NCBI GenBank assembly: GCA_947259295.1
Contig: CAMYMG010000036.1
Coordinates: 1-64,000, forward strand
Reading direction: 5' to 3'
Length of the DNA stretch: 64,000 nucleotides
Source of the DNA: an uncultured Rhizobiaceae bacterium
GTDB lineage: Bacteria > Pseudomonadota > Alphaproteobacteria > Rhizobiales > Rhizobiaceae
A program made the translations under genes and the position numbers. A model generated the notes under the pieces. That model was given only the letters and a program-made list of their open reading frames with translations, made no database searches and was not told the origin of the DNA. This document shows positions 1 to 64,000 of this stretch, piece by piece (the stretch's first letter is position 1; every line of letters begins with the position of its first letter).

Positions 1-2600
1 CCGCCGGCCTGGGCCATGTCTGGCCTGCCGCCGCCGCCCTGCCCGCCGAGCGCGGCCGACGCGACCCGCACGAGGTCGACGGCGCTGAAGCGGCCGGTGA
101 GATCTTCGGTGACCGCGACCACGACGCTTGCCTTGCCGTCCTCGCTTGCGCCGACGAAGACCACCACGCCCGAACCGAGCGAGGTCTTGCCGGCATCGGC
201 GAGCGACTTCAGGTCCTTCGGCGCGACGCCGCTGACCAATTTGCCGATGAAGCCTACGCCGGCGACGGTTTCGCTCTCGGAAGAGCCGCCAGCACCGCCG
301 CCGCCAAGCGCCAGCTTCTTGCGGGCGTCAGACAGTTCGCGCTCCAGCTTGCGGCGCTCGTCAAGCAACGCCTCGATGCGGCCCGGCACGTCGGCGGGAG
401 CGACCTTGAGAACGGAGGCAGCGGCTTTCAGCCGCCGGTCCTGCTCGTCGAGATAGAGGCGCGCATCTTCGCCGGTCAGCGCCTCGATGCGCCGCACGCC
501 GGCCGCGACCGCACCTTCATGCACCAGCCTCACAAGGCCGATGTCGCCGGTCGCCGACACATGGGTACCGCCGCAGAGCTCGACCGAATAAGGCTTGCCG
601 GCCTTTTCACCTTCGAACCCGGTGCCCATCGACACGACCCGCACCTCGTCGCCATACTTTTCGCCGAACAGCGCCATGGCGCCCTCCGCGATCGCATCGT
701 CGACGCTCATCAGGCGCGTGGAGACCGGGCTGTTCTGCACCACGATGGCGTTGGCCATGGCTTCGACGCGCTCAAGTTCCTCGGACGATATGGGCTTGGG
801 ATGGGAAAAATCGAAGCGCAGGCGCTCGGGCGCGACCAGCGAGCCCTTCTGCGCGACATGCGAACCAAGAATCTCGCGCAGCGCCTCGTGAACCAGATGC
901 GTCGCCGAATGATTGGAGCGCAGCCGGGTGCGGCGCCGATGATCGACTTTCAGCTCGACCGGCACACCGGTCCTGACCAAGCCCTGCACGACCTTTCCCG
1001 AATGAACGAAGAGCCCGTCCGCCTTCTTCTGCGTATCGGTGACCTCGATGACAAAACCTTCACCGGAAATCGTGCCGGTGTCGCCCATCTGGCCACCGGA
1101 CTCGCCGTAAAAGGGCGTCTGGTTGACGACGATCGCGACCGTGTCGCCCTCGCCGGCGCGCTCGACTTCCGCGCCATCCCGTACCAGCGCCTGCACGATG
1201 CCTTCGGCCTCCTCGGTGCCGTAACCGAGGAATTCCGTCGCGCCCACCTTCTCCTTGACCGAAAACCAGACGGTCTCGGTGGCCGCGTCGCCGGAGCCGG
1301 CCCAGGCCGCGCGGGCCTCGGCCTTCTGCCGCTCCATCGCCTCGTTGAACCCCTCGAGGTCGACCGAAACGCCGCGCTGGCGCAGCGCGTCCTGCGTCAG
1401 GTCGAGCGGAAAGCCGAACGTGTCGTAGAGCTTGAAGGCGGTGGCGCCGTCGAGGCGGTCGCCGCTCCCCAGCCCCTCGGACGCCTCTTCCAGCAGGCCG
1501 AGCCCGCGCGCCAGGGTCTTGCGGAACCGCTTCTCCTCGAGCTGCAGCGTCTCGGTGATCAGGCTCTCGCCGCGAACCAGTTCGGGATAGGCCTGGCCCA
1601 TCTCCCGGACCAACGCCGGCACCAGGCGCCACATCAGCGGGTCGGCGGCGCCGAGCAGCTGGGCATGGCGCATGGCGCGCCGCATGATGCGGCGAAGCAC
1701 GTAGCCGCGACCCTCGTTCGACGGCAGGACACCGTCGGCAATCAGGAAACTCGAGGCGCGCAGGTGGTCGGCGATGACGCGGTGGCTCGCGCGGTTCTTG
1801 CCCTCGGCCCGCACGCCGGTCGCATCCTCCGACGCGCGGATCAGCGCCTTGAAGAGGTCGATATCGTAGTTGTCGTGCTCACCCTGCAGCACGGCGGCGA
1901 TGCGCTCCAGTCCCATGCCAGTGTCGATCGACGGACGCGGCAGGTCGACACGTTCCTCCTTGGTTACCTGCTCGTACTGCATGAAGACCAGGTTCCAGAT
2001 CTCGATGAAGCGGTCGCCGTCCTCGTCAGGGCTGCCGGGAGGGCCGCCAGGGATCTCGTCGCCGTGGTCGTAGAAGATCTCCGAGCACGGGCCGCAGGGA
2101 CCGGTGTCACCCATGGCCCAGAAATTGTCGCTGGTGGCGATGCGGATGATCTTGTCGTCCGGCAGGCCGGCGATCTTCTTCCAGAGCGCGGCGGCGTCAT
2201 CGTCTGTATGATAAACCGTGACGAGCAGCTTGTCGGCGGCGAGACCGAATTCCCTGGTCAACAGGTTCCAGGCGAGCTCGATGGCGTTCTCCTTGAAATA
2301 GTCGCCGAAGGAAAAATTGCCGAGCATCTCGAAGAAGGTGTGGTGGCGCGCCGTATAGCCGACATTGTCGAGGTCGTTGTGCTTGCCGCCGGCGCGAACG
2401 CATTTCTGCGACGTCGCGGCGCGCGAATAGGACCGCTGCTCGAGCCCGGTGAAGACGTTCTTGAACTGCACCATGCCGGCATTGGTGAACATCAGCGTCG
2501 GATCGTTGCGCGGCACAAGCGGGCTTGACGCGACGGTCTCGTGGCCGTTCTTCCTGAAATAGTCGAGGAATGCCGACCGGATCTCGTTTACGCCACTCAT
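1..2600 (-). CDS. alaS: Alanyl-tRNA synthetase (3' part truncated by window edge)
   Basis: Minus-strand translation from ATG at 2600: [54 protein letters not shown]..., a typical AlaRS N-terminus; frame open to the window edge, so it is missing from the supplied ORF list. Confidence 0.95.
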
Positions 2601-2756
2601 ACTGCCGCCTTCTGGTGAGCAACCGCCTGTAATCGGCGGGAAATTGGACAGCGCCTTTTAGCGGTCGCGCCCTACCCTGTCCAGAAACTCGACGCGCATG
2701 GAAAACCCGGCGGACGCGCCGACCGCGTCGGCCGCACGCGGGCTAGGGACGGGGCA

Positions 2757-2793
2757 CCAAAAGCAGAACCGCCGGCACGAAGGCCGGCGGTTC
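2757..2793 (-). terminator. Putative intrinsic terminator of recA
   Basis: Perfect 11-bp stem GAACCGCCGGC-ACGAAG-GCCGGCGGTTC (2766-2793), followed on the minus strand by a short T run (TGCTTTTGG), just downstream of the recA stop. Confidence 0.6.
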
Positions 2794-2820
2794 AAGAAAC
2801 GTTCGAAGCGACGCAATCGC

Positions 2821-3912
<1,092 letters not shown>

Positions 3913-3968
3913 GATATCACCCCTTGGTCGCCAATGAAGGCCGGATCGTCCGCTTCCGTCTCAAATAT

Positions 3969-3983
3969 GTACCTGTTTTGTTC
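3969..3983 (-). promoter_or_regulatory. Candidate LexA/SOS box upstream of recA
   Basis: Minus strand GAAC-AAAACAG-GTAC, one mismatch from the alphaproteobacterial GAAC-N7-GAAC consensus, 57 bp upstream of recA start. Confidence 0.5.
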
Positions 3984-4171
3984 CGATTTTGCAATAGGGC
4001 ACAACTTTTTGAAATTAAAAGGGATTTAAAATCTGTTCTATTTTCATTCCGTCCCGCGCAGCCAGGAATTGGACGCCCCGGCCGTGCCGGCCGCGTCGTT
4101 CGGCCGCGCAGTAGCGGTTCAGTCGTCCCGTGATTCGAAGCGGCCCGTTGTCCGGCGGCCAGGGCGGACCT

Positions 4172-5155
4172 ATGGTCGTCGCCGAACGAAACGCCAGCGA
4201 GCCTGCCGGAAGCACCATGCCCTTGCCTGAGATCCTTGCGGTCGGCGGCGCCCATATAGACCGCCGCGGCCAGGCGAGCGGCGACTTCGTGCCGGGCGCC
4301 TCCAATCCCGGCGTCATGCGCGAGGAGGTTGGCGGCGGCGCCTTCAACGCGCTGCGTAGTGCCGTGCAGCGCGGCGTCAGCGGCAGCATGCTGTCGATGC
4401 GCGGCGGCGATACTGCGGGCGACGCCGTGGCGCGGGCCATCGCCGAGGCCGGCATCACAGACCTGTCGGCGGTGTTTCTCGACCGCGCGACGCCGAGCTA
4501 CACGGCGCTGCTCGACCGCCATGGCGACGTCGTCGCCGCGCTGGCCGACATGGCGCTCTACGAACTCGCCTTCGTGAAGCAGATGCGCCGCTCCAAGATG
4601 CGCGAGGCGGTCGACAAGGGCGACGCTCTGCTCTGCGACGCCAACCTGCCGGCCGCCGCGCTCGAAAAGCTCATCCCGCTCGCCGCCGGCAAGCCGGCCT
4701 TTGCAATCGCCATCTCGCCGGCCAAGGTGGTGCGGCTCACCGGCATCCTGCCGTCGCTGACCTGTCTTTTCATGAATCCGCGCGAAGCGGCGGCGCTGGC
4801 CGGCGCGGAGGTCGCCAATACCCATGAGACGGTCGACCGGTTGCGCGCCCTGGGCCTCGCATCAGGCGTGGTCACACAGGGTCCGAAGGCGGTGCTCGGC
4901 TTCGACACGTCCGGCATTTTCGCCATCGACCCGCCTCAGCCGCGCCACGTCGCCGACGTCACCGGCGCCGGCGATGCGCTGGCCGGCGCGACGATGGCCG
5001 CCATGCTGCGCGGGCTGGAACTCAGGCATGCGGTGCGTGAGGGCATGGCGGCAGCGCTGCTCGCCATCGAAACGGCCGCCTGTGTGCCAAACCTTTCGAC
5101 CGACGCTTTCGCCGCAGCGCTGGCCCTTGTGCCGCAGCCGGCCGAAATGCAATGA
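4172..5155 (+). CDS. PfkB-family carbohydrate kinase, probable pseudouridine kinase
   Basis: ILAVGGAHIDRRG...GGGAFNALRSAVQRG...DVTGAGDALAGATMAAML PfkB motifs; directly followed by psuG. Start uncertain (4130, 4172 or 4217). Confidence 0.82.
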   Translation: MVVAERNASEPAGSTMPLPEILAVGGAHIDRRGQASGDFVPGASNPGVMREEVGGGAFNALRSAVQRGVSGSMLSMRGGDTAGDAVARAIAEAGITDLSAVFLDRATPSYTALLDRHGDVVAALADMALYELAFVKQMRRSKMREAVDKGDALLCDANLPAAALEKLIPLAAGKPAFAIAISPAKVVRLTGILPSLTCLFMNPREAAALAGAEVANTHETVDRLRALGLASGVVTQGPKAVLGFDTSGIFAIDPPQPRHVADVTGAGDALAGATMAAMLRGLELRHAVREGMAAALLAIETAACVPNLSTDAFAAALALVPQPAEMQ

Positions 5156-5177
5156 CAGCGGCATTCTGGAGAAAGAC

Positions 5178-6095
5178 ATGACGCCAGCTTCCGCCCGCCC
5201 CTACGTGGATGTCCTGCCCGCTGTCGCCGCAGCCCTTGCCGGCGGCAAGCCGGTCGTGGCGCTCGAAAGCACCATCATCACGCACGGCATGCCCTACCCG
5301 CAAAACAGCGCGATGGCGGCCGAAGTCGAGCGCATCATCGCCGATGAAGGCGCTGTTCCCGCCACCATCGCGGTGATGGACGGGCGCATCCGCATCGGCC
5401 TTTCGGACGGCGAGCGGGAGTCCCTGGCCGTCACCGACGGCGCAATGAAGCTGTCGCGCGCCGACCTCGCCTATGCCGTTGCCGAGAAGCGCACCGGCGG
5501 CACCACGGTCGCCGCCACGATGATCGCCGCGCACATGGCGGGCATAAAGGTTTTCGCGACGGGCGGCATCGGCGGCGTCCACAAGGGCGCGGAAGCGAGC
5601 TTCGACATCTCGGCCGACCTCGACGAACTGGCGCGCACGCCGGTCATAGTGGTTTCAGCAGGCGCCAAGGCGATTCTGGATATCGAGAAAACGCTCGAAG
5701 TGCTTGAAACAAGAGGCGTTCCGGTTGTCGCCTATGGCTCGGACGTTATGCCCGCCTTCTGGTCGCGGCAGTCGCCCCATGCGGCGCCGCTGAGGCTCGA
5801 CGATCCCAAGGCCGTGGCAAAATTCTTTGCCACGCGCGCAGCCCTCGGGCTGGCCGGCGGCATGCTGGTTGCTAATCCGGTGCCGGCGGACGAGGAGATC
5901 CCGGCGGAGCGAATGGCGGGATTCATCGAGGCAGCGCAGAATGCGGCGGTTGCGCAGCGGATTTCCGGCAAGGCAGTGACGCCGTTTCTCCTGGCGAAGC
6001 TGTTCGACCTGACCGAGGGTGCCAGCCTGAAGACAAACATCGCGCTGGTGGAGAACAATGCGCGGCTGGCCGCGCGCATCGCGCGCGCGCTCTAA
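5178..6095 (+). CDS. psuG: Pseudouridine-5'-phosphate glycosidase
   Basis: VALESTIITHGMPYPQN...TVAATMIAAHMAGIKVFATGGIGGVHKGAE...; family-typical motifs; ATG at 5178. Confidence 0.93.
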   Translation: MTPASARPYVDVLPAVAAALAGGKPVVALESTIITHGMPYPQNSAMAAEVERIIADEGAVPATIAVMDGRIRIGLSDGERESLAVTDGAMKLSRADLAYAVAEKRTGGTTVAATMIAAHMAGIKVFATGGIGGVHKGAEASFDISADLDELARTPVIVVSAGAKAILDIEKTLEVLETRGVPVVAYGSDVMPAFWSRQSPHAAPLRLDDPKAVAKFFATRAALGLAGGMLVANPVPADEEIPAERMAGFIEAAQNAAVAQRISGKAVTPFLLAKLFDLTEGASLKTNIALVENNARLAARIARAL

Positions 6096-6098
6096 CAA

Positions 6099-6422
6099 TT
6101 ATTTTTCAGAGCGCAGACCCGCTTCGTAGGCCTTGCGCGCCCAAGCCGTCATTTCATCCGCATCGTCGAGCGCGCCGTCAGGCACCGTCCAGTAGGGCAT
6201 GGCGACCGTCTTGCCGTGACGCGCATGGACATAGGTCCACTGCGTGCAGCCGGCGCTCTCGTAGTCGGGCGCAATGACCGCGTCGCCCTTCAGCATCAGT
6301 TCGCCGCGCAGTTCGAGGGCAAAGATCGTGCCCTCGAAATAGATGCCCTTGCCGCCGAACATGCGGCGGATGCTGACAGGTCCCAGACCGGCGAAAAGAT
6401 CGGCAATGGCGTCGTGATCCAT
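6099..6422 (-). CDS. TfoX/Sxy N-terminal domain protein
   Basis: MDHDAIADLFAGLGPVSIRRMFGGKGIYFEGTIFALELRGELMLKGD...; TfoX-N signature. Confidence 0.83.
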   Translation of the reverse strand: MDHDAIADLFAGLGPVSIRRMFGGKGIYFEGTIFALELRGELMLKGDAVIAPDYESAGCTQWTYVHARHGKTVAMPYWTVPDGALDDADEMTAWARKAYEAGLRSEK

Positions 6423-6508
6423 TGGCAGACTATGGCAGCAGACACCCGCCCTGTCATTGCCCGCACGATACCCCCGCCCTATCCTCCTGACAGACAGGGA
6501 GCACTGAA

Positions 6509-7006
6509 ATGCCACTATTGCTGAAGGGGTCGTGCCGCTGCGGCGCGGTCGAATTCGAGGTCGAAAGCCACACGCCGGCACCGTTCATGCTTTGCTATTG
6601 CTCGATCTGCCGCAAACAGCAGGGCGGCGGCGGATATGCCATCAATCTCGGCGGCATTTCCAGCACGATGAAGGTGACGGGAAAGGAAAATCTCGGCGTC
6701 TATCGCGCCGAAATCGTCGACGAGGAACGCCCGCAGGGCGAAGTCTCGACGGGGGAGCGCAACTTCTGCACGAAATGTGGCGCCGCGCTCTGGCTGTACG
6801 ACCCGACCTGGCCGGATCTCGTGCACCCCTTGGCCTCGGCCATCGACAGCGAACTGCCGGAGCCGAAGGAGCGCGTGCACATCATGCTGAGATACAAGCC
6901 GTCATGGGTAGAACCGGACATCCGCGACGGCGACAAGACCTTCGACCTCTATCCGGAAGAATCCATCGCTGACTGGCACAAGCGCACCGGAATGTGGGTC
7001 GAGTAA
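6509..7006 (+). CDS. GFA (CENP-V-like) family protein
   Basis: GSCRCGAVEFEVES...CYCSICRKQQGGGGYAINLGG...FCTKCGAALWLYD zinc-binding cysteine pattern. Confidence 0.85.
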   Translation: MPLLLKGSCRCGAVEFEVESHTPAPFMLCYCSICRKQQGGGGYAINLGGISSTMKVTGKENLGVYRAEIVDEERPQGEVSTGERNFCTKCGAALWLYDPTWPDLVHPLASAIDSELPEPKERVHIMLRYKPSWVEPDIRDGDKTFDLYPEESIADWHKRTGMWVE

Positions 7007-7050
7007 CCTCCAACCTCACAAATGCATAAATCTGCTGCTGAACGCTGCAT

Positions 7051-8058
7051 TTATCTGGTCGGGCGCAATGGAATTTCGAGCCAGACCTCTAAGACCCCGC
7101 GCCCCGGCAGTCGTTTGACCGACGTTGCCATATCGGGCACCGTGACTAAAACATTCAAGCCCGCATCCTTTAAAGCCTGATTATAATCGTCGCGCAGTAG
7201 TTCAGCAGCCAATCGGTCACTAGCGTAAAAGTATCGGATCTCGTGCTTGCCTGCAGCGGTTCCAATACGTTCCTCGCCCGGTACAGTCCAATTCCTTTCA
7301 CGAAGCAAGTTAGACACCAGTTTTATGTCTTCTCGCGAACCGCCGGCGAATTGAACAAATACGGTTGAGGCGCCGCGAGGGTCTTTTGTGGTTGCCGTGG
7401 TTTGAGTTTCGACCGCGTCTTTTTGACTAACCGCTACCTGCTCCAAACTCATCTGAACCGCGTCGGCTACCTGTGCTTCGCCAGAAGTCTCGCTGCCACC
7501 TTCTGAAACAGCTTTCGCCAGATCGCCCGCACGCGACGCGATGTTTGCAATTGAAAGCTTCAGCGATTCGAGTTCCGCACGGCCTACAGGGTCCCTCTTG
7601 GCAAGATCGCGAAAATAATTGACTGCTTGCTGCAGCGCATCGAATTCCGTGTTGATCTCGGCCAATCGGCTTTTCGCCGTACCATAGTCGACCGAAACCG
7701 CGTCATAGCGCGCATTTATCCGGCCAATGTCCTCCTTCAATGCTAGCTGACGCTCCTCCAGCCGTTCAAGAATCGCGCTGGCAATCTTGTCAGCCTCGCG
7801 GGCGGTTTTCTCGGCTTCCTGCGTCGCTGATCTCGCAGCCTCAACCGGTGCCTTTACCTGTGCCTCCACTTGAGTATCCACCTGGTGGACGATTAACGCC
7901 TTTACCTGAGGCCAGCCGACGAAAATGCCGACCGAGGCAAGTACCGCCACGACAATAGAACCGACGTTTCGATAGTATCGGAATAGGTCTGCCTCGACCT
8001 TGGCTTTAACCTGTTCCTCGAGGCGCCTGCGGGTAAGTTCAATTTCCTCTGGGGTCAT
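7051..8058 (-). CDS. Hypothetical membrane-anchored coiled-coil protein
   Basis: One predicted TM segment (NVGSIVVAVLASVGIFVGWP), long helical middle, globular C-terminus TVFVQFAGGSREDIKLVSNLLRERNWTVPGEERIG...HEIRYFYASD; less GC-rich than neighbours. Confidence 0.7.
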   Translation of the reverse strand: MTPEEIELTRRRLEEQVKAKVEADLFRYYRNVGSIVVAVLASVGIFVGWPQVKALIVHQVDTQVEAQVKAPVEAARSATQEAEKTAREADKIASAILERLEERQLALKEDIGRINARYDAVSVDYGTAKSRLAEINTEFDALQQAVNYFRDLAKRDPVGRAELESLKLSIANIASRAGDLAKAVSEGGSETSGEAQVADAVQMSLEQVAVSQKDAVETQTTATTKDPRGASTVFVQFAGGSREDIKLVSNLLRERNWTVPGEERIGTAAGKHEIRYFYASDRLAAELLRDDYNQALKDAGLNVLVTVPDMATSVKRLPGRGVLEVWLEIPLRPTR

Positions 8059-8135
8059 CGACCGCTCCTGCGAGATGCAAAGCGATCATATAGCAACCTT
8101 AGATTACACTCCAGATAAAATGCAACTTTAAGTAA

Positions 8136-8519
8136 TCATATTCCCCCAGCGCGCGCTTCGGCCAGCGCCTTCAGGTCGGCGGGCTTCAGCTCGACCGATT
8201 CGCCGCAGCCGCAGGCCGAGCTCTGGTTCGGGTTGCGGAAGGTGAAGCCGGTGCGCAGCGTGGTCTTTTCGAAGTCCATTTCGGTACCGAGCAGGAAAAG
8301 CGCCGCTTCCGGCGCGACATAGACATGCGCGCCGTCATGCTCGACATGGTCGTCGCCGGCTTTCGGCTCGGTCACCAGATCGACCGTGTATTCCATTCCG
8401 GCACATCCGCCCTTCTTGATGCCGAGGCGCACGCCTTTCGCGCTCTCGCGCGTGGCCGTGATTTCATTGACGCGCTCGGCGGCAGCGTCGGTCATCGTGA
8501 TGACGGCAAAGCGTCCCAT
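8136..8519 (-). CDS. sufA: Iron-sulfur cluster assembly accessory protein (HesB/IscA/SufA family)
   Basis: MGRFAVITMTDAAAERVNEI...GIKKGGCAGMEYTVDLV...NPNQSSACGCGESVEL; GGAG Shine-Dalgarno 6 nt before ATG at 8519. Confidence 0.9.
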   Translation of the reverse strand: MGRFAVITMTDAAAERVNEITATRESAKGVRLGIKKGGCAGMEYTVDLVTEPKAGDDHVEHDGAHVYVAPEAALFLLGTEMDFEKTTLRTGFTFRNPNQSSACGCGESVELKPADLKALAEARAGGI

Positions 8520-8537
8520 GTCAGTCTCCAATCTCGC

Positions 8538-8554
8538 GCGGGTTCAAGGCCCGC
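8538..8554 (-). promoter_or_regulatory. Leader hairpin of sufA
   Basis: mRNA strand GCGGG-CCTTGAA-CCCGC just 5' of the Shine-Dalgarno; same loop as the sufB leader. Confidence 0.5.
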
Positions 8555-8807
8555 CGGATTTCCATAGCCCCAAGATGGTGAAGATTCGGCTCCGGTGCAA
8601 GGCTTGCGGCTTCGAAACGACCCGCGCCCTGCGCCGCATGGATTGGAGCAGGACAGCCCGCCATCGTCTTTCATGGCCCGTGGTCAGGTTTCTGCATGCC
8701 GCATGACATTACAGACGTTTAATCTTGCTATTCATTTTCAGTTCAGCGCGGGAACTCGATACTGCACGCATCGATTGTGTTCAATGCAGCAAGAAACGGA
8801 GATTATC

Positions 8808-9281
8808 ATGCGGAAACTGATCATTGTTCTGGCAGCAACAACGATTGCCGCTTCTGCCGGATACGCCTTCGCTCAGGCATCCAGCAACGCATCCGGCGAG
8901 ACTGCGGTCGAGACGCGCGATGACCAGCGCGGCGGCAGGTTCAACAAGGAGCCGGTCGACCTTGAGACGTTCTCGCGCATGGACGATCTGAAAGCCGCGG
9001 ACGAGGATAGCGACGGCCTGCTGTCCCGCGCCGAGATCGAGGCGCATGCCCTCGCGCAACTCGTGAAGCGTGCTGCCGATCGCATCGAGCGGCGCCTCGA
9101 TATCAACCGCGACGGCAAGGTCGAACTCTCGGAGATCGAACGGCAGAAGGAAAAGCGCTTCGCCCTGCTCGACGCCAACGAGGACGGCAAGCTCGACCGC
9201 CGGGAAATGCGTGCCGGCAAGCATGATCGCGGCCACGGCCAGCGACACCACGGTAAGCGCTTCCACCGCATGCACCACTGA
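8808..9281 (+). CDS. Secreted/periplasmic EF-hand protein with His-rich C-terminus
   Basis: Signal peptide MRKLIIVLAATTIAASAGYAFAQA; EF-hand loops DEDSDGLLSRAE, DINRDGKVELSE, DANEDGKLDRRE; tail HDRGHGQRHHGKRFHRMHH. Confidence 0.85.
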   Translation: MRKLIIVLAATTIAASAGYAFAQASSNASGETAVETRDDQRGGRFNKEPVDLETFSRMDDLKAADEDSDGLLSRAEIEAHALAQLVKRAADRIERRLDINRDGKVELSEIERQKEKRFALLDANEDGKLDRREMRAGKHDRGHGQRHHGKRFHRMHH

Positions 9282-9363
9282 CAACCGGCCCGCGGCGCTG
9301 CCTTGACTGGCAGTGCCGGACCGTCTTGCCCGGCTCAGGCTGAGCCGGCCGGAATTTAGGTGA

Positions 9364-9795
9364 CTAATACCAGCCGACGGCGATCTGCGCCTCTTCCGAC
9401 ATGCGGTCGGGCGTCCACGGCGGATCGAAGGTCATGTTGACCTCGACGTCTGAGACGCCCTCGACGGCACCAACAGCATTCTGCACCCAGCCCGGCATCT
9501 CGCCGGCCACCGGGCAGCCTGGCGCGGTCAGCGTCATCTCGATCTTCACCGAGCGGTCATCCTCAATGTCGATCTTGTAGATCAGCCCGAGTTCATAGAT
9601 GTCGGCCGGGATTTCCGGGTCGTACACGGTCTTCAGCGCCGAGACGATGTCGTCGGTCATGCGTGCAAGGTCGTCGGCCGAAATGGCCGAAACCGGAGCC
9701 GCAGCCGATTCAGCTGTGGTTTCCGACGTTTCGACGGCCGGCGTTTCGGCTTCCGTCGTCTCGGTGGTCGGCTTTGCGTCTTCCATGATGCTCAC
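9364..9795 (-). CDS. sufT: SUF-associated DUF59/MIP18-family Fe-S assembly protein
   Basis: VYDPEIPADIYELGLIYKIDI...TLTAPGCPVAGEMP...FDPPWTPDRMSEEAQ; coupled to sufS. Alternative ATG at 9786. Confidence 0.88.
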   Translation of the reverse strand: MSIMEDAKPTTETTEAETPAVETSETTAESAAAPVSAISADDLARMTDDIVSALKTVYDPEIPADIYELGLIYKIDIEDDRSVKIEMTLTAPGCPVAGEMPGWVQNAVGAVEGVSDVEVNMTFDPPWTPDRMSEEAQIAVGWY

Positions 9796-11033
9796 CCGAA
9801 GAACTTTCGTGCCTTTTCCAGCGCCTCGACCAGCGCGTCGACCTCGGCCCTGGTATTATACATGCCGAACGATGCCCTGCATGTGGAGGTAACGCCGAAG
9901 CGTTTCAACAGCGGCTGTGCGCAATGGGTGCCGGCGCGGACCGCGACGCCCTGCCGGTCGATCACCATAGACACGTCGTGCGCGTGAATGCCCTGCAGCT
10001 CGAAGGAGACAATGGCGCCCTTGTCCGGCGCGTCGCCGAAGATGCGCAGCGAGTTGATCGAACGCAGCCGCTCATGCGCATAGGCCTTGAGGTCAGCCTC
10101 ATGCGCGGCAATGCGCGCGCGGCCGACGCTTTCCATGTATTCGAGCGCGGCACCTAGCCCGATCGCCTGGACGATCGGCGGCGTGCCGGCCTCGAAGCGG
10201 TGCGGCGGGTCGTTGTAGGTGACGACGTCTTCCGTCACTTCCTCGATCATCTCGCCGCCGCCCTGGAAGGGGCGCATGCTCTCAAGCATCGCCTTCTTGC
10301 CGTAGAGCACGCCGATGCCCGAGGGGCCATAGACTTTGTGGCCGGTGAAGACGAAGAAGTCGCAGTCGAGATCCTGCACGTCGATCGGCATGTGGACGGC
10401 AGACTGGCTGCCGTCGACAAGCACCGGAATGCCGCGCTCATGCGCAATGCGGCAGATTTCCTTGATCGGCGTGACGGTGCCCAGCGCATTGGACATCTGC
10501 GTGATCGCGACCAGCTTGGTGCGGTCGGTCAGGCGCTTCTCGAACTCTTCGATGTGGAAAGCGCCCTGATCGTCGACCGGCACCCAGACCAGCTTGGCAC
10601 CCTGCCGTTCGCGAATGAAATGCCACGGCACGATGTTGGAGTGGTGCTCCATGATCGACAGCACGATCTCGTCGCCCTCGCCGATGTTGGGCATGCCGAA
10701 GCCATAGGCGACCGTGTTGATTGCCGCTGTCGTGTTGGAGGTGAAGACGATCTGATCGACGCTCGACGCGTTGAGAAAGCGGCGCACGCTCTCGCGCGCC
10801 TTTTCATAGGCGTCGGTAGCCGCGTTGGACAGGAAATGCAGCCCGCGGTGTACGTTGGCGTATTCGTTCGAATAGGCGTTCGTCACCGCGTCGATAACCA
10901 CCTGCGGCTTCTGCGCCGAGGCGCCGTTGTCGAGATAGACCAGCGGCTTGCCGTAGACTTCGCGCGACAGGATCGGGAAATCCCGGCGGATCGCCTCGAC
11001 GTCGTAGGGTGCGTCCGTGACTGACTGATCCAT
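9792..11033 (-). CDS. sufS: SufS cysteine desulfurase
   Basis: RRDFPILSREVYGKPLVYLDNGASAQKPQ...DFFVFTGHKVYGPSGIGVLYGK...RAGTHCAQPLL. Confidence 0.95.
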   Translation of the reverse strand: MDQSVTDAPYDVEAIRRDFPILSREVYGKPLVYLDNGASAQKPQVVIDAVTNAYSNEYANVHRGLHFLSNAATDAYEKARESVRRFLNASSVDQIVFTSNTTAAINTVAYGFGMPNIGEGDEIVLSIMEHHSNIVPWHFIRERQGAKLVWVPVDDQGAFHIEEFEKRLTDRTKLVAITQMSNALGTVTPIKEICRIAHERGIPVLVDGSQSAVHMPIDVQDLDCDFFVFTGHKVYGPSGIGVLYGKKAMLESMRPFQGGGEMIEEVTEDVVTYNDPPHRFEAGTPPIVQAIGLGAALEYMESVGRARIAAHEADLKAYAHERLRSINSLRIFGDAPDKGAIVSFELQGIHAHDVSMVIDRQGVAVRAGTHCAQPLLKRFGVTSTCRASFGMYNTRAEVDALVEALEKARKFFG

Positions 11034-11043
11034 CTCTATCCTG

Positions 11044-12312
11044 CTACCCGTGTGCCGCGAACCAGCCGTCGAGCATCGCCTCGAGGGCTTCGACCAGCGC
11101 TTCGTTCTCGAGATCCTCGATGACCTCGGCGACGAATGCCTTGACCAAAAGGCCACGTGCCGACTTCTCGTCGATGCCGCGCGCCATCAGATAGAACAGA
11201 TGGTTGTTGTCGATCTCGGTGACGGTAGCGCCGTGGCCGCACTGCACGTCGTCGGCGAAGATTTCGAGTTCCGGCTTGGTCGAGAACTCGCCTTCGTCCG
11301 ACAGCAACAGCGTGTTGCAGGCCATCTTGGCGTCGGTCTTCTGGGCATATTTGGCGACGTTGATACGGCCCTGGAAGACGCCGCGCGCGCGGCCGGTCAC
11401 AACGTTGCGGATGATTTCCGTCGACGTCGTTTCGGGCACGGCGTGGTCGAGCACCATCGTGACATCGGTATGCGTGTCGCCGGCCAGCAGATTGACGCCG
11501 CGCAGCGTGAACACAGACCCCTCGCCAGCCGCGGTGACATTGATCTCCTGGCGCACCAGCTTGCCGCCGGCGTTCATGACGAACAGCGTCAGTTTGGAGT
11601 CCTTGCCGAGTTCGGCATTGAACTGGCCGAAATGCGTCGCCCCTCCCGGCTGGTCCTGGACGATCAGCCAGGTCAGTTCGGCACCCTCGCCGAGCGTCAG
11701 ATGGCTGATCGAGCTGACGAGCGCGTCCCCGGTTCCGGTCTGCCGCTCTATCAGGGTGGCCTTTGCTCCCGCGCCCACGCGCACAGGCAACCGGACATGG
11801 CTCTGACCGGCGGCCTGGATATTCTGCACCTCGATCGGTGCTTCAGGTGCTGCACCCTCGGCGATGTCGATGAAATAGCCGTCAGCCACGAATGCGGTGT
11901 TCAACGCACCGATCGCGTCGTCGCGGCCCTTTGCGCCGAGTGCCTGCGAAAACCTGCCATCGGAAAGCATGTCGCCGAGGCGCTGGATTGCAACGCCATC
12001 GACATCCGGCAGCTTGGTCGAGGAAACGCCGTTGAGCAGCGCGATCGAGGTCGCGCCCGCAACGAGCGGGGCGATCGTCTCAGCCTTTGCCGAGCCGTCG
12101 TAATGCGGCACCGACGTCAGCAGCCGGCGCAGGTCGGTATAGTGCCAGGCCTCGATGCGCTTGGTCGGCAGGCCGGCCTTGATCTGCTCGATGGCACTGT
12201 CGCGCCGGCTTGCGACGTCGCCGTCACCAGGCAGCAGCGACAGTTGTTCGCCATAGGCGTCGACGAGCGCGTTCTCGGCCAGTGTTCGCTGTGGCGTTGC
12301 ATGCATGTTCAT
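11044..12312 (-). CDS. sufD: Fe-S cluster assembly protein SufD
   Basis: RIEAWHYTDLRRLL...LELFADDVQCGHGATV-like SufBD C-terminus (ELEIFADDVQCGHGATVTEID); operonic with sufC. Confidence 0.95.
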   Translation of the reverse strand: MNMHATPQRTLAENALVDAYGEQLSLLPGDGDVASRRDSAIEQIKAGLPTKRIEAWHYTDLRRLLTSVPHYDGSAKAETIAPLVAGATSIALLNGVSSTKLPDVDGVAIQRLGDMLSDGRFSQALGAKGRDDAIGALNTAFVADGYFIDIAEGAAPEAPIEVQNIQAAGQSHVRLPVRVGAGAKATLIERQTGTGDALVSSISHLTLGEGAELTWLIVQDQPGGATHFGQFNAELGKDSKLTLFVMNAGGKLVRQEINVTAAGEGSVFTLRGVNLLAGDTHTDVTMVLDHAVPETTSTEIIRNVVTGRARGVFQGRINVAKYAQKTDAKMACNTLLLSDEGEFSTKPELEIFADDVQCGHGATVTEIDNNHLFYLMARGIDEKSARGLLVKAFVAEVIEDLENEALVEALEAMLDGWFAAHG

Positions 12313-12321
12313 CACGACCAC

Positions 12322-13077
12322 CTATGCAGCCTCGCCGATGATCCCGGCGTAGCCATTCTCTTCGAGTTCAAATGCCAGGCTCTTGTCGCCCGACTTGATC
12401 ACCTGGCCCTTGTAGAGGACATGCACGCTGTCGGGCACGATGTGCTCGAGCAGGCGCTGGTAATGCGTGATGACGATGATCGCGCGGTCCGGCGAACGCA
12501 GCGCGTTGACGCCGTCCGAGACGATCTTCAGCGCATCGATGTCGAGCCCGGAATCGGTCTCGTCGAGCACGCAGAGTTTCGGTTCGAGCAGCTTCATCTG
12601 CAGGATTTCGGCGCGCTTCTTCTCGCCGCCTGAGAAGCCGACATTCAGCGGCCGCTTCAGCATCGCCATGTCCATGTCGAGCCCGCCGGCGGCTTCCTTC
12701 ACGCGGCGGATGAATTCCGGAATCTTCAGCGGCTCCTCGCCGCGCGCCTTGCGCTGGGCATTCATCGCCACCTTGAGGAACTCCATCGTCGCGACGCCCG
12801 GTATCTCCATCGGATACTGGAAGGCGAGGAAGATGCCGGCGGCTGCCCGCTCGGCCGGGTCCATCTCGAGGATCGACTCGCCGTTGTAGAGTATGTCGCC
12901 CTCGGTGACCTCGTAGTCGTCACGGCCGGCCAGCACATAGGACAGCGTCGACTTGCCCGAGCCGTTCGGGCCCATAATCGCAGCGACTTCGCCGTTCTTA
13001 ACGGTGAGGTTCAGTCCGCGGATGATTTCGGTGCCTGTCGAAGCGATCCGGGCGTGGAGGTTTCTTATTTCTAGCAT
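12322..13077 (-). CDS. sufC: Fe-S cluster assembly ATPase SufC
   Basis: MLEIRNLHARI...GPNGSGKSTLSYVLAG...GFSGGEKKRAEILQM ABC ATPase of SufC type. Confidence 0.97.
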   Translation of the reverse strand: MLEIRNLHARIASTGTEIIRGLNLTVKNGEVAAIMGPNGSGKSTLSYVLAGRDDYEVTEGDILYNGESILEMDPAERAAAGIFLAFQYPMEIPGVATMEFLKVAMNAQRKARGEEPLKIPEFIRRVKEAAGGLDMDMAMLKRPLNVGFSGGEKKRAEILQMKLLEPKLCVLDETDSGLDIDALKIVSDGVNALRSPDRAIIVITHYQRLLEHIVPDSVHVLYKGQVIKSGDKSLAFELEENGYAGIIGEAA

Positions 13078-13105
13078 TTGTTCTTCCTGAATATCTTGTC
13101 GCCGG

Positions 13106-14626
<1,521 letters not shown>

Positions 14627-14644
14627 ATCGCGTTCTCCATCCAC

Positions 14645-14663
14645 GCCGGGTTCAAGGCCCGGC
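14645..14663 (-). promoter_or_regulatory. Leader hairpin of sufB
   Basis: mRNA strand GCCGGG-CCTTGAA-CCCGGC, 6-bp stem with 7-nt loop identical to the sufA leader, just 5' of the Shine-Dalgarno. Confidence 0.5.
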
Positions 14664-14795
14664 AGTTTTCAAACTATGTCGCCGCGAAGCGGCAGCACGC
14701 ATATAGTGCGTTAGATCGGGATATTCACCCCGGCGGAACCGCATGGCACGATCCCGAAAACGCACTTTCTCCATTCTTGCGGGCATTCCCGCAAG

Positions 14796-15962
14796 TCAGG
14801 CGGCCTTTGTCGTCCGGCCGCCCATCCGTTCCAGCATCGCGGCCAGCGCCAGCCTGAACTTCTCGACATCCGCCGCATCCGTCTGATGGCCGATCGAGAC
14901 GCGCAAGGCGCCATCGTTTTTGCCCAAACCCATCGCTTTCAGGACATGGCTTGGCCCGGTACGGCCCGAAGAACAGGCTGATCCGGCCGACACCGCGACG
15001 CCGGCCAGATCGAATCCGATCTGCGCCGTCTCGGCCTTGAGGCCCGGGATAGCAAAGAAAGTCGTGTTGGCAAGTCGTGGCGCGCCGTTGCCGAATATTT
15101 TCGCATCCGGCGCCAGCGCCAACACTGCCTCTTCTATCTGGTCGCGCACGTCCCTGACCCTGGCAATCGCGGCAAGTCCGTCGCGCGCCACGCGCGCCGC
15201 TGCACCAAATCCGGCGATTGCCGGCAGATTTTCCGTGCCGCCGCGATGTCCGCTTTCCTGGCCGCCGCCGGTGATCAGTGGCACTGGCATCATCAGGTCG
15301 GAGGCGGCGACAATCGCCCCGGCGCCGAGCGGTCCGCCGATCTTGTGCGACGACAGGATGAGGTAGTCCGCGGTTCCGTCTGCGATGTCGAGCGGAATAC
15401 GTCCCGCAGCCTGAACCGCATCGACCACCAAAAGCCCGCCGGCAGCTTTCACCAGGGCCGCGATCCCGGCGACAGGCTGGATAACGCCGGTTTCATTGTT
15501 GGCGGCATGGATGGCGACAAGCGGCAAGCCCTCGGTGCTGTCGTGTCCCAACAGGGCCACTTGCAGAGCATCCAGATCGCACAAACCGTCGCTGTCGACG
15601 CCGATGCGGACCACGTGCTCGGGCGAAAATCTCCCGCCATTCAGAAGGCAGGGATGGTCGGCGGCCGAGACATAGAGCCGGGACATGCGCACCGGGCCGC
15701 GCCCCATGCGCCAGTCAGGCGTAAGCAGGGTGGCGGCAGCCTCCGTTGCCCCTGATGTGAAAACGACATGGGCCGGGTTGCCATTGACCAGCGACGCGAC
15801 CGAGACGCGTACCGCCTCGACGATGCGCCGCGCGCCGCGGCCTTCGCCATGCACGGAGGAAGGGTTGGCCGAACTGTCCATCGCGGCAAGCATGGCCTCG
15901 CGCGCCGCCGGCAGGAGCGGAGCGCTGGCATTGTAGTCAAGATAGGCGCGAGGGCCGGTCAT
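14796..15962 (-). CDS. Cysteine desulfurase (NifS/IscS-like), first gene of the suf locus
   Basis: MTGPRAYLDYNASAPLLPAAREAML...LSSHKIGGPLGAGAIV...SAGSACSSGRTGPSHVLKAMG. Confidence 0.9.
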   Translation of the reverse strand: MTGPRAYLDYNASAPLLPAAREAMLAAMDSSANPSSVHGEGRGARRIVEAVRVSVASLVNGNPAHVVFTSGATEAAATLLTPDWRMGRGPVRMSRLYVSAADHPCLLNGGRFSPEHVVRIGVDSDGLCDLDALQVALLGHDSTEGLPLVAIHAANNETGVIQPVAGIAALVKAAGGLLVVDAVQAAGRIPLDIADGTADYLILSSHKIGGPLGAGAIVAASDLMMPVPLITGGGQESGHRGGTENLPAIAGFGAAARVARDGLAAIARVRDVRDQIEEAVLALAPDAKIFGNGAPRLANTTFFAIPGLKAETAQIGFDLAGVAVSAGSACSSGRTGPSHVLKAMGLGKNDGALRVSIGHQTDAADVEKFRLALAAMLERMGGRTTKAA

Positions 15963-16190
15963 TTCAGTTCCGCGGGTCCGCTTGGCTGGCAATCTGTATC
16001 CAAGGTGCTTTATTTCCTTGAATTTTCAGGGTCAGACGTCCTATTTAGCCGCTTTGCCGGCCGGGTGGAAACGCCGCCCAGTTTTGAACAGTTCTAATCT
16101 AGCTTGTAGGAAGGCGCGCGTTCCGCGTCAAGGCTGGCCTGGAGCTGATCCCGCCGGCTGTGCGAGTTGTGCGGCGATTGGAGTCATTTA

Positions 16191-16865
16191 ATGCCTGAGG
16201 TTATTTTTGCTGGTCCTGCGGGTCGCCTGGAGGGTCGCTATCAGCCGTCCAAGGAGAAAAGCGCGCCCATCGCCATCATCCTGCATCCGCACCCGCAGTT
16301 CGGCGGCACGATGAACAACAAGATCGTCTACGATCTGTTCTACATGTTCCAGAAGCGTGACTTCACCACGCTGCGTTTCAATTTCCGCGGCATCGGCCGC
16401 AGCCAGGGCGAGTTCGACCACGGCACCGGCGAGTTGTCGGATGCGGCGGCGGCGCTCGACTGGATCCAGTCTTTGCACCCGGATTCAAAGACCTGCTGGG
16501 TTGCCGGCTATTCCTTCGGCGCCTGGATCGGCATGCAGCTCCTGATGCGGCGGCCCGAGATCGAGGGGTTCATGTCGATTGCCCCGCAGCCCAACACCTA
16601 TGACTTTTCTTTTCTTGCCCCCTGCCCGTCCTCGGGCCTGATCATCCATGGCGATGCCGACAAGGTCGCGCCGCCGAAGGACGTCCAGGGGCTGGTCGAC
16701 AAGCTGCACACGCAAAAGGGCATCACGATCACGCAGAAAACCCTGCCCGGCGCCAACCACTTCTTCACCAACGACGCCGAGTTGCTGATCGAGGAATGTT
16801 CCGACTATCTCGACCGCAGGCTCGCGGGCGAGTTGTCGGATCCCCGCCCGAAGCGGCTACGCTAA
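16191..16865 (+). CDS. Alpha/beta hydrolase
   Basis: IILHPHPQFGGTMNNKIVYDLFYMFQKRDFTTLRFNFRGIGRSQGEFDHG...GYSFGAWIGMQ. Confidence 0.88.
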   Translation: MPEVIFAGPAGRLEGRYQPSKEKSAPIAIILHPHPQFGGTMNNKIVYDLFYMFQKRDFTTLRFNFRGIGRSQGEFDHGTGELSDAAAALDWIQSLHPDSKTCWVAGYSFGAWIGMQLLMRRPEIEGFMSIAPQPNTYDFSFLAPCPSSGLIIHGDADKVAPPKDVQGLVDKLHTQKGITITQKTLPGANHFFTNDAELLIEECSDYLDRRLAGELSDPRPKRLR

Positions 16866-17031
16866 AGTCCAAGTAGAGGCGCTCTGAAGGGCGCTACTAA
16901 TCGGCGTCTTTGCCTTTTGTTCCTGTCAAGTGGCGGTGGATACTTGTTAGCCGTCACTCGACAGACGAACAGGCGCGTGCAAGCCTTTTTCCTGTGACCG
17001 AATCACAACCTCACACGAGGGGGAAAAGCAC

Positions 17032-17433
17032 GTGAGCAAGTTCGAGATCTACAAGGACAAGAAGGGCGAGACGCGTTTTCGATATCGCGCCGGCAACGGC
17101 GAGATCGTGTTCAGTTCGGAAGGCTACAAGGCAAAGGCTTCCGCGACCAAGGCAATAGCATCGATCCAGAAGGACGCCGCCTCCGCAACGGTCGAGGAAA
17201 TGGCTCCGGCTGCCAAGAAGCCAGCCGCCAAACCGAAGGCTGCCGCCAAGGCGACGGCAAAGCCAGCCGCCAAGTCGGCCAAGCCTAAGGCTGCGGCAAA
17301 GAAGCCAGCCGCCAAGAAGGCGGCCGCAAAACCGGCGGCGGCGAGCGCAGCGAAGAAGACCGCAAAGCCGGCCGCCAAGGCCGCGACCAAGTCGAAGACC
17401 GCTGCCAAGCCGAAAGCAGCCGCCAAGAAATAG
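17032..17433 (+). CDS. DUF1508 (YegP-like) domain protein with Ala/Lys/Pro-rich histone-H1-like tail
   Basis: GTG start, SD GAGGGGG; FEIYKDKKGETRFRYRAGNGEIVFSSEGYKAKASATKAIASI then about 80 aa of AAKKPAAKPKAAAK-type repeats. Confidence 0.85.
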   Translation: MSKFEIYKDKKGETRFRYRAGNGEIVFSSEGYKAKASATKAIASIQKDAASATVEEMAPAAKKPAAKPKAAAKATAKPAAKSAKPKAAAKKPAAKKAAAKPAAASAAKKTAKPAAKAATKSKTAAKPKAAAKK

Positions 17434-17467
17434 ACTTCGACGTCCCGGACAAGCGCGGCGCGAGAGC

Positions 17468-18607
17468 CTAACTTGCGCCCCGCTCCGGCGTGGCAAGCAC
17501 CCCGCCCGTCGCCGGCTCCCTGCAACCGGTCGTCGTCGGAAATGTCAGTGGCAGTCCTTTCATCGACCTGACCGCCAAATAGGCCCAGGCCTCGGCCTCC
17601 GTGGCATCGCCATTGAGCTCGGCATCTTCGGCGACGATGACCTTGGCGCCACGGCGCTCGGCTCCTGCCTGCAGGTCGCCGACAATGTGCGGGTTCTTCC
17701 GCCCGCCGCCGCAGACGACCCACAGTCGTGGCTGTTCAGGCAGATGGTCGACCGATTCGAAGATAGCTTCGGCGGAAACCGCCGCCAGCGTCCGGGCACC
17801 ATCGGAAAGCTCCATCCCCTCGACATGCTCGAGCGTGAAATCGTTGCGGTCGAGTGATTTGGGGCCGGACTTTGCGAAATACGGGTTCTCGAGGTAGCGC
17901 GACACGACCGTGCGGTTGACGCCCCCCTCGCTGGCGATAGCTCCTCCGGCGTCGAACGGCACCCCGCCCTCGCGCGCCACCCACTGGTCGATTAGCGTAT
18001 TGCCCGGCCCGGTATCGAAAGCGACTGGATCCCCGGTTTCGGGCACGTAGCTTATGTTGGAAATGCCGCCGACATTGACGAAGACAACGGGATAGCGGCC
18101 AGCGAAGGGTCCCGGCAGCGAGCGCGCAAGCGCGGCGTGATAGGCCGGAACGAGCGGCGCCCCCTGCCCGCCAAGCGCCATGTCGTTCGCCCGCATGTCG
18201 AACACGACCGGAATGCCGGTTTCCTGCGCCAGCAGCGCGCCGTCGCCCAATTGCACCGTAAGCCCGGCTGCCGGCCGGTGCAGAACCGTCTGGCCGTGAA
18301 AGCCCATGACGTCCGGCGCAACCCCGGCACCGGACGGACCGGAGAGGAATTCCGCCACGGCGCTCGCGTGCCTAAGCGTTATCTCGCGCTCCAGCGCTTC
18401 GAGATCACCCGGACGGTCGCGCCGGTCGACAATCGACCTGGCGGTTTCGAGCGCAGCCTCGAGACGCCGCCGGAACCCCGCCTCATAGGGCACGAAGGCT
18501 GATGGCCCAGTTTCGATCGAGTTGATGCCATCAGTGATGACGACGGCAATGTCGATGCCGTCCATCGACGTGCCGCTCATCAGGCCAATCGCATGCACTA
18601 CCGTCAT
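17468..18607 (-). CDS. anmK: Anhydro-N-acetylmuramic acid kinase
   Basis: [18 protein letters not shown]...[11 protein letters not shown]...[11 protein letters not shown]...[10 protein letters not shown]. Confidence 0.95.
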
Positions 18608-18711
18608 TTTTGCCGCCGTTCTTGTGATTCCCTGCTCGCGGATGCTAAACGCCCGCGACCATCCATGCCACGGGCCGACGCAAAAGCCTGGCCTCACCGG
18701 AAACGCAAGAC

Positions 18712-19980
18712 ATGTCCGCCTACAAATCCGACTTCCTGCGCGTGCTCGACGAACGCGGCTTCATCCATCAGGTCTCCGATCCGCAAGGACTGGACGCCGC
18801 TGCCCGCGCCGGCAGCATCACCGCCTATGTCGGCTACGATGCGACCGCGACCAGTCTGCATATCGGCAATCTGATTTCGGCGACCATGCTCTACTGGCTC
18901 CAGGAAACCGGACACCGGCCGATCACGCTGATGGGCGGCGGAACTTCGATGATCGGCGACCCGTCCTTCCGGGACGATCAGCGGCAGTTGCTGACACCCG
19001 AGGCGATCGCGCAGAACATCGACGGCATCAAGAAAATCTTCTCGCGCATCCTGGGCTATGGCGACGCCCCGACCGATGCCATCATGGTCAACAATGCCGA
19101 CTGGCTGATGAAGCTCAACTATGTCGAGTTCCTGCGCGACGTCGGGCGCCATTTTTCGGTCAACCGCATGCTGACCTTCGACAGCGTCAAGCTGCGGCTC
19201 GACCGCGAGCAGTCGCTGTCGTTCCTCGAATTCAACTACATGATCCTGCAGGCCTACGACTTCGTCGAACTGAACAAGCGCTACGGCTGCGTGCTGCAGA
19301 TGGGCGGCTCTGACCAGTGGGGCAACATCGTCAGCGGCATCGACCTCGGCCACCGCATGGGCACGCCGCAGCTCTACGCGCTGACCACGCCGTTGCTCAC
19401 CACCGCCTCGGGCGCCAAGATGGGCAAATCGGCCAGCGGCGCCGTCTGGCTCAACGCCGAGAATTTCTCGGCCTACGACTTCTGGCAGTACTGGCGCAAC
19501 ACCGAGGATGCCGACGTCGAGCGCTTCCTCAAGATCTTCACCCGCCTTCCTCTCGACGAGATCGCCAAGCTTGCCGCACTCGGCGGCGCGGAGGTCAACG
19601 AGGCGAAGAAGGTGCTCGCCACCGAGGCAACGGCCATCGTTCATGGGCGCGAAGCGGCGGAGCAGGCTGCCGAGACCGCTGCAGCTCTTTTCTCGAGAGG
19701 ACAAACTGTAAGCACGCTTCCTACGGTTGAAATTGACCGCGGTGCTAACGACGAATGGAGCGCCGGGCGCAGTAACGCCGCGATTGCAGTCGCCTCGGGG
19801 TTGGCTACTTCCATGTCGGATGCGCGACGGAAGTTTGCGGATGGCTCTTTAACGATCAACGATCAAAAAATTGTCGACCCTAATAACGTCCGCCTTTGGG
19901 AGAATACCTACGAAAATACGGGTGCGTTTAAGGTTCAGCTGGGAAAAAAGAAGGTTGTTCTCGTTAAGCTAAAGGATTGA
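18712..19980 (+). CDS. tyrS: Tyrosyl-tRNA synthetase
   Basis: [22 protein letters not shown]...[17 protein letters not shown]...[13 protein letters not shown]-terminal S4-like domain. Confidence 0.96.
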
Positions 19981-19983
19981 CAC

Positions 19984-22900
19984 TTATCGGAACTCGAAGA
20001 TCGACCGGAAGATGCCGGGTGCGATGACCGACAGCGGATTGATGCTGACGGTCGGCGAGTTCGCGTCGCCTTCCAGCTTGAAGGTGACGCCGATCAGGCC
20101 GCGGTCACGGCCGTTGCCGAGCAACAGTCCGACGACCGGTATCTCGCCGAACAGGCGGTTCAGCCCATAGGCCGGCATGAAGGTTCCGGTCATGTCCATG
20201 TTGCCCTGCTTGTCGTAGAGCGTACCCTGGAAGGTGGCTCCGATCACCGGTCCGCGCAACACCCCGTTGGTCAGTACAAGATTGCCCGAGCCCTTGCTGA
20301 TCTGGGTGAAGCCCCGATCGAACTTGACGCGCGACGTGTCGATGTCGCGCTTCACGGCTTCATTCAGGCTGCGGCTGTTTTCGCCCGGCGGACGGCTCGC
20401 GACGATCGAGCTCATGCGCGGCTCGTTGACCAGGTAGAAGTCGCGCGCATCGACCTGGCCGACCATCGGTCCGTCGGCGTTGCCGCTCAGAGACAGCCCG
20501 ATCTTGCCGCCCTCCATATGCTGGTAAATGTCGAGGAACCTAAGAATCGCGCCGGCGTCGTCCGACTGCATGCGCATGGTCCGCAAGCCGTTTTCCGCGA
20601 CATTGCGGATTTCGACCTTGGCACCGGAACTTGCGTTGGCCGTGACCACCAGCCGGTTCACCTTGTCGCCCGCTCCGCTATAGTCGAGCTTGACGGCAGA
20701 GAAGCGCTCGTCATGGAAGCCGGTCAGCGAATTCACGTCGAGATGGACCGAGACCGAGCCGCTCTCCGAGGCTTTGGTCGCCGTGCTGGTGTCGGCGGTA
20801 AACTGCCGGACCAGCGAGCGAGCATCCAGCGACTCGCCGCTGATGTCGACCGACAGGCCGCTTCCCGTGCGCTTGATGGCAACGGCGACATTGTCGTCGC
20901 GGTTGAGCCTCACCCGTGAGAAGCGCGCCGACGACAGGCTGCCGTCCGATAGCGAGATATCGCCGGTCACGCCAAAGGTCGCACCGTTCAACTTGAAATC
21001 CGACATCGTCGACGTGCTGCCAGACTTCTCGAGCACGAAGCTGACATCGGACTCTATGCCCGGGCCCTTGCTCCAGCCGGCCCAGGGTATGTCGAGCTGC
21101 GCGCCGGTCAGGTCGGCCTTGACCGACTGCTGGCCCGCCTCTGTCGCATCGAGCGTCACCTTGACCGTGCCCTGGATGAGGTCCGAAAGCCCCGGCACAA
21201 GCGTTTCGCGCGCCTTGTCGTCGAGCGCCAGACGGATGGTTCGCTGGCGCGTGGTCGCGCCGCTCTTGCCCACCGGCTCGACGGCGTCGATCTCCGCATC
21301 CACGCCACCGAGCTTGGCCTTGGCCGATATGACCGCCTTGGTGGGATCGACGACGATCGTGCCTGCAGCCTCCGTCACCATCTGCCCGTCGACGGGCTTG
21401 GCGATCGACAGCCCGGAATAGTCGAGAGCAACGACCCATTTGAGCGTCGACGTATCGATCCCGCGCTGCAGAGGAATGTCGGCAGTCACATGGCCCGACA
21501 CTTCGCCGGAGAATTCGGAGGGCGCCAGGCCGACGAAGCGCATCGCGTTGATCGGATCGTAGGAAGCAAGTTCCGCGATCGCCGGCGCATCACCGGCAAC
21601 GTCGATGTCGAGTGCCCCGATGACCGGCGGAATGTTGGCCCGCTTGACCGAAAGCGTGCCGTTGCTCGCCGCGACCCTCTTGCCGCTCGGCAGGTAAACG
21701 GTGCCGGAAGAAAGCGATATGTCGACGTCGTTGGCGCGGAAGTTGACAACTCCGGTCGCGTCGCGGACCGGCGGGATCAGCCCGGCGGTGTCGAAGCGCG
21801 TGCCTTGCACGGCGAAGGTCCCGAACACCTCGTTCGCCGAGAGCGGCACGCCATTGCCGAGCCGTCCCGGCACCACCTGGAACTGCAGCGTCGCGTCGCT
21901 GACCCGTCCGCCGAACAGGTTCTGCATGACCCAGTCATGCGCCTTGGTGCCGGCGAACCACGGCCACATCTGCTTGACGTGCGAGACGGCCATATCGTGC
22001 ACCGAGAAGGCGGCAGAAATTCCTGGCGGACCGTCTGCGATCATCTTGATCGAGGCGGTGCCCAGCACCTCGCCCGGACCGGTCTTGACGATGATCCGCT
22101 CGGCGGAGAGCCGCTTTGCGCTCTCCTCGTACGAGCCGGCGATCCGGATCGACGTCGTCAGGGCGGGCTCTGGCGACCCCTCCGGCGCCAGCACCGACCG
22201 GGTGCTCACGAGGTCGTAGCGATAGCCGGGCAGTTCGCCGTCCTTCTCGACCCGCGGGCTCGTTTCGATGCCGCCGCGGAAGTCCATCACGGTGCGGCCG
22301 ACGGTCGTCCGCAACACGTCGACGCCGACCCGATCGGAGCCTTCGACGAGCGTTGCGCGCAGGTCGATGTCGCCGCCAATCACCCCGTGCTTGCCGAGGT
22401 CGATGGATGAGCCCTGCAGGCGTAGCGCGACGCGCAACGACGACGGGCTGGCGTCGACGGCCTCCGAGCCGATGATGCCGACGTCGATCAGTCCGATCCG
22501 ATTGGCCGCCGCTTCGCCAAGCGGCCTGCCGGCGCCGTCGTCGACCTCGCTGGCCGAAATGCGAAGGTCGCGGATGCGCCCGCTCGCCTCGTCCTTCACC
22601 GCCGAGGCTTCGAGCGTCATGGCGCGTCCCGCGAACTCGACCGACCCGGAGAATTCCAGGTTGCCGGGGGTCTTCTCGGAAACGATGGCGCTGACGACGC
22701 GCAAGTTGCCGTTCGCCTCTCTGCCAGGCAGGACGAGGTCGACATTGGTCAGGGTGATACGCCGCATCGTGTTCGAGCTCACACTGTCGAACACCCGGTG
22801 TGCGCCAGTGAAAACCATCTCGATGACGCGGCCGGGCGAAATCAGGCCGTTCTCGGCCCGCAGCGCCGCGCTCCAGTCGAAACCTTCGTCCGGCACCGGC

Positions 22901-23391
22901 GGCGCCACGATCTGTGCTTCCGAAAGCCGGGCACTCGAAAGCCTGACATCCCCGGACAACAGCGGCAGCAGCCGAACGCCGAAACGCACGACCCCGGCAT
23001 CGGCGATGGCGCTGCCGTCGGACGCGTGCTTGAGGCTGACGTCGCGCACCTCGAGCGCCAGAAAGCGCGAGGCATCGAAGGTGATGCGCGCCGGTCCGAC
23101 TGACGCCGTGATGTCGAACCCCGCGAACTTCTCGAGATTGCGCTCGGCCGCCACCCTCAGCTGTTCCGATCCGATCCCCGACACGCCGATGGCATAGACG
23201 GCAAGCGCCAGAAGCACGACCAGCCCGGCTGCCCCGGCCAACGTCCCCAGTATGATCCTGCGCGCCCGCACCGGCAGCCAGCGTCTGCGTGGCATCGGAT
23301 CAGGATCGGCGGCCGACGGAAAGGCCCCCAGATCGGTGATCTCGTCACGCCTGAACCTTATCTTCTCATGCTTGGGTAGTTCGCGCTCCAC
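19984..23391 (-). CDS. Large AsmA-like/DUF3971 (YhdP-type) envelope protein
   Basis: N-terminal TM (RIILGTLAGAAGLVVLLALAVYAIG), long repetitive beta-rich body, C-terminal NLVLTNGVLRGPVIGATFQGTLYDKQGNMDMTGTFMPAYGLNRLFGEIPVVGLLLG. Start uncertain (23295-23466). Confidence 0.8.
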   Translation of the reverse strand: MERELPKHEKIRFRRDEITDLGAFPSAADPDPMPRRRWLPVRARRIILGTLAGAAGLVVLLALAVYAIGVSGIGSEQLRVAAERNLEKFAGFDITASVGPARITFDASRFLALEVRDVSLKHASDGSAIADAGVVRFGVRLLPLLSGDVRLSSARLSEAQIVAPPVPDEGFDWSAALRAENGLISPGRVIEMVFTGAHRVFDSVSSNTMRRITLTNVDLVLPGREANGNLRVVSAIVSEKTPGNLEFSGSVEFAGRAMTLEASAVKDEASGRIRDLRISASEVDDGAGRPLGEAAANRIGLIDVGIIGSEAVDASPSSLRVALRLQGSSIDLGKHGVIGGDIDLRATLVEGSDRVGVDVLRTTVGRTVMDFRGGIETSPRVEKDGELPGYRYDLVSTRSVLAPEGSPEPALTTSIRIAGSYEESAKRLSAERIIVKTGPGEVLGTASIKMIADGPPGISAAFSVHDMAVSHVKQMWPWFAGTKAHDWVMQNLFGGRVSDATLQFQVVPGRLGNGVPLSANEVFGTFAVQGTRFDTAGLIPPVRDATGVVNFRANDVDISLSSGTVYLPSGKRVAASNGTLSVKRANIPPVIGALDIDVAGDAPAIAELASYDPINAMRFVGLAPSEFSGEVSGHVTADIPLQRGIDTSTLKWVVALDYSGLSIAKPVDGQMVTEAAGTIVVDPTKAVISAKAKLGGVDAEIDAVEPVGKSGATTRQRTIRLALDDKARETLVPGLSDLIQGTVKVTLDATEAGQQSVKADLTGAQLDIPWAGWSKGPGIESDVSFVLEKSGSTSTMSDFKLNGATFGVTGDISLSDGSLSSARFSRVRLNRDDNVAVAIKRTGSGLSVDISGESLDARSLVRQFTADTSTATKASESGSVSVHLDVNSLTGFHDERFSAVKLDYSGAGDKVNRLVVTANASSGAKVEIRNVAENGLRTMRMQSDDAGAILRFLDIYQHMEGGKIGLSLSGNADGPMVGQVDARDFYLVNEPRMSSIVASRPPGENSRSLNEAVKRDIDTSRVKFDRGFTQISKGSGNLVLTNGVLRGPVIGATFQGTLYDKQGNMDMTGTFMPAYGLNRLFGEIPVVGLLLGNGRDRGLIGVTFKLEGDANSPTVSINPLSVIAPGIFRSIFEFR

Positions 23392-23485
23392 ACGATGTTC
23401 CGATTTGACGCTTCGACCGTGGACGAATCCGCTCACAACGATATATGCCTGCGTCCCTCGTGTAACCTTAAACAAAGGCGCTGAA

Positions 23486-23953
23486 ATGGCTGATTTGGCT
23501 GAAGGACAGGCCGCTCCGGAATTCCAACTGCCGAGGGATGGCGGCGAGACGGTCCGGCTCGCAGAGCTTCGCGGCAAAATCGTGGTGCTGTTCTTTTATC
23601 CGAAGGACGACACGACGGGCTGCACCGCAGAGGCGATCGACTTCACCCGGCACCTCCCCGACTTCGAGAAGGCGGGCGCCGTCGTCCTCGGCATGTCGCC
23701 CGACAGCGTCGACCGGCACGAACGGTTCAAGTCGAAGCACAAGCTCGGCATCCCCCTCGTTTCCGACGAGATCCACAAGACGCTCGAAGATTACGGCGTC
23801 TGGGCAGAGAAGAACATGTTCGGGCGCACCCATATGGGTGTCGTGCGCTCGACCTTCCTCATCGATCGCGACGGAACGATCGCCAGGATTTGGCGCAATG
23901 TCAGGGTCCCCGGCCATGCCGGCGAAGTGCTGGCCGCCGCGCGCAAGCTCTAG
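23486..23953 (+). CDS. bcp: Peroxiredoxin of Bcp/PrxQ family
   Basis: GQAAPEFQLPRDGGETVRLAELRGKIVVLFFYPKDDTTGCTAEAIDF. Confidence 0.93.
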   Translation: MADLAEGQAAPEFQLPRDGGETVRLAELRGKIVVLFFYPKDDTTGCTAEAIDFTRHLPDFEKAGAVVLGMSPDSVDRHERFKSKHKLGIPLVSDEIHKTLEDYGVWAEKNMFGRTHMGVVRSTFLIDRDGTIARIWRNVRVPGHAGEVLAAARKL

Positions 23954-24038
23954 CCTTTTCCCGCATCAACCTCTGGAACTTTCCGGCACCGGCGGCATTG
24001 AAGTCGGACACATCAATGATGCAGCGGGAGCAGAGACA

Positions 24039-24110
24039 ATGCGTAGTTTATTCCTTTGGATGATCGGCATCCCCATTCCGGTCATCATCCTGATCTGGCT
24101 GTTTACCTGA
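24039..24110 (+). CDS. 23-aa single-TM microprotein
   Basis: ATG...TGA encoding MRSLFLWMIGIPIPVIILIWLFT; purine-rich GGGAGCAGAGAC upstream; followed by an intrinsic terminator at 24145. Confidence 0.6.
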   Translation: MRSLFLWMIGIPIPVIILIWLFT

Positions 24111-24144
24111 CAGCAAAATTCCTCCAGTTACTGCAAAAGTTATT

Positions 24145-24175
24145 GCCCGGTCGGCCCGCCGACCGGGCCTTTTTG
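24145..24175 (+). terminator. Intrinsic terminator
   Basis: GCCCGGTCGG-CCCG-CCGACCGGGC then CTTTTTG; 10-bp perfect stem plus U-tract. Confidence 0.85.
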
Positions 24176-24318
24176 TGCACCGATCGTGCGATCAGCCTGC
24201 CGAAAAAGCCCTGAAACACCGCGATTTCGCGCCTTTCGGCGCATCCGAAAAGCTTTGTTAACCCTAACAATGTGTAATCCCCCATGTCGCAATTCGAGCG
24301 GTATGGAAGTTCAGTCCC

Positions 24319-25578
24319 GTGAAAAATACTGGTCAGTCTACTGTTTTCGGAAGACGCAGGGAGCCGCACACCGTCATCATTGCGCGCGGCGACGAGATCC
24401 GTCACTTTACCGTGCGCCCCTGGCTAGCGGCATTCATCGGCTCGGCCCTGGCAGCGATTGCCATCGGTTATCTTCTCGCCACTTCCTATCTGGTGCTCAG
24501 GGACGACCTGATCGGCGCCGCGTCGGCACGCCAGGCGCGCCTGCAGCAGGCCTATGAAGACCGTATATCGACCCTGCGCGCCCAGGTGGATCGCATCACC
24601 AGCCGCCAGATGCTTGACCAGCAACTGATGGAAACCAAGGTCGGCGAGCTGCTCGAACGCCAGACGCAGTTGACACAGCGCCACGGCAGGCTCGGCCCGA
24701 TCATCGACCGCGCCGAACTCGGCGCGCCTGCCCTGCCGACATCGGCGCCCGCTCCCTCGCCCCGGCCAGACATCCGTGCCGGCCTGACAGGCAGCGCCGA
24801 ATTCGTGACGGCAAGCGCCGCCGCCCCCTTCTCCTTCTGGTCGACGCGCCAGGCCCTGCAGTCGGGCGAGACCTCCGCCGACCACGCCGATCGGCTGTTC
24901 GTCGCCATCAACAAGTCGCTGCGCTCGATCGAGGCGGAACAGATCACGCGCATCAACACGCTGGCCGAGGACGCCTACCAGACCGCCGACGCAATTTCGG
25001 AAGCGCTCGAGGCGGCGGGACTGCCGGTCGACAAGGACGAGGGAAAGACTGGCATCGGCGGCCCGCTGGTCGCCATCGACAGCCCGGCGATGTTCGAGAC
25101 CAAGGTGCGCGAACTCGATGAGGCGCTCGACATGCTGGAGAAGCTCAAGGCGGAAGCGCGCAGCTTCCCGATCGCCAACCCGGCGCCCGGACGCTCGGTT
25201 TCAAGCACGTTCGGCGTGCGCAAGGATCCGCTGATCGGCACGCCGGCGATGCATTCGGGCATGGATTTCCGCGCCCCTGCCGGATCGCCGGCCAAGGTCA
25301 CCGCGCCCGGCACCGTGATCAAGGCGGGCTGGTATGGCGGCTATGGCCGCATGGTCGAGGTCGAGCACGCCGGCGGCTTCAGCACGCGATACGGGCATCT
25401 GAGCAAGATTCTCGTCAAGGAAGGCCAGACGGTCGCGGCGGGCGACGTTGTCGGCAAGGTCGGCAGCAGCGGACGTTCGACCGGCCCGCACCTTCACTAC
25501 GAGGTCCGCCGCCATGGCGACGCCCTCAACCCGGTCCGCTTCATCAAGGCCGGCAAGAAAGTCAGCAGCTACCTTTGA
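24319..25578 (+). CDS. M23-family metallopeptidase with N-terminal TM and coiled coil
   Basis: GTG start; FGVRKDPLIGTPAMHSGMDFRAPAGSPAKVTAPGTVIKAGWYGGYGRMVEVEHAGGFSTRYGHLS...GPHLHYEVRRHGDALNP. Confidence 0.9.
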   Translation: MKNTGQSTVFGRRREPHTVIIARGDEIRHFTVRPWLAAFIGSALAAIAIGYLLATSYLVLRDDLIGAASARQARLQQAYEDRISTLRAQVDRITSRQMLDQQLMETKVGELLERQTQLTQRHGRLGPIIDRAELGAPALPTSAPAPSPRPDIRAGLTGSAEFVTASAAAPFSFWSTRQALQSGETSADHADRLFVAINKSLRSIEAEQITRINTLAEDAYQTADAISEALEAAGLPVDKDEGKTGIGGPLVAIDSPAMFETKVRELDEALDMLEKLKAEARSFPIANPAPGRSVSSTFGVRKDPLIGTPAMHSGMDFRAPAGSPAKVTAPGTVIKAGWYGGYGRMVEVEHAGGFSTRYGHLSKILVKEGQTVAAGDVVGKVGSSGRSTGPHLHYEVRRHGDALNPVRFIKAGKKVSSYL

Positions 25579-25614
25579 GGCGCCGGATACGTCGATGCCG
25601 GGCCGCTCGGCGTC

Positions 25615-25920
25615 CTAGCGGTTTCCCGCACCGCTGACGCGCACGCATTTCCTGACCTGGCAGCTTCTCGTGTCGCGGGCGGGCACGCTGACCGTCTTGG
25701 CGCGTTGCGTGCGGCTGCAGAACCGGTCGTCGCGCACGTAGCGATCGTAGAGCTGCAGCGACGGATTGTTGGGCGCCCGGTAGCGCAGGATCGCCGCACC
25801 ATCCCGGTCAACCGCCGCGGCAACGCTCGCACAGCTCATGGAATCGGCCTGGTAGCGCTCGATGGCCAGCGCCTCACAGGAAAGCAATAGTGCCGGAATC
25901 AGGATCGCAACATGTTTCAT
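25615..25920 (-). CDS. Small secreted hypothetical protein
   Basis: Signal peptide MKHVAILIPALLLSCEALA; four Cys residues in the mature part. Confidence 0.65.
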   Translation of the reverse strand: MKHVAILIPALLLSCEALAIERYQADSMSCASVAAAVDRDGAAILRYRAPNNPSLQLYDRYVRDDRFCSRTQRAKTVSVPARDTRSCQVRKCVRVSGAGNR

Positions 25921-26082
25921 GGCTTAGCCCGCTTTGGCCCGGGGCAAAGTCTAGCACCGGCAGCCCTCGCTCCTACTGACATTGTCGTGAGCAAGGCAGC
26001 CGGCGAGGACGCGTACTGCGATGAGCAGGCAACCTGCTGCGTGTCGCGGGGCAACCCGAAACCATGAGGTCTGAAGAAAAAA

Positions 26083-26159
26083 TGGCGCGAGTGACGGGAC
26101 TCGAACCCGCGACCTCCGGCGTGACAGGCCGGCACTCTAACCGACTGAGCTACACCCGC
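26083..26159 (-). tRNA. tRNA-Asp (GTC)
   Basis: GCGGGTGTAGCTCAGTCGGTTAGAGTGCCGGCCTGTCACGCCGGAGGTCGCGGGTTCGAGTCCCGTCACTCGCGCCA; cloverleaf complete, encoded CCA. Confidence 0.96.
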
Positions 26160-26376
26160 GCACTGACGCCTGCGCAAGGGGCAAGGCGTCGTTGGGGCGG
26201 TGGATAAGGGGTTCGATGGGGAGTGTCAAGCGGTCGCGGACGCCTTATCTGCAAGTCGGCTGCCCTTTTGCGACTTTGTTTCGGAGGCCCCCGGATTCTG
26301 CTCCCGGAACACCTTCGATAGCGACCGATTTTCCTTGCGGTGCCGTGGCGAACCGCTTAAACGTCCGGCCCTTGTC

Positions 26377-26452
<76 letters not shown>

Positions 26453-26471
26453 GATTCTCCTCCGATCCGCC

Positions 26472-27179
26472 TCACACCGCGATGGCGTCGCGCAGGGCCG
26501 TGCTGCCCTTGTGGTTGAGGTCGAGATCGGCCTCGATATGGTCGATATGGCGCATGATCAGGGCGCCGGCGCGTTCGGCGTCGCCGGCGCTCAGCGCTGC
26601 GGCAATCTCCTGGTGCTCCGAATGACCGCAGGTCGACGCGCCGGTACGGCCATAGAGCGCGATGACCAGCGAGGAGCGCGCCACCAGTTCTTCCATGAAG
26701 CGCAGCAGGATGGGGTTGCCGGCGACTCTCGCCAGAAGCAGGTGAAAATCGCCTGAGGCCTTGATTTCGGAGCGTCGTGCCTCCGGCCCGCGCAGTGCGA
26801 GATAGCGGGATTCGTCGGCCAGCTGCGCCTCGAAGCGGGCGATGTCGTCGGGCCCGATCCGGGCACAGGCATCGGCGGCAATGCCCGGCTCGATGACGCG
26901 TCGAGAGGCAAAGACATGCCGCGCCTCCGCCGGCGTCGGGTTGGCGACGAAGGCGCCCCGGTTGCGCTCGGTCCGCACCAGCCCTTCGAAAGACAGCATC
27001 TGCAGTGCGGCACGCGCCACCGTGCGGCTGGCGTCGAAAAGCGCTCCGACCTCCTGCTCCGACAGCTTCGTCCCCGGCCCCAGCCGGCGATCGACGATGG
27101 CATTGCGGATATGGTCGCGGATGACCGCGGCACGGTCTTCTGCCGGTGCCTCGACGGGTTCGATGATTGAATGACGCAT
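26472..27179 (-). CDS. GntR/FCD-family transcriptional regulator
   Basis: IRDHIRNAIVDRRLGPGTKLSEQEVGALFDASRTVARAALQMLSFEGLVRTERNRGAFVANPT wHTH plus FCD domain. Confidence 0.9.
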   Translation of the reverse strand: MRHSIIEPVEAPAEDRAAVIRDHIRNAIVDRRLGPGTKLSEQEVGALFDASRTVARAALQMLSFEGLVRTERNRGAFVANPTPAEARHVFASRRVIEPGIAADACARIGPDDIARFEAQLADESRYLALRGPEARRSEIKASGDFHLLLARVAGNPILLRFMEELVARSSLVIALYGRTGASTCGHSEHQEIAAALSAGDAERAGALIMRHIDHIEADLDLNHKGSTALRDAIAV

Positions 27180-27434
27180 GTGCCTGCCCTCTTCGGCCGT
27201 TCTAGCCGAACTGCCGGCTTCAAAGGAAGAGAAATCACGCACACGATCTTTGGTCGGATTGCATACAATTCGTTCATGCGATCGTAGGCAGTCGCTCAAT
27301 TTTTGTGCATCGCACCATCTCGCCTAATTTGCGTGCAAGCGCGGCGGCGCAGGAACTGCAAGGCTTTCAATCGCTTGGCCTGCAGTCGGCCAACTGGCAC
27401 GGCAGATGCATCGCACTTTCTGAAGGAGTGCGGG

Positions 27435-28523
27435 ATGAGCAAGGGCGCCAATATCGACATTGTATCGGTCTCGAAGGTCTACGGCTCGACCACCGCCGTG
27501 CATCCGATCAGTCTGACCATCCCGGCCGCCACCTATTGCTGTCTTCTCGGCCCCTCCGGCTGCGGCAAGACGTCAACCCTGCGCATGATCGCCGGCCACG
27601 AGAGCCTGTCGTCGGGCGATATCCGGCTCGGCAACATCGTCGTCACCGACCTGCCGCCGGCCCGGCGCGGCACCGCCATGATGTTTCAGTCCTACGCCCT
27701 GTTCCCGCATCTCGACCTTGTCGACAATGTCGCCTTCAGCCTGCGCATGAAGGGCGTCGACAAGACCGAACGCCGCGCCAGGGCGCTCGACATGCTGAAG
27801 CTGATGCAGATGGAAGCCTATGCGCCGCGCCGCCCGGCGCAGCTGTCGGGCGGCCAGCAGCAGCGCGTCGCGCTGGCCCGTGCGCTGATCACCGATCCCG
27901 AGGCGCTGCTTCTCGACGAGCCGCTCTCGGCGCTCGATCCTTTCCTCAAGATCCGCATGCGCGCCGAACTGAAGAAGTTGCAGACCTCGCTCGGCATCAC
28001 CTTCGTCCATGTCACCCACAGCCAGGAAGAGGCGATGGCGCTGGCGGACCTCGTCGTGGTGATGAATGACGGCCGCATCGAGCAGGCCGCGCCGCCACGC
28101 GACGTGTTCGAACGTCCGGCAACCGCTTTCGTGGCGCGCTTCATGGGCGACCACAACGTCATTTCCGGCAAGGTCACGGGCAGCGACCAGGGCATGGTCT
28201 ATTTCGACATCCCGCAGGGCGGATCCTTTGCCGCGTCGGGAGCGCCGCGCGAGACCGGCTCCACCGTCGATGTCGGCATTCGCACCGACCATGTGCGCAT
28301 CGGTGAGGCGCCCGGCCACGGCCTCGGCTTCACGGGTGTCGTCTCCAACATCGAATACCGCGGCTCTACGGTGAAATTGTCGGCCGGCGGGGCCGGCATC
28401 GAGGATTTCACCGTGATCGTTTCCGACACGGATTTCTTCGCCCGCCCGGTTTCTGTCGGCGATGCCGTGCCGCTTGCCTGGGACGCCGAGGACGCGATCG
28501 TCCTCGGCCGTCTCGATTCCTAA
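27435..28523 (+). CDS. ABC transporter ATP-binding protein (PotA-like)
   Basis: LGPSGCGKTSTLRMIAGHE...LSGGQQQRVALARALITDPEALLLDEPLSALD; C-terminal TOBE-like region. Confidence 0.92.
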   Translation: MSKGANIDIVSVSKVYGSTTAVHPISLTIPAATYCCLLGPSGCGKTSTLRMIAGHESLSSGDIRLGNIVVTDLPPARRGTAMMFQSYALFPHLDLVDNVAFSLRMKGVDKTERRARALDMLKLMQMEAYAPRRPAQLSGGQQQRVALARALITDPEALLLDEPLSALDPFLKIRMRAELKKLQTSLGITFVHVTHSQEEAMALADLVVVMNDGRIEQAAPPRDVFERPATAFVARFMGDHNVISGKVTGSDQGMVYFDIPQGGSFAASGAPRETGSTVDVGIRTDHVRIGEAPGHGLGFTGVVSNIEYRGSTVKLSAGGAGIEDFTVIVSDTDFFARPVSVGDAVPLAWDAEDAIVLGRLDS

Positions 28524-28549
28524 CCACAACCAAAAACAGGGGAACAGCC

Positions 28550-29836
28550 ATGACGAAGATCAGCAAGACATCTGCCATATCGCGCCGGACACTGCTCAAG
28601 ACGGGCGCCGCCGCCGCAGGCCTCGCCGCCGGTTCGGGCGCCATCACCGGCTTTCCGACCATCTGGGCGCAGAACCCGATCACGCTGCGCCAGTTCGGCA
28701 CCGGCGTCTCCAACCTCAACGCCATTGCCGACAAGTGCAAGGAAGACCTCGGCATCACGCTTGAGATGACAGCAACCGATTCCGACGCCGCCGCGCAGCG
28801 CGCCGTGACGCAGCCCGATAGCTACGACATCGCCGACATCGAGTACTGGATCCTGAAGAAGGTCTATCCGGCCGGCGTCATCCAGCCGATGGACGTGACC
28901 AAGCTAACCTACTACGACAAGATCGTGCCGCTGTTCAAAAACGGCAAGCTGACGCCCGACAGCGTCATTGCCCAGGGAACCGCACCGCATACGGTCGGCT
29001 ATGTCGAGAAGCCGGGTGACAAGACGTTCGCTGCCGGAGAGACCGGTTACTTCACCATGGTGCCGACGATCTACAACGCCGACACGCTGGGCATCCGGCC
29101 AGATCTGGTTGGTCGCGAGATCACCACTTGGGCCGACATCATGGATCCGGCCTTCAAAGGCAAGACATCAATCCTCAACATCCCGTCGATCGGCATCATG
29201 GATGCGGCCATGATCATGGAGGCGATGGGCAACATCAAATATGCCGACAAGGGCAACATGACGACGGAAGAGATCGACAAGACGATCGACTTCCTCATCA
29301 AGGCCAAGCAGGACGGCCAGTTCCGCGCCTTCTGGAAGTCCTTCGACGAGAGCGTCAACCTGATGGCCTCCGGCGAAGTCGTTATCCAGTCGATGTGGTC
29401 GCCGGCGGTGGCCGCCGTCCGCTCCAAGGGCATCGCCTGCAAGTACCAGCCGCTGAAGGAAGGCTACCGTTCATGGGGCGGCGGCCTCGGCCTTGCTTCG
29501 CATCTTTCGGGCGCCCAGCTCGACGCGGCCTACGAGTACATCAACTGGTACACCTCCGGCTGGGTCGGCGGCTATCTCAACCGCCAGGGCTACTATTCGG
29601 CAGCCATGGACACGGCCAAGGAATTCATGACGCCCGACGAATGGGGCTTCTGGATCGAGGGCAAGCCGGCTGAAGGCGACATCGTCGCCCCCGATGGCAA
29701 GGTCATGGAAAAGGCCGGCGCGGTACGCGACGGCGGCTCCTTTACCGAGCGCATGGGCAAGGTCGCCTGCTGGAACTCGGTCATGGACGAGGACCGCTAC
29801 ATGGTGAAGCGCTGGAACGAATTCATCGCCGCCTAG
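28550..29836 (+). CDS. Extracellular solute-binding protein, Tat-type signal (PotD/F-like)
   Basis: SRRTLLKTGAAAAGLAAGSGAITGFPTIWAQ leader; spermidine/putrescine-type SBP fold by sequence; operonic with PotA-like gene. Confidence 0.88.
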   Translation: MTKISKTSAISRRTLLKTGAAAAGLAAGSGAITGFPTIWAQNPITLRQFGTGVSNLNAIADKCKEDLGITLEMTATDSDAAAQRAVTQPDSYDIADIEYWILKKVYPAGVIQPMDVTKLTYYDKIVPLFKNGKLTPDSVIAQGTAPHTVGYVEKPGDKTFAAGETGYFTMVPTIYNADTLGIRPDLVGREITTWADIMDPAFKGKTSILNIPSIGIMDAAMIMEAMGNIKYADKGNMTTEEIDKTIDFLIKAKQDGQFRAFWKSFDESVNLMASGEVVIQSMWSPAVAAVRSKGIACKYQPLKEGYRSWGGGLGLASHLSGAQLDAAYEYINWYTSGWVGGYLNRQGYYSAAMDTAKEFMTPDEWGFWIEGKPAEGDIVAPDGKVMEKAGAVRDGGSFTERMGKVACWNSVMDEDRYMVKRWNEFIAA

Positions 29837-29845
29837 ACCGCACTG

Positions 29846-29873
29846 GAAGCCCGCCGGTTCTCCGGCGGGCTTC
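29846..29873 (+). promoter_or_regulatory. Intra-operon hairpin between SBP and permease genes
   Basis: GAAGCCCGCCGG-TTCT-CCGGCGGGCTTC, 12-bp perfect stem. Confidence 0.7.
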
Positions 29874-29899
29874 CCGTTCTCCAACAAGATTGCCGTCCC

Positions 29900-30823
29900 A
29901 TGGCCGTAGCAGCAACCGAACAACCTGCGATCGTCGAGCCCACGCGCGCGCCGCGCACACGCAGCAGCCGCCGGGCCGGCGCCGGGTGGGTGTCCTATGT
30001 CCAGGCCCTTCCCCTGGCGCTGATCCTCGCCTGCTTCCTGCTGCTGCCGATCCTGATGATCACCGTCGTGTCCTTCTGGGACTACGACTTCGCCTCGATG
30101 TATCCGGACTTCGTGACCATGAACTACGCCGATACGCTGGGCTCCTGGGTAACCTGGAAGACTTATCTCAACACGCTGAAATACGCTTTCATGGTCTGGG
30201 CGCTAACCCTCTTCATCGGCTTCTGGGTCGCCTATTACCTGGCATTCCACATCCGCACCGCAGCTATGCAGATGGTTCTTTTCCTCGTCTGCACCGTGCC
30301 GTTCCTGACCTCCAACATCATTCGCATGATCTCGTGGATTCCGGTGCTCGGCCGCAACGGCCTGGTCAACACCAGCCTTGTCGACATCGGGCTGATCCCG
30401 GCGCCGATCGAATGGCTGCTCTATTCCGATTTCGCGGTCGTGCTCGCCATGGTGCATCTCTACACGCTGTTCATGGTGACGCCGATCTTCAACACGCTGA
30501 TGCGCATCGATCGCTCACTCGTCGAGGCGGCGCGCGATGCGGGGGCCAACGGCTGGCAGGTACTCACCGCCGTTATCCTGCCGCTGGCGAAGCCCGGCAT
30601 GGCGATCGGCACCATCTTCGTCGTCACGCTGGTCATGGCCGACTTCTCGACCGTTCAGGTGATGTCCGGCGGACAGAGCGCTTCCGTAGCGCTGATGATG
30701 AAGAACCAGATGTCGCTGCTGCAATATCCGGCGGCGGCCGCCAACGCCGTGGTGCTGCTCATCCTCGTGCTGTTCATGGTGGCTGGCATCCTGCGCATCG
30801 TCGACATCCGCAAGGAGCTCTGA
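29900..30823 (+). CDS. ABC transporter permease (PotB-like)
   Basis: Multi-TM; EAARDAGANGWQVLTAVILPLAKPG EAA loop. Confidence 0.9.
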   Translation: MAVAATEQPAIVEPTRAPRTRSSRRAGAGWVSYVQALPLALILACFLLLPILMITVVSFWDYDFASMYPDFVTMNYADTLGSWVTWKTYLNTLKYAFMVWALTLFIGFWVAYYLAFHIRTAAMQMVLFLVCTVPFLTSNIIRMISWIPVLGRNGLVNTSLVDIGLIPAPIEWLLYSDFAVVLAMVHLYTLFMVTPIFNTLMRIDRSLVEAARDAGANGWQVLTAVILPLAKPGMAIGTIFVVTLVMADFSTVQVMSGGQSASVALMMKNQMSLLQYPAAAANAVVLLILVLFMVAGILRIVDIRKEL

Positions 30824-30825
30824 CC

Positions 30826-31644
30826 ATGAGCCACGAAAAGCGGGGCCTCGAATTCTTCGTCCTTTCGGCCTTTTTCGCAATGTTTGTCGTGTTCCTCTAC
30901 GGACCACTGTCGGCAATCCTCATCCTGTCCTTCCAGGGTCCGAACGGCGGGCTTACCTTTCCGCTCAACGGCGTCTCGATGCACTGGTTCGGCAATCTCT
31001 TCGAGCGCCAGGCCGTGGGGGATTTCGGCGGCAGTTTTCGGCGCTCCACCGCGCTCGGCCTGATGGTCATGGTGGTCACCGTGGTCGTGTCGCTGCTTGC
31101 CGGCCTGGCCTTCCGCCGGAAATTCCTTGGCGCAACGCCCCTCTTCTACCTCGCGGTCGCCAGCCTGGTCGTGCCGTCGATCATCATTTCGCTCGGCATC
31201 GGCGTCGTCTTCCAGCAGATCGGATTCCGGCCGGCGTGGTACAGCTCCGCCTTCGGCGCGCATCTGACCTGGACCCTGCCCTTCGGCGTGCTGATCATGT
31301 TTGCCGTCTTCAACCGCTTTTCGCCCGCCTACGAGGAGGCGGCACGCGACCTCGGGGCGAGTTCCTGGCAGACCTTCGCGCATGTCGTGCTGCCGATGAT
31401 CGCGCCATCACTGATCGGCGTCGGGCTATTCGGCTTCACGCTGTCCTATGACGAATTTGCACGCACGCTGATGACGTCGGGCACCTACAACACGCTGCCG
31501 CTGGAGATCTACGGCATGACCACCAATGTGACCACGCCGGTGCTTTATGCGCTGGGCACCGTGACAACGCTGTTTTCCTTCGTCGTCATCGCCGCCACGC
31601 TCGGCGCCATCGTGCTGGTCAACCGCCGCCGCCTGCGCGCCTGA
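30826..31644 (+). CDS. ABC transporter permease (PotC-like)
   Basis: Multi-TM; EAARDLGASSWQTFAHVVLPMIAPSLIGVGLFGFTLSYDEF. Confidence 0.9.
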   Translation: MSHEKRGLEFFVLSAFFAMFVVFLYGPLSAILILSFQGPNGGLTFPLNGVSMHWFGNLFERQAVGDFGGSFRRSTALGLMVMVVTVVVSLLAGLAFRRKFLGATPLFYLAVASLVVPSIIISLGIGVVFQQIGFRPAWYSSAFGAHLTWTLPFGVLIMFAVFNRFSPAYEEAARDLGASSWQTFAHVVLPMIAPSLIGVGLFGFTLSYDEFARTLMTSGTYNTLPLEIYGMTTNVTTPVLYALGTVTTLFSFVVIAATLGAIVLVNRRRLRA

Positions 31645-31651
31645 CAATTTG

Positions 31652-32404
31652 ATGCGCATTCTCGTCGTCAACCCGAACACAACGGCCACGATGACCGCCA
31701 CTATCGCCGCGGCGGCGCGCAGCGTCGCAGCGCCCGGCACCGAAATCGTTGTGGCAACCTCGCGCATGGGTCCGGCATCGATCGAAGGCTATTATGACGA
31801 GGCGCTGTCCGTGCCCGGGCTGCTCGCCGAGATCGCCGACGGCGAACGGTCGGGCGCCGCCGCCGCCATCATTGCCTGCTTCGACGATACTGGCCTCGAT
31901 GCGGCGCGCTGCATGGCTTCGATTCCGGTCGTCGGCATCTGCGAGGCCGCGCTGGCAACCGCAGGCTTTCTCGCCCAGCGCATCTGTGTCGTGACGACGC
32001 TGGAGCGGTCGCGCGTGCCGATCGAGCATCTCGTCCGGCGATACGGCATGGGCGACCGAGCGCGCGTCCGCGCCGCCAGCGTGCCCGTGCTGGCGCTTGA
32101 GGATCCGGAGTCGGGAGCGCTCGACAAGCTGCGCCGCCAGATCGAGCATGCGCTGGACGACGACCACGCCGAGGCAATCGTGCTCGGCTGCGCCGGCATG
32201 GCGGATCTCGCCGCCGCGCTCTCCCGCGATTATGGCGTCCCGGTGGTCGACGGCGTTGCTGCGGCGGTCAAGCAGGCGGAGGCACTGGTCTCGCTGCGGC
32301 TCGCGACGTCGAAGCGCGGCACCTACGCGCCGCCGCTTGCCAAATCCTACGCCGGAATGATGGAAGCTTTCGCGCCGGTGGATGCGACGCCCAGGCTGGC
32401 GTAG
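31652..32404 (+). CDS. Aspartate/glutamate (hydantoin) racemase family protein
   Basis: MRILVVNPNTTATMTATI...AIIACFDDTGLDAAR...AIVLGCAGMADLAAAL; paired Cys catalytic motifs. Confidence 0.88.
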   Translation: MRILVVNPNTTATMTATIAAAARSVAAPGTEIVVATSRMGPASIEGYYDEALSVPGLLAEIADGERSGAAAAIIACFDDTGLDAARCMASIPVVGICEAALATAGFLAQRICVVTTLERSRVPIEHLVRRYGMGDRARVRAASVPVLALEDPESGALDKLRRQIEHALDDDHAEAIVLGCAGMADLAAALSRDYGVPVVDGVAAAVKQAEALVSLRLATSKRGTYAPPLAKSYAGMMEAFAPVDATPRLA

Positions 32405-32486
32405 CGTTCTGATAGGTCGACTGACAACGACCTTGCGGCGCGGCCGGCGTGCGCACCTTCAATTTCGCCGCGCCCGGGAAGAAGCC

Positions 32487-32993
32487 TCAGTCGAGCACTA
32501 CGGTTTCCGTCGCCTCGGTGAGGAGATCGGCGATCGCGGCCAGGTTTGCGACGAGTTCCCGACGCTTGGCGGCCGGCAGCGCGCCGAAGCGCTGCGCAAG
32601 CCCCGCGCCGAACAGGCCTCGCGTGCTGCTCACCAGTTCCGACCCCTTGGCGGTCAGCCGCGTGTAGACGATGCGCCGGTCGCTGGTCGAGCGGTAGCGT
32701 TCGACGATGGCGCGCTGTTCCAGCTTCTCCAGCACCATCACGACGGTCGCCGCGCTGAGGTCGGCATAGTCGGCCAGTGCCTGGGTCGTCACCTCGCCGA
32801 GTTCGGCAACGCCGGTAAGTATGACGAGTTGCGGTCCGGTCAGCCCCGTGGCCTTGGCGAGCGCCCGCGACTGGAGATCGTTGGCACGCACAATTCTGCG
32901 GATCGATTTCAGCAGCACGCGCGTTTCGTCCGCAGGCACGGGAGCCGGCAGAGCGTCGGGCTGTTCGTTGTCGTTCATTGAATTATTTGACAT
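32487..32993 (-). CDS. MarR-family transcriptional regulator
   Basis: SIRRIVRANDLQSRALAKATGLTGPQLVILTGVAELGEVTTQALADYADLSAATVVMVLEKLEQRAIVERYRSTSDRRIVYTRLTAKG. Confidence 0.92.
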   Translation of the reverse strand: MSNNSMNDNEQPDALPAPVPADETRVLLKSIRRIVRANDLQSRALAKATGLTGPQLVILTGVAELGEVTTQALADYADLSAATVVMVLEKLEQRAIVERYRSTSDRRIVYTRLTAKGSELVSSTRGLFGAGLAQRFGALPAAKRRELVANLAAIADLLTEATETVVLD

Positions 32994-33068
32994 CTAATCA
33001 TTCGAACTCTAACTACTAGTGCATCCCTTTGCAAGTTGACAATCGAATATGGAGGCTCCTGCCCGAGC

Positions 33069-34844
33069 ATGTGCGGAATTTGCGGCGAAGTAACATTTGA
33101 CGGGTCGGCCCCGTCGGTCCTGGCGATATCCAGAATGTCCGAAACACTGGCGCCGCGAGGTCCCGACGATTCGGGTATCGTGTCCTATGGCAATGCCGGA
33201 TTCGGCCATCGCCGCCTGCGCATCATCGACCTGTCCGAGAAAGCCCGGCAGCCGATGGTCGACGGCATGCTCGGCCTGACCATCGCCTTCAACGGCTGCA
33301 TCTACAATTACCCCCAGCTGCGCCGCGACCTCGAGGCACAGGGCTACAGCTTCTTCTCCAACGGCGACACCGAGGTAATCCTGAAGGCCTGGCATGCCTG
33401 GGGCGAAGCCTGCGTCGAGCGCTTCAACGGCATGTTCGCCTTCGTCATCCAGGAGCGCGACAGCGGACGCATCATCATGGCGCGCGACCGTTTCGGCATC
33501 AAGCCGCTCTATCTGTCGCAGTCGGGCGACCGTCTGCGCTTCGCCTCGTCGCTCCCGGCCCTGCTCAACGCCGGCGACATCGACACGTCGATCGACCGCG
33601 TCGCGTTGCACCACTACATGAGCTTCCACGCCGTCGTGCCGCCCCCGCGCACCATCATCAACGGTGTCAAAAAGCTGCCGCCGGCGACGATGCGCATCAT
33701 CGCGGCGGATGGACAGTTCAAGGACCGCCGTTACTGGGATCCGCCCTTCGGCCGCGCCGCCGACGAGAGCACCCTGTCGGCCACCGACTGGCGCGATCGC
33801 CTGCTTGAGGAACTTCGCGCCGCCGTCAAGCGCCGCATGGTGGCCGACGTTCCGGTCGGCGTGCTGCTTTCGGGCGGCGTCGATTCTTCTCTTATCGTCG
33901 GCCTGCTCGCCGAGGCCGGCCAGACCGGCCTGATGAGCTTTTCCGTCGGCTTCGAGGAAGCCAATGGGGAAAAGGGCGACGAATTCGTCTATTCCGATCT
34001 GATCGCCAAGGAATTCGGCACCGACCACCACAAAATCTTCGTGCCCTCCGAGGGGCTGATGGACGCCCTGCCCGGCACGTTCCAGGCGATGTCGGAGCCG
34101 ATGGTCTCCTACGACAATGTCGGCTTCTACCTGCTGTCCAAGGAAGTCTCCAAGCACATCAAGGTCGTGCAGTCCGGCCAGGGCGCCGACGAGGTATTCG
34201 GCGGCTACCACTGGTACCCGCCGCTCGCCGCAAGCAACGATGTCGTCGGGGACTACGCCAAGGTGTTCTTTGACCGCAACCATGAGACGCTGCGGCGCCA
34301 GCTCGGCGCCGACTGGACGGACGACCGCGACTACAGCCGCGAACTCGTCGCCGCCGAACTCCAGCGCCCCGGCGCCGATACGCCTGTCGATCGCGCGCTC
34401 CGTCTCGATTCGACCGTCATGCTGGTCGACGATCCGGTCAAGCGCGTCGACAACATGACGATGGCCTGGGGACTTGAGGCGCGCGTGCCGTTCCTCGACC
34501 ACGAGCTGGTCGAACTCGCCGCCCGCATCCCGCCCGAACTGAAGCTCAAGGACAACGGCAAGGGCATTCTTAAGGACGTCGCACGCATGGTCATCCCGAG
34601 CGAGGTGATCGACCGCAAGAAGGGCTATTTCCCCGTTCCGCAGCTTAAATATGTCGACGGCCCCTATCTCGACATGGTGCGCGATGCGTTGCAGTCTCGT
34701 ACGGCGCGCGAGCGCGGCCTGTTCCGGGACGACTATCTCAACGATCTGTTCGAGGCGCCCTCGGAGCACATCACCCCGCTGCAGGGGTCGGAACTCTGGC
34801 AGGTCGGCCTGCTCGAGATGTGGCTCCAGACACATGGGATCTAG
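33069..34844 (+). CDS. asnO: N-acetylglutaminylglutamine amidotransferase (AsnB-like)
   Basis: MCGICGEVTFDGSAP...RGPDDSGIVSYGNAGFGHRRLRIIDLS...LLSGGVDSSLIVGLLAE; followed by ngg and M42 genes. Confidence 0.92.
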   Translation: MCGICGEVTFDGSAPSVLAISRMSETLAPRGPDDSGIVSYGNAGFGHRRLRIIDLSEKARQPMVDGMLGLTIAFNGCIYNYPQLRRDLEAQGYSFFSNGDTEVILKAWHAWGEACVERFNGMFAFVIQERDSGRIIMARDRFGIKPLYLSQSGDRLRFASSLPALLNAGDIDTSIDRVALHHYMSFHAVVPPPRTIINGVKKLPPATMRIIAADGQFKDRRYWDPPFGRAADESTLSATDWRDRLLEELRAAVKRRMVADVPVGVLLSGGVDSSLIVGLLAEAGQTGLMSFSVGFEEANGEKGDEFVYSDLIAKEFGTDHHKIFVPSEGLMDALPGTFQAMSEPMVSYDNVGFYLLSKEVSKHIKVVQSGQGADEVFGGYHWYPPLAASNDVVGDYAKVFFDRNHETLRRQLGADWTDDRDYSRELVAAELQRPGADTPVDRALRLDSTVMLVDDPVKRVDNMTMAWGLEARVPFLDHELVELAARIPPELKLKDNGKGILKDVARMVIPSEVIDRKKGYFPVPQLKYVDGPYLDMVRDALQSRTARERGLFRDDYLNDLFEAPSEHITPLQGSELWQVGLLEMWLQTHGI

Positions 34845-34848
34845 CACC

Positions 34849-36657
34849 ATGGCCAAGGCCGACGGAAACAAGAAGAAATCAGGTGTGCCGCGCGGCGAAC
34901 GCTCGCGTGACCATCGCCTGCAGCGGCTGCGCGTACATTCGCTGCAGGACCAGCCAGGTGGCGGCGAGCGCGCCGCGGCACGCTCGGAACCGGTCATCCT
35001 CGACTGCGGCTGGGGCCGCCTGCTCTTCGCGCCCACCTTCGGCTCCGACGCCGAACTGGTAGACGCCCTGCGCCAGGAGCGGCCCGACCAGCGCGACATC
35101 ATCTTCTATGTCCGCGATCCGCACGTCGTGCTGACCCAGGCGCCGCAGGAAACCTTCCTCGACCCCTCGCACACCTACCGGCTCGACCTCTCGACCTATC
35201 GCGCCGGGCGCAAGCAGCCGAAGGGCTATTTCATCCGCAGGCTGACGTCCGAGGCCGACGCCGTCGCCGTCAACACCATTTATGCCGCGCGCGGCATGGT
35301 GCCGGTGATGCCGGAATTCTTCTGGACCAACCGGGACAGTCGCGCGCTTACCTATTTTGTCGCCGAGGAAGAGGCCACCGGCGACATCGTCGGCACCGTA
35401 ACCGGTGTCGACCACAGCCGCCTCTTCCAGGATCCCGCTCGCGGCTCGTCGCTGTGGTGCCTGGCGGTAGACCCGCAGTCGCGGCACCCGGGCATTGGCG
35501 AGATGCTGGTCCGGCGGCTGGCTGAATACTTCCAGGCGCGCGGCGCAAGCTATCTCGACCTTTCGGTGCTGCATGACAACGAACCGGCGATCGGGCTCTA
35601 CGAGAGCCTCGGCTTCCGGCGCATTCCGCTGTTTGCCGTCAAGCGCAAGAACCCTATCAACGAGAAGCTGTTTTCCGGGCAGATCGAGCACTACGACGAC
35701 CTCAACCCCTATGCACGCATCATCATCGACGAGGCGGCGCGGCGCGGCGTTCATGCCCAGGTCACCGACGCCGGCGGCGGCTTCTTCCGTCTGTCCTATG
35801 GCGGACGTTCCATTCATTGCCGCGAAAGCCTGTCGGAACTGACCTCGGGCGTGGCGGTTTCGATCTGCGACGACAAGGCCGTCACCCGGCGGATCGTCGC
35901 CGCGGCCGGTGTCGCCGTTCCCGAGCAGATCCTGGCGGACGATGGCGCCGCGATCGAACGACTGGTCGCCGAACACGGCAGCGTCGTCGTAAAGCCGGCG
36001 CGCGGCGAACAGGGCCGCGGCGTTTCGGTCGGTCTGACCGACAAGGGCGACATCGAGCGCGCCGTCGCGGAAGCCGGCGAGATCTGCGACCGCGTGCTGG
36101 TCGAAAGCTGCTTCGAGGGCCAGGATCTGCGCCTCGTGGTCATCGACCACAAGCTCGTCGCCGCTGCCGTCAGGCGCCCTCCCTCGGTTGTCGGCGACGG
36201 CCAGAAGTCGCTCGCCACGCTGATCGAGCGCCAGTCGCGCCGCCGCGCCGCCGCTACCGACGGCGAAAGCCGCATTCCGGTCGACGAGGAAACACTGCGC
36301 TGCCTGGCCGCCGGCGGCCGCAGCCTCGACACGGTTCCCGCCGAAGGCGAAGAGGTGCTGGTGCGCAAGACCGCGAACCTGCACACAGGCGGCTCCATCC
36401 ACGACGTCACCGGCATCGTTCACCCGAAGCTCGTCGAAGCGGCCAAGCTGGCGGCACGCGCCATCGACATTCCGGTGGTCGGCATCGACTTCATGATCAA
36501 GTCTCCGACCCAGCCGGACTACGTTTTCATCGAGGCCAACGAGCGGCCGGGGCTTGCCAACCACGAGCCGCAGCCGACCGCCGAGCGCTTCATCGACCTT
36601 TTGTTTCCCCAGTCGCGGGTGCGGCTGGCAAAGCCGGCTTCGGGGGCCGCTGCATGA
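34849..36657 (+). CDS. ngg: N-acetylglutaminylglutamine synthetase (GNAT + ATP-grasp)
   Basis: GNAT part LWCLAVDPQSRHPGIGEMLVRRLAEYFQARGASYLDLSVLHDNEPAIGLYESLGF fused to ATP-grasp VVVKPARGEQGRGVSVGL. Confidence 0.92.
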   Translation: MAKADGNKKKSGVPRGERSRDHRLQRLRVHSLQDQPGGGERAAARSEPVILDCGWGRLLFAPTFGSDAELVDALRQERPDQRDIIFYVRDPHVVLTQAPQETFLDPSHTYRLDLSTYRAGRKQPKGYFIRRLTSEADAVAVNTIYAARGMVPVMPEFFWTNRDSRALTYFVAEEEATGDIVGTVTGVDHSRLFQDPARGSSLWCLAVDPQSRHPGIGEMLVRRLAEYFQARGASYLDLSVLHDNEPAIGLYESLGFRRIPLFAVKRKNPINEKLFSGQIEHYDDLNPYARIIIDEAARRGVHAQVTDAGGGFFRLSYGGRSIHCRESLSELTSGVAVSICDDKAVTRRIVAAAGVAVPEQILADDGAAIERLVAEHGSVVVKPARGEQGRGVSVGLTDKGDIERAVAEAGEICDRVLVESCFEGQDLRLVVIDHKLVAAAVRRPPSVVGDGQKSLATLIERQSRRRAAATDGESRIPVDEETLRCLAAGGRSLDTVPAEGEEVLVRKTANLHTGGSIHDVTGIVHPKLVEAAKLAARAIDIPVVGIDFMIKSPTQPDYVFIEANERPGLANHEPQPTAERFIDLLFPQSRVRLAKPASGAAA

Positions 36658-37754
36658 CATCTATGGAAATCGACACCGAATACCTGCTTCAGAAACTGCA
36701 ACATCTACTGGCCATCGACAGCCCAACGGGGCTCACCGACAATGTCGCGCGCTATTGCAGCCGCGAGCTCGAACTACTCGGCCTCAAGCCGGAGTTGACC
36801 CGGCGCGGCGCCATCCGCGCCGTCAGCCAGGGTGGCAAGCGGCATGGCGCGCGCGCCATCGTCTCGCATCTCGACACGCTCGGCGCACAGGTGAAGAACA
36901 TCAAGCCCAACGGCCGCCTCGAACTGGTACCCATCGGCAACTGGTCGGCGCGCTTCGCAGAGGGCGCCAGGGTCAATGTCTACGCCAGTCCGATGGTGTT
37001 TCGCGGCACCATCCTGCCCCTCAAGGCATCGGGCCATACCTTCAACGACGAGATCGACACGCAGCCGACGGGCTGGCCCTATGTCGAGCTGCGGCTCGAC
37101 GTGGTGACGACGACCGCCGCAGAAACCGAGGTGCATGGCATCGAGATCGGTGACATCGTCGCCATCGACCCGCGCCCGGAGTTTTTGGAGAACGGCTTCA
37201 TCAACTCGCGCTTTCTCGACGACAAGGCCGGCGTTGCCATCATGCTGGCCACGATCCAGGCCTTCGAGCGCGCCGAGTGCAAGTCGCCCGTAGACATCCA
37301 CTGGCTCTTCACCATCGCCGAGGAAGTCGGCGTCGGGGCTTCCTCGGTGATTGCGCCCGAAATCGCATCGCTGGTTGCCGTCGACAACGGCACCTCGGCG
37401 CCGGGTCAGAACTCGGCCGAATTCGGCGTCACCATCGCCATGGCCGACCAGTCGGGACCGTTCGACTATCATTTGACGAAGCAGCTGGAGACGCTCTGCC
37501 AGAAGAACGCCATCGCCTACCAGAAGGACATCTTCCGCTACTACAGGAGCGATTCCGCTTCGGCGCTGGAAGCCGGCCACGACATCAGGACCGCGCTCGT
37601 AACCTTCGGCGTCGACGCCTCGCACGGCTACGAGCGCATTCATCTCGATGCGCTGCAGTCGATCGGCGAACTGCTGCTCCACTACGTGACCAGCCCGATC
37701 GTCATCGCGCGCGACGTCGAGGACTTCGTCGAGGTGCAGGACTTCACCAAGTAG
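36654..37754 (+). CDS. M42-type peptidase of the NAGGN osmoprotectant system
   Basis: LLAIDSPTGLTDNVARYC...LDDKAGVAIMLATIQAF...FTIAEEVGVGASSVI; ATGA overlap with ngg. Confidence 0.88.
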   Translation: MTSMEIDTEYLLQKLQHLLAIDSPTGLTDNVARYCSRELELLGLKPELTRRGAIRAVSQGGKRHGARAIVSHLDTLGAQVKNIKPNGRLELVPIGNWSARFAEGARVNVYASPMVFRGTILPLKASGHTFNDEIDTQPTGWPYVELRLDVVTTTAAETEVHGIEIGDIVAIDPRPEFLENGFINSRFLDDKAGVAIMLATIQAFERAECKSPVDIHWLFTIAEEVGVGASSVIAPEIASLVAVDNGTSAPGQNSAEFGVTIAMADQSGPFDYHLTKQLETLCQKNAIAYQKDIFRYYRSDSASALEAGHDIRTALVTFGVDASHGYERIHLDALQSIGELLLHYVTSPIVIARDVEDFVEVQDFTK

Positions 37755-37774
37755 CGGATGCGGCCTGGCGGCGC

Positions 37775-39334
37775 CTAGCGTTGTCGCGCAGCCCAGGTCT
37801 CGGCTACTGCCACGACCGCAGCATTGATCGGCCCGGATGGCAGCGACGGGAACACCGACGCATCAACGACGAACAGATTGTGGAAGCCTTTTACCCTGAG
37901 CTCCGGATCGACGACCGCCTCGGCGTCCATGCCCATCCGGCAGGTGCCGGCAGGATGGTGATGCGTCGATGCGGCGCGGGCGATGAAGGCGTCGATTTCG
38001 CCATCCGATTGCACCTCGGGCCCGGGCTGCACCTCCACGTCGCGCCAGTCGTCGAGCGCGGGATGATGACCGACCGTTCGCGCCGCCCGCAGCGCCTTGC
38101 GAAAGGTCAGCCGGTCCAGTTCCGTCTCGAGGTAGTGTGGATCAATGGTCGGCTGGTCGCCCCTGCCCGGCCCGCTTGGCCGGATGTTGCCGCGGCTGGT
38201 CGGATGCGTGACGCCGCACAGCAGCGTATATGTCTGCCCGTAGGCCGGCGCCTCCAGCCCTTCCGCCGCCGACGGCGCGACGACGCAGGCGAGCACGATG
38301 TCCGGCTGTCCGGAGGTGCGGGAGAAGTCGGCGCTGTCGAGATACATCAGCGATTCGGAATGCTGCAGCCGCGACGGCGGCACCGGTCGCTTTGACCTAT
38401 AGACATTGCCAAGTGCCAGCAGGTGATCTTGCAGATTCCTGCCCACGCTCTTCCTGTCGCTGACGCAGGCGATGCCGGCCTCGCGCAGCACCTGCGGATC
38501 GCCAATCCCGGAGCGCATCAGGATCAGCGGCGAGGACACCGCTCCGGCCGAAAACACGATGCGGCCGGCCGAAATCCGTTCGGTCGAACCGCCGGCGACG
38601 CAGATTGCTGCCACCGCGCGGTGGCCGTCGAGTTCCAGATGCTCGATCTCGTGGCCGGTGAGCAGCGTGAGGTTGGGTCGTGCCAGCACCTCGGGCGTCA
38701 GATAGGCATCCGCGACGCTGACACGCCGGCCGCCACGGATGGTCAGGCAATTCGGCGATGTTCCGACGAGTTCGCCGCTGTTGTGGTCCGGCAGTGGTGG
38801 AACGCCGAGCGCCGTGCCCGCCGCCATATAGGCGCGCACCACCGGACTGACTTCGTCGTCGGGCAGAAAGACGTCAAGCGGCCCGTCGCCCTCGTGGCCG
38901 TTGAGACCTGCACGTTGGCCGGTCAGGCGCTCGCTGCGGTCGAACCCGTCACGCAGCCCATCGAATGACCAGCCCTCGCCGGCGGCCTCTGCCCAGGCGT
39001 CGAAGTCGCGCGGATGGCCTCTCACATGTGCCATGGCGTGCAGGCAGCTCGAGCCGCCGACGATTCGTCCGCGCGGCCACTCGTGCACGCGGCGCGCTGT
39101 GTACTGCTGTGGCACGGTGCGATAGGCCCAGTCGTAGACGCGGCCCTGAAGCGCCGGCCATTTCAGCGGATCGCCGATATCCGGATCCGTAGGCATGCCG
39201 CCTGCCTCGACGACCCCGACGAGGCAGGCGGCATCCTCGCTCAGCCGGCTTGCCAGCACGCTGCCGGCAGACCCGGCGCCGACGATCAAGACGTCGAAGT
39301 GCTGACTCACCTGCCGGCCGTGCCCGGCCGTAAC
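37775..39334 (-). CDS. GMC oxidoreductase, probable pyridoxine 4-oxidase
   Basis: [22 protein letters not shown]...WPALQGRVYDWAYRT...GGSSCLHAMAHVRGHPRDF...VPPSRLQHSESLMYLD...GVTHPTSRGNIR, close to recalled M. loti pyridoxine 4-oxidase motifs; start uncertain (GTG 39334 or 39310). Confidence 0.8.
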   Translation of the reverse strand, partial: VTAGHGRQVSQHFDVLIVGAGSAGSVLASRLSEDAACLVGVVEAGGMPTDPDIGDPLKWPALQGRVYDWAYRTVPQQYTARRVHEWPRGRIVGGSSCLHAMAHVRGHPRDFDAWAEAAGEGWSFDGLRDGFDRSERLTGQRAGLNGHEGDGPLDVFLPDDEVSPVVRAYMAAGTALGVPPLPDHNSGELVGTSPNCLTIRGGRRVSVADAYLTPEVLARPNLTLLTGHEIEHLELDGHRAVAAICVAGGSTERISAGRIVFSAGAVSSPLILMRSGIGDPQVLREAGIACVSDRKSVGRNLQDHLLALGNVYRSKRPVPPSRLQHSESLMYLDSADFSRTSGQPDIVLACVVAPSAAEGLEAPAYGQTYTLLCGVTHPTSRGNIRPSGPGRGDQPTIDPHYLETELDRLTFRKALRAARTVGHHPALDDWRDVEVQPGPEVQSDGEIDAFIARAASTHHHPAGTCRMGMDAEAVVDPELRVKGFHNLFVVDASVFPSLPSGPINAAVVAVAETWAARQR

Positions 39335-39359
39335 GGTCTCCTCGCGCTGGCGGTAGCGC

Positions 39360-40037
39360 TCATGCGGCGAAGGCGCCGGCGTTCGACCGTTCGATGATCT
39401 GTTTCTGGACTGCAAGAAGATGGGCGCGCATGGCTGCCTCGGCAGCCTCGGGATCGCGCTGTGAAATCGCCTCGGCGACCAGCCGATGCTCGGCATCGCG
39501 CTGCGCGATGCGCTTCGGACAGGTGGGGGACGCAGTACGGGCCACCTTGACCCGCGCATCAATGCCAACCTGGCGCAGCATGCGGTAGATCTCGGCGGCC
39601 AGATGATTGCGTGCCGCCGCTGCTATCGCCAGGTGGAAGGCAAAGTCGACCTCTCCCGAAGGCGCGTTTTCTGGCGTGGTCGCCGCCTCCAGGATCCGCG
39701 CCGTCTCGAAGGACGAGGCGCGCAGCGAAGCCAGCCGCGCCAGGCCCGGCTCGATCAGCAGCCGCAGTTCCAGCACCTCGATCGGATTGGTTACCCGCAC
39801 TAGTTCTTCGCCATAGCGCGGCCATGCGGTCGGCGCGCGCCGGGTACGCACCGGCTTCAGGTCCCCTGCCCGGCGCATCGCCTCGAGCGCCTTGCGCAGC
39901 TGGTGCCGCTTGACGCCGAGCTGGTCGGCGAGATCGCGCTCCGACGGCAAGGCGCCGCCCGCCTCCTGGAGCTTGCGGATGGCGGCGATGATGTCCTCGA
40001 CATCCGACAGGACGAGTTTCGGTTCGAATGCAGCCAA
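39360..40037 (-). CDS. GntR/FadR-type (FCD) transcriptional regulator
   Basis: [37 protein letters not shown] wHTH plus FCD-like C-terminus; divergent from GMC gene. Confidence 0.88.
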
Positions 40038-40104
40038 GGCTCATATCTCCGGCGTGTTCGTTTCAAATCGTCGCTTTGCAGCGTCAAGCGACGTGTTACC
40101 CACG

Positions 40105-40171
40105 CAACCAATTCAACCATCTGTATAGGTTGGCGCGTTGGTTGACAATATCAGTTGAGCAGTGGTTGAGT
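40105..40171. promoter_or_regulatory. Cluster of TTGGTTGA/TCAACCAA-like half sites in the regulator/GMC divergent promoter
   Basis: CAACCAATTCAACCA (40105-40119), AGGTTGG (40127-40133), TTGGTTGA (40138-40145), GTGGTTGAGTGA (from 40162). Confidence 0.5.
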
Positions 40172-40228
40172 GACGACATTCTTTGTCCGTCGGCCTTTCT
40201 GCAGCGGACCTTCACCAAAGGGAACCCG

Positions 40229-41866
40229 ATGGCAACTGGCGAAACCTTCGACTACGTCATCGTCGGTGCGGGCTCGGCCGGCTGCGTCCTGGCCAACCGA
40301 TTGAGCGAGGACCCCGGCGTCCGGGTGCTGCTGCTGGAGGCGGGCGACTGGGATCGCGACCCGATGATCCACATCCCGCTTGGCTGGGGCAAGATCCTCA
40401 CCGAGCGTCGTCACGACTGGATGTATTTCTGCGAGCCCGAAGCCAATGTCGGCGGCCGCAAGGTAGAGTGCGCACGCGGCAAGGTGATCGGCGGTTCGTC
40501 GTCGACCAATGCCATGGCCTATGTGCGCGGCAATCGCGGCGACTACGACCGCTGGGCCGCATCCGGACTGAAGGAATGGTCCTACGAGAAGGTCCTCCCC
40601 TACTTCAAGAAACAGGAAAGCTGGGAAAAGGGCGAAAGCCGATATCGGGGCGGGAACGGACCGCTGAGCACGCAGTTCTGCCGCTACAAGGACGACCTGA
40701 TCGAGGCCTTTGCCGAGGCAAGCCTGACCGCGGGTTATCCGCAGACCGACGACTACAACGGGGCCGTCCAGGAAGGTTTCGGCCGGCTGCAGATGACGAT
40801 CGCCAAGGGGCGCCGCTCCTCGGCGGCGACCGCCTATCTGCGTCCGGCGCTCCGGCGTAGCAATTTGAAGGTGGTCACCGGCGCCATGGCCACCCGCATC
40901 CTGCTCGCCGAAGGCAGGGCTTCGGGCATTGCCTACCGCCGCGGCGGCGTCGAGGTCGAGGCCCTCGCGCGCCGCGAAGTGGTGTTGTCGGGCGGCGTCA
41001 TCAACACCCCGCAACTCCTTATGCTTTCAGGGATTGGCGACCCCGAGGAATTGTCCGAGAATGGCATCGGTACGACGATCCCGCTGCCCGCCGTCGGCAA
41101 GAATCTCCAGGACCACGTATCGGTCATCCTGATGTACCGTCGCAAGACGCCCGGCCCGTTTCACCGCATGATGCGGGCGGACAGGATCGGCCTCGACTTC
41201 GCCAAGACCTACCTCACCGGGACCGGTTTTTCCGGCGACGTGCCGGGCGGCGTCGTCGCTTTCCTGAAAAGCGACAAGTCGCGCCCCCTGCCCGACGTGC
41301 AACTCCTCTTCACCGCGGCGCCCTTGGCTGCATGGCCTTACCTTCCGCCCTTCAAGGCTCCCTTCGCCGATGGCTTCGCCACCCGCGTCGTCGCGGTGCA
41401 GCCGGAGAGCCGCGGCCGCGTCGCGCTGGCCTCCGCCGATCCGCTGGCGGCCCCCCTCATCCACCAGAACTTCCTCTCCGCCGAGCGCGACTGGCAGTCG
41501 CTGCGCGCCGGCGTCAGGATCGCCCGCGACCTTGCCGCGCAGCCGTCGATGGCGCCCTTCGTGCAGGCCGAGTTCTTTCCCGGCCCGCAATGCGAGAGCG
41601 ATGCCGAAATCGACGAGCACATCCGCAAGACCTCTATCACCGTGCATCACCCCGCCGGCACCTGCCGCATGGGTACCGACGACGCATCCGTCGTCGATCC
41701 GCAGCTGCGGGTGCGTGGTGTCGGCGGCTTGCGCATCGTCGATGCTTCGGTGATGCCCGACCTGCCCTGCGGCAACATCAATGGCGCCGTCATCATGATC
41801 GCCGAGAAGGCCGCCGACCTTATCCGCGAGCAGGCCGAACTCGAACTCGACAGCGCCGCCGTCTGA
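40229..41866 (+). CDS. GMC oxidoreductase, candidate 4-pyridoxate dehydrogenase
   Basis: [47 protein letters not shown]...[13 protein letters not shown]; function inferred from cluster context. Confidence 0.65.
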
Positions 41867-41877
41867 CCGGCGGCTTT

Positions 41878-41906
41878 GACTCAACCAATTTTTCCTTGGT
41901 TGAGTC
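41878..41906. promoter_or_regulatory. 11-bp perfect inverted repeat, candidate regulator operator
   Basis: GACTCAACCAA-TTTTTCC-TTGGTTGAGTC; same half site as in the 40.1-kb promoter. Confidence 0.6.
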
Positions 41907-42147
41907 GACGACTATCGACGCGACCGGGGTATGTCCCACACCGCCCCGACCCTACAGAAAAACATTATCTACATTTTTCAATGGCTTGCTTCATAGTTTG
42001 AAGCGCCGATCATAGGCTGATCGCTGCGCTGGAGCGTGCTTCAGATTCTTTTCGAAATCGCCCGTTTTGCCATTGTCGGTCATAACCAATGGGGATACGG
42101 TTGAGTTGGTTAAACGCATTTGCCTTTGAACCCGAAAGGTGGCCGAT

Positions 42148-43299
42148 ATGTCCGTCGCGCAAGCAGCAAACGATGTCATCAGCAACAAGAAGGCGGCCCT
42201 CAAGGGGCTATACGACGATCTCTACGGCAAGAACATGTTTCCCTTCTGGGCAACGTCCGAAGGCGTCGATCATGACGAGATCAAGCAACTCATGGCGACC
42301 AACAAGGCTGTGCCCTTCGTCTGGTCCTATTCCGACATCGAGCCGTTGCTGCAGCGCGCCGCCCAGTTGGTTACGATGGACGACAGCGAGCGCCGCTCGC
42401 TGATCCTCGTCAATCCGGGCCTGGCGCCCAAGCGCGCCTCCGTCAGCACCATGTACACGGCCTACCGGCTGAACGATCCCGACGAGATCATGCCGCCGCA
42501 CAAGCATTCCCCGAGCGCCATTCGCTTCGGCCTGACCGGTGAAGGCAATTTCACCGGCGTCGAGGGCGAGGATGTCGTCTTCGGTCCCGGCGACATGGTG
42601 CTCACCCCCAACGACGCCTGGCACAACCACGGCACGGTCGGCGGCGAGCAGGCGGTCAACTTGTCGGTCCTCGACCTGCCGCTGGTCGAGACGCTGCATG
42701 CCGTTCACTTCGACCACAAATACACCGAGATGGTCGACGGAAAGGAAGTCGAGAAGAAGGTGCAGACCGCCCGCTTCCCGAGCGACTACTCGCAGCGCAT
42801 CTACGGCGAAGGCGGCATGATGCCCCGCTTCGTCGATCACAAGCGCGGCGGCGGCCTGTCCTCCCCCATGTATGTCTACCGCTGGGAGAAGATGGAAGCG
42901 CTGCTCGACGCCCACAAGGACTGGGACGGCGACCCGCATGAGGGTATCGTCATCGACTATGTCGATCCGACGACCGGCGGACCGGTGTTCCACACCATCA
43001 ACTTCTACGTTCAGATGCTGCGCCCGGGCGAAAAGACCCTGCCGCAGCGCGAGACCGCGAGCCTGCTTCTGGCGCCCTTCCGCGGCAGCGGCCATTCGAT
43101 CATCGACGGCAAGCGCTACGACTGGAACCAGTTCGACACGATCGCCATACCGGGCGGCTCCTGGGTCGAGCATGTCAACGGCTCGTCCACCGAGCCGGTT
43201 ATCTTCTTCGGTGCCACCGACGCGCCGACCCAGAAGGCGCTGCTGCTCTACAAGCGCTGGGGCCGCAACCAGGCCGGCGACCTGCTGCGGATCGCCTGA
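42148..43299 (+). CDS. Bicupin dioxygenase, gentisate/salicylate 1,2-dioxygenase-like
   Basis: PPHKHSPSAIRFGLTGEGNFTGVEGEDVVFGPGDMVLTPNDAWHNHGT metal-binding cupin motif of the gentisate dioxygenase family. Confidence 0.82.
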   Translation: MSVAQAANDVISNKKAALKGLYDDLYGKNMFPFWATSEGVDHDEIKQLMATNKAVPFVWSYSDIEPLLQRAAQLVTMDDSERRSLILVNPGLAPKRASVSTMYTAYRLNDPDEIMPPHKHSPSAIRFGLTGEGNFTGVEGEDVVFGPGDMVLTPNDAWHNHGTVGGEQAVNLSVLDLPLVETLHAVHFDHKYTEMVDGKEVEKKVQTARFPSDYSQRIYGEGGMMPRFVDHKRGGGLSSPMYVYRWEKMEALLDAHKDWDGDPHEGIVIDYVDPTTGGPVFHTINFYVQMLRPGEKTLPQRETASLLLAPFRGSGHSIIDGKRYDWNQFDTIAIPGGSWVEHVNGSSTEPVIFFGATDAPTQKALLLYKRWGRNQAGDLLRIA

Positions 43300-43359
43300 T
43301 CATTGACGACGGCGTCCCGCAATCGGGGCGCCGAACGGTACGCGTAGGGGGCGTGGGTT

Positions 43360-44487
43360 TTGGTTTCAGCGTTCAACACGAAGCAGATCGGCCACGTGGA
43401 CTGCCCCGGCGGCGGCCAGGTCTGGATCGACGGCAACATCCTCTATATCGGCCACATGCGGCCGCCGAGCGGCACGACGGTGGTCGACATATCCGACCCC
43501 CGCAACCCGAAGAAGATCGCCACCATCGACGTCCCGCCGGGCTGGCACTCGCACAAGGTGCGCGCCCAGGACGGCCTGATGATCATCAACCACGAGCGCT
43601 TCGGCAGCGAGGGCCCGCCCGATTTCGGCGGCGGCCTGGCGATTTACGACACCTCGCGACCGGCCGAGCCGAAGCTGATCTCCAAGTGGATGACCGGCGG
43701 CAAGGGCGTCCACCGCTACGATTATGACGGCCGCTACGCCTACATCTCGCCGACCGCCGACGGCTATGTCGGCAACATCGTCATGATCCTCGACCTGATC
43801 GACCCGGCCAACCCGGTCGAAGTGGGCCGCTGGTGGATACCCGGCCAGCACACCGGCGGCGGCGAGGAATATCCCTGGCACGACTATGTCACGCCGCGCT
43901 GCCACCATCCGCTGCGCATGGGCGACCGGCTATATGTCAGCTACTGGCACCACGGCCTGTTCATCCTCAACATTTCCGACATGTCGAAGCCGCACGCCAT
44001 CGCGCATGTCAATTCGAGCCCGAGCTTTCCGCACCCGACGCACACCTGCCTGCCGATCCCGCAGGATCTCAAGGGCCGCCGCATCATGGTGGTCGCCGAC
44101 GAGGACGTCGCCAAGCTGCGCCCCTCGGCGCCAGCCTTCAGCTGGATCTACGACATCACCGACGAGACCAACCCGCTGCCGATCTCGACCTTCCAGGTTC
44201 CCGGCATCGATCTCGACGGAGCGCCGCAGCCGCCCATGACTGGCTGCCACCAGCCGTCCGAGCGCTTCAAGGGCTCGATCATCCCCTTCGCCTGGTTCGC
44301 GCAGGGCCTGCGCCTCGTCGACATCGCCGATCCCTTCGCGCCGAAGGAAGTCGGGCATTACGTGCCTGATGCCCCGGCCGGCGCCGAGCGGTCATCGTCC
44401 AACGACGTCACCATCGACGATCGCGGCATCGTCTACCTGATCGACCGCGTGCGCGGCGTCGACATTATCGAAACCAGTGTTCTGTAG
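43360..44487 (+). CDS. LVIVD-repeat beta-propeller protein
   Basis: Repeated TVVDISDPRNPKKIATI, LAIYDTSRPAEPKLISKW, LDLIDPANPVEVGRW, LNISDMSKPHAIAH, LVDIADPFAPKEVGHY; TTG start. Confidence 0.82.
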   Translation: MVSAFNTKQIGHVDCPGGGQVWIDGNILYIGHMRPPSGTTVVDISDPRNPKKIATIDVPPGWHSHKVRAQDGLMIINHERFGSEGPPDFGGGLAIYDTSRPAEPKLISKWMTGGKGVHRYDYDGRYAYISPTADGYVGNIVMILDLIDPANPVEVGRWWIPGQHTGGGEEYPWHDYVTPRCHHPLRMGDRLYVSYWHHGLFILNISDMSKPHAIAHVNSSPSFPHPTHTCLPIPQDLKGRRIMVVADEDVAKLRPSAPAFSWIYDITDETNPLPISTFQVPGIDLDGAPQPPMTGCHQPSERFKGSIIPFAWFAQGLRLVDIADPFAPKEVGHYVPDAPAGAERSSSNDVTIDDRGIVYLIDRVRGVDIIETSVL

Positions 44488-44496
44488 GAGCCGGCC

Positions 44497-44904
44497 TTGA
44501 GCGACAGCACGCGGAAATCAGCCACCCACTACGCCATCGGCAACAAGAACCCCAACCTGCCCTTTCACCCTGCGGTGCGGGCCGGCGACTTCATCTTCGT
44601 CTCCGGCCAGGTGCCCAAGGACGAGAACAACAACATGATCAGCGGCACCATCGAGGAAGAGACGCTGGCCACGCTGAAGACCATCGAGCGCGTCATCGCG
44701 CACGAGGGCGCGACACTCTCGGACGTGGTCCGCATCACCACGTACCTGGAGGACACGCGCGATTTCGGACGCTACAACCGGGCCTTCCTCGAAGGCATCG
44801 GCGACGCCGTCCTGGCGCGCACCACTGTCGAGGCAAAGGCCGTCATCAACACCAAGATCGAGATGGACGCCATCGTCTACAAGCCGCTGCCGGCAGCCGA
44901 ATAG
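44497..44904 (+). CDS. RidA/YjgF-family protein
   Basis: AVRAGDFIFVSGQVPKDENNNMISGTIEEETLATLKTIERVIAHEGATLSDVVRITTYLED...RTTVEAKAV; TTG start. Confidence 0.9.
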   Translation: MSDSTRKSATHYAIGNKNPNLPFHPAVRAGDFIFVSGQVPKDENNNMISGTIEEETLATLKTIERVIAHEGATLSDVVRITTYLEDTRDFGRYNRAFLEGIGDAVLARTTVEAKAVINTKIEMDAIVYKPLPAAE

Positions 44905-44932
44905 CCGGGCGCAACCGAGGAGAGGATTACAC

Positions 44933-45553
44933 ATGTACAAACTGTTGGGACGCCAGACATCGGGCAACGTCCAGAAGGTTCTCTTCATGCTCGAAGAGAT
45001 CGGCGCCAATTACGAGCGCGAGGACTACGGCCGCCTGTTCGAGAACACACAGACGGCCGAGTACAAGGCGCTGAACCCGACTTCGAAAGTGCCGACGCTG
45101 ATCGATGGCGATACCGTCATCTGGGAGTCGAACACCATCCTGCGCTATCTCTCGGCCTCCAACGGCAACGCGCTGAACGGCGCGACGCCGGCCGAGAAGA
45201 CCGAGATCGAGCGCTGGATGGATTTCCTGCTCGCAGCAGTCAATCCCGGCTACATGACCGCCTTCAAGGGCGCCAAGCTAACGCCCGAGGAGCAGACGCC
45301 CGAGTACAAGGATGGCGTCAAGGATCTCGCCGCGCAGCTGCAGATCATCGATACCCATCTCGCGGGCAAGGATTATCTGGCGCTCGGCAAGCTGACCATC
45401 GCCGACATTGCCTGCGCGCCGATCCTCAAGCGGTGCGTCGACTTCAAGATCGGCCGTCCGGCCATGCCGAACCTCGAGCGTTGGGTCGCTGCGATGGCCA
45501 AGCGTCCGGCTTTCCAGGCAGCGACCGCTCCGGCGGCGACCAAGGCCGCCTGA
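44933..45553 (+). CDS. Glutathione S-transferase family protein
   Basis: MYKLLGRQTSGNVQKVLFMLEEIGANYE...NPTSKVPTLIDGDTVIWESNTILRYLS. Confidence 0.9.
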   Translation: MYKLLGRQTSGNVQKVLFMLEEIGANYEREDYGRLFENTQTAEYKALNPTSKVPTLIDGDTVIWESNTILRYLSASNGNALNGATPAEKTEIERWMDFLLAAVNPGYMTAFKGAKLTPEEQTPEYKDGVKDLAAQLQIIDTHLAGKDYLALGKLTIADIACAPILKRCVDFKIGRPAMPNLERWVAAMAKRPAFQAATAPAATKAA

Positions 45554-46482
45554 TGATCGAGCGGGTCGCCCTCATCGGCCTCGGGACGATGGGTCCCGGC
45601 ATCGCGGCGCGCCTCGCGCGCGGCGGGCTCGACGTGGCGGCCTACGACATCCAACCCGCAGCGATCGAGAAGGCCGGCGCGATGCTCGCCATCGCCGGCG
45701 GCGTGCTCGACCGGCTGGGCATCGAGGCGCCTTCGGATGGCACCGGCAGCGTGCGTTTTGCCGAGTCGCTGGCCGATGCGGTCGACGGTGCGGACCTCGT
45801 CATCGAGAACGTGCCCGAAAACATCGACATGAAGGCCGAGACGTACCGCGCCATCGACAGGCTGGTCGGCGCATCGGTGATCGTGGCCTCGGACACCTCG
45901 GGCATTCCGATCACCAAATTGCAGGCGCATATCTCGCATCCCGAACGCATGGTCGGCATGCACTGGTCGAACCCGCCGCACATCGTGCCGATGATCGAGG
46001 TGATCGCCGGCGAGCAGACAGCGCCCGAAACGGTCGCCACGATCCGCGACCTGATCCGCTCGATCGGCCTGCTGCCGGTGGTGGTCAAGAAGGACGTGCC
46101 GGGATTCGTCGAGAACCGCGTCCTCTACGCTCTGCTGCGCGAAGCCGTCGACCTCGTCGAGAGCGGCGTCATCGAGCCGAAGGATCTCGACACCTGCGTC
46201 TCCTGGGGCATCGGCTACAAGATCGCCGTCATCGGCCCGATGGCGCTGCTCGATATGGCCGGCCTCGATATCTACAAGTCCGTCTCCTCCTTCCTCAATG
46301 CCGACCTCGCCAACCGCGCCGACGTCGCGCCGATGGTCGAGGAGATGACCGCAGCCTCGCGCCTCGGCATCAAGTCGGGCGGCGGCATCTATTCGTACAC
46401 GCCCGAGGAAGCCGGTGCCCTGCAGGCGGAGCGCGCCCGCAAGCTCGTCGCCATCCGCCGCATTCTCGAAGACCGGGAGTGA
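45553..46482 (+). CDS. 3-hydroxyacyl-CoA dehydrogenase-fold protein, probable 5-formyl-3-hydroxy-2-methylpyridine-4-carboxylate dehydrogenase
   Basis: VALIGLGTMGPGIAARLARGGL...SDTSGIPITKLQAHISHPERMVGMHWSNPPHIVPMIEVIAGE...VKKDVPGFVENRVLYALLREAVDLVE, very close to the recalled M. loti FHMPC dehydrogenase. Confidence 0.78.
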   Translation: MIERVALIGLGTMGPGIAARLARGGLDVAAYDIQPAAIEKAGAMLAIAGGVLDRLGIEAPSDGTGSVRFAESLADAVDGADLVIENVPENIDMKAETYRAIDRLVGASVIVASDTSGIPITKLQAHISHPERMVGMHWSNPPHIVPMIEVIAGEQTAPETVATIRDLIRSIGLLPVVVKKDVPGFVENRVLYALLREAVDLVESGVIEPKDLDTCVSWGIGYKIAVIGPMALLDMAGLDIYKSVSSFLNADLANRADVAPMVEEMTAASRLGIKSGGGIYSYTPEEAGALQAERARKLVAIRRILEDRE

Positions 46483-46485
46483 GCA

Positions 46486-47040
46486 ATGCACGGTTCGGCT
46501 GAGCAGGTTCGGAACCGGGGCGATTTGATGCAAGGCCTGCTCGCCGCAGCGAATGCCGTCGCCGGCGCCGTTCACTGGGTGCTCGGCCTCGCCATGCTGA
46601 CCATCGTCGCGATCAACATTGTCAATGCCACGGGCCGCTATTTGCTCGGCTTCTCGATGACCGGCGCCGACGAGCTGATGGTCTACACCATGGTCTGGGT
46701 GGTGATGGCCGGCGCCGTCCTGTCGCTCGCCTCGCGCGACCATATCGGCGTCAATCTCGTTCCCTCCTACGCCACCGGCCGCACGCTGCACCTGCTGCAC
46801 GCGGTCCACGATCTTGCCGCTTTCTTCTCCTGCGCCCTGGCGACCTATGCCTCCTGGGGCTTCGTCACCCGCATCGCCGCCATCGGCCCGCGCAGCATGG
46901 GCCTCGGCCTGCCTATGGTCATCCCGCACGCCGCCCTCCTCGCCGGCTTCGCCGCGCTGACGCTGACCGCGCTGGCCCTGCTGCTGCGCGACGCCGATGC
47001 CTGGTCGCGCAGCGCGCCCTCGCCGGAGACTGGCCGATGA
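46486..47040 (+). CDS. TRAP transporter small permease (DctQ-like)
   Basis: Four-TM DctQ-like protein ahead of DctM. Confidence 0.88.
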   Translation: MHGSAEQVRNRGDLMQGLLAAANAVAGAVHWVLGLAMLTIVAINIVNATGRYLLGFSMTGADELMVYTMVWVVMAGAVLSLASRDHIGVNLVPSYATGRTLHLLHAVHDLAAFFSCALATYASWGFVTRIAAIGPRSMGLGLPMVIPHAALLAGFAALTLTALALLLRDADAWSRSAPSPETGR

Positions 47041-48308
47041 GCGCCGTGCTGACCGCCCTGCCCGCCGGGCTGCTCGTCCTCGGCACGCCGATATTCGTGG
47101 TGTTCCTGGCCGGTGTCGCTTGCGCCATCTTCTTCGTTCTGCCGACGCCGCCCATCGCGCTGCACCAGGTGCTGTTCGGCGGCCTCGACAACTATGCCCT
47201 GTTGGCCATCCCCTTCTTCATCTTCGCAGGCGAACTGATGGGTACGAGCGGCATCGCCGCGCGCCTAATCGCCTGGGTCCTGGCGCTGGTCGGCCGGGTG
47301 CCCGGCAGCCTCGGCGTCGCCACGGTCGGCGCCTCGACAATCATGGGCGCCATCTCGGGCTCCAGCGTGGCGGCGGTAGCAGCCCTCAGCAAGACGCTCT
47401 ATCCCGACCTCGAGCGCTCGGGCTACGGCAAGGCACGCTCGGCCGGCCTGCTCGCGTCCAGCGGCGCCATCGACATCGTCGTGCCGCCGAGCATCGCCAT
47501 GATCCTCTACGGGCTCGCCGCCGAGCAATCGATCCCACGGCTGTTCATGGCCGGCGTCCTCCCCGGCCTGCTGATCGCCCTGATGATGTGCGCCTTCGTC
47601 GTCGCCGTCGCGATCGTCCTGCGCATTCCGGTCGTCGGCCGTTTCGACGCCGCCGTCGCCTGGCGCGCCACCAGGCACGCCGCCGCCGCGCTGCTGATGC
47701 CCGTCTTCGTGCTCGGCGGCATCTACCAGGGCTGGTTCTCGCCGACCGAAGCCGGTGGCTTCGCCTGCCTCTATGCCATCGTCGTCGCCCGCTTCGTCTA
47801 TCGCACCATGGGCTGGGCCGACATTGTCCGCGCCGCCGGCAATGCCGCGATGCTGTCGGCCCGCATCCTGATCATCGTCGCGGTAGCCGGCGTCGTCACC
47901 TGGCTACTGACCACGCAGGGCGTGCCGCAGGCGGTGGTCGCCTGGATCGAGGCGCTGCAGCTCGACGCCTTCGCCTTCCTGCTCTCGGTCAACATCCTGC
48001 TTCTGGTCGTCGGCTGCTTCCTCGATCCGACCTCAGCCATCCTGGTGCTGGCGCCGCTGCTCGTTCCCCTCGCCGTGTCGGTCGGCGTCGATCCGATTCA
48101 TTTCGGCATCGTCATGACCGTCAATCTGGCGATCGGCATGTTTACGCCGCCCTTCGGCCTCAACCTCTTCGTCGTCCAGTCGGCGACGGGCCTGCCCGCG
48201 CACACGATCTACAGGGGCGTCCTGCCCTTCGTCGGCGTGCAGATCGCGGCCCTCATCATCATCACCTATGTGCCGGCGTTGTCGCTGGCGCTGGGGCAAT
48301 CGCTCTAA
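47037..48308 (+). CDS. TRAP transporter large permease (DctM-like)
   Basis: FFIFAGELMGTSGIAARL...GASTIMGAISGSSVAAVAAL...FLDPTSAILVLAPLL. Confidence 0.93.
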   Translation: MSAVLTALPAGLLVLGTPIFVVFLAGVACAIFFVLPTPPIALHQVLFGGLDNYALLAIPFFIFAGELMGTSGIAARLIAWVLALVGRVPGSLGVATVGASTIMGAISGSSVAAVAALSKTLYPDLERSGYGKARSAGLLASSGAIDIVVPPSIAMILYGLAAEQSIPRLFMAGVLPGLLIALMMCAFVVAVAIVLRIPVVGRFDAAVAWRATRHAAAALLMPVFVLGGIYQGWFSPTEAGGFACLYAIVVARFVYRTMGWADIVRAAGNAAMLSARILIIVAVAGVVTWLLTTQGVPQAVVAWIEALQLDAFAFLLSVNILLLVVGCFLDPTSAILVLAPLLVPLAVSVGVDPIHFGIVMTVNLAIGMFTPPFGLNLFVVQSATGLPAHTIYRGVLPFVGVQIAALIIITYVPALSLALGQSL

Positions 48309-48323
48309 GGAAAAGGGAACACG

Positions 48324-49337
48324 ATGATTTCAAGCATCCTCAAGGCCGCCGCAGTCTCCACCGCCCTTGCGCTGCTGCCGATGTCGGTCCTGCCGGCGGC
48401 TGCGCAGTCGACGATGAAGCTCGCCTCGGCGACCATCAACGACGTCCAGCACGAGTGGCAGAAGGTCTTTGCGGAGGAACTGAAGAACCGGGTCGGCGAC
48501 GCGGTGACGACCGAGATCTACCCGGCCAGCCAGCTCGGCGCCATTCCGCGCATGGCCGAAGGCGTGCTTCTCGGCACCATCGAGGCCTTCACCACGCCGA
48601 CCTCCTTCATGACCAATGTCGATCCGCGCTTCCAGGCATTCGACGTGCCGGGCCTCTTCAAGTCGCCTGAGGACGTCGACAACGCCATCCACGATCCCGA
48701 ATACCGCGGCCACATGGAGGAGATGTTCCTCGACAAGGGCCTGCGCATCATCGGCGCGATCTACAACAGCCCGACGGTCGTCTTCACCATGAAACCGGTG
48801 ACCACGCTCGATGGGCTGAAGGGCATGAAGATCCGCACCTTCGCCTCACCGATGCAGGTCAAGCCGATGGAACTGGTCGGCGCGACACCGCTGCCGCTCG
48901 CCCTCACCGAGGTTGTGCCGGCACTGGAATCGGGCGGCCTCGACGGCATGCTCGTAGGCATGCCGATCCTCACCGCGTTCAAGTACTACGACGTCGGCAA
49001 GAACATCACCGACCTGCGCTTCGCCGAGATCGTCTCGGTGACGGTCGTCAACGAGATGTGGTTCCAGTCGCAGACCGAAGAGGTCAGGAAGGCGATTGTC
49101 GAGGCCGGTCGCGCTGCCGAACAGGCGGTATTCCCCTGGGGCGTCGAGAATGTCGCCAAGACCTACAAGATCTGGACCGACAATGGCGGCGTCATCAACA
49201 CGCTGTCGGACGCCGATCAACAGAAGATGGACAGCGAGTTCCAGACGCTCGCTGCAGAACTGGTCGACGCCGATCCGGCGGTCAAGGAAGAATATGAGCG
49301 CCTGAAGGCGCTTGTCGAGGAGAAGGCGAAGAAGTGA
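48324..49337 (+). CDS. TRAP transporter substrate-binding protein (DctP-like)
   Basis: Signal peptide; QHEWQKVFAEELKNRVGDAVTTEIYPASQLGAIPRMAEGVLLGTIEAF. Confidence 0.93.
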   Translation: MISSILKAAAVSTALALLPMSVLPAAAQSTMKLASATINDVQHEWQKVFAEELKNRVGDAVTTEIYPASQLGAIPRMAEGVLLGTIEAFTTPTSFMTNVDPRFQAFDVPGLFKSPEDVDNAIHDPEYRGHMEEMFLDKGLRIIGAIYNSPTVVFTMKPVTTLDGLKGMKIRTFASPMQVKPMELVGATPLPLALTEVVPALESGGLDGMLVGMPILTAFKYYDVGKNITDLRFAEIVSVTVVNEMWFQSQTEEVRKAIVEAGRAAEQAVFPWGVENVAKTYKIWTDNGGVINTLSDADQQKMDSEFQTLAAELVDADPAVKEEYERLKALVEEKAKK

Positions 49338-49350
49338 GCCAGCGCGCCGC

Positions 49351-49770
49351 CTATCCGCAGCTCAGGCGATTGGCCGTGCCGCCACAGCTGACCGGCCGTT
49401 CGGTTGGCAGCGCCGTGCGCTCCAGCACGATCTGCGCACGGGTGGCGTATGCGCGGCCTTCGAAGCCGCACCACAGCCGCTCGACCGGCAGGTTCTCGCG
49501 CTTGTCGTTGAGCACGGAGTATGTCCCTGTTTCCGGCTCGAACCACAGCTCGATGCGGATCTCGGCGCCGGGGTCGACGGTCGCCAGCTCGACCGAATAC
49601 CAGTGCGCGATGTCGGCACTGCAGGCGATCGCCTCGCCGGCGTCATTGTTCAATGCCAGCGACACGGGCGACAGGCCGTCGGTTCCCCTGCGCACCTCGA
49701 CATGGTGCAACTCCACCGCATGCGCGGTGGAGACGGAAAGAACCATAGCAAAAACCAGATATCGGAGCAT
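49351..49770 (-). CDS. Small periplasmic hypothetical protein
   Basis: Signal peptide MLRYLVFAMVLSVSTAHA; about 120-aa mature domain; convergent with dctP-like gene. Confidence 0.7.
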   Translation of the reverse strand: MLRYLVFAMVLSVSTAHAVELHHVEVRRGTDGLSPVSLALNNDAGEAIACSADIAHWYSVELATVDPGAEIRIELWFEPETGTYSVLNDKRENLPVERLWCGFEGRAYATRAQIVLERTALPTERPVSCGGTANRLSCG

Positions 49771-49773
49771 TTG

Positions 49774-49800
49774 TGTAAGCCTCTTTCCTTAAGGCTTACA
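49774..49800. promoter_or_regulatory. 9-bp perfect inverted repeat in divergent promoter
   Basis: TGTAAGCCT-N9-AGGCTTACA between the hypothetical gene and the BMP SBP gene. Confidence 0.45.
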
Positions 49801-49869
49801 ATATACCTCGCGGAATGCGCAATAATAAAAAGAAGAATAAATCAATCGAGAAACAATGGAGAGGCTTCT

Positions 49870-50898
49870 ATGTTGAAACATCTTAAAAGCAGCGTCAGTG
49901 CCGTGCTGCTCGGCACCTTCGTCCTGGGTAGCGCCTATGCTGCCGAGGTCAAGTCCATCGCCATCCTGACGCCGGAAGAAGGAACCGACTACGGCTGGAA
50001 CCAGCAGGGGGTCGATGCTGCCAAGGCGGCGGCAGAGGCGGCCGGCGTCGAGGTCATCGTCGCCCAGGGTCTCGGCTACGGCGACGTTCGCCCGACGCTG
50101 CGCGAACTGGCCGGTGATGGCGCCAGCCTGATGATCGCCCACGCCTCCGGCTACAACACCGCGGCACCGGAAATCGCCAAGGAAATGAATGTCCCGGTGG
50201 CCATCGTCGATACGCCTGCCGGTCTCGAGAAGGGCCTCGTTGCTGACTATACGCTGAGCGGCCATGAAGGCGCCTATCTCGCCGGTCGTCTGGCCGCCAA
50301 GATGTCGCGTTCGAAGCAGGTCGGCATCGTCGTCTCCGGCGAGCCGCCCTCGTGGAACTCGCAGTCGGCCGCTTTCGCCCAGGGCGTCAAGGCCGAGAAC
50401 CCGGACGTCAAGGTGTCCTATGCCGTTATCGGACCCGCCGCCTACAGCGACGCGGCCGGCGGCAAGCGCGTCACCGAAAGCCTCATCGCTTCCGGCGCCG
50501 ACATCATCTTCGGCCAGGGCAACGGCTCGAGCTTCGGCATGCTGCAGGCGGTCGAGACGACCAAGGCCGGCGACGGCGGCAAGGTCTATTTCATCGACGT
50601 GATCGGCGACAAGACGCCGATCGACAAGGGCTTCCTGCTCTCGTCGGTGGTGTGGAACATCACCCCCGTCTACACGGCGATGATCGAGGATCTGAAGAAC
50701 GACAGCTTCGGCTCGAAGGGCTACGCGATCGGCCTCAAGGACGATTCGGTCAAGCTGCTCAAGACCGACGCCATCCCCGAGGACACCTGGAACGAGATTC
50801 AGGCGCTGCGCGAAGACATCATCTCCGGCAAGATCAAGGTCGAGCCGGTCTATGATGCCGCCGAAGTGCGGGCGCTGATGACCAACGTCAGCGAATAG
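49870..50898 (+). CDS. BMP-family (BmpA/PnrA-like) ABC transporter substrate-binding protein
   Basis: VKSIAILTPEEGTDYGWNQQGVDAAKAAAEAAGVEVIVAQGL...DIIFGQGNGSSFGMLQAV. Confidence 0.88.
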   Translation: MLKHLKSSVSAVLLGTFVLGSAYAAEVKSIAILTPEEGTDYGWNQQGVDAAKAAAEAAGVEVIVAQGLGYGDVRPTLRELAGDGASLMIAHASGYNTAAPEIAKEMNVPVAIVDTPAGLEKGLVADYTLSGHEGAYLAGRLAAKMSRSKQVGIVVSGEPPSWNSQSAAFAQGVKAENPDVKVSYAVIGPAAYSDAAGGKRVTESLIASGADIIFGQGNGSSFGMLQAVETTKAGDGGKVYFIDVIGDKTPIDKGFLLSSVVWNITPVYTAMIEDLKNDSFGSKGYAIGLKDDSVKLLKTDAIPEDTWNEIQALREDIISGKIKVEPVYDAAEVRALMTNVSE

Positions 50899-50907
50899 TC
50901 GATCATG

Positions 50908-50941
50908 GCGAGCCGGCGCGACTAACGCGGCGCCGGCTCGC
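50908..50941 (+). promoter_or_regulatory. Intra-operon hairpin after the SBP gene
   Basis: GCGAGCCGGCGC-N10-GCGCCGGCTCGC, 12-bp perfect stem. Confidence 0.65.
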
Positions 50942-50966
50942 ATCCTTTCGCTTGCCTGGAATTTTT

Positions 50967-52538
50967 ATGACCGGACCTTCTCCCTCGTCGATGATAGAGC
51001 CCCACGACATCGTGGTGCTCGAAGGCGTGACCAAGCGCTTTCCCGGCGTCGTCGCCAATGACAGCGTCGACCTCAGGATCCGCTCCGGCGAGGTCCACGT
51101 CCTGCTTGGCGAGAACGGCGCCGGCAAGTCGACGCTGATCGGCATGCTGTCGGGCCTGCAGCAGCCCGATGAGGGCCGCATCCTAGTCGACGGCAAGCCC
51201 ACCCCCATCACTTCGCCGCGCCATGCCCTGTCGCTCGGCATCGGCACGGTCTTCCAGCACATGATGCTGGTGCCCTCGCTGACCGTCGCGGAGAACCTGC
51301 TGCTCGGCGGCCCATGGTGGCAGCGCCCGAAAATCGGACAGCTCGAGGCGCGCGTCGCCGAGATCACCAGATCGCTCAACATCTCCGTCCGCCTGCATGC
51401 CAGGGTCTCCGAACTGTCGCTCGGCGAGCAGCAGCAGGTCGAGATTCTGCGCGCCATGGTGCGCAACAGCCGCCTGCTCATTCTCGACGAATCCACCTCC
51501 ATGCTCACCCCGCAGGGCATCGAGGAACTGGGCGCGCTGATGCGCCGCCTCGTCGAGCAGGGCCTGGCGATCGTCTTCATCACCCACAAGCTTAGGGAAG
51601 CGGCTGCCTTCGGCGATCGCATCTCGGTGCTGAAGCTCGGCCGCAAGGTCGGCGAGATTACTCCGCCGCGGCTGAAATTCCTCGGCGAGCAGGCCGCCAT
51701 TGCCGAGATCGTCGAGATGATGTTCGGCAGGCAGACCGACGACCCGGAAGAGGAACGCCATACTGGCACCTTCGCCAAGCTGGACGCCACGCCGCTGCTC
51801 CAAGTGCGCGATCTTTCCGTCGCCCCGAGGCCGGATTCGCCCGGGCTGTCCTCGGTATCCTTCGACATCCGACCCGGTGAGATTGTCGGCATTGCCGGCA
51901 TCGACGGCAACGGCCAGAAGCAGTTGGCCGAGGCGCTGTCGGGACAGCTGGCGACTTCCGGCGGTTCGGTCTCGCTCGACGGCCGGCCGATCGACGCCAT
52001 GGATGTCGGCCAGCGCCGCGCGGCGGGACTGCGCTACCTGACCGACGACCGGCTCGGCGAAGGCACGGTCGGCGCCTTTCCCGTCTCCATCAATTTCTTC
52101 CTCAAGCAGGTCGGCGAGGATCCCTTCTGGCGTCACGGGTTCGAGCGGCGCGGCGAAATCGACGCGCGCGCCGGCGAACTGGTGCGCGCCTACGACGTTC
52201 GCACGCCCAGCATCGGGACGCCGATCGGCCGGCTGTCGGGCGGCAACATCCAGAAGGTGCTGCTGGCGCGCGAACTGGCTGACGGCGCAAGGGTGGTGAT
52301 CTTCAACAAGCCCACCTATGGCCTCGACCTCGCCAACACCCTGGCGACCCGCCAGCGCATCCGCGACACCGCGGCGCGCGGCCTGGCGATCCTGCTGATC
52401 TCAACGGACCTCGAGGAACTTCTGAGCATGTGCGACCGCATCGCGGTCATCGCCAATGGGCGGCTCGTGGGCGATGTGCAGAACGAGGACGATGTCCGCA
52501 CCACGGTTGGCCGCATGATGGTTGGGGTGGCGGCATGA
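50967..52538 (+). CDS. Sugar/nucleoside-type ABC transporter double ATPase
   Basis: Two ABC domains: LLGENGAGKSTLIGMLSGLQQPDEG and GIAGIDGNGQKQLAEALSG. Confidence 0.93.
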   Translation: MTGPSPSSMIEPHDIVVLEGVTKRFPGVVANDSVDLRIRSGEVHVLLGENGAGKSTLIGMLSGLQQPDEGRILVDGKPTPITSPRHALSLGIGTVFQHMMLVPSLTVAENLLLGGPWWQRPKIGQLEARVAEITRSLNISVRLHARVSELSLGEQQQVEILRAMVRNSRLLILDESTSMLTPQGIEELGALMRRLVEQGLAIVFITHKLREAAAFGDRISVLKLGRKVGEITPPRLKFLGEQAAIAEIVEMMFGRQTDDPEEERHTGTFAKLDATPLLQVRDLSVAPRPDSPGLSSVSFDIRPGEIVGIAGIDGNGQKQLAEALSGQLATSGGSVSLDGRPIDAMDVGQRRAAGLRYLTDDRLGEGTVGAFPVSINFFLKQVGEDPFWRHGFERRGEIDARAGELVRAYDVRTPSIGTPIGRLSGGNIQKVLLARELADGARVVIFNKPTYGLDLANTLATRQRIRDTAARGLAILLISTDLEELLSMCDRIAVIANGRLVGDVQNEDDVRTTVGRMMVGVAA

Positions 52539-53629
52539 GCGTCGAAGCCACCGGGCCCGCCGACGCGACGACTGTCGATGCCACCCCGGCGCCCGCGGGC
52601 GGCGGCTTCGTCCATCGCCTGCTGATGGCGGTGGGTCCGATCCTCGCCGCGCTCGTGCTTGCCGGCGCCATCCTGCTCGCGGTCGGCGTCGATCCCCTCG
52701 CCTATTACGGCACCGTGCTGCAGCGCGGCCTGCTGTCGCCGCTCGGCATCCAGCAGACGCTGACCCGCATGGCGCCGCTGCTCTTCGTGGCCGCCGGCCT
52801 GATCGTCGCGTTCCGGGCCGGCATGTGGAATCTCGGCGGCGACGGCCAGTTCCTGCTCGGCGCGGTCACCTCTGCGGCGAGCGCGCCCCTGCTCGTAGAG
52901 GTGTTGCCGGGCTGGATGGCGCTTCCCATCGCCTTCGTGCTGGCCACGGCAGTCGCCATGATCTGGTCTCTCGTGCCGGCACTGCTGCGCGCCTACCAGG
53001 GTGTCAACGAGATCATCACCACGCTGATGATGACCTTTCTCGGCACCTCGCTTGCTAATGTTCTGGTCAAGCTCGTCTTCCTCGACCCGTCGACAACCGT
53101 GCCGCAGACCCGCACCCTGCCGGTCGAGGACCGGCTGCCGCGGCTCTTCGATACGACGATCACCAGCGGGCTGGTCTTCGGCCTCGTCGCCATCATCGCC
53201 GTCCACCTGATGATGACGCGCACCGCCTTCGGCCTGAAACTGCGCATCGTCGGCGCCAATCCGCGCGCCGCCATCCATGCCGGCCTTGGCGTGCCGAAAC
53301 TGACGGTCGCGGTCTTCGCGCTGTCGGCCGGCCTGGTCGGTCTCGGCGGTGCCGTCGACATCCTCGGCGTCCAGGGCAATGTCCGCGCCGACTGGAACCC
53401 GGCCTACGGATTGGCGGTCATTCCGGCCGTCTTCCTCGCCCGCATGAACGGTTTTGCCGCGATCGGCTTCGTCTTCCTTCTGTCGGTGCTGTCGATCGGC
53501 GGCGAGAGTGCCGCGCGCCGCGTCGGCGTGCCCAACACCTTCACGCTTGTGCTCGTCGCCATCGTCCTCGTCATGCTGGCACTGGCCGAATATTTCGACC
53601 ACCGCCACAACCAGTCGCGAAAGGTCTGA
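52535..53629 (+). CDS. ABC transporter permease (BMP-type system)
   Basis: Multi-TM; FRAGMWNLGGDGQFLLGA...GVNEIITTLMMTFLGTSLANVLVK. Confidence 0.92.
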   Translation: MSVEATGPADATTVDATPAPAGGGFVHRLLMAVGPILAALVLAGAILLAVGVDPLAYYGTVLQRGLLSPLGIQQTLTRMAPLLFVAAGLIVAFRAGMWNLGGDGQFLLGAVTSAASAPLLVEVLPGWMALPIAFVLATAVAMIWSLVPALLRAYQGVNEIITTLMMTFLGTSLANVLVKLVFLDPSTTVPQTRTLPVEDRLPRLFDTTITSGLVFGLVAIIAVHLMMTRTAFGLKLRIVGANPRAAIHAGLGVPKLTVAVFALSAGLVGLGGAVDILGVQGNVRADWNPAYGLAVIPAVFLARMNGFAAIGFVFLLSVLSIGGESAARRVGVPNTFTLVLVAIVLVMLALAEYFDHRHNQSRKV

Positions 53630-53632
53630 TCG

Positions 53633-54568
53633 ATGACCGGCCTGTTCAGCGAAGTCTTCCTCGGCGCGCTTCTCTTCGGCGCGGTCACGGCGGCGATCCC
53701 GCTCTTGCTTGCCGGTCTCGGCGAGCAGATGTCGGAGAAGGCCGGCGTTCTCAACATCGGCATCGAGGGCATGATGATTTGCGGCGCCTATTGTGGTTTC
53801 GTCGGCGCCTTCTACTCCGGCTCGCTCTGGTTCGGCTTCCTGACCGGCGCGCTCGGCGGCATGGCCGTGGCGCTCGTCATGGCCCTGCTCTGCGTGCGGC
53901 TCGGGCTCAACCAGATCGTCATCGGCATCGCGCTGACGCTCGGCCTCGAGGGGCTGACGGCGCTGCTGCACCACTTCCAGTTTTCGCGCAGCTATCCGCG
54001 CCTGCCCGCCGCCGATGCGACAGTCATTCCCGTGCTGTCGGAAATCCCCGTTCTCGGTCCCGCGCTGTTCCAGCATCACCTGCTCGTCTACATCGCGGTG
54101 GCGCTGGTCGTCGTGATGAGCATCATCTACCGGCGCACCCAGCTCGGGCTGAACCTTCAGGCGGCGGGCGACAAGCCGGCGGCGCTCGATGTCGCCGGCG
54201 TCGATGTCGTGCGCACCCGCACCGTCGCGGTACTGACCACCGGTGGCATGGCCGGGCTCGGCGGCGCCTATCTCGCCAATGTCGGCGCCGGCCTCTTCAT
54301 TCCTTTCATCACCAACGGAGCCGGATTTCTCGGCATCGTGCTCGCCATGCTGGCGCGCGGCCGGCCGGTCTGGGTGCTGTTCGGCGCGCTGCTCTTCGGC
54401 ATCTGCCTGTCGCTGACGACGGCCATGCAGGTGGCCGGCATCAACATACCGACCGACGTCATCCAGATGCTGCCATTCCTGGCAGTGATGATCATGCTGG
54501 TCCTGTTCGGCAGGCGCGCCAGCCTGCCGGCGGCACTCGGCATTCCCTACGAGCGCGGAGCGCGCTGA
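53633..54568 (+). CDS. ABC transporter permease (BMP-type system)
   Basis: Multi-TM; GEQMSEKAGVLNIGIEGMMICGAYCGFVGAF. Confidence 0.93.
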   Translation: MTGLFSEVFLGALLFGAVTAAIPLLLAGLGEQMSEKAGVLNIGIEGMMICGAYCGFVGAFYSGSLWFGFLTGALGGMAVALVMALLCVRLGLNQIVIGIALTLGLEGLTALLHHFQFSRSYPRLPAADATVIPVLSEIPVLGPALFQHHLLVYIAVALVVVMSIIYRRTQLGLNLQAAGDKPAALDVAGVDVVRTRTVAVLTTGGMAGLGGAYLANVGAGLFIPFITNGAGFLGIVLAMLARGRPVWVLFGALLFGICLSLTTAMQVAGINIPTDVIQMLPFLAVMIMLVLFGRRASLPAALGIPYERGAR

Positions 54569-55426
<858 letters not shown>

Positions 55427-55449
55427 CCGGCAAACGCGGAGAACAGACC

Positions 55450-56628
55450 ATGCGCTATTCCGACCATGCAAAGCCGGTGATCACGCTGACCGCCGGGCCG
55501 GTGAACGCCTATCCCGAAGTGCTTTCGGCGCTCGGCCGCACCGTTCTCTACGACTACGACCCGGCGTTCCAGCTGTTTTACGAGAACGTCGTGCTGAAGG
55601 CGAAGAACGCGCTGCGCACCGCCAACATGCCCCTGATCCTGCATGGCGAGCCGGTCCTCGGACTCGAGGCCGCAGCGGCGTCTCTCATCAGGCCCGACGA
55701 CGTCGTCCTCAACCTCGCCTCCGGCGTCTATGGCAAGGGGTTCGGCTACTGGGCCAAGCGCTATTCGCCGAACCTGCTGGAGATCGAAGTGCCCTACAAC
55801 GAGGCGATCGACCCGCAATCGGTCGCCGACATGCTGAAGAAGCACCCCGAGATCACCATCGTCTCGGTCTGCCACCACGACACGCCGTCGGGCACGATCA
55901 ATCCGATCAACGAGATCGGCGCGCTGGTCTCGGCGCATGGCGGCTATCTGATCGTCGACGCGGTCTCGTCCTTCGCCGGCATGGACACTCATCCCGACGA
56001 CTGCAAGGCCGACATCTACGTCACCGGCCCGGGAAAATGCCTCGGCGCGCCGCCTGCCCTCACCGTCGTGGGCGTCAGCGATCGCGCCTGGGCAAAGATG
56101 AAGGCCAACACGCTGGCGCCGCGCGCCTCCATGCTGTCGATCGTCGACTGGGAAAACGCCTGGTCGAAGGACCAGCCCTTTCCGTTCACGCCGTCGGTCG
56201 CCGAGGTCAACGGCCTCGACGCCGCGCTCGACCTCTATCTCGACGAGGGTCCGGAGGCGGTCTGGGCACGCCATGCCCTGACCGCAAAGGCCATGCGCGC
56301 CGGGGTCCGTGCGATGGGACTCTCCGTCTGGGCGGCAAGCGACGAGATCGCCTCGCCGACGACGACATCGGTACGCACGCCGGACGGCGTCGACGAGAAG
56401 AAACTTCGCCAGTCGGCGCGGGAGCGCTACGGCGTCGTGCTGTCGTCTGGCCGCGGCGAGACGATGGGCAAGCTGACCCGCATCGGCCACATGGGCCCGA
56501 CGGCGCAGCCGATCTACGCCATCGCCGCGCTCACCGCGCTCGGCGGCGCGCTCAATGCCGACGGCGGCAACTATCAGGTCGGCAAGGGCATCGAGGCGGC
56601 GCTCGCCGTCATCGACGCGGACGCCTGA
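55450..56628 (+). CDS. Pyridoxamine-pyruvate transaminase (class V aminotransferase)
   Basis: VITLTAGPVNAYPEVLSALGRTVLYDYDPAFQLFYE...LHGEPVLGLEAAAASLI...GVYGKGFGYWAKRYSPNLLEIEVPYNEAIDPQ; very close to recalled M. loti PPAT. Confidence 0.92.
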   Translation: MRYSDHAKPVITLTAGPVNAYPEVLSALGRTVLYDYDPAFQLFYENVVLKAKNALRTANMPLILHGEPVLGLEAAAASLIRPDDVVLNLASGVYGKGFGYWAKRYSPNLLEIEVPYNEAIDPQSVADMLKKHPEITIVSVCHHDTPSGTINPINEIGALVSAHGGYLIVDAVSSFAGMDTHPDDCKADIYVTGPGKCLGAPPALTVVGVSDRAWAKMKANTLAPRASMLSIVDWENAWSKDQPFPFTPSVAEVNGLDAALDLYLDEGPEAVWARHALTAKAMRAGVRAMGLSVWAASDEIASPTTTSVRTPDGVDEKKLRQSARERYGVVLSSGRGETMGKLTRIGHMGPTAQPIYAIAALTALGGALNADGGNYQVGKGIEAALAVIDADA

Positions 56629-57417
<789 letters not shown>

Positions 57418-57446
57418 GCTCGCGACGCAATCACCAGGAGGAAAGT

Positions 57447-58982
57447 TTGAGCAGCAACGACAGGGCGCGCGCAGCGTCGATCATCGACATCATGGCGGGC
57501 GGGCGCGCCGACGCACCGGCCGTCGGGGCGCCCGACAGGGCGACTGTCAGCCATGGCGGCCTACGCGAGCAAATCGCCCGGACGGCGGACGAACTCAACG
57601 CGCTCGGCATCGGACGTGGCGACCGGGTAGCCATCGTGCTGCCGAACGGCCCGGAAATGGCGGTCGCCTTCATTGCGCTCGCCGCAACCGCGACGACCGC
57701 GCCGCTCAACCCGGCCTACCGCGCCGAGGAACTGGAATTCTACCTCGGCGACATCGAGGCCAAGGCAGTTCTTGTCGGCGCCGAGGAGGACGGCCCGGTC
57801 ATCGCCGTGGCCGAAAAGCTCGGCATTGGCGTGCTGCGACTGAATTTCGCGCCGGACCGACCGGCCGGCAGTTTCCGCATCGAGGGCACGCCCATCGGCG
57901 CGCCCGCCACGCCCGGCCATGCAGGGCCTGACGACATCGCCCTCCTGCTCCACACATCCGGCACCACCTCGCGGCCCAAGCTGGTGCCGCTCAGCCAGGC
58001 CAATTTGGCAGCCTCGGCCCGCCATATCGGCGCGACGCTCGGCCTCGGACCGGACGATGTCTGCCTCAACATCATGCCGCTCTTCCACATTCACGGGTTG
58101 ATCGCCGCCGTGCTGTCCTCGCTCGCCGCCGGCGGCAGCGTGGTCTGCACCCCGGGCTTCAACGCGCTGCGGTTCTTCCAGTGGCTCGGCGATGCCACGC
58201 CGACCTGGTACACGGCGGTACCGACCATGCACCAGGCGATCCTGTCGCGCGCCGCGCGCAATCCCGAAATCGTCGCTGATGCAAAACTCCGCTTCATCCG
58301 CTCCTCCTCGGCCTCGCTGCCGGCGCAGGTCATGGCCGAGCTCGAATCGACCTTCGGCTGCCCGGTCATCGAATCCTACGGCATGACGGAAGCCGCCCAC
58401 CAGATGACCTCGAACCAGCTTCCGCCCGGCCAGCGCAAGCCGGGCAGCGTCGGCGCAGCGGCCGGGCCGGAGGTCGCCATCATGTCGCCCGATGGCCTGC
58501 TGATGCAGACCGGCCATGGCGGCGAGATTGTCATTCGCGGACCGAACGTGACGGCCGGCTACGAGAAGAACCCCGAGGCCAACGAGGCCGCCTTCGCCCA
58601 TGGCTGGTTCCACACCGGCGACCAGGGCGTGCTCGACGAGGACGGCTATCTGCGCGTCACCGGACGGCTGAAGGAGATCATCAACCGCGGCGGCGAAAAG
58701 ATTTCGCCGCTCGAGGTGGACGACGTGCTGATGGACCATCCCGCCGTCGCCCAGGTCGTGACCTTCGCCATGCCCCACCCCAAGCTCGGTGAAGAGGTCG
58801 CGGCGGCTATCGTGTTGCGGGAGGGGCTCGAGGCGACTGAGACCGAAATCCGTGGCTTCTGCTCGGAGCGGCTCGCTGACTTCAAGGTGCCGCGCCGCGT
58901 CCTTATCCTCGATGAAATCCCGAAGGGCGCCACCGGCAAGCTGCAGCGCATCGGCCTCGCAGCCAAGCTCGGGCTCGGCTAA
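57447..58982 (+). CDS. AMP-dependent acyl-CoA synthetase (oxalyl-CoA synthetase-like)
   Basis: LLHTSGTTSRPKLVPLSQANL...IMPLFHIHGL...ESYGMTEAAHQM...GRLKEIINRGGEKISP; TTG start after AGGAGGAAA. Confidence 0.88.
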   Translation: MSSNDRARAASIIDIMAGGRADAPAVGAPDRATVSHGGLREQIARTADELNALGIGRGDRVAIVLPNGPEMAVAFIALAATATTAPLNPAYRAEELEFYLGDIEAKAVLVGAEEDGPVIAVAEKLGIGVLRLNFAPDRPAGSFRIEGTPIGAPATPGHAGPDDIALLLHTSGTTSRPKLVPLSQANLAASARHIGATLGLGPDDVCLNIMPLFHIHGLIAAVLSSLAAGGSVVCTPGFNALRFFQWLGDATPTWYTAVPTMHQAILSRAARNPEIVADAKLRFIRSSSASLPAQVMAELESTFGCPVIESYGMTEAAHQMTSNQLPPGQRKPGSVGAAAGPEVAIMSPDGLLMQTGHGGEIVIRGPNVTAGYEKNPEANEAAFAHGWFHTGDQGVLDEDGYLRVTGRLKEIINRGGEKISPLEVDDVLMDHPAVAQVVTFAMPHPKLGEEVAAAIVLREGLEATETEIRGFCSERLADFKVPRRVLILDEIPKGATGKLQRIGLAAKLGLG

Positions 58983-59965
58983 TGCGGGTCACGGTGTTCG
59001 GCGCCGGCGCCATCGGCGGTTATCTCGCGGCCAAGATGGCGGCCACGGGCCGCGTCGACCTGTCGGTCGTTGCGCGCGGCGCGCATCTCGCGGCGATCGA
59101 AAAGGACGGCCTGCGCCTCGTCGAGGACGGCAGGGAATCGGCGGTTCCCGTTCGCGCGGCCGAACGCGCAGCCGACCTCGGCGTGCAGGCCTATGTCGTT
59201 CTGGCGCTGAAGGCCCACTCGGTCGGTCCGGCGCTCGCCCAGATCGCACCGCTCGTCGGACCCGACACCGCCGTCGTCACCATGCAGAACGGCGTGCCCT
59301 GGTGGTACTTTTACAAGCTTGGCGGAGAACTCGACGGCACGCGCCTCGAAGCCGTCGATCCCGGCGGCGTCATCTGGAACGGGCTCGGACCCGAACGCGT
59401 CATCGGCTCGGTCGTCTACCCCGCCGTCGAGGTCGACGCGCCGGGACTGATCCGCCATGTCGAGGGGCGTCGCTTCTCGCTCGGAGAACCGTCCGGCGAA
59501 AAGAGCGACCGCGTCACCCGGCTTGCCGACGAAATGATCGCGGCCGGCCTGCAGGCGCCGGTGCGCGAAGACATCCGCAGCGAGATCTGGGTCAAGCTGT
59601 GGGGCAATCTCTGCTTCAACCCGATCTCCGCGCTGACCGGCAGCACGCTCGAGGCGATCGTCGCCGATGACGGCACGCGCGCGCTCGCCAAGGCAATGAT
59701 GCTGGAGGCGCAGGCCATCGGCCAGGCGCTCGGCGTCCGCTTCACCATCGACGTCGACCGCCGCATCAAGGGCGCCGGTGCCGTCGGCGCGCACAAGACC
59801 TCGATGCTGCAGGACCTCGAACGCGGCCGCCCGATGGAGATCGATGCGCTGGTCACCGCCGTTCAGGAACTCGGCCGCCTGACCGACAGGCCGACGCCGA
59901 CCATTGACACCGTGCTGGCGCTGGTGCGGCGGCTCGCCATCGAGCGCGGCTGCTACGCGCAGTAG
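58982..59965 (+). CDS. 2-dehydropantoate 2-reductase (KPR) family protein
   Basis: MRVTVFGAGAIGGYLAAKMA...MQNGVPWWYF...VKLWGNLCFNPISALTGSTLEAI; coupled to previous gene. Confidence 0.9.
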   Translation: MRVTVFGAGAIGGYLAAKMAATGRVDLSVVARGAHLAAIEKDGLRLVEDGRESAVPVRAAERAADLGVQAYVVLALKAHSVGPALAQIAPLVGPDTAVVTMQNGVPWWYFYKLGGELDGTRLEAVDPGGVIWNGLGPERVIGSVVYPAVEVDAPGLIRHVEGRRFSLGEPSGEKSDRVTRLADEMIAAGLQAPVREDIRSEIWVKLWGNLCFNPISALTGSTLEAIVADDGTRALAKAMMLEAQAIGQALGVRFTIDVDRRIKGAGAVGAHKTSMLQDLERGRPMEIDALVTAVQELGRLTDRPTPTIDTVLALVRRLAIERGCYAQ

Positions 59966-59969
59966 CGCG

Positions 59970-60974
59970 TCAGTCGACCAGCACCGCCACCACCGAAGCG
60001 CAGTCGCCGGGCCTGATCAGGCCCGGAAAATGTCGCGCCGCCAGCACGCCCGACAGCTTGGCGCGGATGTCCTGCGGCGGCTGGCCGGTGCGTGTCGTGG
60101 CGTGCACGCGTGCGATGACCTCGCCCTTCTCGATCGGATCGCCGAGATCGACCATGGCCTCGTAAAGGCCCTCGTCCTCCGCGAAGGAGAAGCAGTCGAC
60201 CGACGGCATGTCGAGCCACTGCGTCGGCTTGCGCTCGACTGCGCCGGCAACGATGCCGGCATGTCGCAGCACGTTCATGACGCCAAGCCTTGCAATCCGC
60301 ACGGTCGTCGCGGTCGCCGTGCCGCCGCCGCCGAGTTCGGTCGTCACGAAGACCTTGCCCTGTTCCTCGGCCGCGGTGTCGTACATGCCGATAGCGTCGA
60401 TCTCCAGCATGCGCGCCGAATAGGGTGCGGAGAAGGCTTCGACGGCCTCCATGGCCCTCGCCTCGAGCGCCTTGTCCTCCAGCACATGCGCTGCACAGAA
60501 AGGCAGGAAATCGAGCGTGCGGCCGCCGGAATGAAAATCGAGCACCAGGTCCGCGCGTGGCAGCAGCTCGCGCTGGAAATAATCGGCGATCTTCTGCGTC
60601 ACCGTGCCGTCGGGCTTGCCCGGAAACAGCCGGTTCATGTTGCCCTTGTCGACTGGCGAGGTGCGCGTGCCGGCCTGGAACGCGGGATAGTTCATCGCCG
60701 GCACGATGATCACCGTTCCGGTCACGTCCTTCGGGTCGAGCGTGCGGGCAAGATCGTAGAGCGCCAGCGGGCCTTCATACTCGTCGCCGTGATTGCCGCC
60801 CGACAATAGCGCCACCGGGCCGTTGCCGTTCTTGATCACGCAGATCGGGATCATCACCGATCCCCAGGCGGAATCGTCGCGGCTGTAGGGCAGCCTCAGC
60901 ATGCCGTGCTGCACGCCGTCGCGGTCGTAGTCGACGGTCGGCGAGATCGGCGAAGGACGCAGCGCTTCGGCCAT
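59970..60974 (-). CDS. doeB: N-acetyl-diaminobutyrate deacetylase, ectoine degradation (DoeB/EutE)
   Basis: LLSGGNHGDEYEGPLALYDLARTL...NYPAFQAGTRTSPVDKGNMNRLFPG; adjacent to doeA. Confidence 0.88.
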   Translation of the reverse strand: MAEALRPSPISPTVDYDRDGVQHGMLRLPYSRDDSAWGSVMIPICVIKNGNGPVALLSGGNHGDEYEGPLALYDLARTLDPKDVTGTVIIVPAMNYPAFQAGTRTSPVDKGNMNRLFPGKPDGTVTQKIADYFQRELLPRADLVLDFHSGGRTLDFLPFCAAHVLEDKALEARAMEAVEAFSAPYSARMLEIDAIGMYDTAAEEQGKVFVTTELGGGGTATATTVRIARLGVMNVLRHAGIVAGAVERKPTQWLDMPSVDCFSFAEDEGLYEAMVDLGDPIEKGEVIARVHATTRTGQPPQDIRAKLSGVLAARHFPGLIRPGDCASVVAVLVD

Positions 60975-60978
60975 CGGT

Positions 60979-62160
60979 CTACTCCTTGACGACCAGCATG
61001 CGCGGCACGTTGGCCAGGCATTCGACGCCGGTTTCGGTGATCAGGATCGATTCGGTAATCTCCAGCCCCATCGTCTCCAGCCACAGGCCTGTCATGAAGT
61101 GGAAGGTCATGCCGGGCCTGAGCTCGGTCCGGTCGCCGGGGCGCAGGCTCATCGTCCGCTCGCCCCAGTCCGGCGGATAAGAGAGGCCGATCGGGTAGCC
61201 GGTGCGGTTATCCTTGACGATGCCGTGCTTCTTCAACACCGCGAAGAAGCTGTTGGCGATGTCCTCGCAGGTGTTGCCGGGCTTGGCCGCCGCCAGCCCC
61301 GCCTCCATGCCCTCCAGCGTCGCCTTCTCGGCGTCGAGGAATGCCTGCGTCGGCTTGCCGAGGAACACGGTCCGCGAAAGCGGACAGTGGTAGCGGTTGT
61401 AGCACCCGGCAATCTCGAAGAACGTGCCCTCGCCGCTCTTCATCGGCTGGTCGTCCCATGTCAGGTGCGGCGCCGAAGCATCCGCGCCGGACGGCAACAG
61501 CGGCACGATCGCCGGGTAGTCGCCGCCCACACCGTCGACGCCGCGGGTGCCGGCATCGTAGATCTCGGCGACCAGGTCGCATTTGCGCATGCCAACCTCG
61601 ATCTTGTCGACGATGCGCTCGTGCATTGCCTCGACGATCCGCGCCGCCTTGCGCATGTAGTCGATCTCGGTCGGGCTTTTCACCGCCCGCTGCCAGTTGA
61701 CCAGCGCGGTCGCGTCGACGAAGCGCGCATTCGGCAGATGCTTTTGCAGCGAGGCGAAGGCGGCGGCCGAAAAATAGTAGTTGTCCATCTCGACGCCGGT
61801 ACGGAGATTGCCCCAGCCCCGCTCGCTGATCAGCTGCGACAGCACGTCCATCGGATGCCGCACCGTCGACTGCACGTAGTGATCGGCATAGCCGACGATG
61901 TTGCCGTGATCGAGATAGGCCGTGCGCTTGGCGCCATTGGCGTCCTGCCCGCGTCCGAACCAGACGGGCTCGCCCGTCGGCGGCACGATCACCGCCTGAT
62001 GCACATAGAACGACCAGCCGTCATAGCCGGTCAGCCATGCCATGTTCGACGGGTCCGAGACGATCAGCAGGTCGACGCCGCGCACATCCATCGCCTGCCT
62101 GGTCTTTGCCAGCCGGTCGGCATATTCCGCGCGCGAGAATTTCAATCTGGGTTCGCTCAT
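60979..62160 (-). CDS. doeA: Ectoine hydrolase (M24-fold, DoeA/EutD)
   Basis: DPSNMAWLTGYDGWSFYVHQAVIV...FFEIAGCYNRYHCPLSRTVFLG...GLSYPPDWGERTMSLRPGD. Confidence 0.9.
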   Translation of the reverse strand: MSEPRLKFSRAEYADRLAKTRQAMDVRGVDLLIVSDPSNMAWLTGYDGWSFYVHQAVIVPPTGEPVWFGRGQDANGAKRTAYLDHGNIVGYADHYVQSTVRHPMDVLSQLISERGWGNLRTGVEMDNYYFSAAAFASLQKHLPNARFVDATALVNWQRAVKSPTEIDYMRKAARIVEAMHERIVDKIEVGMRKCDLVAEIYDAGTRGVDGVGGDYPAIVPLLPSGADASAPHLTWDDQPMKSGEGTFFEIAGCYNRYHCPLSRTVFLGKPTQAFLDAEKATLEGMEAGLAAAKPGNTCEDIANSFFAVLKKHGIVKDNRTGYPIGLSYPPDWGERTMSLRPGDRTELRPGMTFHFMTGLWLETMGLEITESILITETGVECLANVPRMLVVKE

Positions 62161-62197
62161 TGTTTCCTCGGGTCATTCTTGGGCCTCGCGGCCATAT

Positions 62198-63190
62198 TCA
62201 GCTATCGAATGGCGTGCCGGCGCCCGCGGCCAGCGCGCGGTCGCGCGCCAGCGTGGCGATGGCCGTGTCCTGCACCCCGGTGCCGGTCAGGTCGGCGACG
62301 GTCAGGTCGCCCGGAGATTTGCGACCACTCGCCTCGCCGGCGACGATCTGCCCGAGTTCGGCAAGCTCGGCATCGGCCTGCACCAGCCCGGCCTCGATGG
62401 CGTGGTGAAGTTCGCCGAGCCGCCTTGTCTGCTTCAGGCTGTCGGCGACATAGAGCCCAGCCCGCGCCACGATTGTCGGCTCGATCTCGTTCTTGTGCTC
62501 GGCGTCGGAGCCCATCGCGGTGATGTGCTGGCCGGGCCACAACCAGGCGGCCTTCAGCACCGGCTCGGTCGCCGGCGTGGTTGTCACCACGATGTCGGCG
62601 TCTGCCACGGCGCGATCCGGCTCCGGCTCGTAGCGCACCAGTATGCCGAGCCGCTCGCGCAGATCGGCCGCTGTGGCCGCGGCCTTGGCGCCGTCGCGTG
62701 CCCAGATTCGCGCCTCCTTGATCGGCCGCACCAGCATCAGCGCCTCCAGCTGCAGGCGCGCCTGCACGCCGGCGCCGAAGATCGCCGCGATCGAGGAATC
62801 CTCGCGAGACAGGTGTTTTGCCGCCACCGCGCCGGCAGCGGCCGTCCGCACGTCCGTCAGGTAGCCATTGTCGAGCAGCAGCGCCTCGACCTGCCCGGTT
62901 TTGGCCGAGAAGAGCACCATCATCCCGCTGGTGCTCGGCAGGCCGATCTTCGGATTGTCGAAGAAGCCGGGGCTGATCTTGATGGCAAAGCCGTCTATGC
63001 CGGGCACATAGGCGGTCTTCACGTCGACCTCGCCATGGTGCTCGGGAATGTCGAGCCTGAGGATCGGCGGCATCGCAACCGGCAGCGTCGCCAGAGCCCT
63101 GAAGGCGTTTTCCACGCAGGTGACTGCGTCGAGATCGAGTTTCACCACGCTGCGCAGGTCGGCCTCGGTCAGGATGGTCATCCGGGGCAT
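62198..63190 (-). CDS. eutC: Ornithine cyclodeaminase-family protein of ectoine utilisation (EutC)
   Basis: VKTAYVPGIDGFAIKISPGFFDNPKIGLPSTSGMMVLFSAKTGQVEALLLDNGYLTDVRTAAAGAVAAKHLSR. Confidence 0.87.
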   Translation of the reverse strand: MPRMTILTEADLRSVVKLDLDAVTCVENAFRALATLPVAMPPILRLDIPEHHGEVDVKTAYVPGIDGFAIKISPGFFDNPKIGLPSTSGMMVLFSAKTGQVEALLLDNGYLTDVRTAAAGAVAAKHLSREDSSIAAIFGAGVQARLQLEALMLVRPIKEARIWARDGAKAAATAADLRERLGILVRYEPEPDRAVADADIVVTTTPATEPVLKAAWLWPGQHITAMGSDAEHKNEIEPTIVARAGLYVADSLKQTRRLGELHHAIEAGLVQADAELAELGQIVAGEASGRKSPGDLTVADLTGTGVQDTAIATLARDRALAAGAGTPFDS

Positions 63191-63225
63191 GGGGTAACCT
63201 CCAAAGCGAGAGCTTCTCGCCAGCT

Positions 63226-63373
63226 CCCTCTGGCCTGCCCGCCATCTCCCCCACAAGGGGGGAGATCAGCAGCGCCGCCGACGACGGATTTTCCTCGAAA
63301 CAGAAACTGAGCACAGCCCGAAATGACGGCCAATCTCCCCCCTTGTGGGGGAGATGTCCGGCAGGACAGAGGG
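63226..63373. repeat. Inverted pair of extragenic palindromes (BIME-like)
   Basis: 63226-63266 and 63333-63373 are reverse complements at 38 of 41 positions; each core ATCTCCCCC(C)..GGGGGAGAT is itself palindromic. Confidence 0.75.
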
Positions 63374-63404
63374 GGGCGCGAAAGAACGCTGCCCTTGAAT
63401 GCCT

Positions 63405-64000
63405 TCATGCTGCCTGCTCCCTGGCGGCGTCGCCGCAGACGATGCTGCGGTGCTGCGCCATGTCGATGTTGCGTCCCGACAGCAGCGCCACCACCGGCCC
63501 CTCCGACCTGATCTTGCCGGCCAGCAGTGCGGCGATCCCCACCGCGCCGCCGCCCTCTATGATCTCGCGCTCCTGTTCGTAGGCATGGCGCACACCCGCC
63601 GCGATTTCCTCCTCCGACAGCAGGATCACCTCGTCCAGCAGGTCGCGGCACATGGCGAAGGTCAGCTGGTTGTCGAGCCCGACCCCGCCGCCGAGCGAGT
63701 CCGCCAGCGTCGGCAGTTCCTCGACCAGCACCGGCTTTCCCGCATCGAGGCTCGCCTTCATCGCCGCGCCGCGCGCCATCGAGATGCCGATCACCCTGAC
63801 GTCGGGGTTGAGGGCCTTCACCGCGGCGGCGATGCCCGCCGCCAGTCCGCCTCCGGACAGCGGCACCAGCACCGTCGCCGCATCAGGCACAGCTTCCATC
63901 ATCTCCAGCCCGACCGTCCCCTGCCCGGCGACGATCGCCGGATGATCGAAAGGCGGCAGCATGATCAGCCCCTCCTCGGCGACCAGCCGGTCGACCTCCT
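63405..64000 (-). CDS. eutB: Hydroxyectoine utilisation dehydratase EutB (Thr/Ser dehydratase family), 5' part beyond window
   Basis: LPPFDHPAIVAGQGTVGLEM...PLSGGGLAAGIAAAVKALNPDVRVIGISM...EGGGAVGIAALLAG. Confidence 0.85.
   Translation of the reverse strand, partial: EVDRLVAEEGLIMLPPFDHPAIVAGQGTVGLEMMEAVPDAATVLVPLSGGGLAAGIAAAVKALNPDVRVIGISMARGAAMKASLDAGKPVLVEELPTLADSLGGGVGLDNQLTFAMCRDLLDEVILLSEEEIAAGVRHAYEQEREIIEGGGAVGIAALLAGKIRSEGPVVALLSGRNIDMAQHRSIVCGDAAREQAA

Follow-up and report, generated by a model that had tools for sequence, protein, structure and literature searches.

To date, two routes have been identified for the bacterial degradation of vitamin B6, and the one described in M. 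loti relies on a decarboxylation and a flavin oxygenase (PMC3538738). The M. loti proteins concerned are the decarboxylase of HMPDC (3-hydroxy-2-methylpyridine-4,5-dicarboxylate), the flavin oxygenase MHPCO and the AAMS hydrolase (PDB entries 2z7b, 3alj and 3kxp, respectively), which act in this order. Rings bearing a hydroxyl next to a carboxylate can also be opened by bicupins, as by the salicylate 1,2-dioxygenase (SDO) of Pseudaminobacter salicylatoxidans (2phd, 3njz and 3nl1), which cleaves monohydroxylated ortho-hydroxycarboxylates (PMC11264262). In this enzyme, Arg83, Arg127 and His162 hold the substrate carboxylate and aid the oxygen chemistry (PMC11264262, PMC10306065), and Asp174 and Trp104 touch the 5-OH of gentisate (PMC10306065); Gln108, Trp172 and Asp174 are stated to be conserved in all known gentisate dioxygenases (PMC11264262). 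No paper linking a cupin dioxygenase to vitamin B6 catabolism was met in the literature searched, which is only weak evidence of absence as key subscription papers lay outside its scope.

The locus considered here lies in a stretch of 64,000 nucleotides from an uncultured Rhizobiaceae bacterium, hereafter called the window. It carries a bicupin gene that is part of an operon for vitamin B6 catabolism and encodes an intact three-histidine site. Genomic and sequence evidence, from which activity, metal and product are inferred, makes it likely that this bicupin cleaves the ring of HMPDC as a mononuclear Fe(II) dioxygenase and, by a well-supported inference, that it stands in for the HMPDC decarboxylase and MHPCO in opening the ring. 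The genes of the cluster are as follows.

37775-39412, minus strand: GMC1, pyridoxine 4-oxidase (582.5 bits to 4ha6, 'Pyridoxine 4-oxidase'; N- and C-terminal GMC_oxred domains).
39360-40037, minus strand: GntR/FCD regulator, divergent from the operon (Pfam GntR and FCD; kept beside the operon in relatives).
40217-41866, plus strand: GMC2, predicted 4-pyridoxate dehydrogenase making FHMPC, 5-formyl-3-hydroxy-2-methylpyridine-4-carboxylate (GMC domains; a syntenic gene, about 80% identical, adjoins the FHMPC dehydrogenase gene in textbook-type clusters), which we take to be the counterpart of the known M. loti 4-pyridoxate dehydrogenase.
42148-43299, plus strand: bicupin, predicted HMPDC ring-cleaving dioxygenase (homology, operon, replacement pattern, residues).
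43360-44487, plus strand: LVIVD-repeat beta-propeller, predicted metal-dependent hydrolase acting on the ring-cleavage product (LVIVD repeat; fold match; invariant His/Asp/Glu).
44497-44904, plus strand: RidA-family protein, predicted imine/enamine deaminase (Ribonuc_L-PSP, E 1.8e-22; conserved ARTT...IEM region).
44933-45553, plus strand: GST-like protein, predicted isomerase (GST_N and GST_C; weak maiA similarity, 44 bits).
45553-46482, plus strand: FHMPC 5-dehydrogenase, making HMPDC (NF042925 equivalog, 556 bits for a cut-off of 500).
46486-49337, plus strand: TRAP transporter with small and large subunits and a DctP-type binding protein (binding protein by TRAP_S1, the other two subunits by ORF position and sequence).
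49860-54568, plus strand: BMP-type ABC transporter (ORFs and conserved synteny; assigned by reading the sequences rather than by profile).
54620-55426, plus strand: 4-pyridoxolactonase (NF047925 equivalog, 475 bits for a cut-off of 325).
55444-56628, plus strand: pyridoxamine-pyruvate aminotransferase, PPAT (765.5 bits to 2z9u, labelled aspartate aminotransferase in the PDB, which we take to be PPAT).
56674-57417, plus strand: pyridoxal 4-dehydrogenase of the SDR type (NF047923 equivalog, 420 bits for a cut-off of 325).

As read from its genes, the cluster encodes vitamin B6 catabolism in full as far as HMPDC, with synteny as the only basis for the 4-pyridoxate dehydrogenase step. Compared with the M. 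loti-type pathway, the upper enzymes leading to HMPDC are all present with this same reservation (pyridoxine 4-oxidase, PPAT, pyridoxal dehydrogenase, lactonase and FHMPC dehydrogenase), whereas MHPCO and HMPDC decarboxylase are lacking in the window genome. The bicupin, LVIVD, RidA, GST and FHMPC dehydrogenase genes follow each other with gaps of 60, 9, 28 and -1 bases, so that the dehydrogenase stands four genes downstream of the bicupin; the same 20 kb also holds the genes for pyridoxine 4-oxidase, PPAT, the lactonase and the pyridoxal dehydrogenase. A domain scan detected no other oxygenase family in the bicupin cassette. The initial annotation had also noted that no fumarylpyruvate hydrolase of the FAH family is present, and this held among the window genes scanned, the profile scan being broad but not exhaustive. 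On either side of the cluster, asparagine-synthase-like, acetyltransferase/ATP-grasp and M42 peptidase genes lie in a row at 33036-37754 (the first and third supported by domains), an arrangement which we take to resemble an N-acetylglutaminylglutamine amide osmolyte cluster, and the ectoine utilisation genes doeB, doeA and eutC, each above its equivalog cut-off, occupy 59970-63256.

The bicupin reading frame (42148-43299, plus strand, 383 amino acids) is open throughout; a GTG at 42139, upstream, is also possible as start, but 29 orthologues all share the Met1 encoded at 42148. The reading frame, the motif and the gentisate-family placement claimed by the initial annotation all held: the motif reads HKHSPSAIRFGLTGEGNFTGVEGEDVVFGPGDMVLTPNDAWHNHG in the translation, residues 19-369 match the gentisate 1,2-dioxygenase model TIGR02272 (208.7 bits, E 1e-61), and the closest solved structures are the gentisate dioxygenases 3bu7 (E 1.5e-51, residues 18-366) and 2d40 (E 5e-47), followed by SDO 2phd (E 3e-33, about 118 bits). 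Since the homology covers both cupin halves and the family match is far above chance, the protein is a member of the gentisate/salicylate-type bicupin superfamily. Nevertheless, its 208.7 bits stay below the TIGR02272 equivalog cut-off of 442.1 bits, and the name gentisate dioxygenase should therefore not be given to it. The same holds for the 5-aminosalicylate 1,2-dioxygenase MabB, whose model NF049978 is matched with 199.5 bits for a cut-off of 650. MabB and the 5-nitrosalicylate dioxygenase (8ch4) belong to the same superfamily and share with the bicupin, as proposed, the ring cleavage of substituted salicylate-like compounds, but the latter enzyme is a monocupin without equivalents of Arg127 and His162. 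The structure model of the bicupin, built from an alignment of clade sequences only, reaches a mean pLDDT of just 52 and deserves little confidence; Foldseek with this model gives gentisate dioxygenases and SDO as top matches and oxalate decarboxylase among the weaker ones. The contig holds one more Cupin_2 match beyond the window (C36:98707-98898), which shows no relation to the bicupin at E 1e-3.

Alignment to SDO 2phd, by which the bicupin residues were matched and numbered, indicates that H118, H120 and H159 correspond to the iron ligands H119, H121 and H160 and are invariant in the clade, so that a three-His Fe(II) site is met at the sequence level. The contacts to the ortho-hydroxycarboxylate are kept as well (R82, R126 and H161 for Arg83, Arg127 and His162). 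In contrast, Gln108 is replaced by R107, Trp172 by N171, Asp174 by S173 and Gly106 by A105, these states being constant across the checked clade members down to 59% identity. The three residues conserved in gentisate dioxygenases are thereby replaced by R107, N171 and S173 in every clade member checked, whereas homologues outside the clade, whether from relatives or plasmids, retain Q, W and D with the sole exception of L097, which has a Ser at the Gln position. The position of SDO Trp104 is occupied by Tyr103, as in most gentisate dioxygenases. The bicupin thus differs from gentisate 1,2-dioxygenase, with which it shares the iron site, by the loss of Asp174, the holder of the 5-OH, and by the absence of an FAH partner in the genes scanned, and from SDO by the four exchanges and by its place in a vitamin B6 operon. 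When HMPDC is laid on salicylate, the 4-COOH would take the place of the C1-COOH, the 3-OH that of the C2-OH, the ring nitrogen that of C4 and the 5-COOH that of C6; there would be no 5-OH to bind and the second carboxylate would adjoin the first. The additional arginine is inferred to suit a dicarboxylate such as HMPDC, for whose 5-carboxylate it would be a natural partner, but this contact is an inference that the low-confidence bicupin model cannot show.

The bicupin clusters were compared with textbook-type clusters. In other Mesorhizobium, these contain pyridoxine 4-oxidase, the GntR regulator, AAMS hydrolase (509 bits to 3kxp), MHPCO (844 bits to 3alj), an AA_synth gene, HMPDC decarboxylase (460 bits to 2z7b), GMC2 and FHMPC dehydrogenase, the last two sharing about 80% identity with their window counterparts; the transporters and lactonase that come next are the same. 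Bicupin clusters lack the four textbook genes preceding GMC2 and have the bicupin, LVIVD, RidA and GST genes between GMC2 and FHMPC dehydrogenase. Within Mesorhizobium, a cluster that is otherwise the same carries one cassette or the other; the bicupin and the M. loti enzymes, which on the proposed reading perform the same ring-opening job, are unrelated proteins. FHMPC dehydrogenase is present in 71 genomes (70 found by search, plus G001, whose dehydrogenase lies in L029); a genome-wide search of these detected the bicupin in 34 and MHPCO in 37, none having both or neither. HMPDC decarboxylase was found in the same 37 MHPCO genomes and in none of the 34 bicupin genomes, and nine genomes without FHMPC dehydrogenase have neither the bicupin, nor MHPCO, nor the decarboxylase. 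MHPCO and HMPDC decarboxylase are hence absent from the window genome (86% complete) and from all other bicupin genomes tested, AAMS hydrolase having been left outside the genome-wide search. Among 348 genomes sampled from the order, 12 have FHMPC dehydrogenase, and 7 of these also carry the bicupin; none of the 336 others has it. Since the decarboxylase is absent from bicupin genomes, HMPDC with its 4-carboxylate intact is left as the substrate to be opened.

The exclusivity of the two cassettes gives a Fisher p of 5e-21, a value that overstates the evidence because the genomes are not independent, 57 of the 71 being Mesorhizobium (22 with the bicupin and 35 with MHPCO). Of the 15 genera searched, 11 have the bicupin and 3 have MHPCO; the bicupin route appears to have the wider distribution among bacterial genera.

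The operon itself is conserved well beyond the window. Scanning of species genomes yielded 46 named loci with a bicupin 69-99% identical to that of the window, from taxa including Mesorhizobium, Pseudaminobacter, Bauldia, Oricola, Aestuariivirga, Rhodobacterales and others. Among these is P. salicylatoxidans with a 92% identical orthologue (L047), which cannot be its SDO since the species carries both. Mesorhizobium loti DSM 2626 also has an orthologue (L033). The order GMC2, bicupin, LVIVD, RidA, GST and FHMPC dehydrogenase recurs in nearly all loci, the LVIVD gene accompanying the bicupin in 46 of 46, RidA in 45 and GST in 44. On one MAG contig (L067:1926-6962), GMC2, bicupin, LVIVD and FHMPC dehydrogenase are present with RidA and GST missing in between, and the distant genome G815 has a reduced operon (L103:8331-11599) in which bicupin, FHMPC dehydrogenase and LVIVD follow one another, while RidA, GST, the lactonase and a window-type transporter all went undetected in the surrounding 20 kb. 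The three genes kept by both loci, those of the bicupin, LVIVD and FHMPC dehydrogenase, appear to form the core, and the roles of RidA and GST are either not obligatory or filled elsewhere. In six loci (L057, L059, L062, L071, L094 and L096), about 3 kb of extra genes separate RidA from GST, including an ABC ATPase-like gene in L059 and L071. The transporter following FHMPC dehydrogenase, of the TRAP type in the window (46486-49337), is either TRAP or ABC when the same place is compared in L030, L087 and L091. Its type was rejected as a cassette marker, both kinds occurring with both cassettes; this independent variation provides an internal control against an artefact affecting the whole cluster.

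How the ring would be opened can only be inferred. The 3-OH and 4-carboxylate of HMPDC would chelate the iron, as the corresponding groups do in SDO, R107 would hold the 5-carboxylate, and O2 would enter the C3-C4 bond, in the manner of SDO at C1-C2; the presence/absence pattern is silent on which bond is cleaved. HMPDC (C8H7NO5) would thereby yield HOOC-C(CH3)=N-CH=C(COOH)-CO-COOH (C8H7NO7, calculated [M-H]- 228.015). More speculatively, RidA, GST and the LVIVD propeller would then hydrolyse or isomerise this imine/enamine product, and hydrolysis of the C=N and enamine carbons would release pyruvate, ammonia and a C5 oxo-acid (formyl-oxaloacetate). RidA would be apt for such a hydrolysis because its family includes imine deaminases, alongside which the 2-aminomuconate deaminase acting after 2-aminophenol ring cleavage is discussed (PMC4433059, PMC6742747). 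GST-type proteins are known to isomerise maleylpyruvate and maleylacetoacetate. As for the LVIVD protein, it is confidently modelled as a beta-propeller (pLDDT 86) whose best fold match is the phosphotriesterase 5hrm (E 9e-18, TM 0.70), only 5hrm and its sister entry 5ioj being matched by sequence in the PDB, and its invariant His, Asp and Glu residues suggest a role as metal hydrolase, as predicted from sequence and fold model. The processing roles of all three proteins are conceivable inferences, none of them having been shown.

Other explanations of the locus have to be weighed against this one. The bicupin could cleave an earlier intermediate, 4-pyridoxate or FHMPC, since both share the chelating 3-OH next to the 4-COOH and no GMC2 gene is seen near the operon in L100, L101 and L103. 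This is unlikely. Nearly every locus retains GMC2 and FHMPC dehydrogenase, neither of which would serve a purpose had the ring already been cleaved. Even the reduced operon of L103 has the HMPDC-forming dehydrogenase next to the bicupin, and the extra arginine suits a second carboxylate. The initial annotation had proposed a hydroxypyridine carboxylate as substrate. Its chemical argument, a 3-OH next to a 4-COOH, was right for HMPDC and 4-pyridoxate, while MHPC, also on its list, has no 4-carboxylate. This substrate class is supported by the FHMPC dehydrogenase partner, by the replacement across 71 genomes and by the retained and lost contacts, all of it genomic and sequence-based without enzyme activity data, and it can now be narrowed, the retention of GMC2 and FHMPC dehydrogenase making HMPDC likelier than 4-pyridoxate.

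It could also be argued that the bicupin replaces the decarboxylase only, by removing the 4-carboxylate of HMPDC, and that another protein of the cassette opens the ring. HMPDC decarboxylase is indeed one of the replaced genes, and decarboxylase bicupins exist, such as the oxalate decarboxylase found among the weaker fold matches. This reading is nevertheless very unlikely, as the bicupin groups with the gentisate/salicylate dioxygenases and keeps the iron ligands, arginines and histidine known from SDO, and as the cassette holds no other oxygenase family. Just as improbable is a scheme in which an unrelated decarboxylase and hydroxylase encoded elsewhere produce a gentisate-like dihydroxypyridine that the bicupin then cleaves. 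Such is the classical route to gentisate-type substrates, and distant flavin monooxygenases are present in several bicupin genomes; against it, the conserved operon contains no such decarboxylase or hydroxylase, and Asp174 and Trp172, which belong to the gentisate pocket of SDO, are lost. Finally, that an ordinary gentisate or salicylate dioxygenase lies here by chance finds support in family membership alone and is all but excluded by the score far under the 442-bit cut-off, the clade-specific substrate residues, the occurrence of the bicupin only together with FHMPC dehydrogenase in the genomes sampled and the lack of an FAH gene among those scanned.

With the cleavage of HMPDC retained as the preferred reading, the locus likely represents a new branch of a known pathway, in which an established enzyme superfamily probably acts on a substrate new to it; this third vitamin B6 degradation route appears to be undescribed, as far as the limited literature search reached. 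If true, a different class of ring-opening enzyme, of the gentisate/salicylate type, would act on a pyridine ring, one oxygen-driven step would replace the two textbook steps of decarboxylase and flavin oxygenase, roles would be suggested for four unassigned protein families, and many bacteria seemingly devoid of the last steps, as they lack MHPCO, may be complete vitamin B6 degraders. Mesorhizobium strains with either cassette offer a natural comparison, and the prediction needs one enzyme and one substrate.

Regarding the direction of the exchange, quick midpoint-rooted trees were built. In the FHMPC dehydrogenase tree, MHPCO-type sequences fall in two places inside the bicupin-type ones, which needs two cassette changes, whereas they form one branch in the GMC2 tree. 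Beyond the order, the five class-level genomes are without exception of the bicupin type. Together with the tree placement, this points to the textbook module as the derived one, a tentative view given the trees used. A bolder reading, to which we give a narrow preference, would be that a cupin cleaves the intact HMPDC ring between C3 and C4 without decarboxylation or flavin hydroxylation, with the RidA, GST and propeller trio acting on the imine, in a third route more widespread and possibly older than the textbook one, the MHPCO cassette having later been swapped into Mesorhizobium.

Besides the chromosomal loci named above, a plasmid collection gave 211 records with bicupin homologues, all below 60% identity. 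The best of them were rejected as vitamin B6 clusters, their neighbours being a dienelactone hydrolase (L097), an FAH protein (L098) and a flavin monooxygenase (L099). The bicupin of the first, from a Paraburkholderia plasmid (L097:9001-10044, 39% identical), has an Ala at the position of SDO Gly106 in addition to the Ser at that of Gln108 and, with its adjoining dienelactone hydrolase, may act on yet another substrate.
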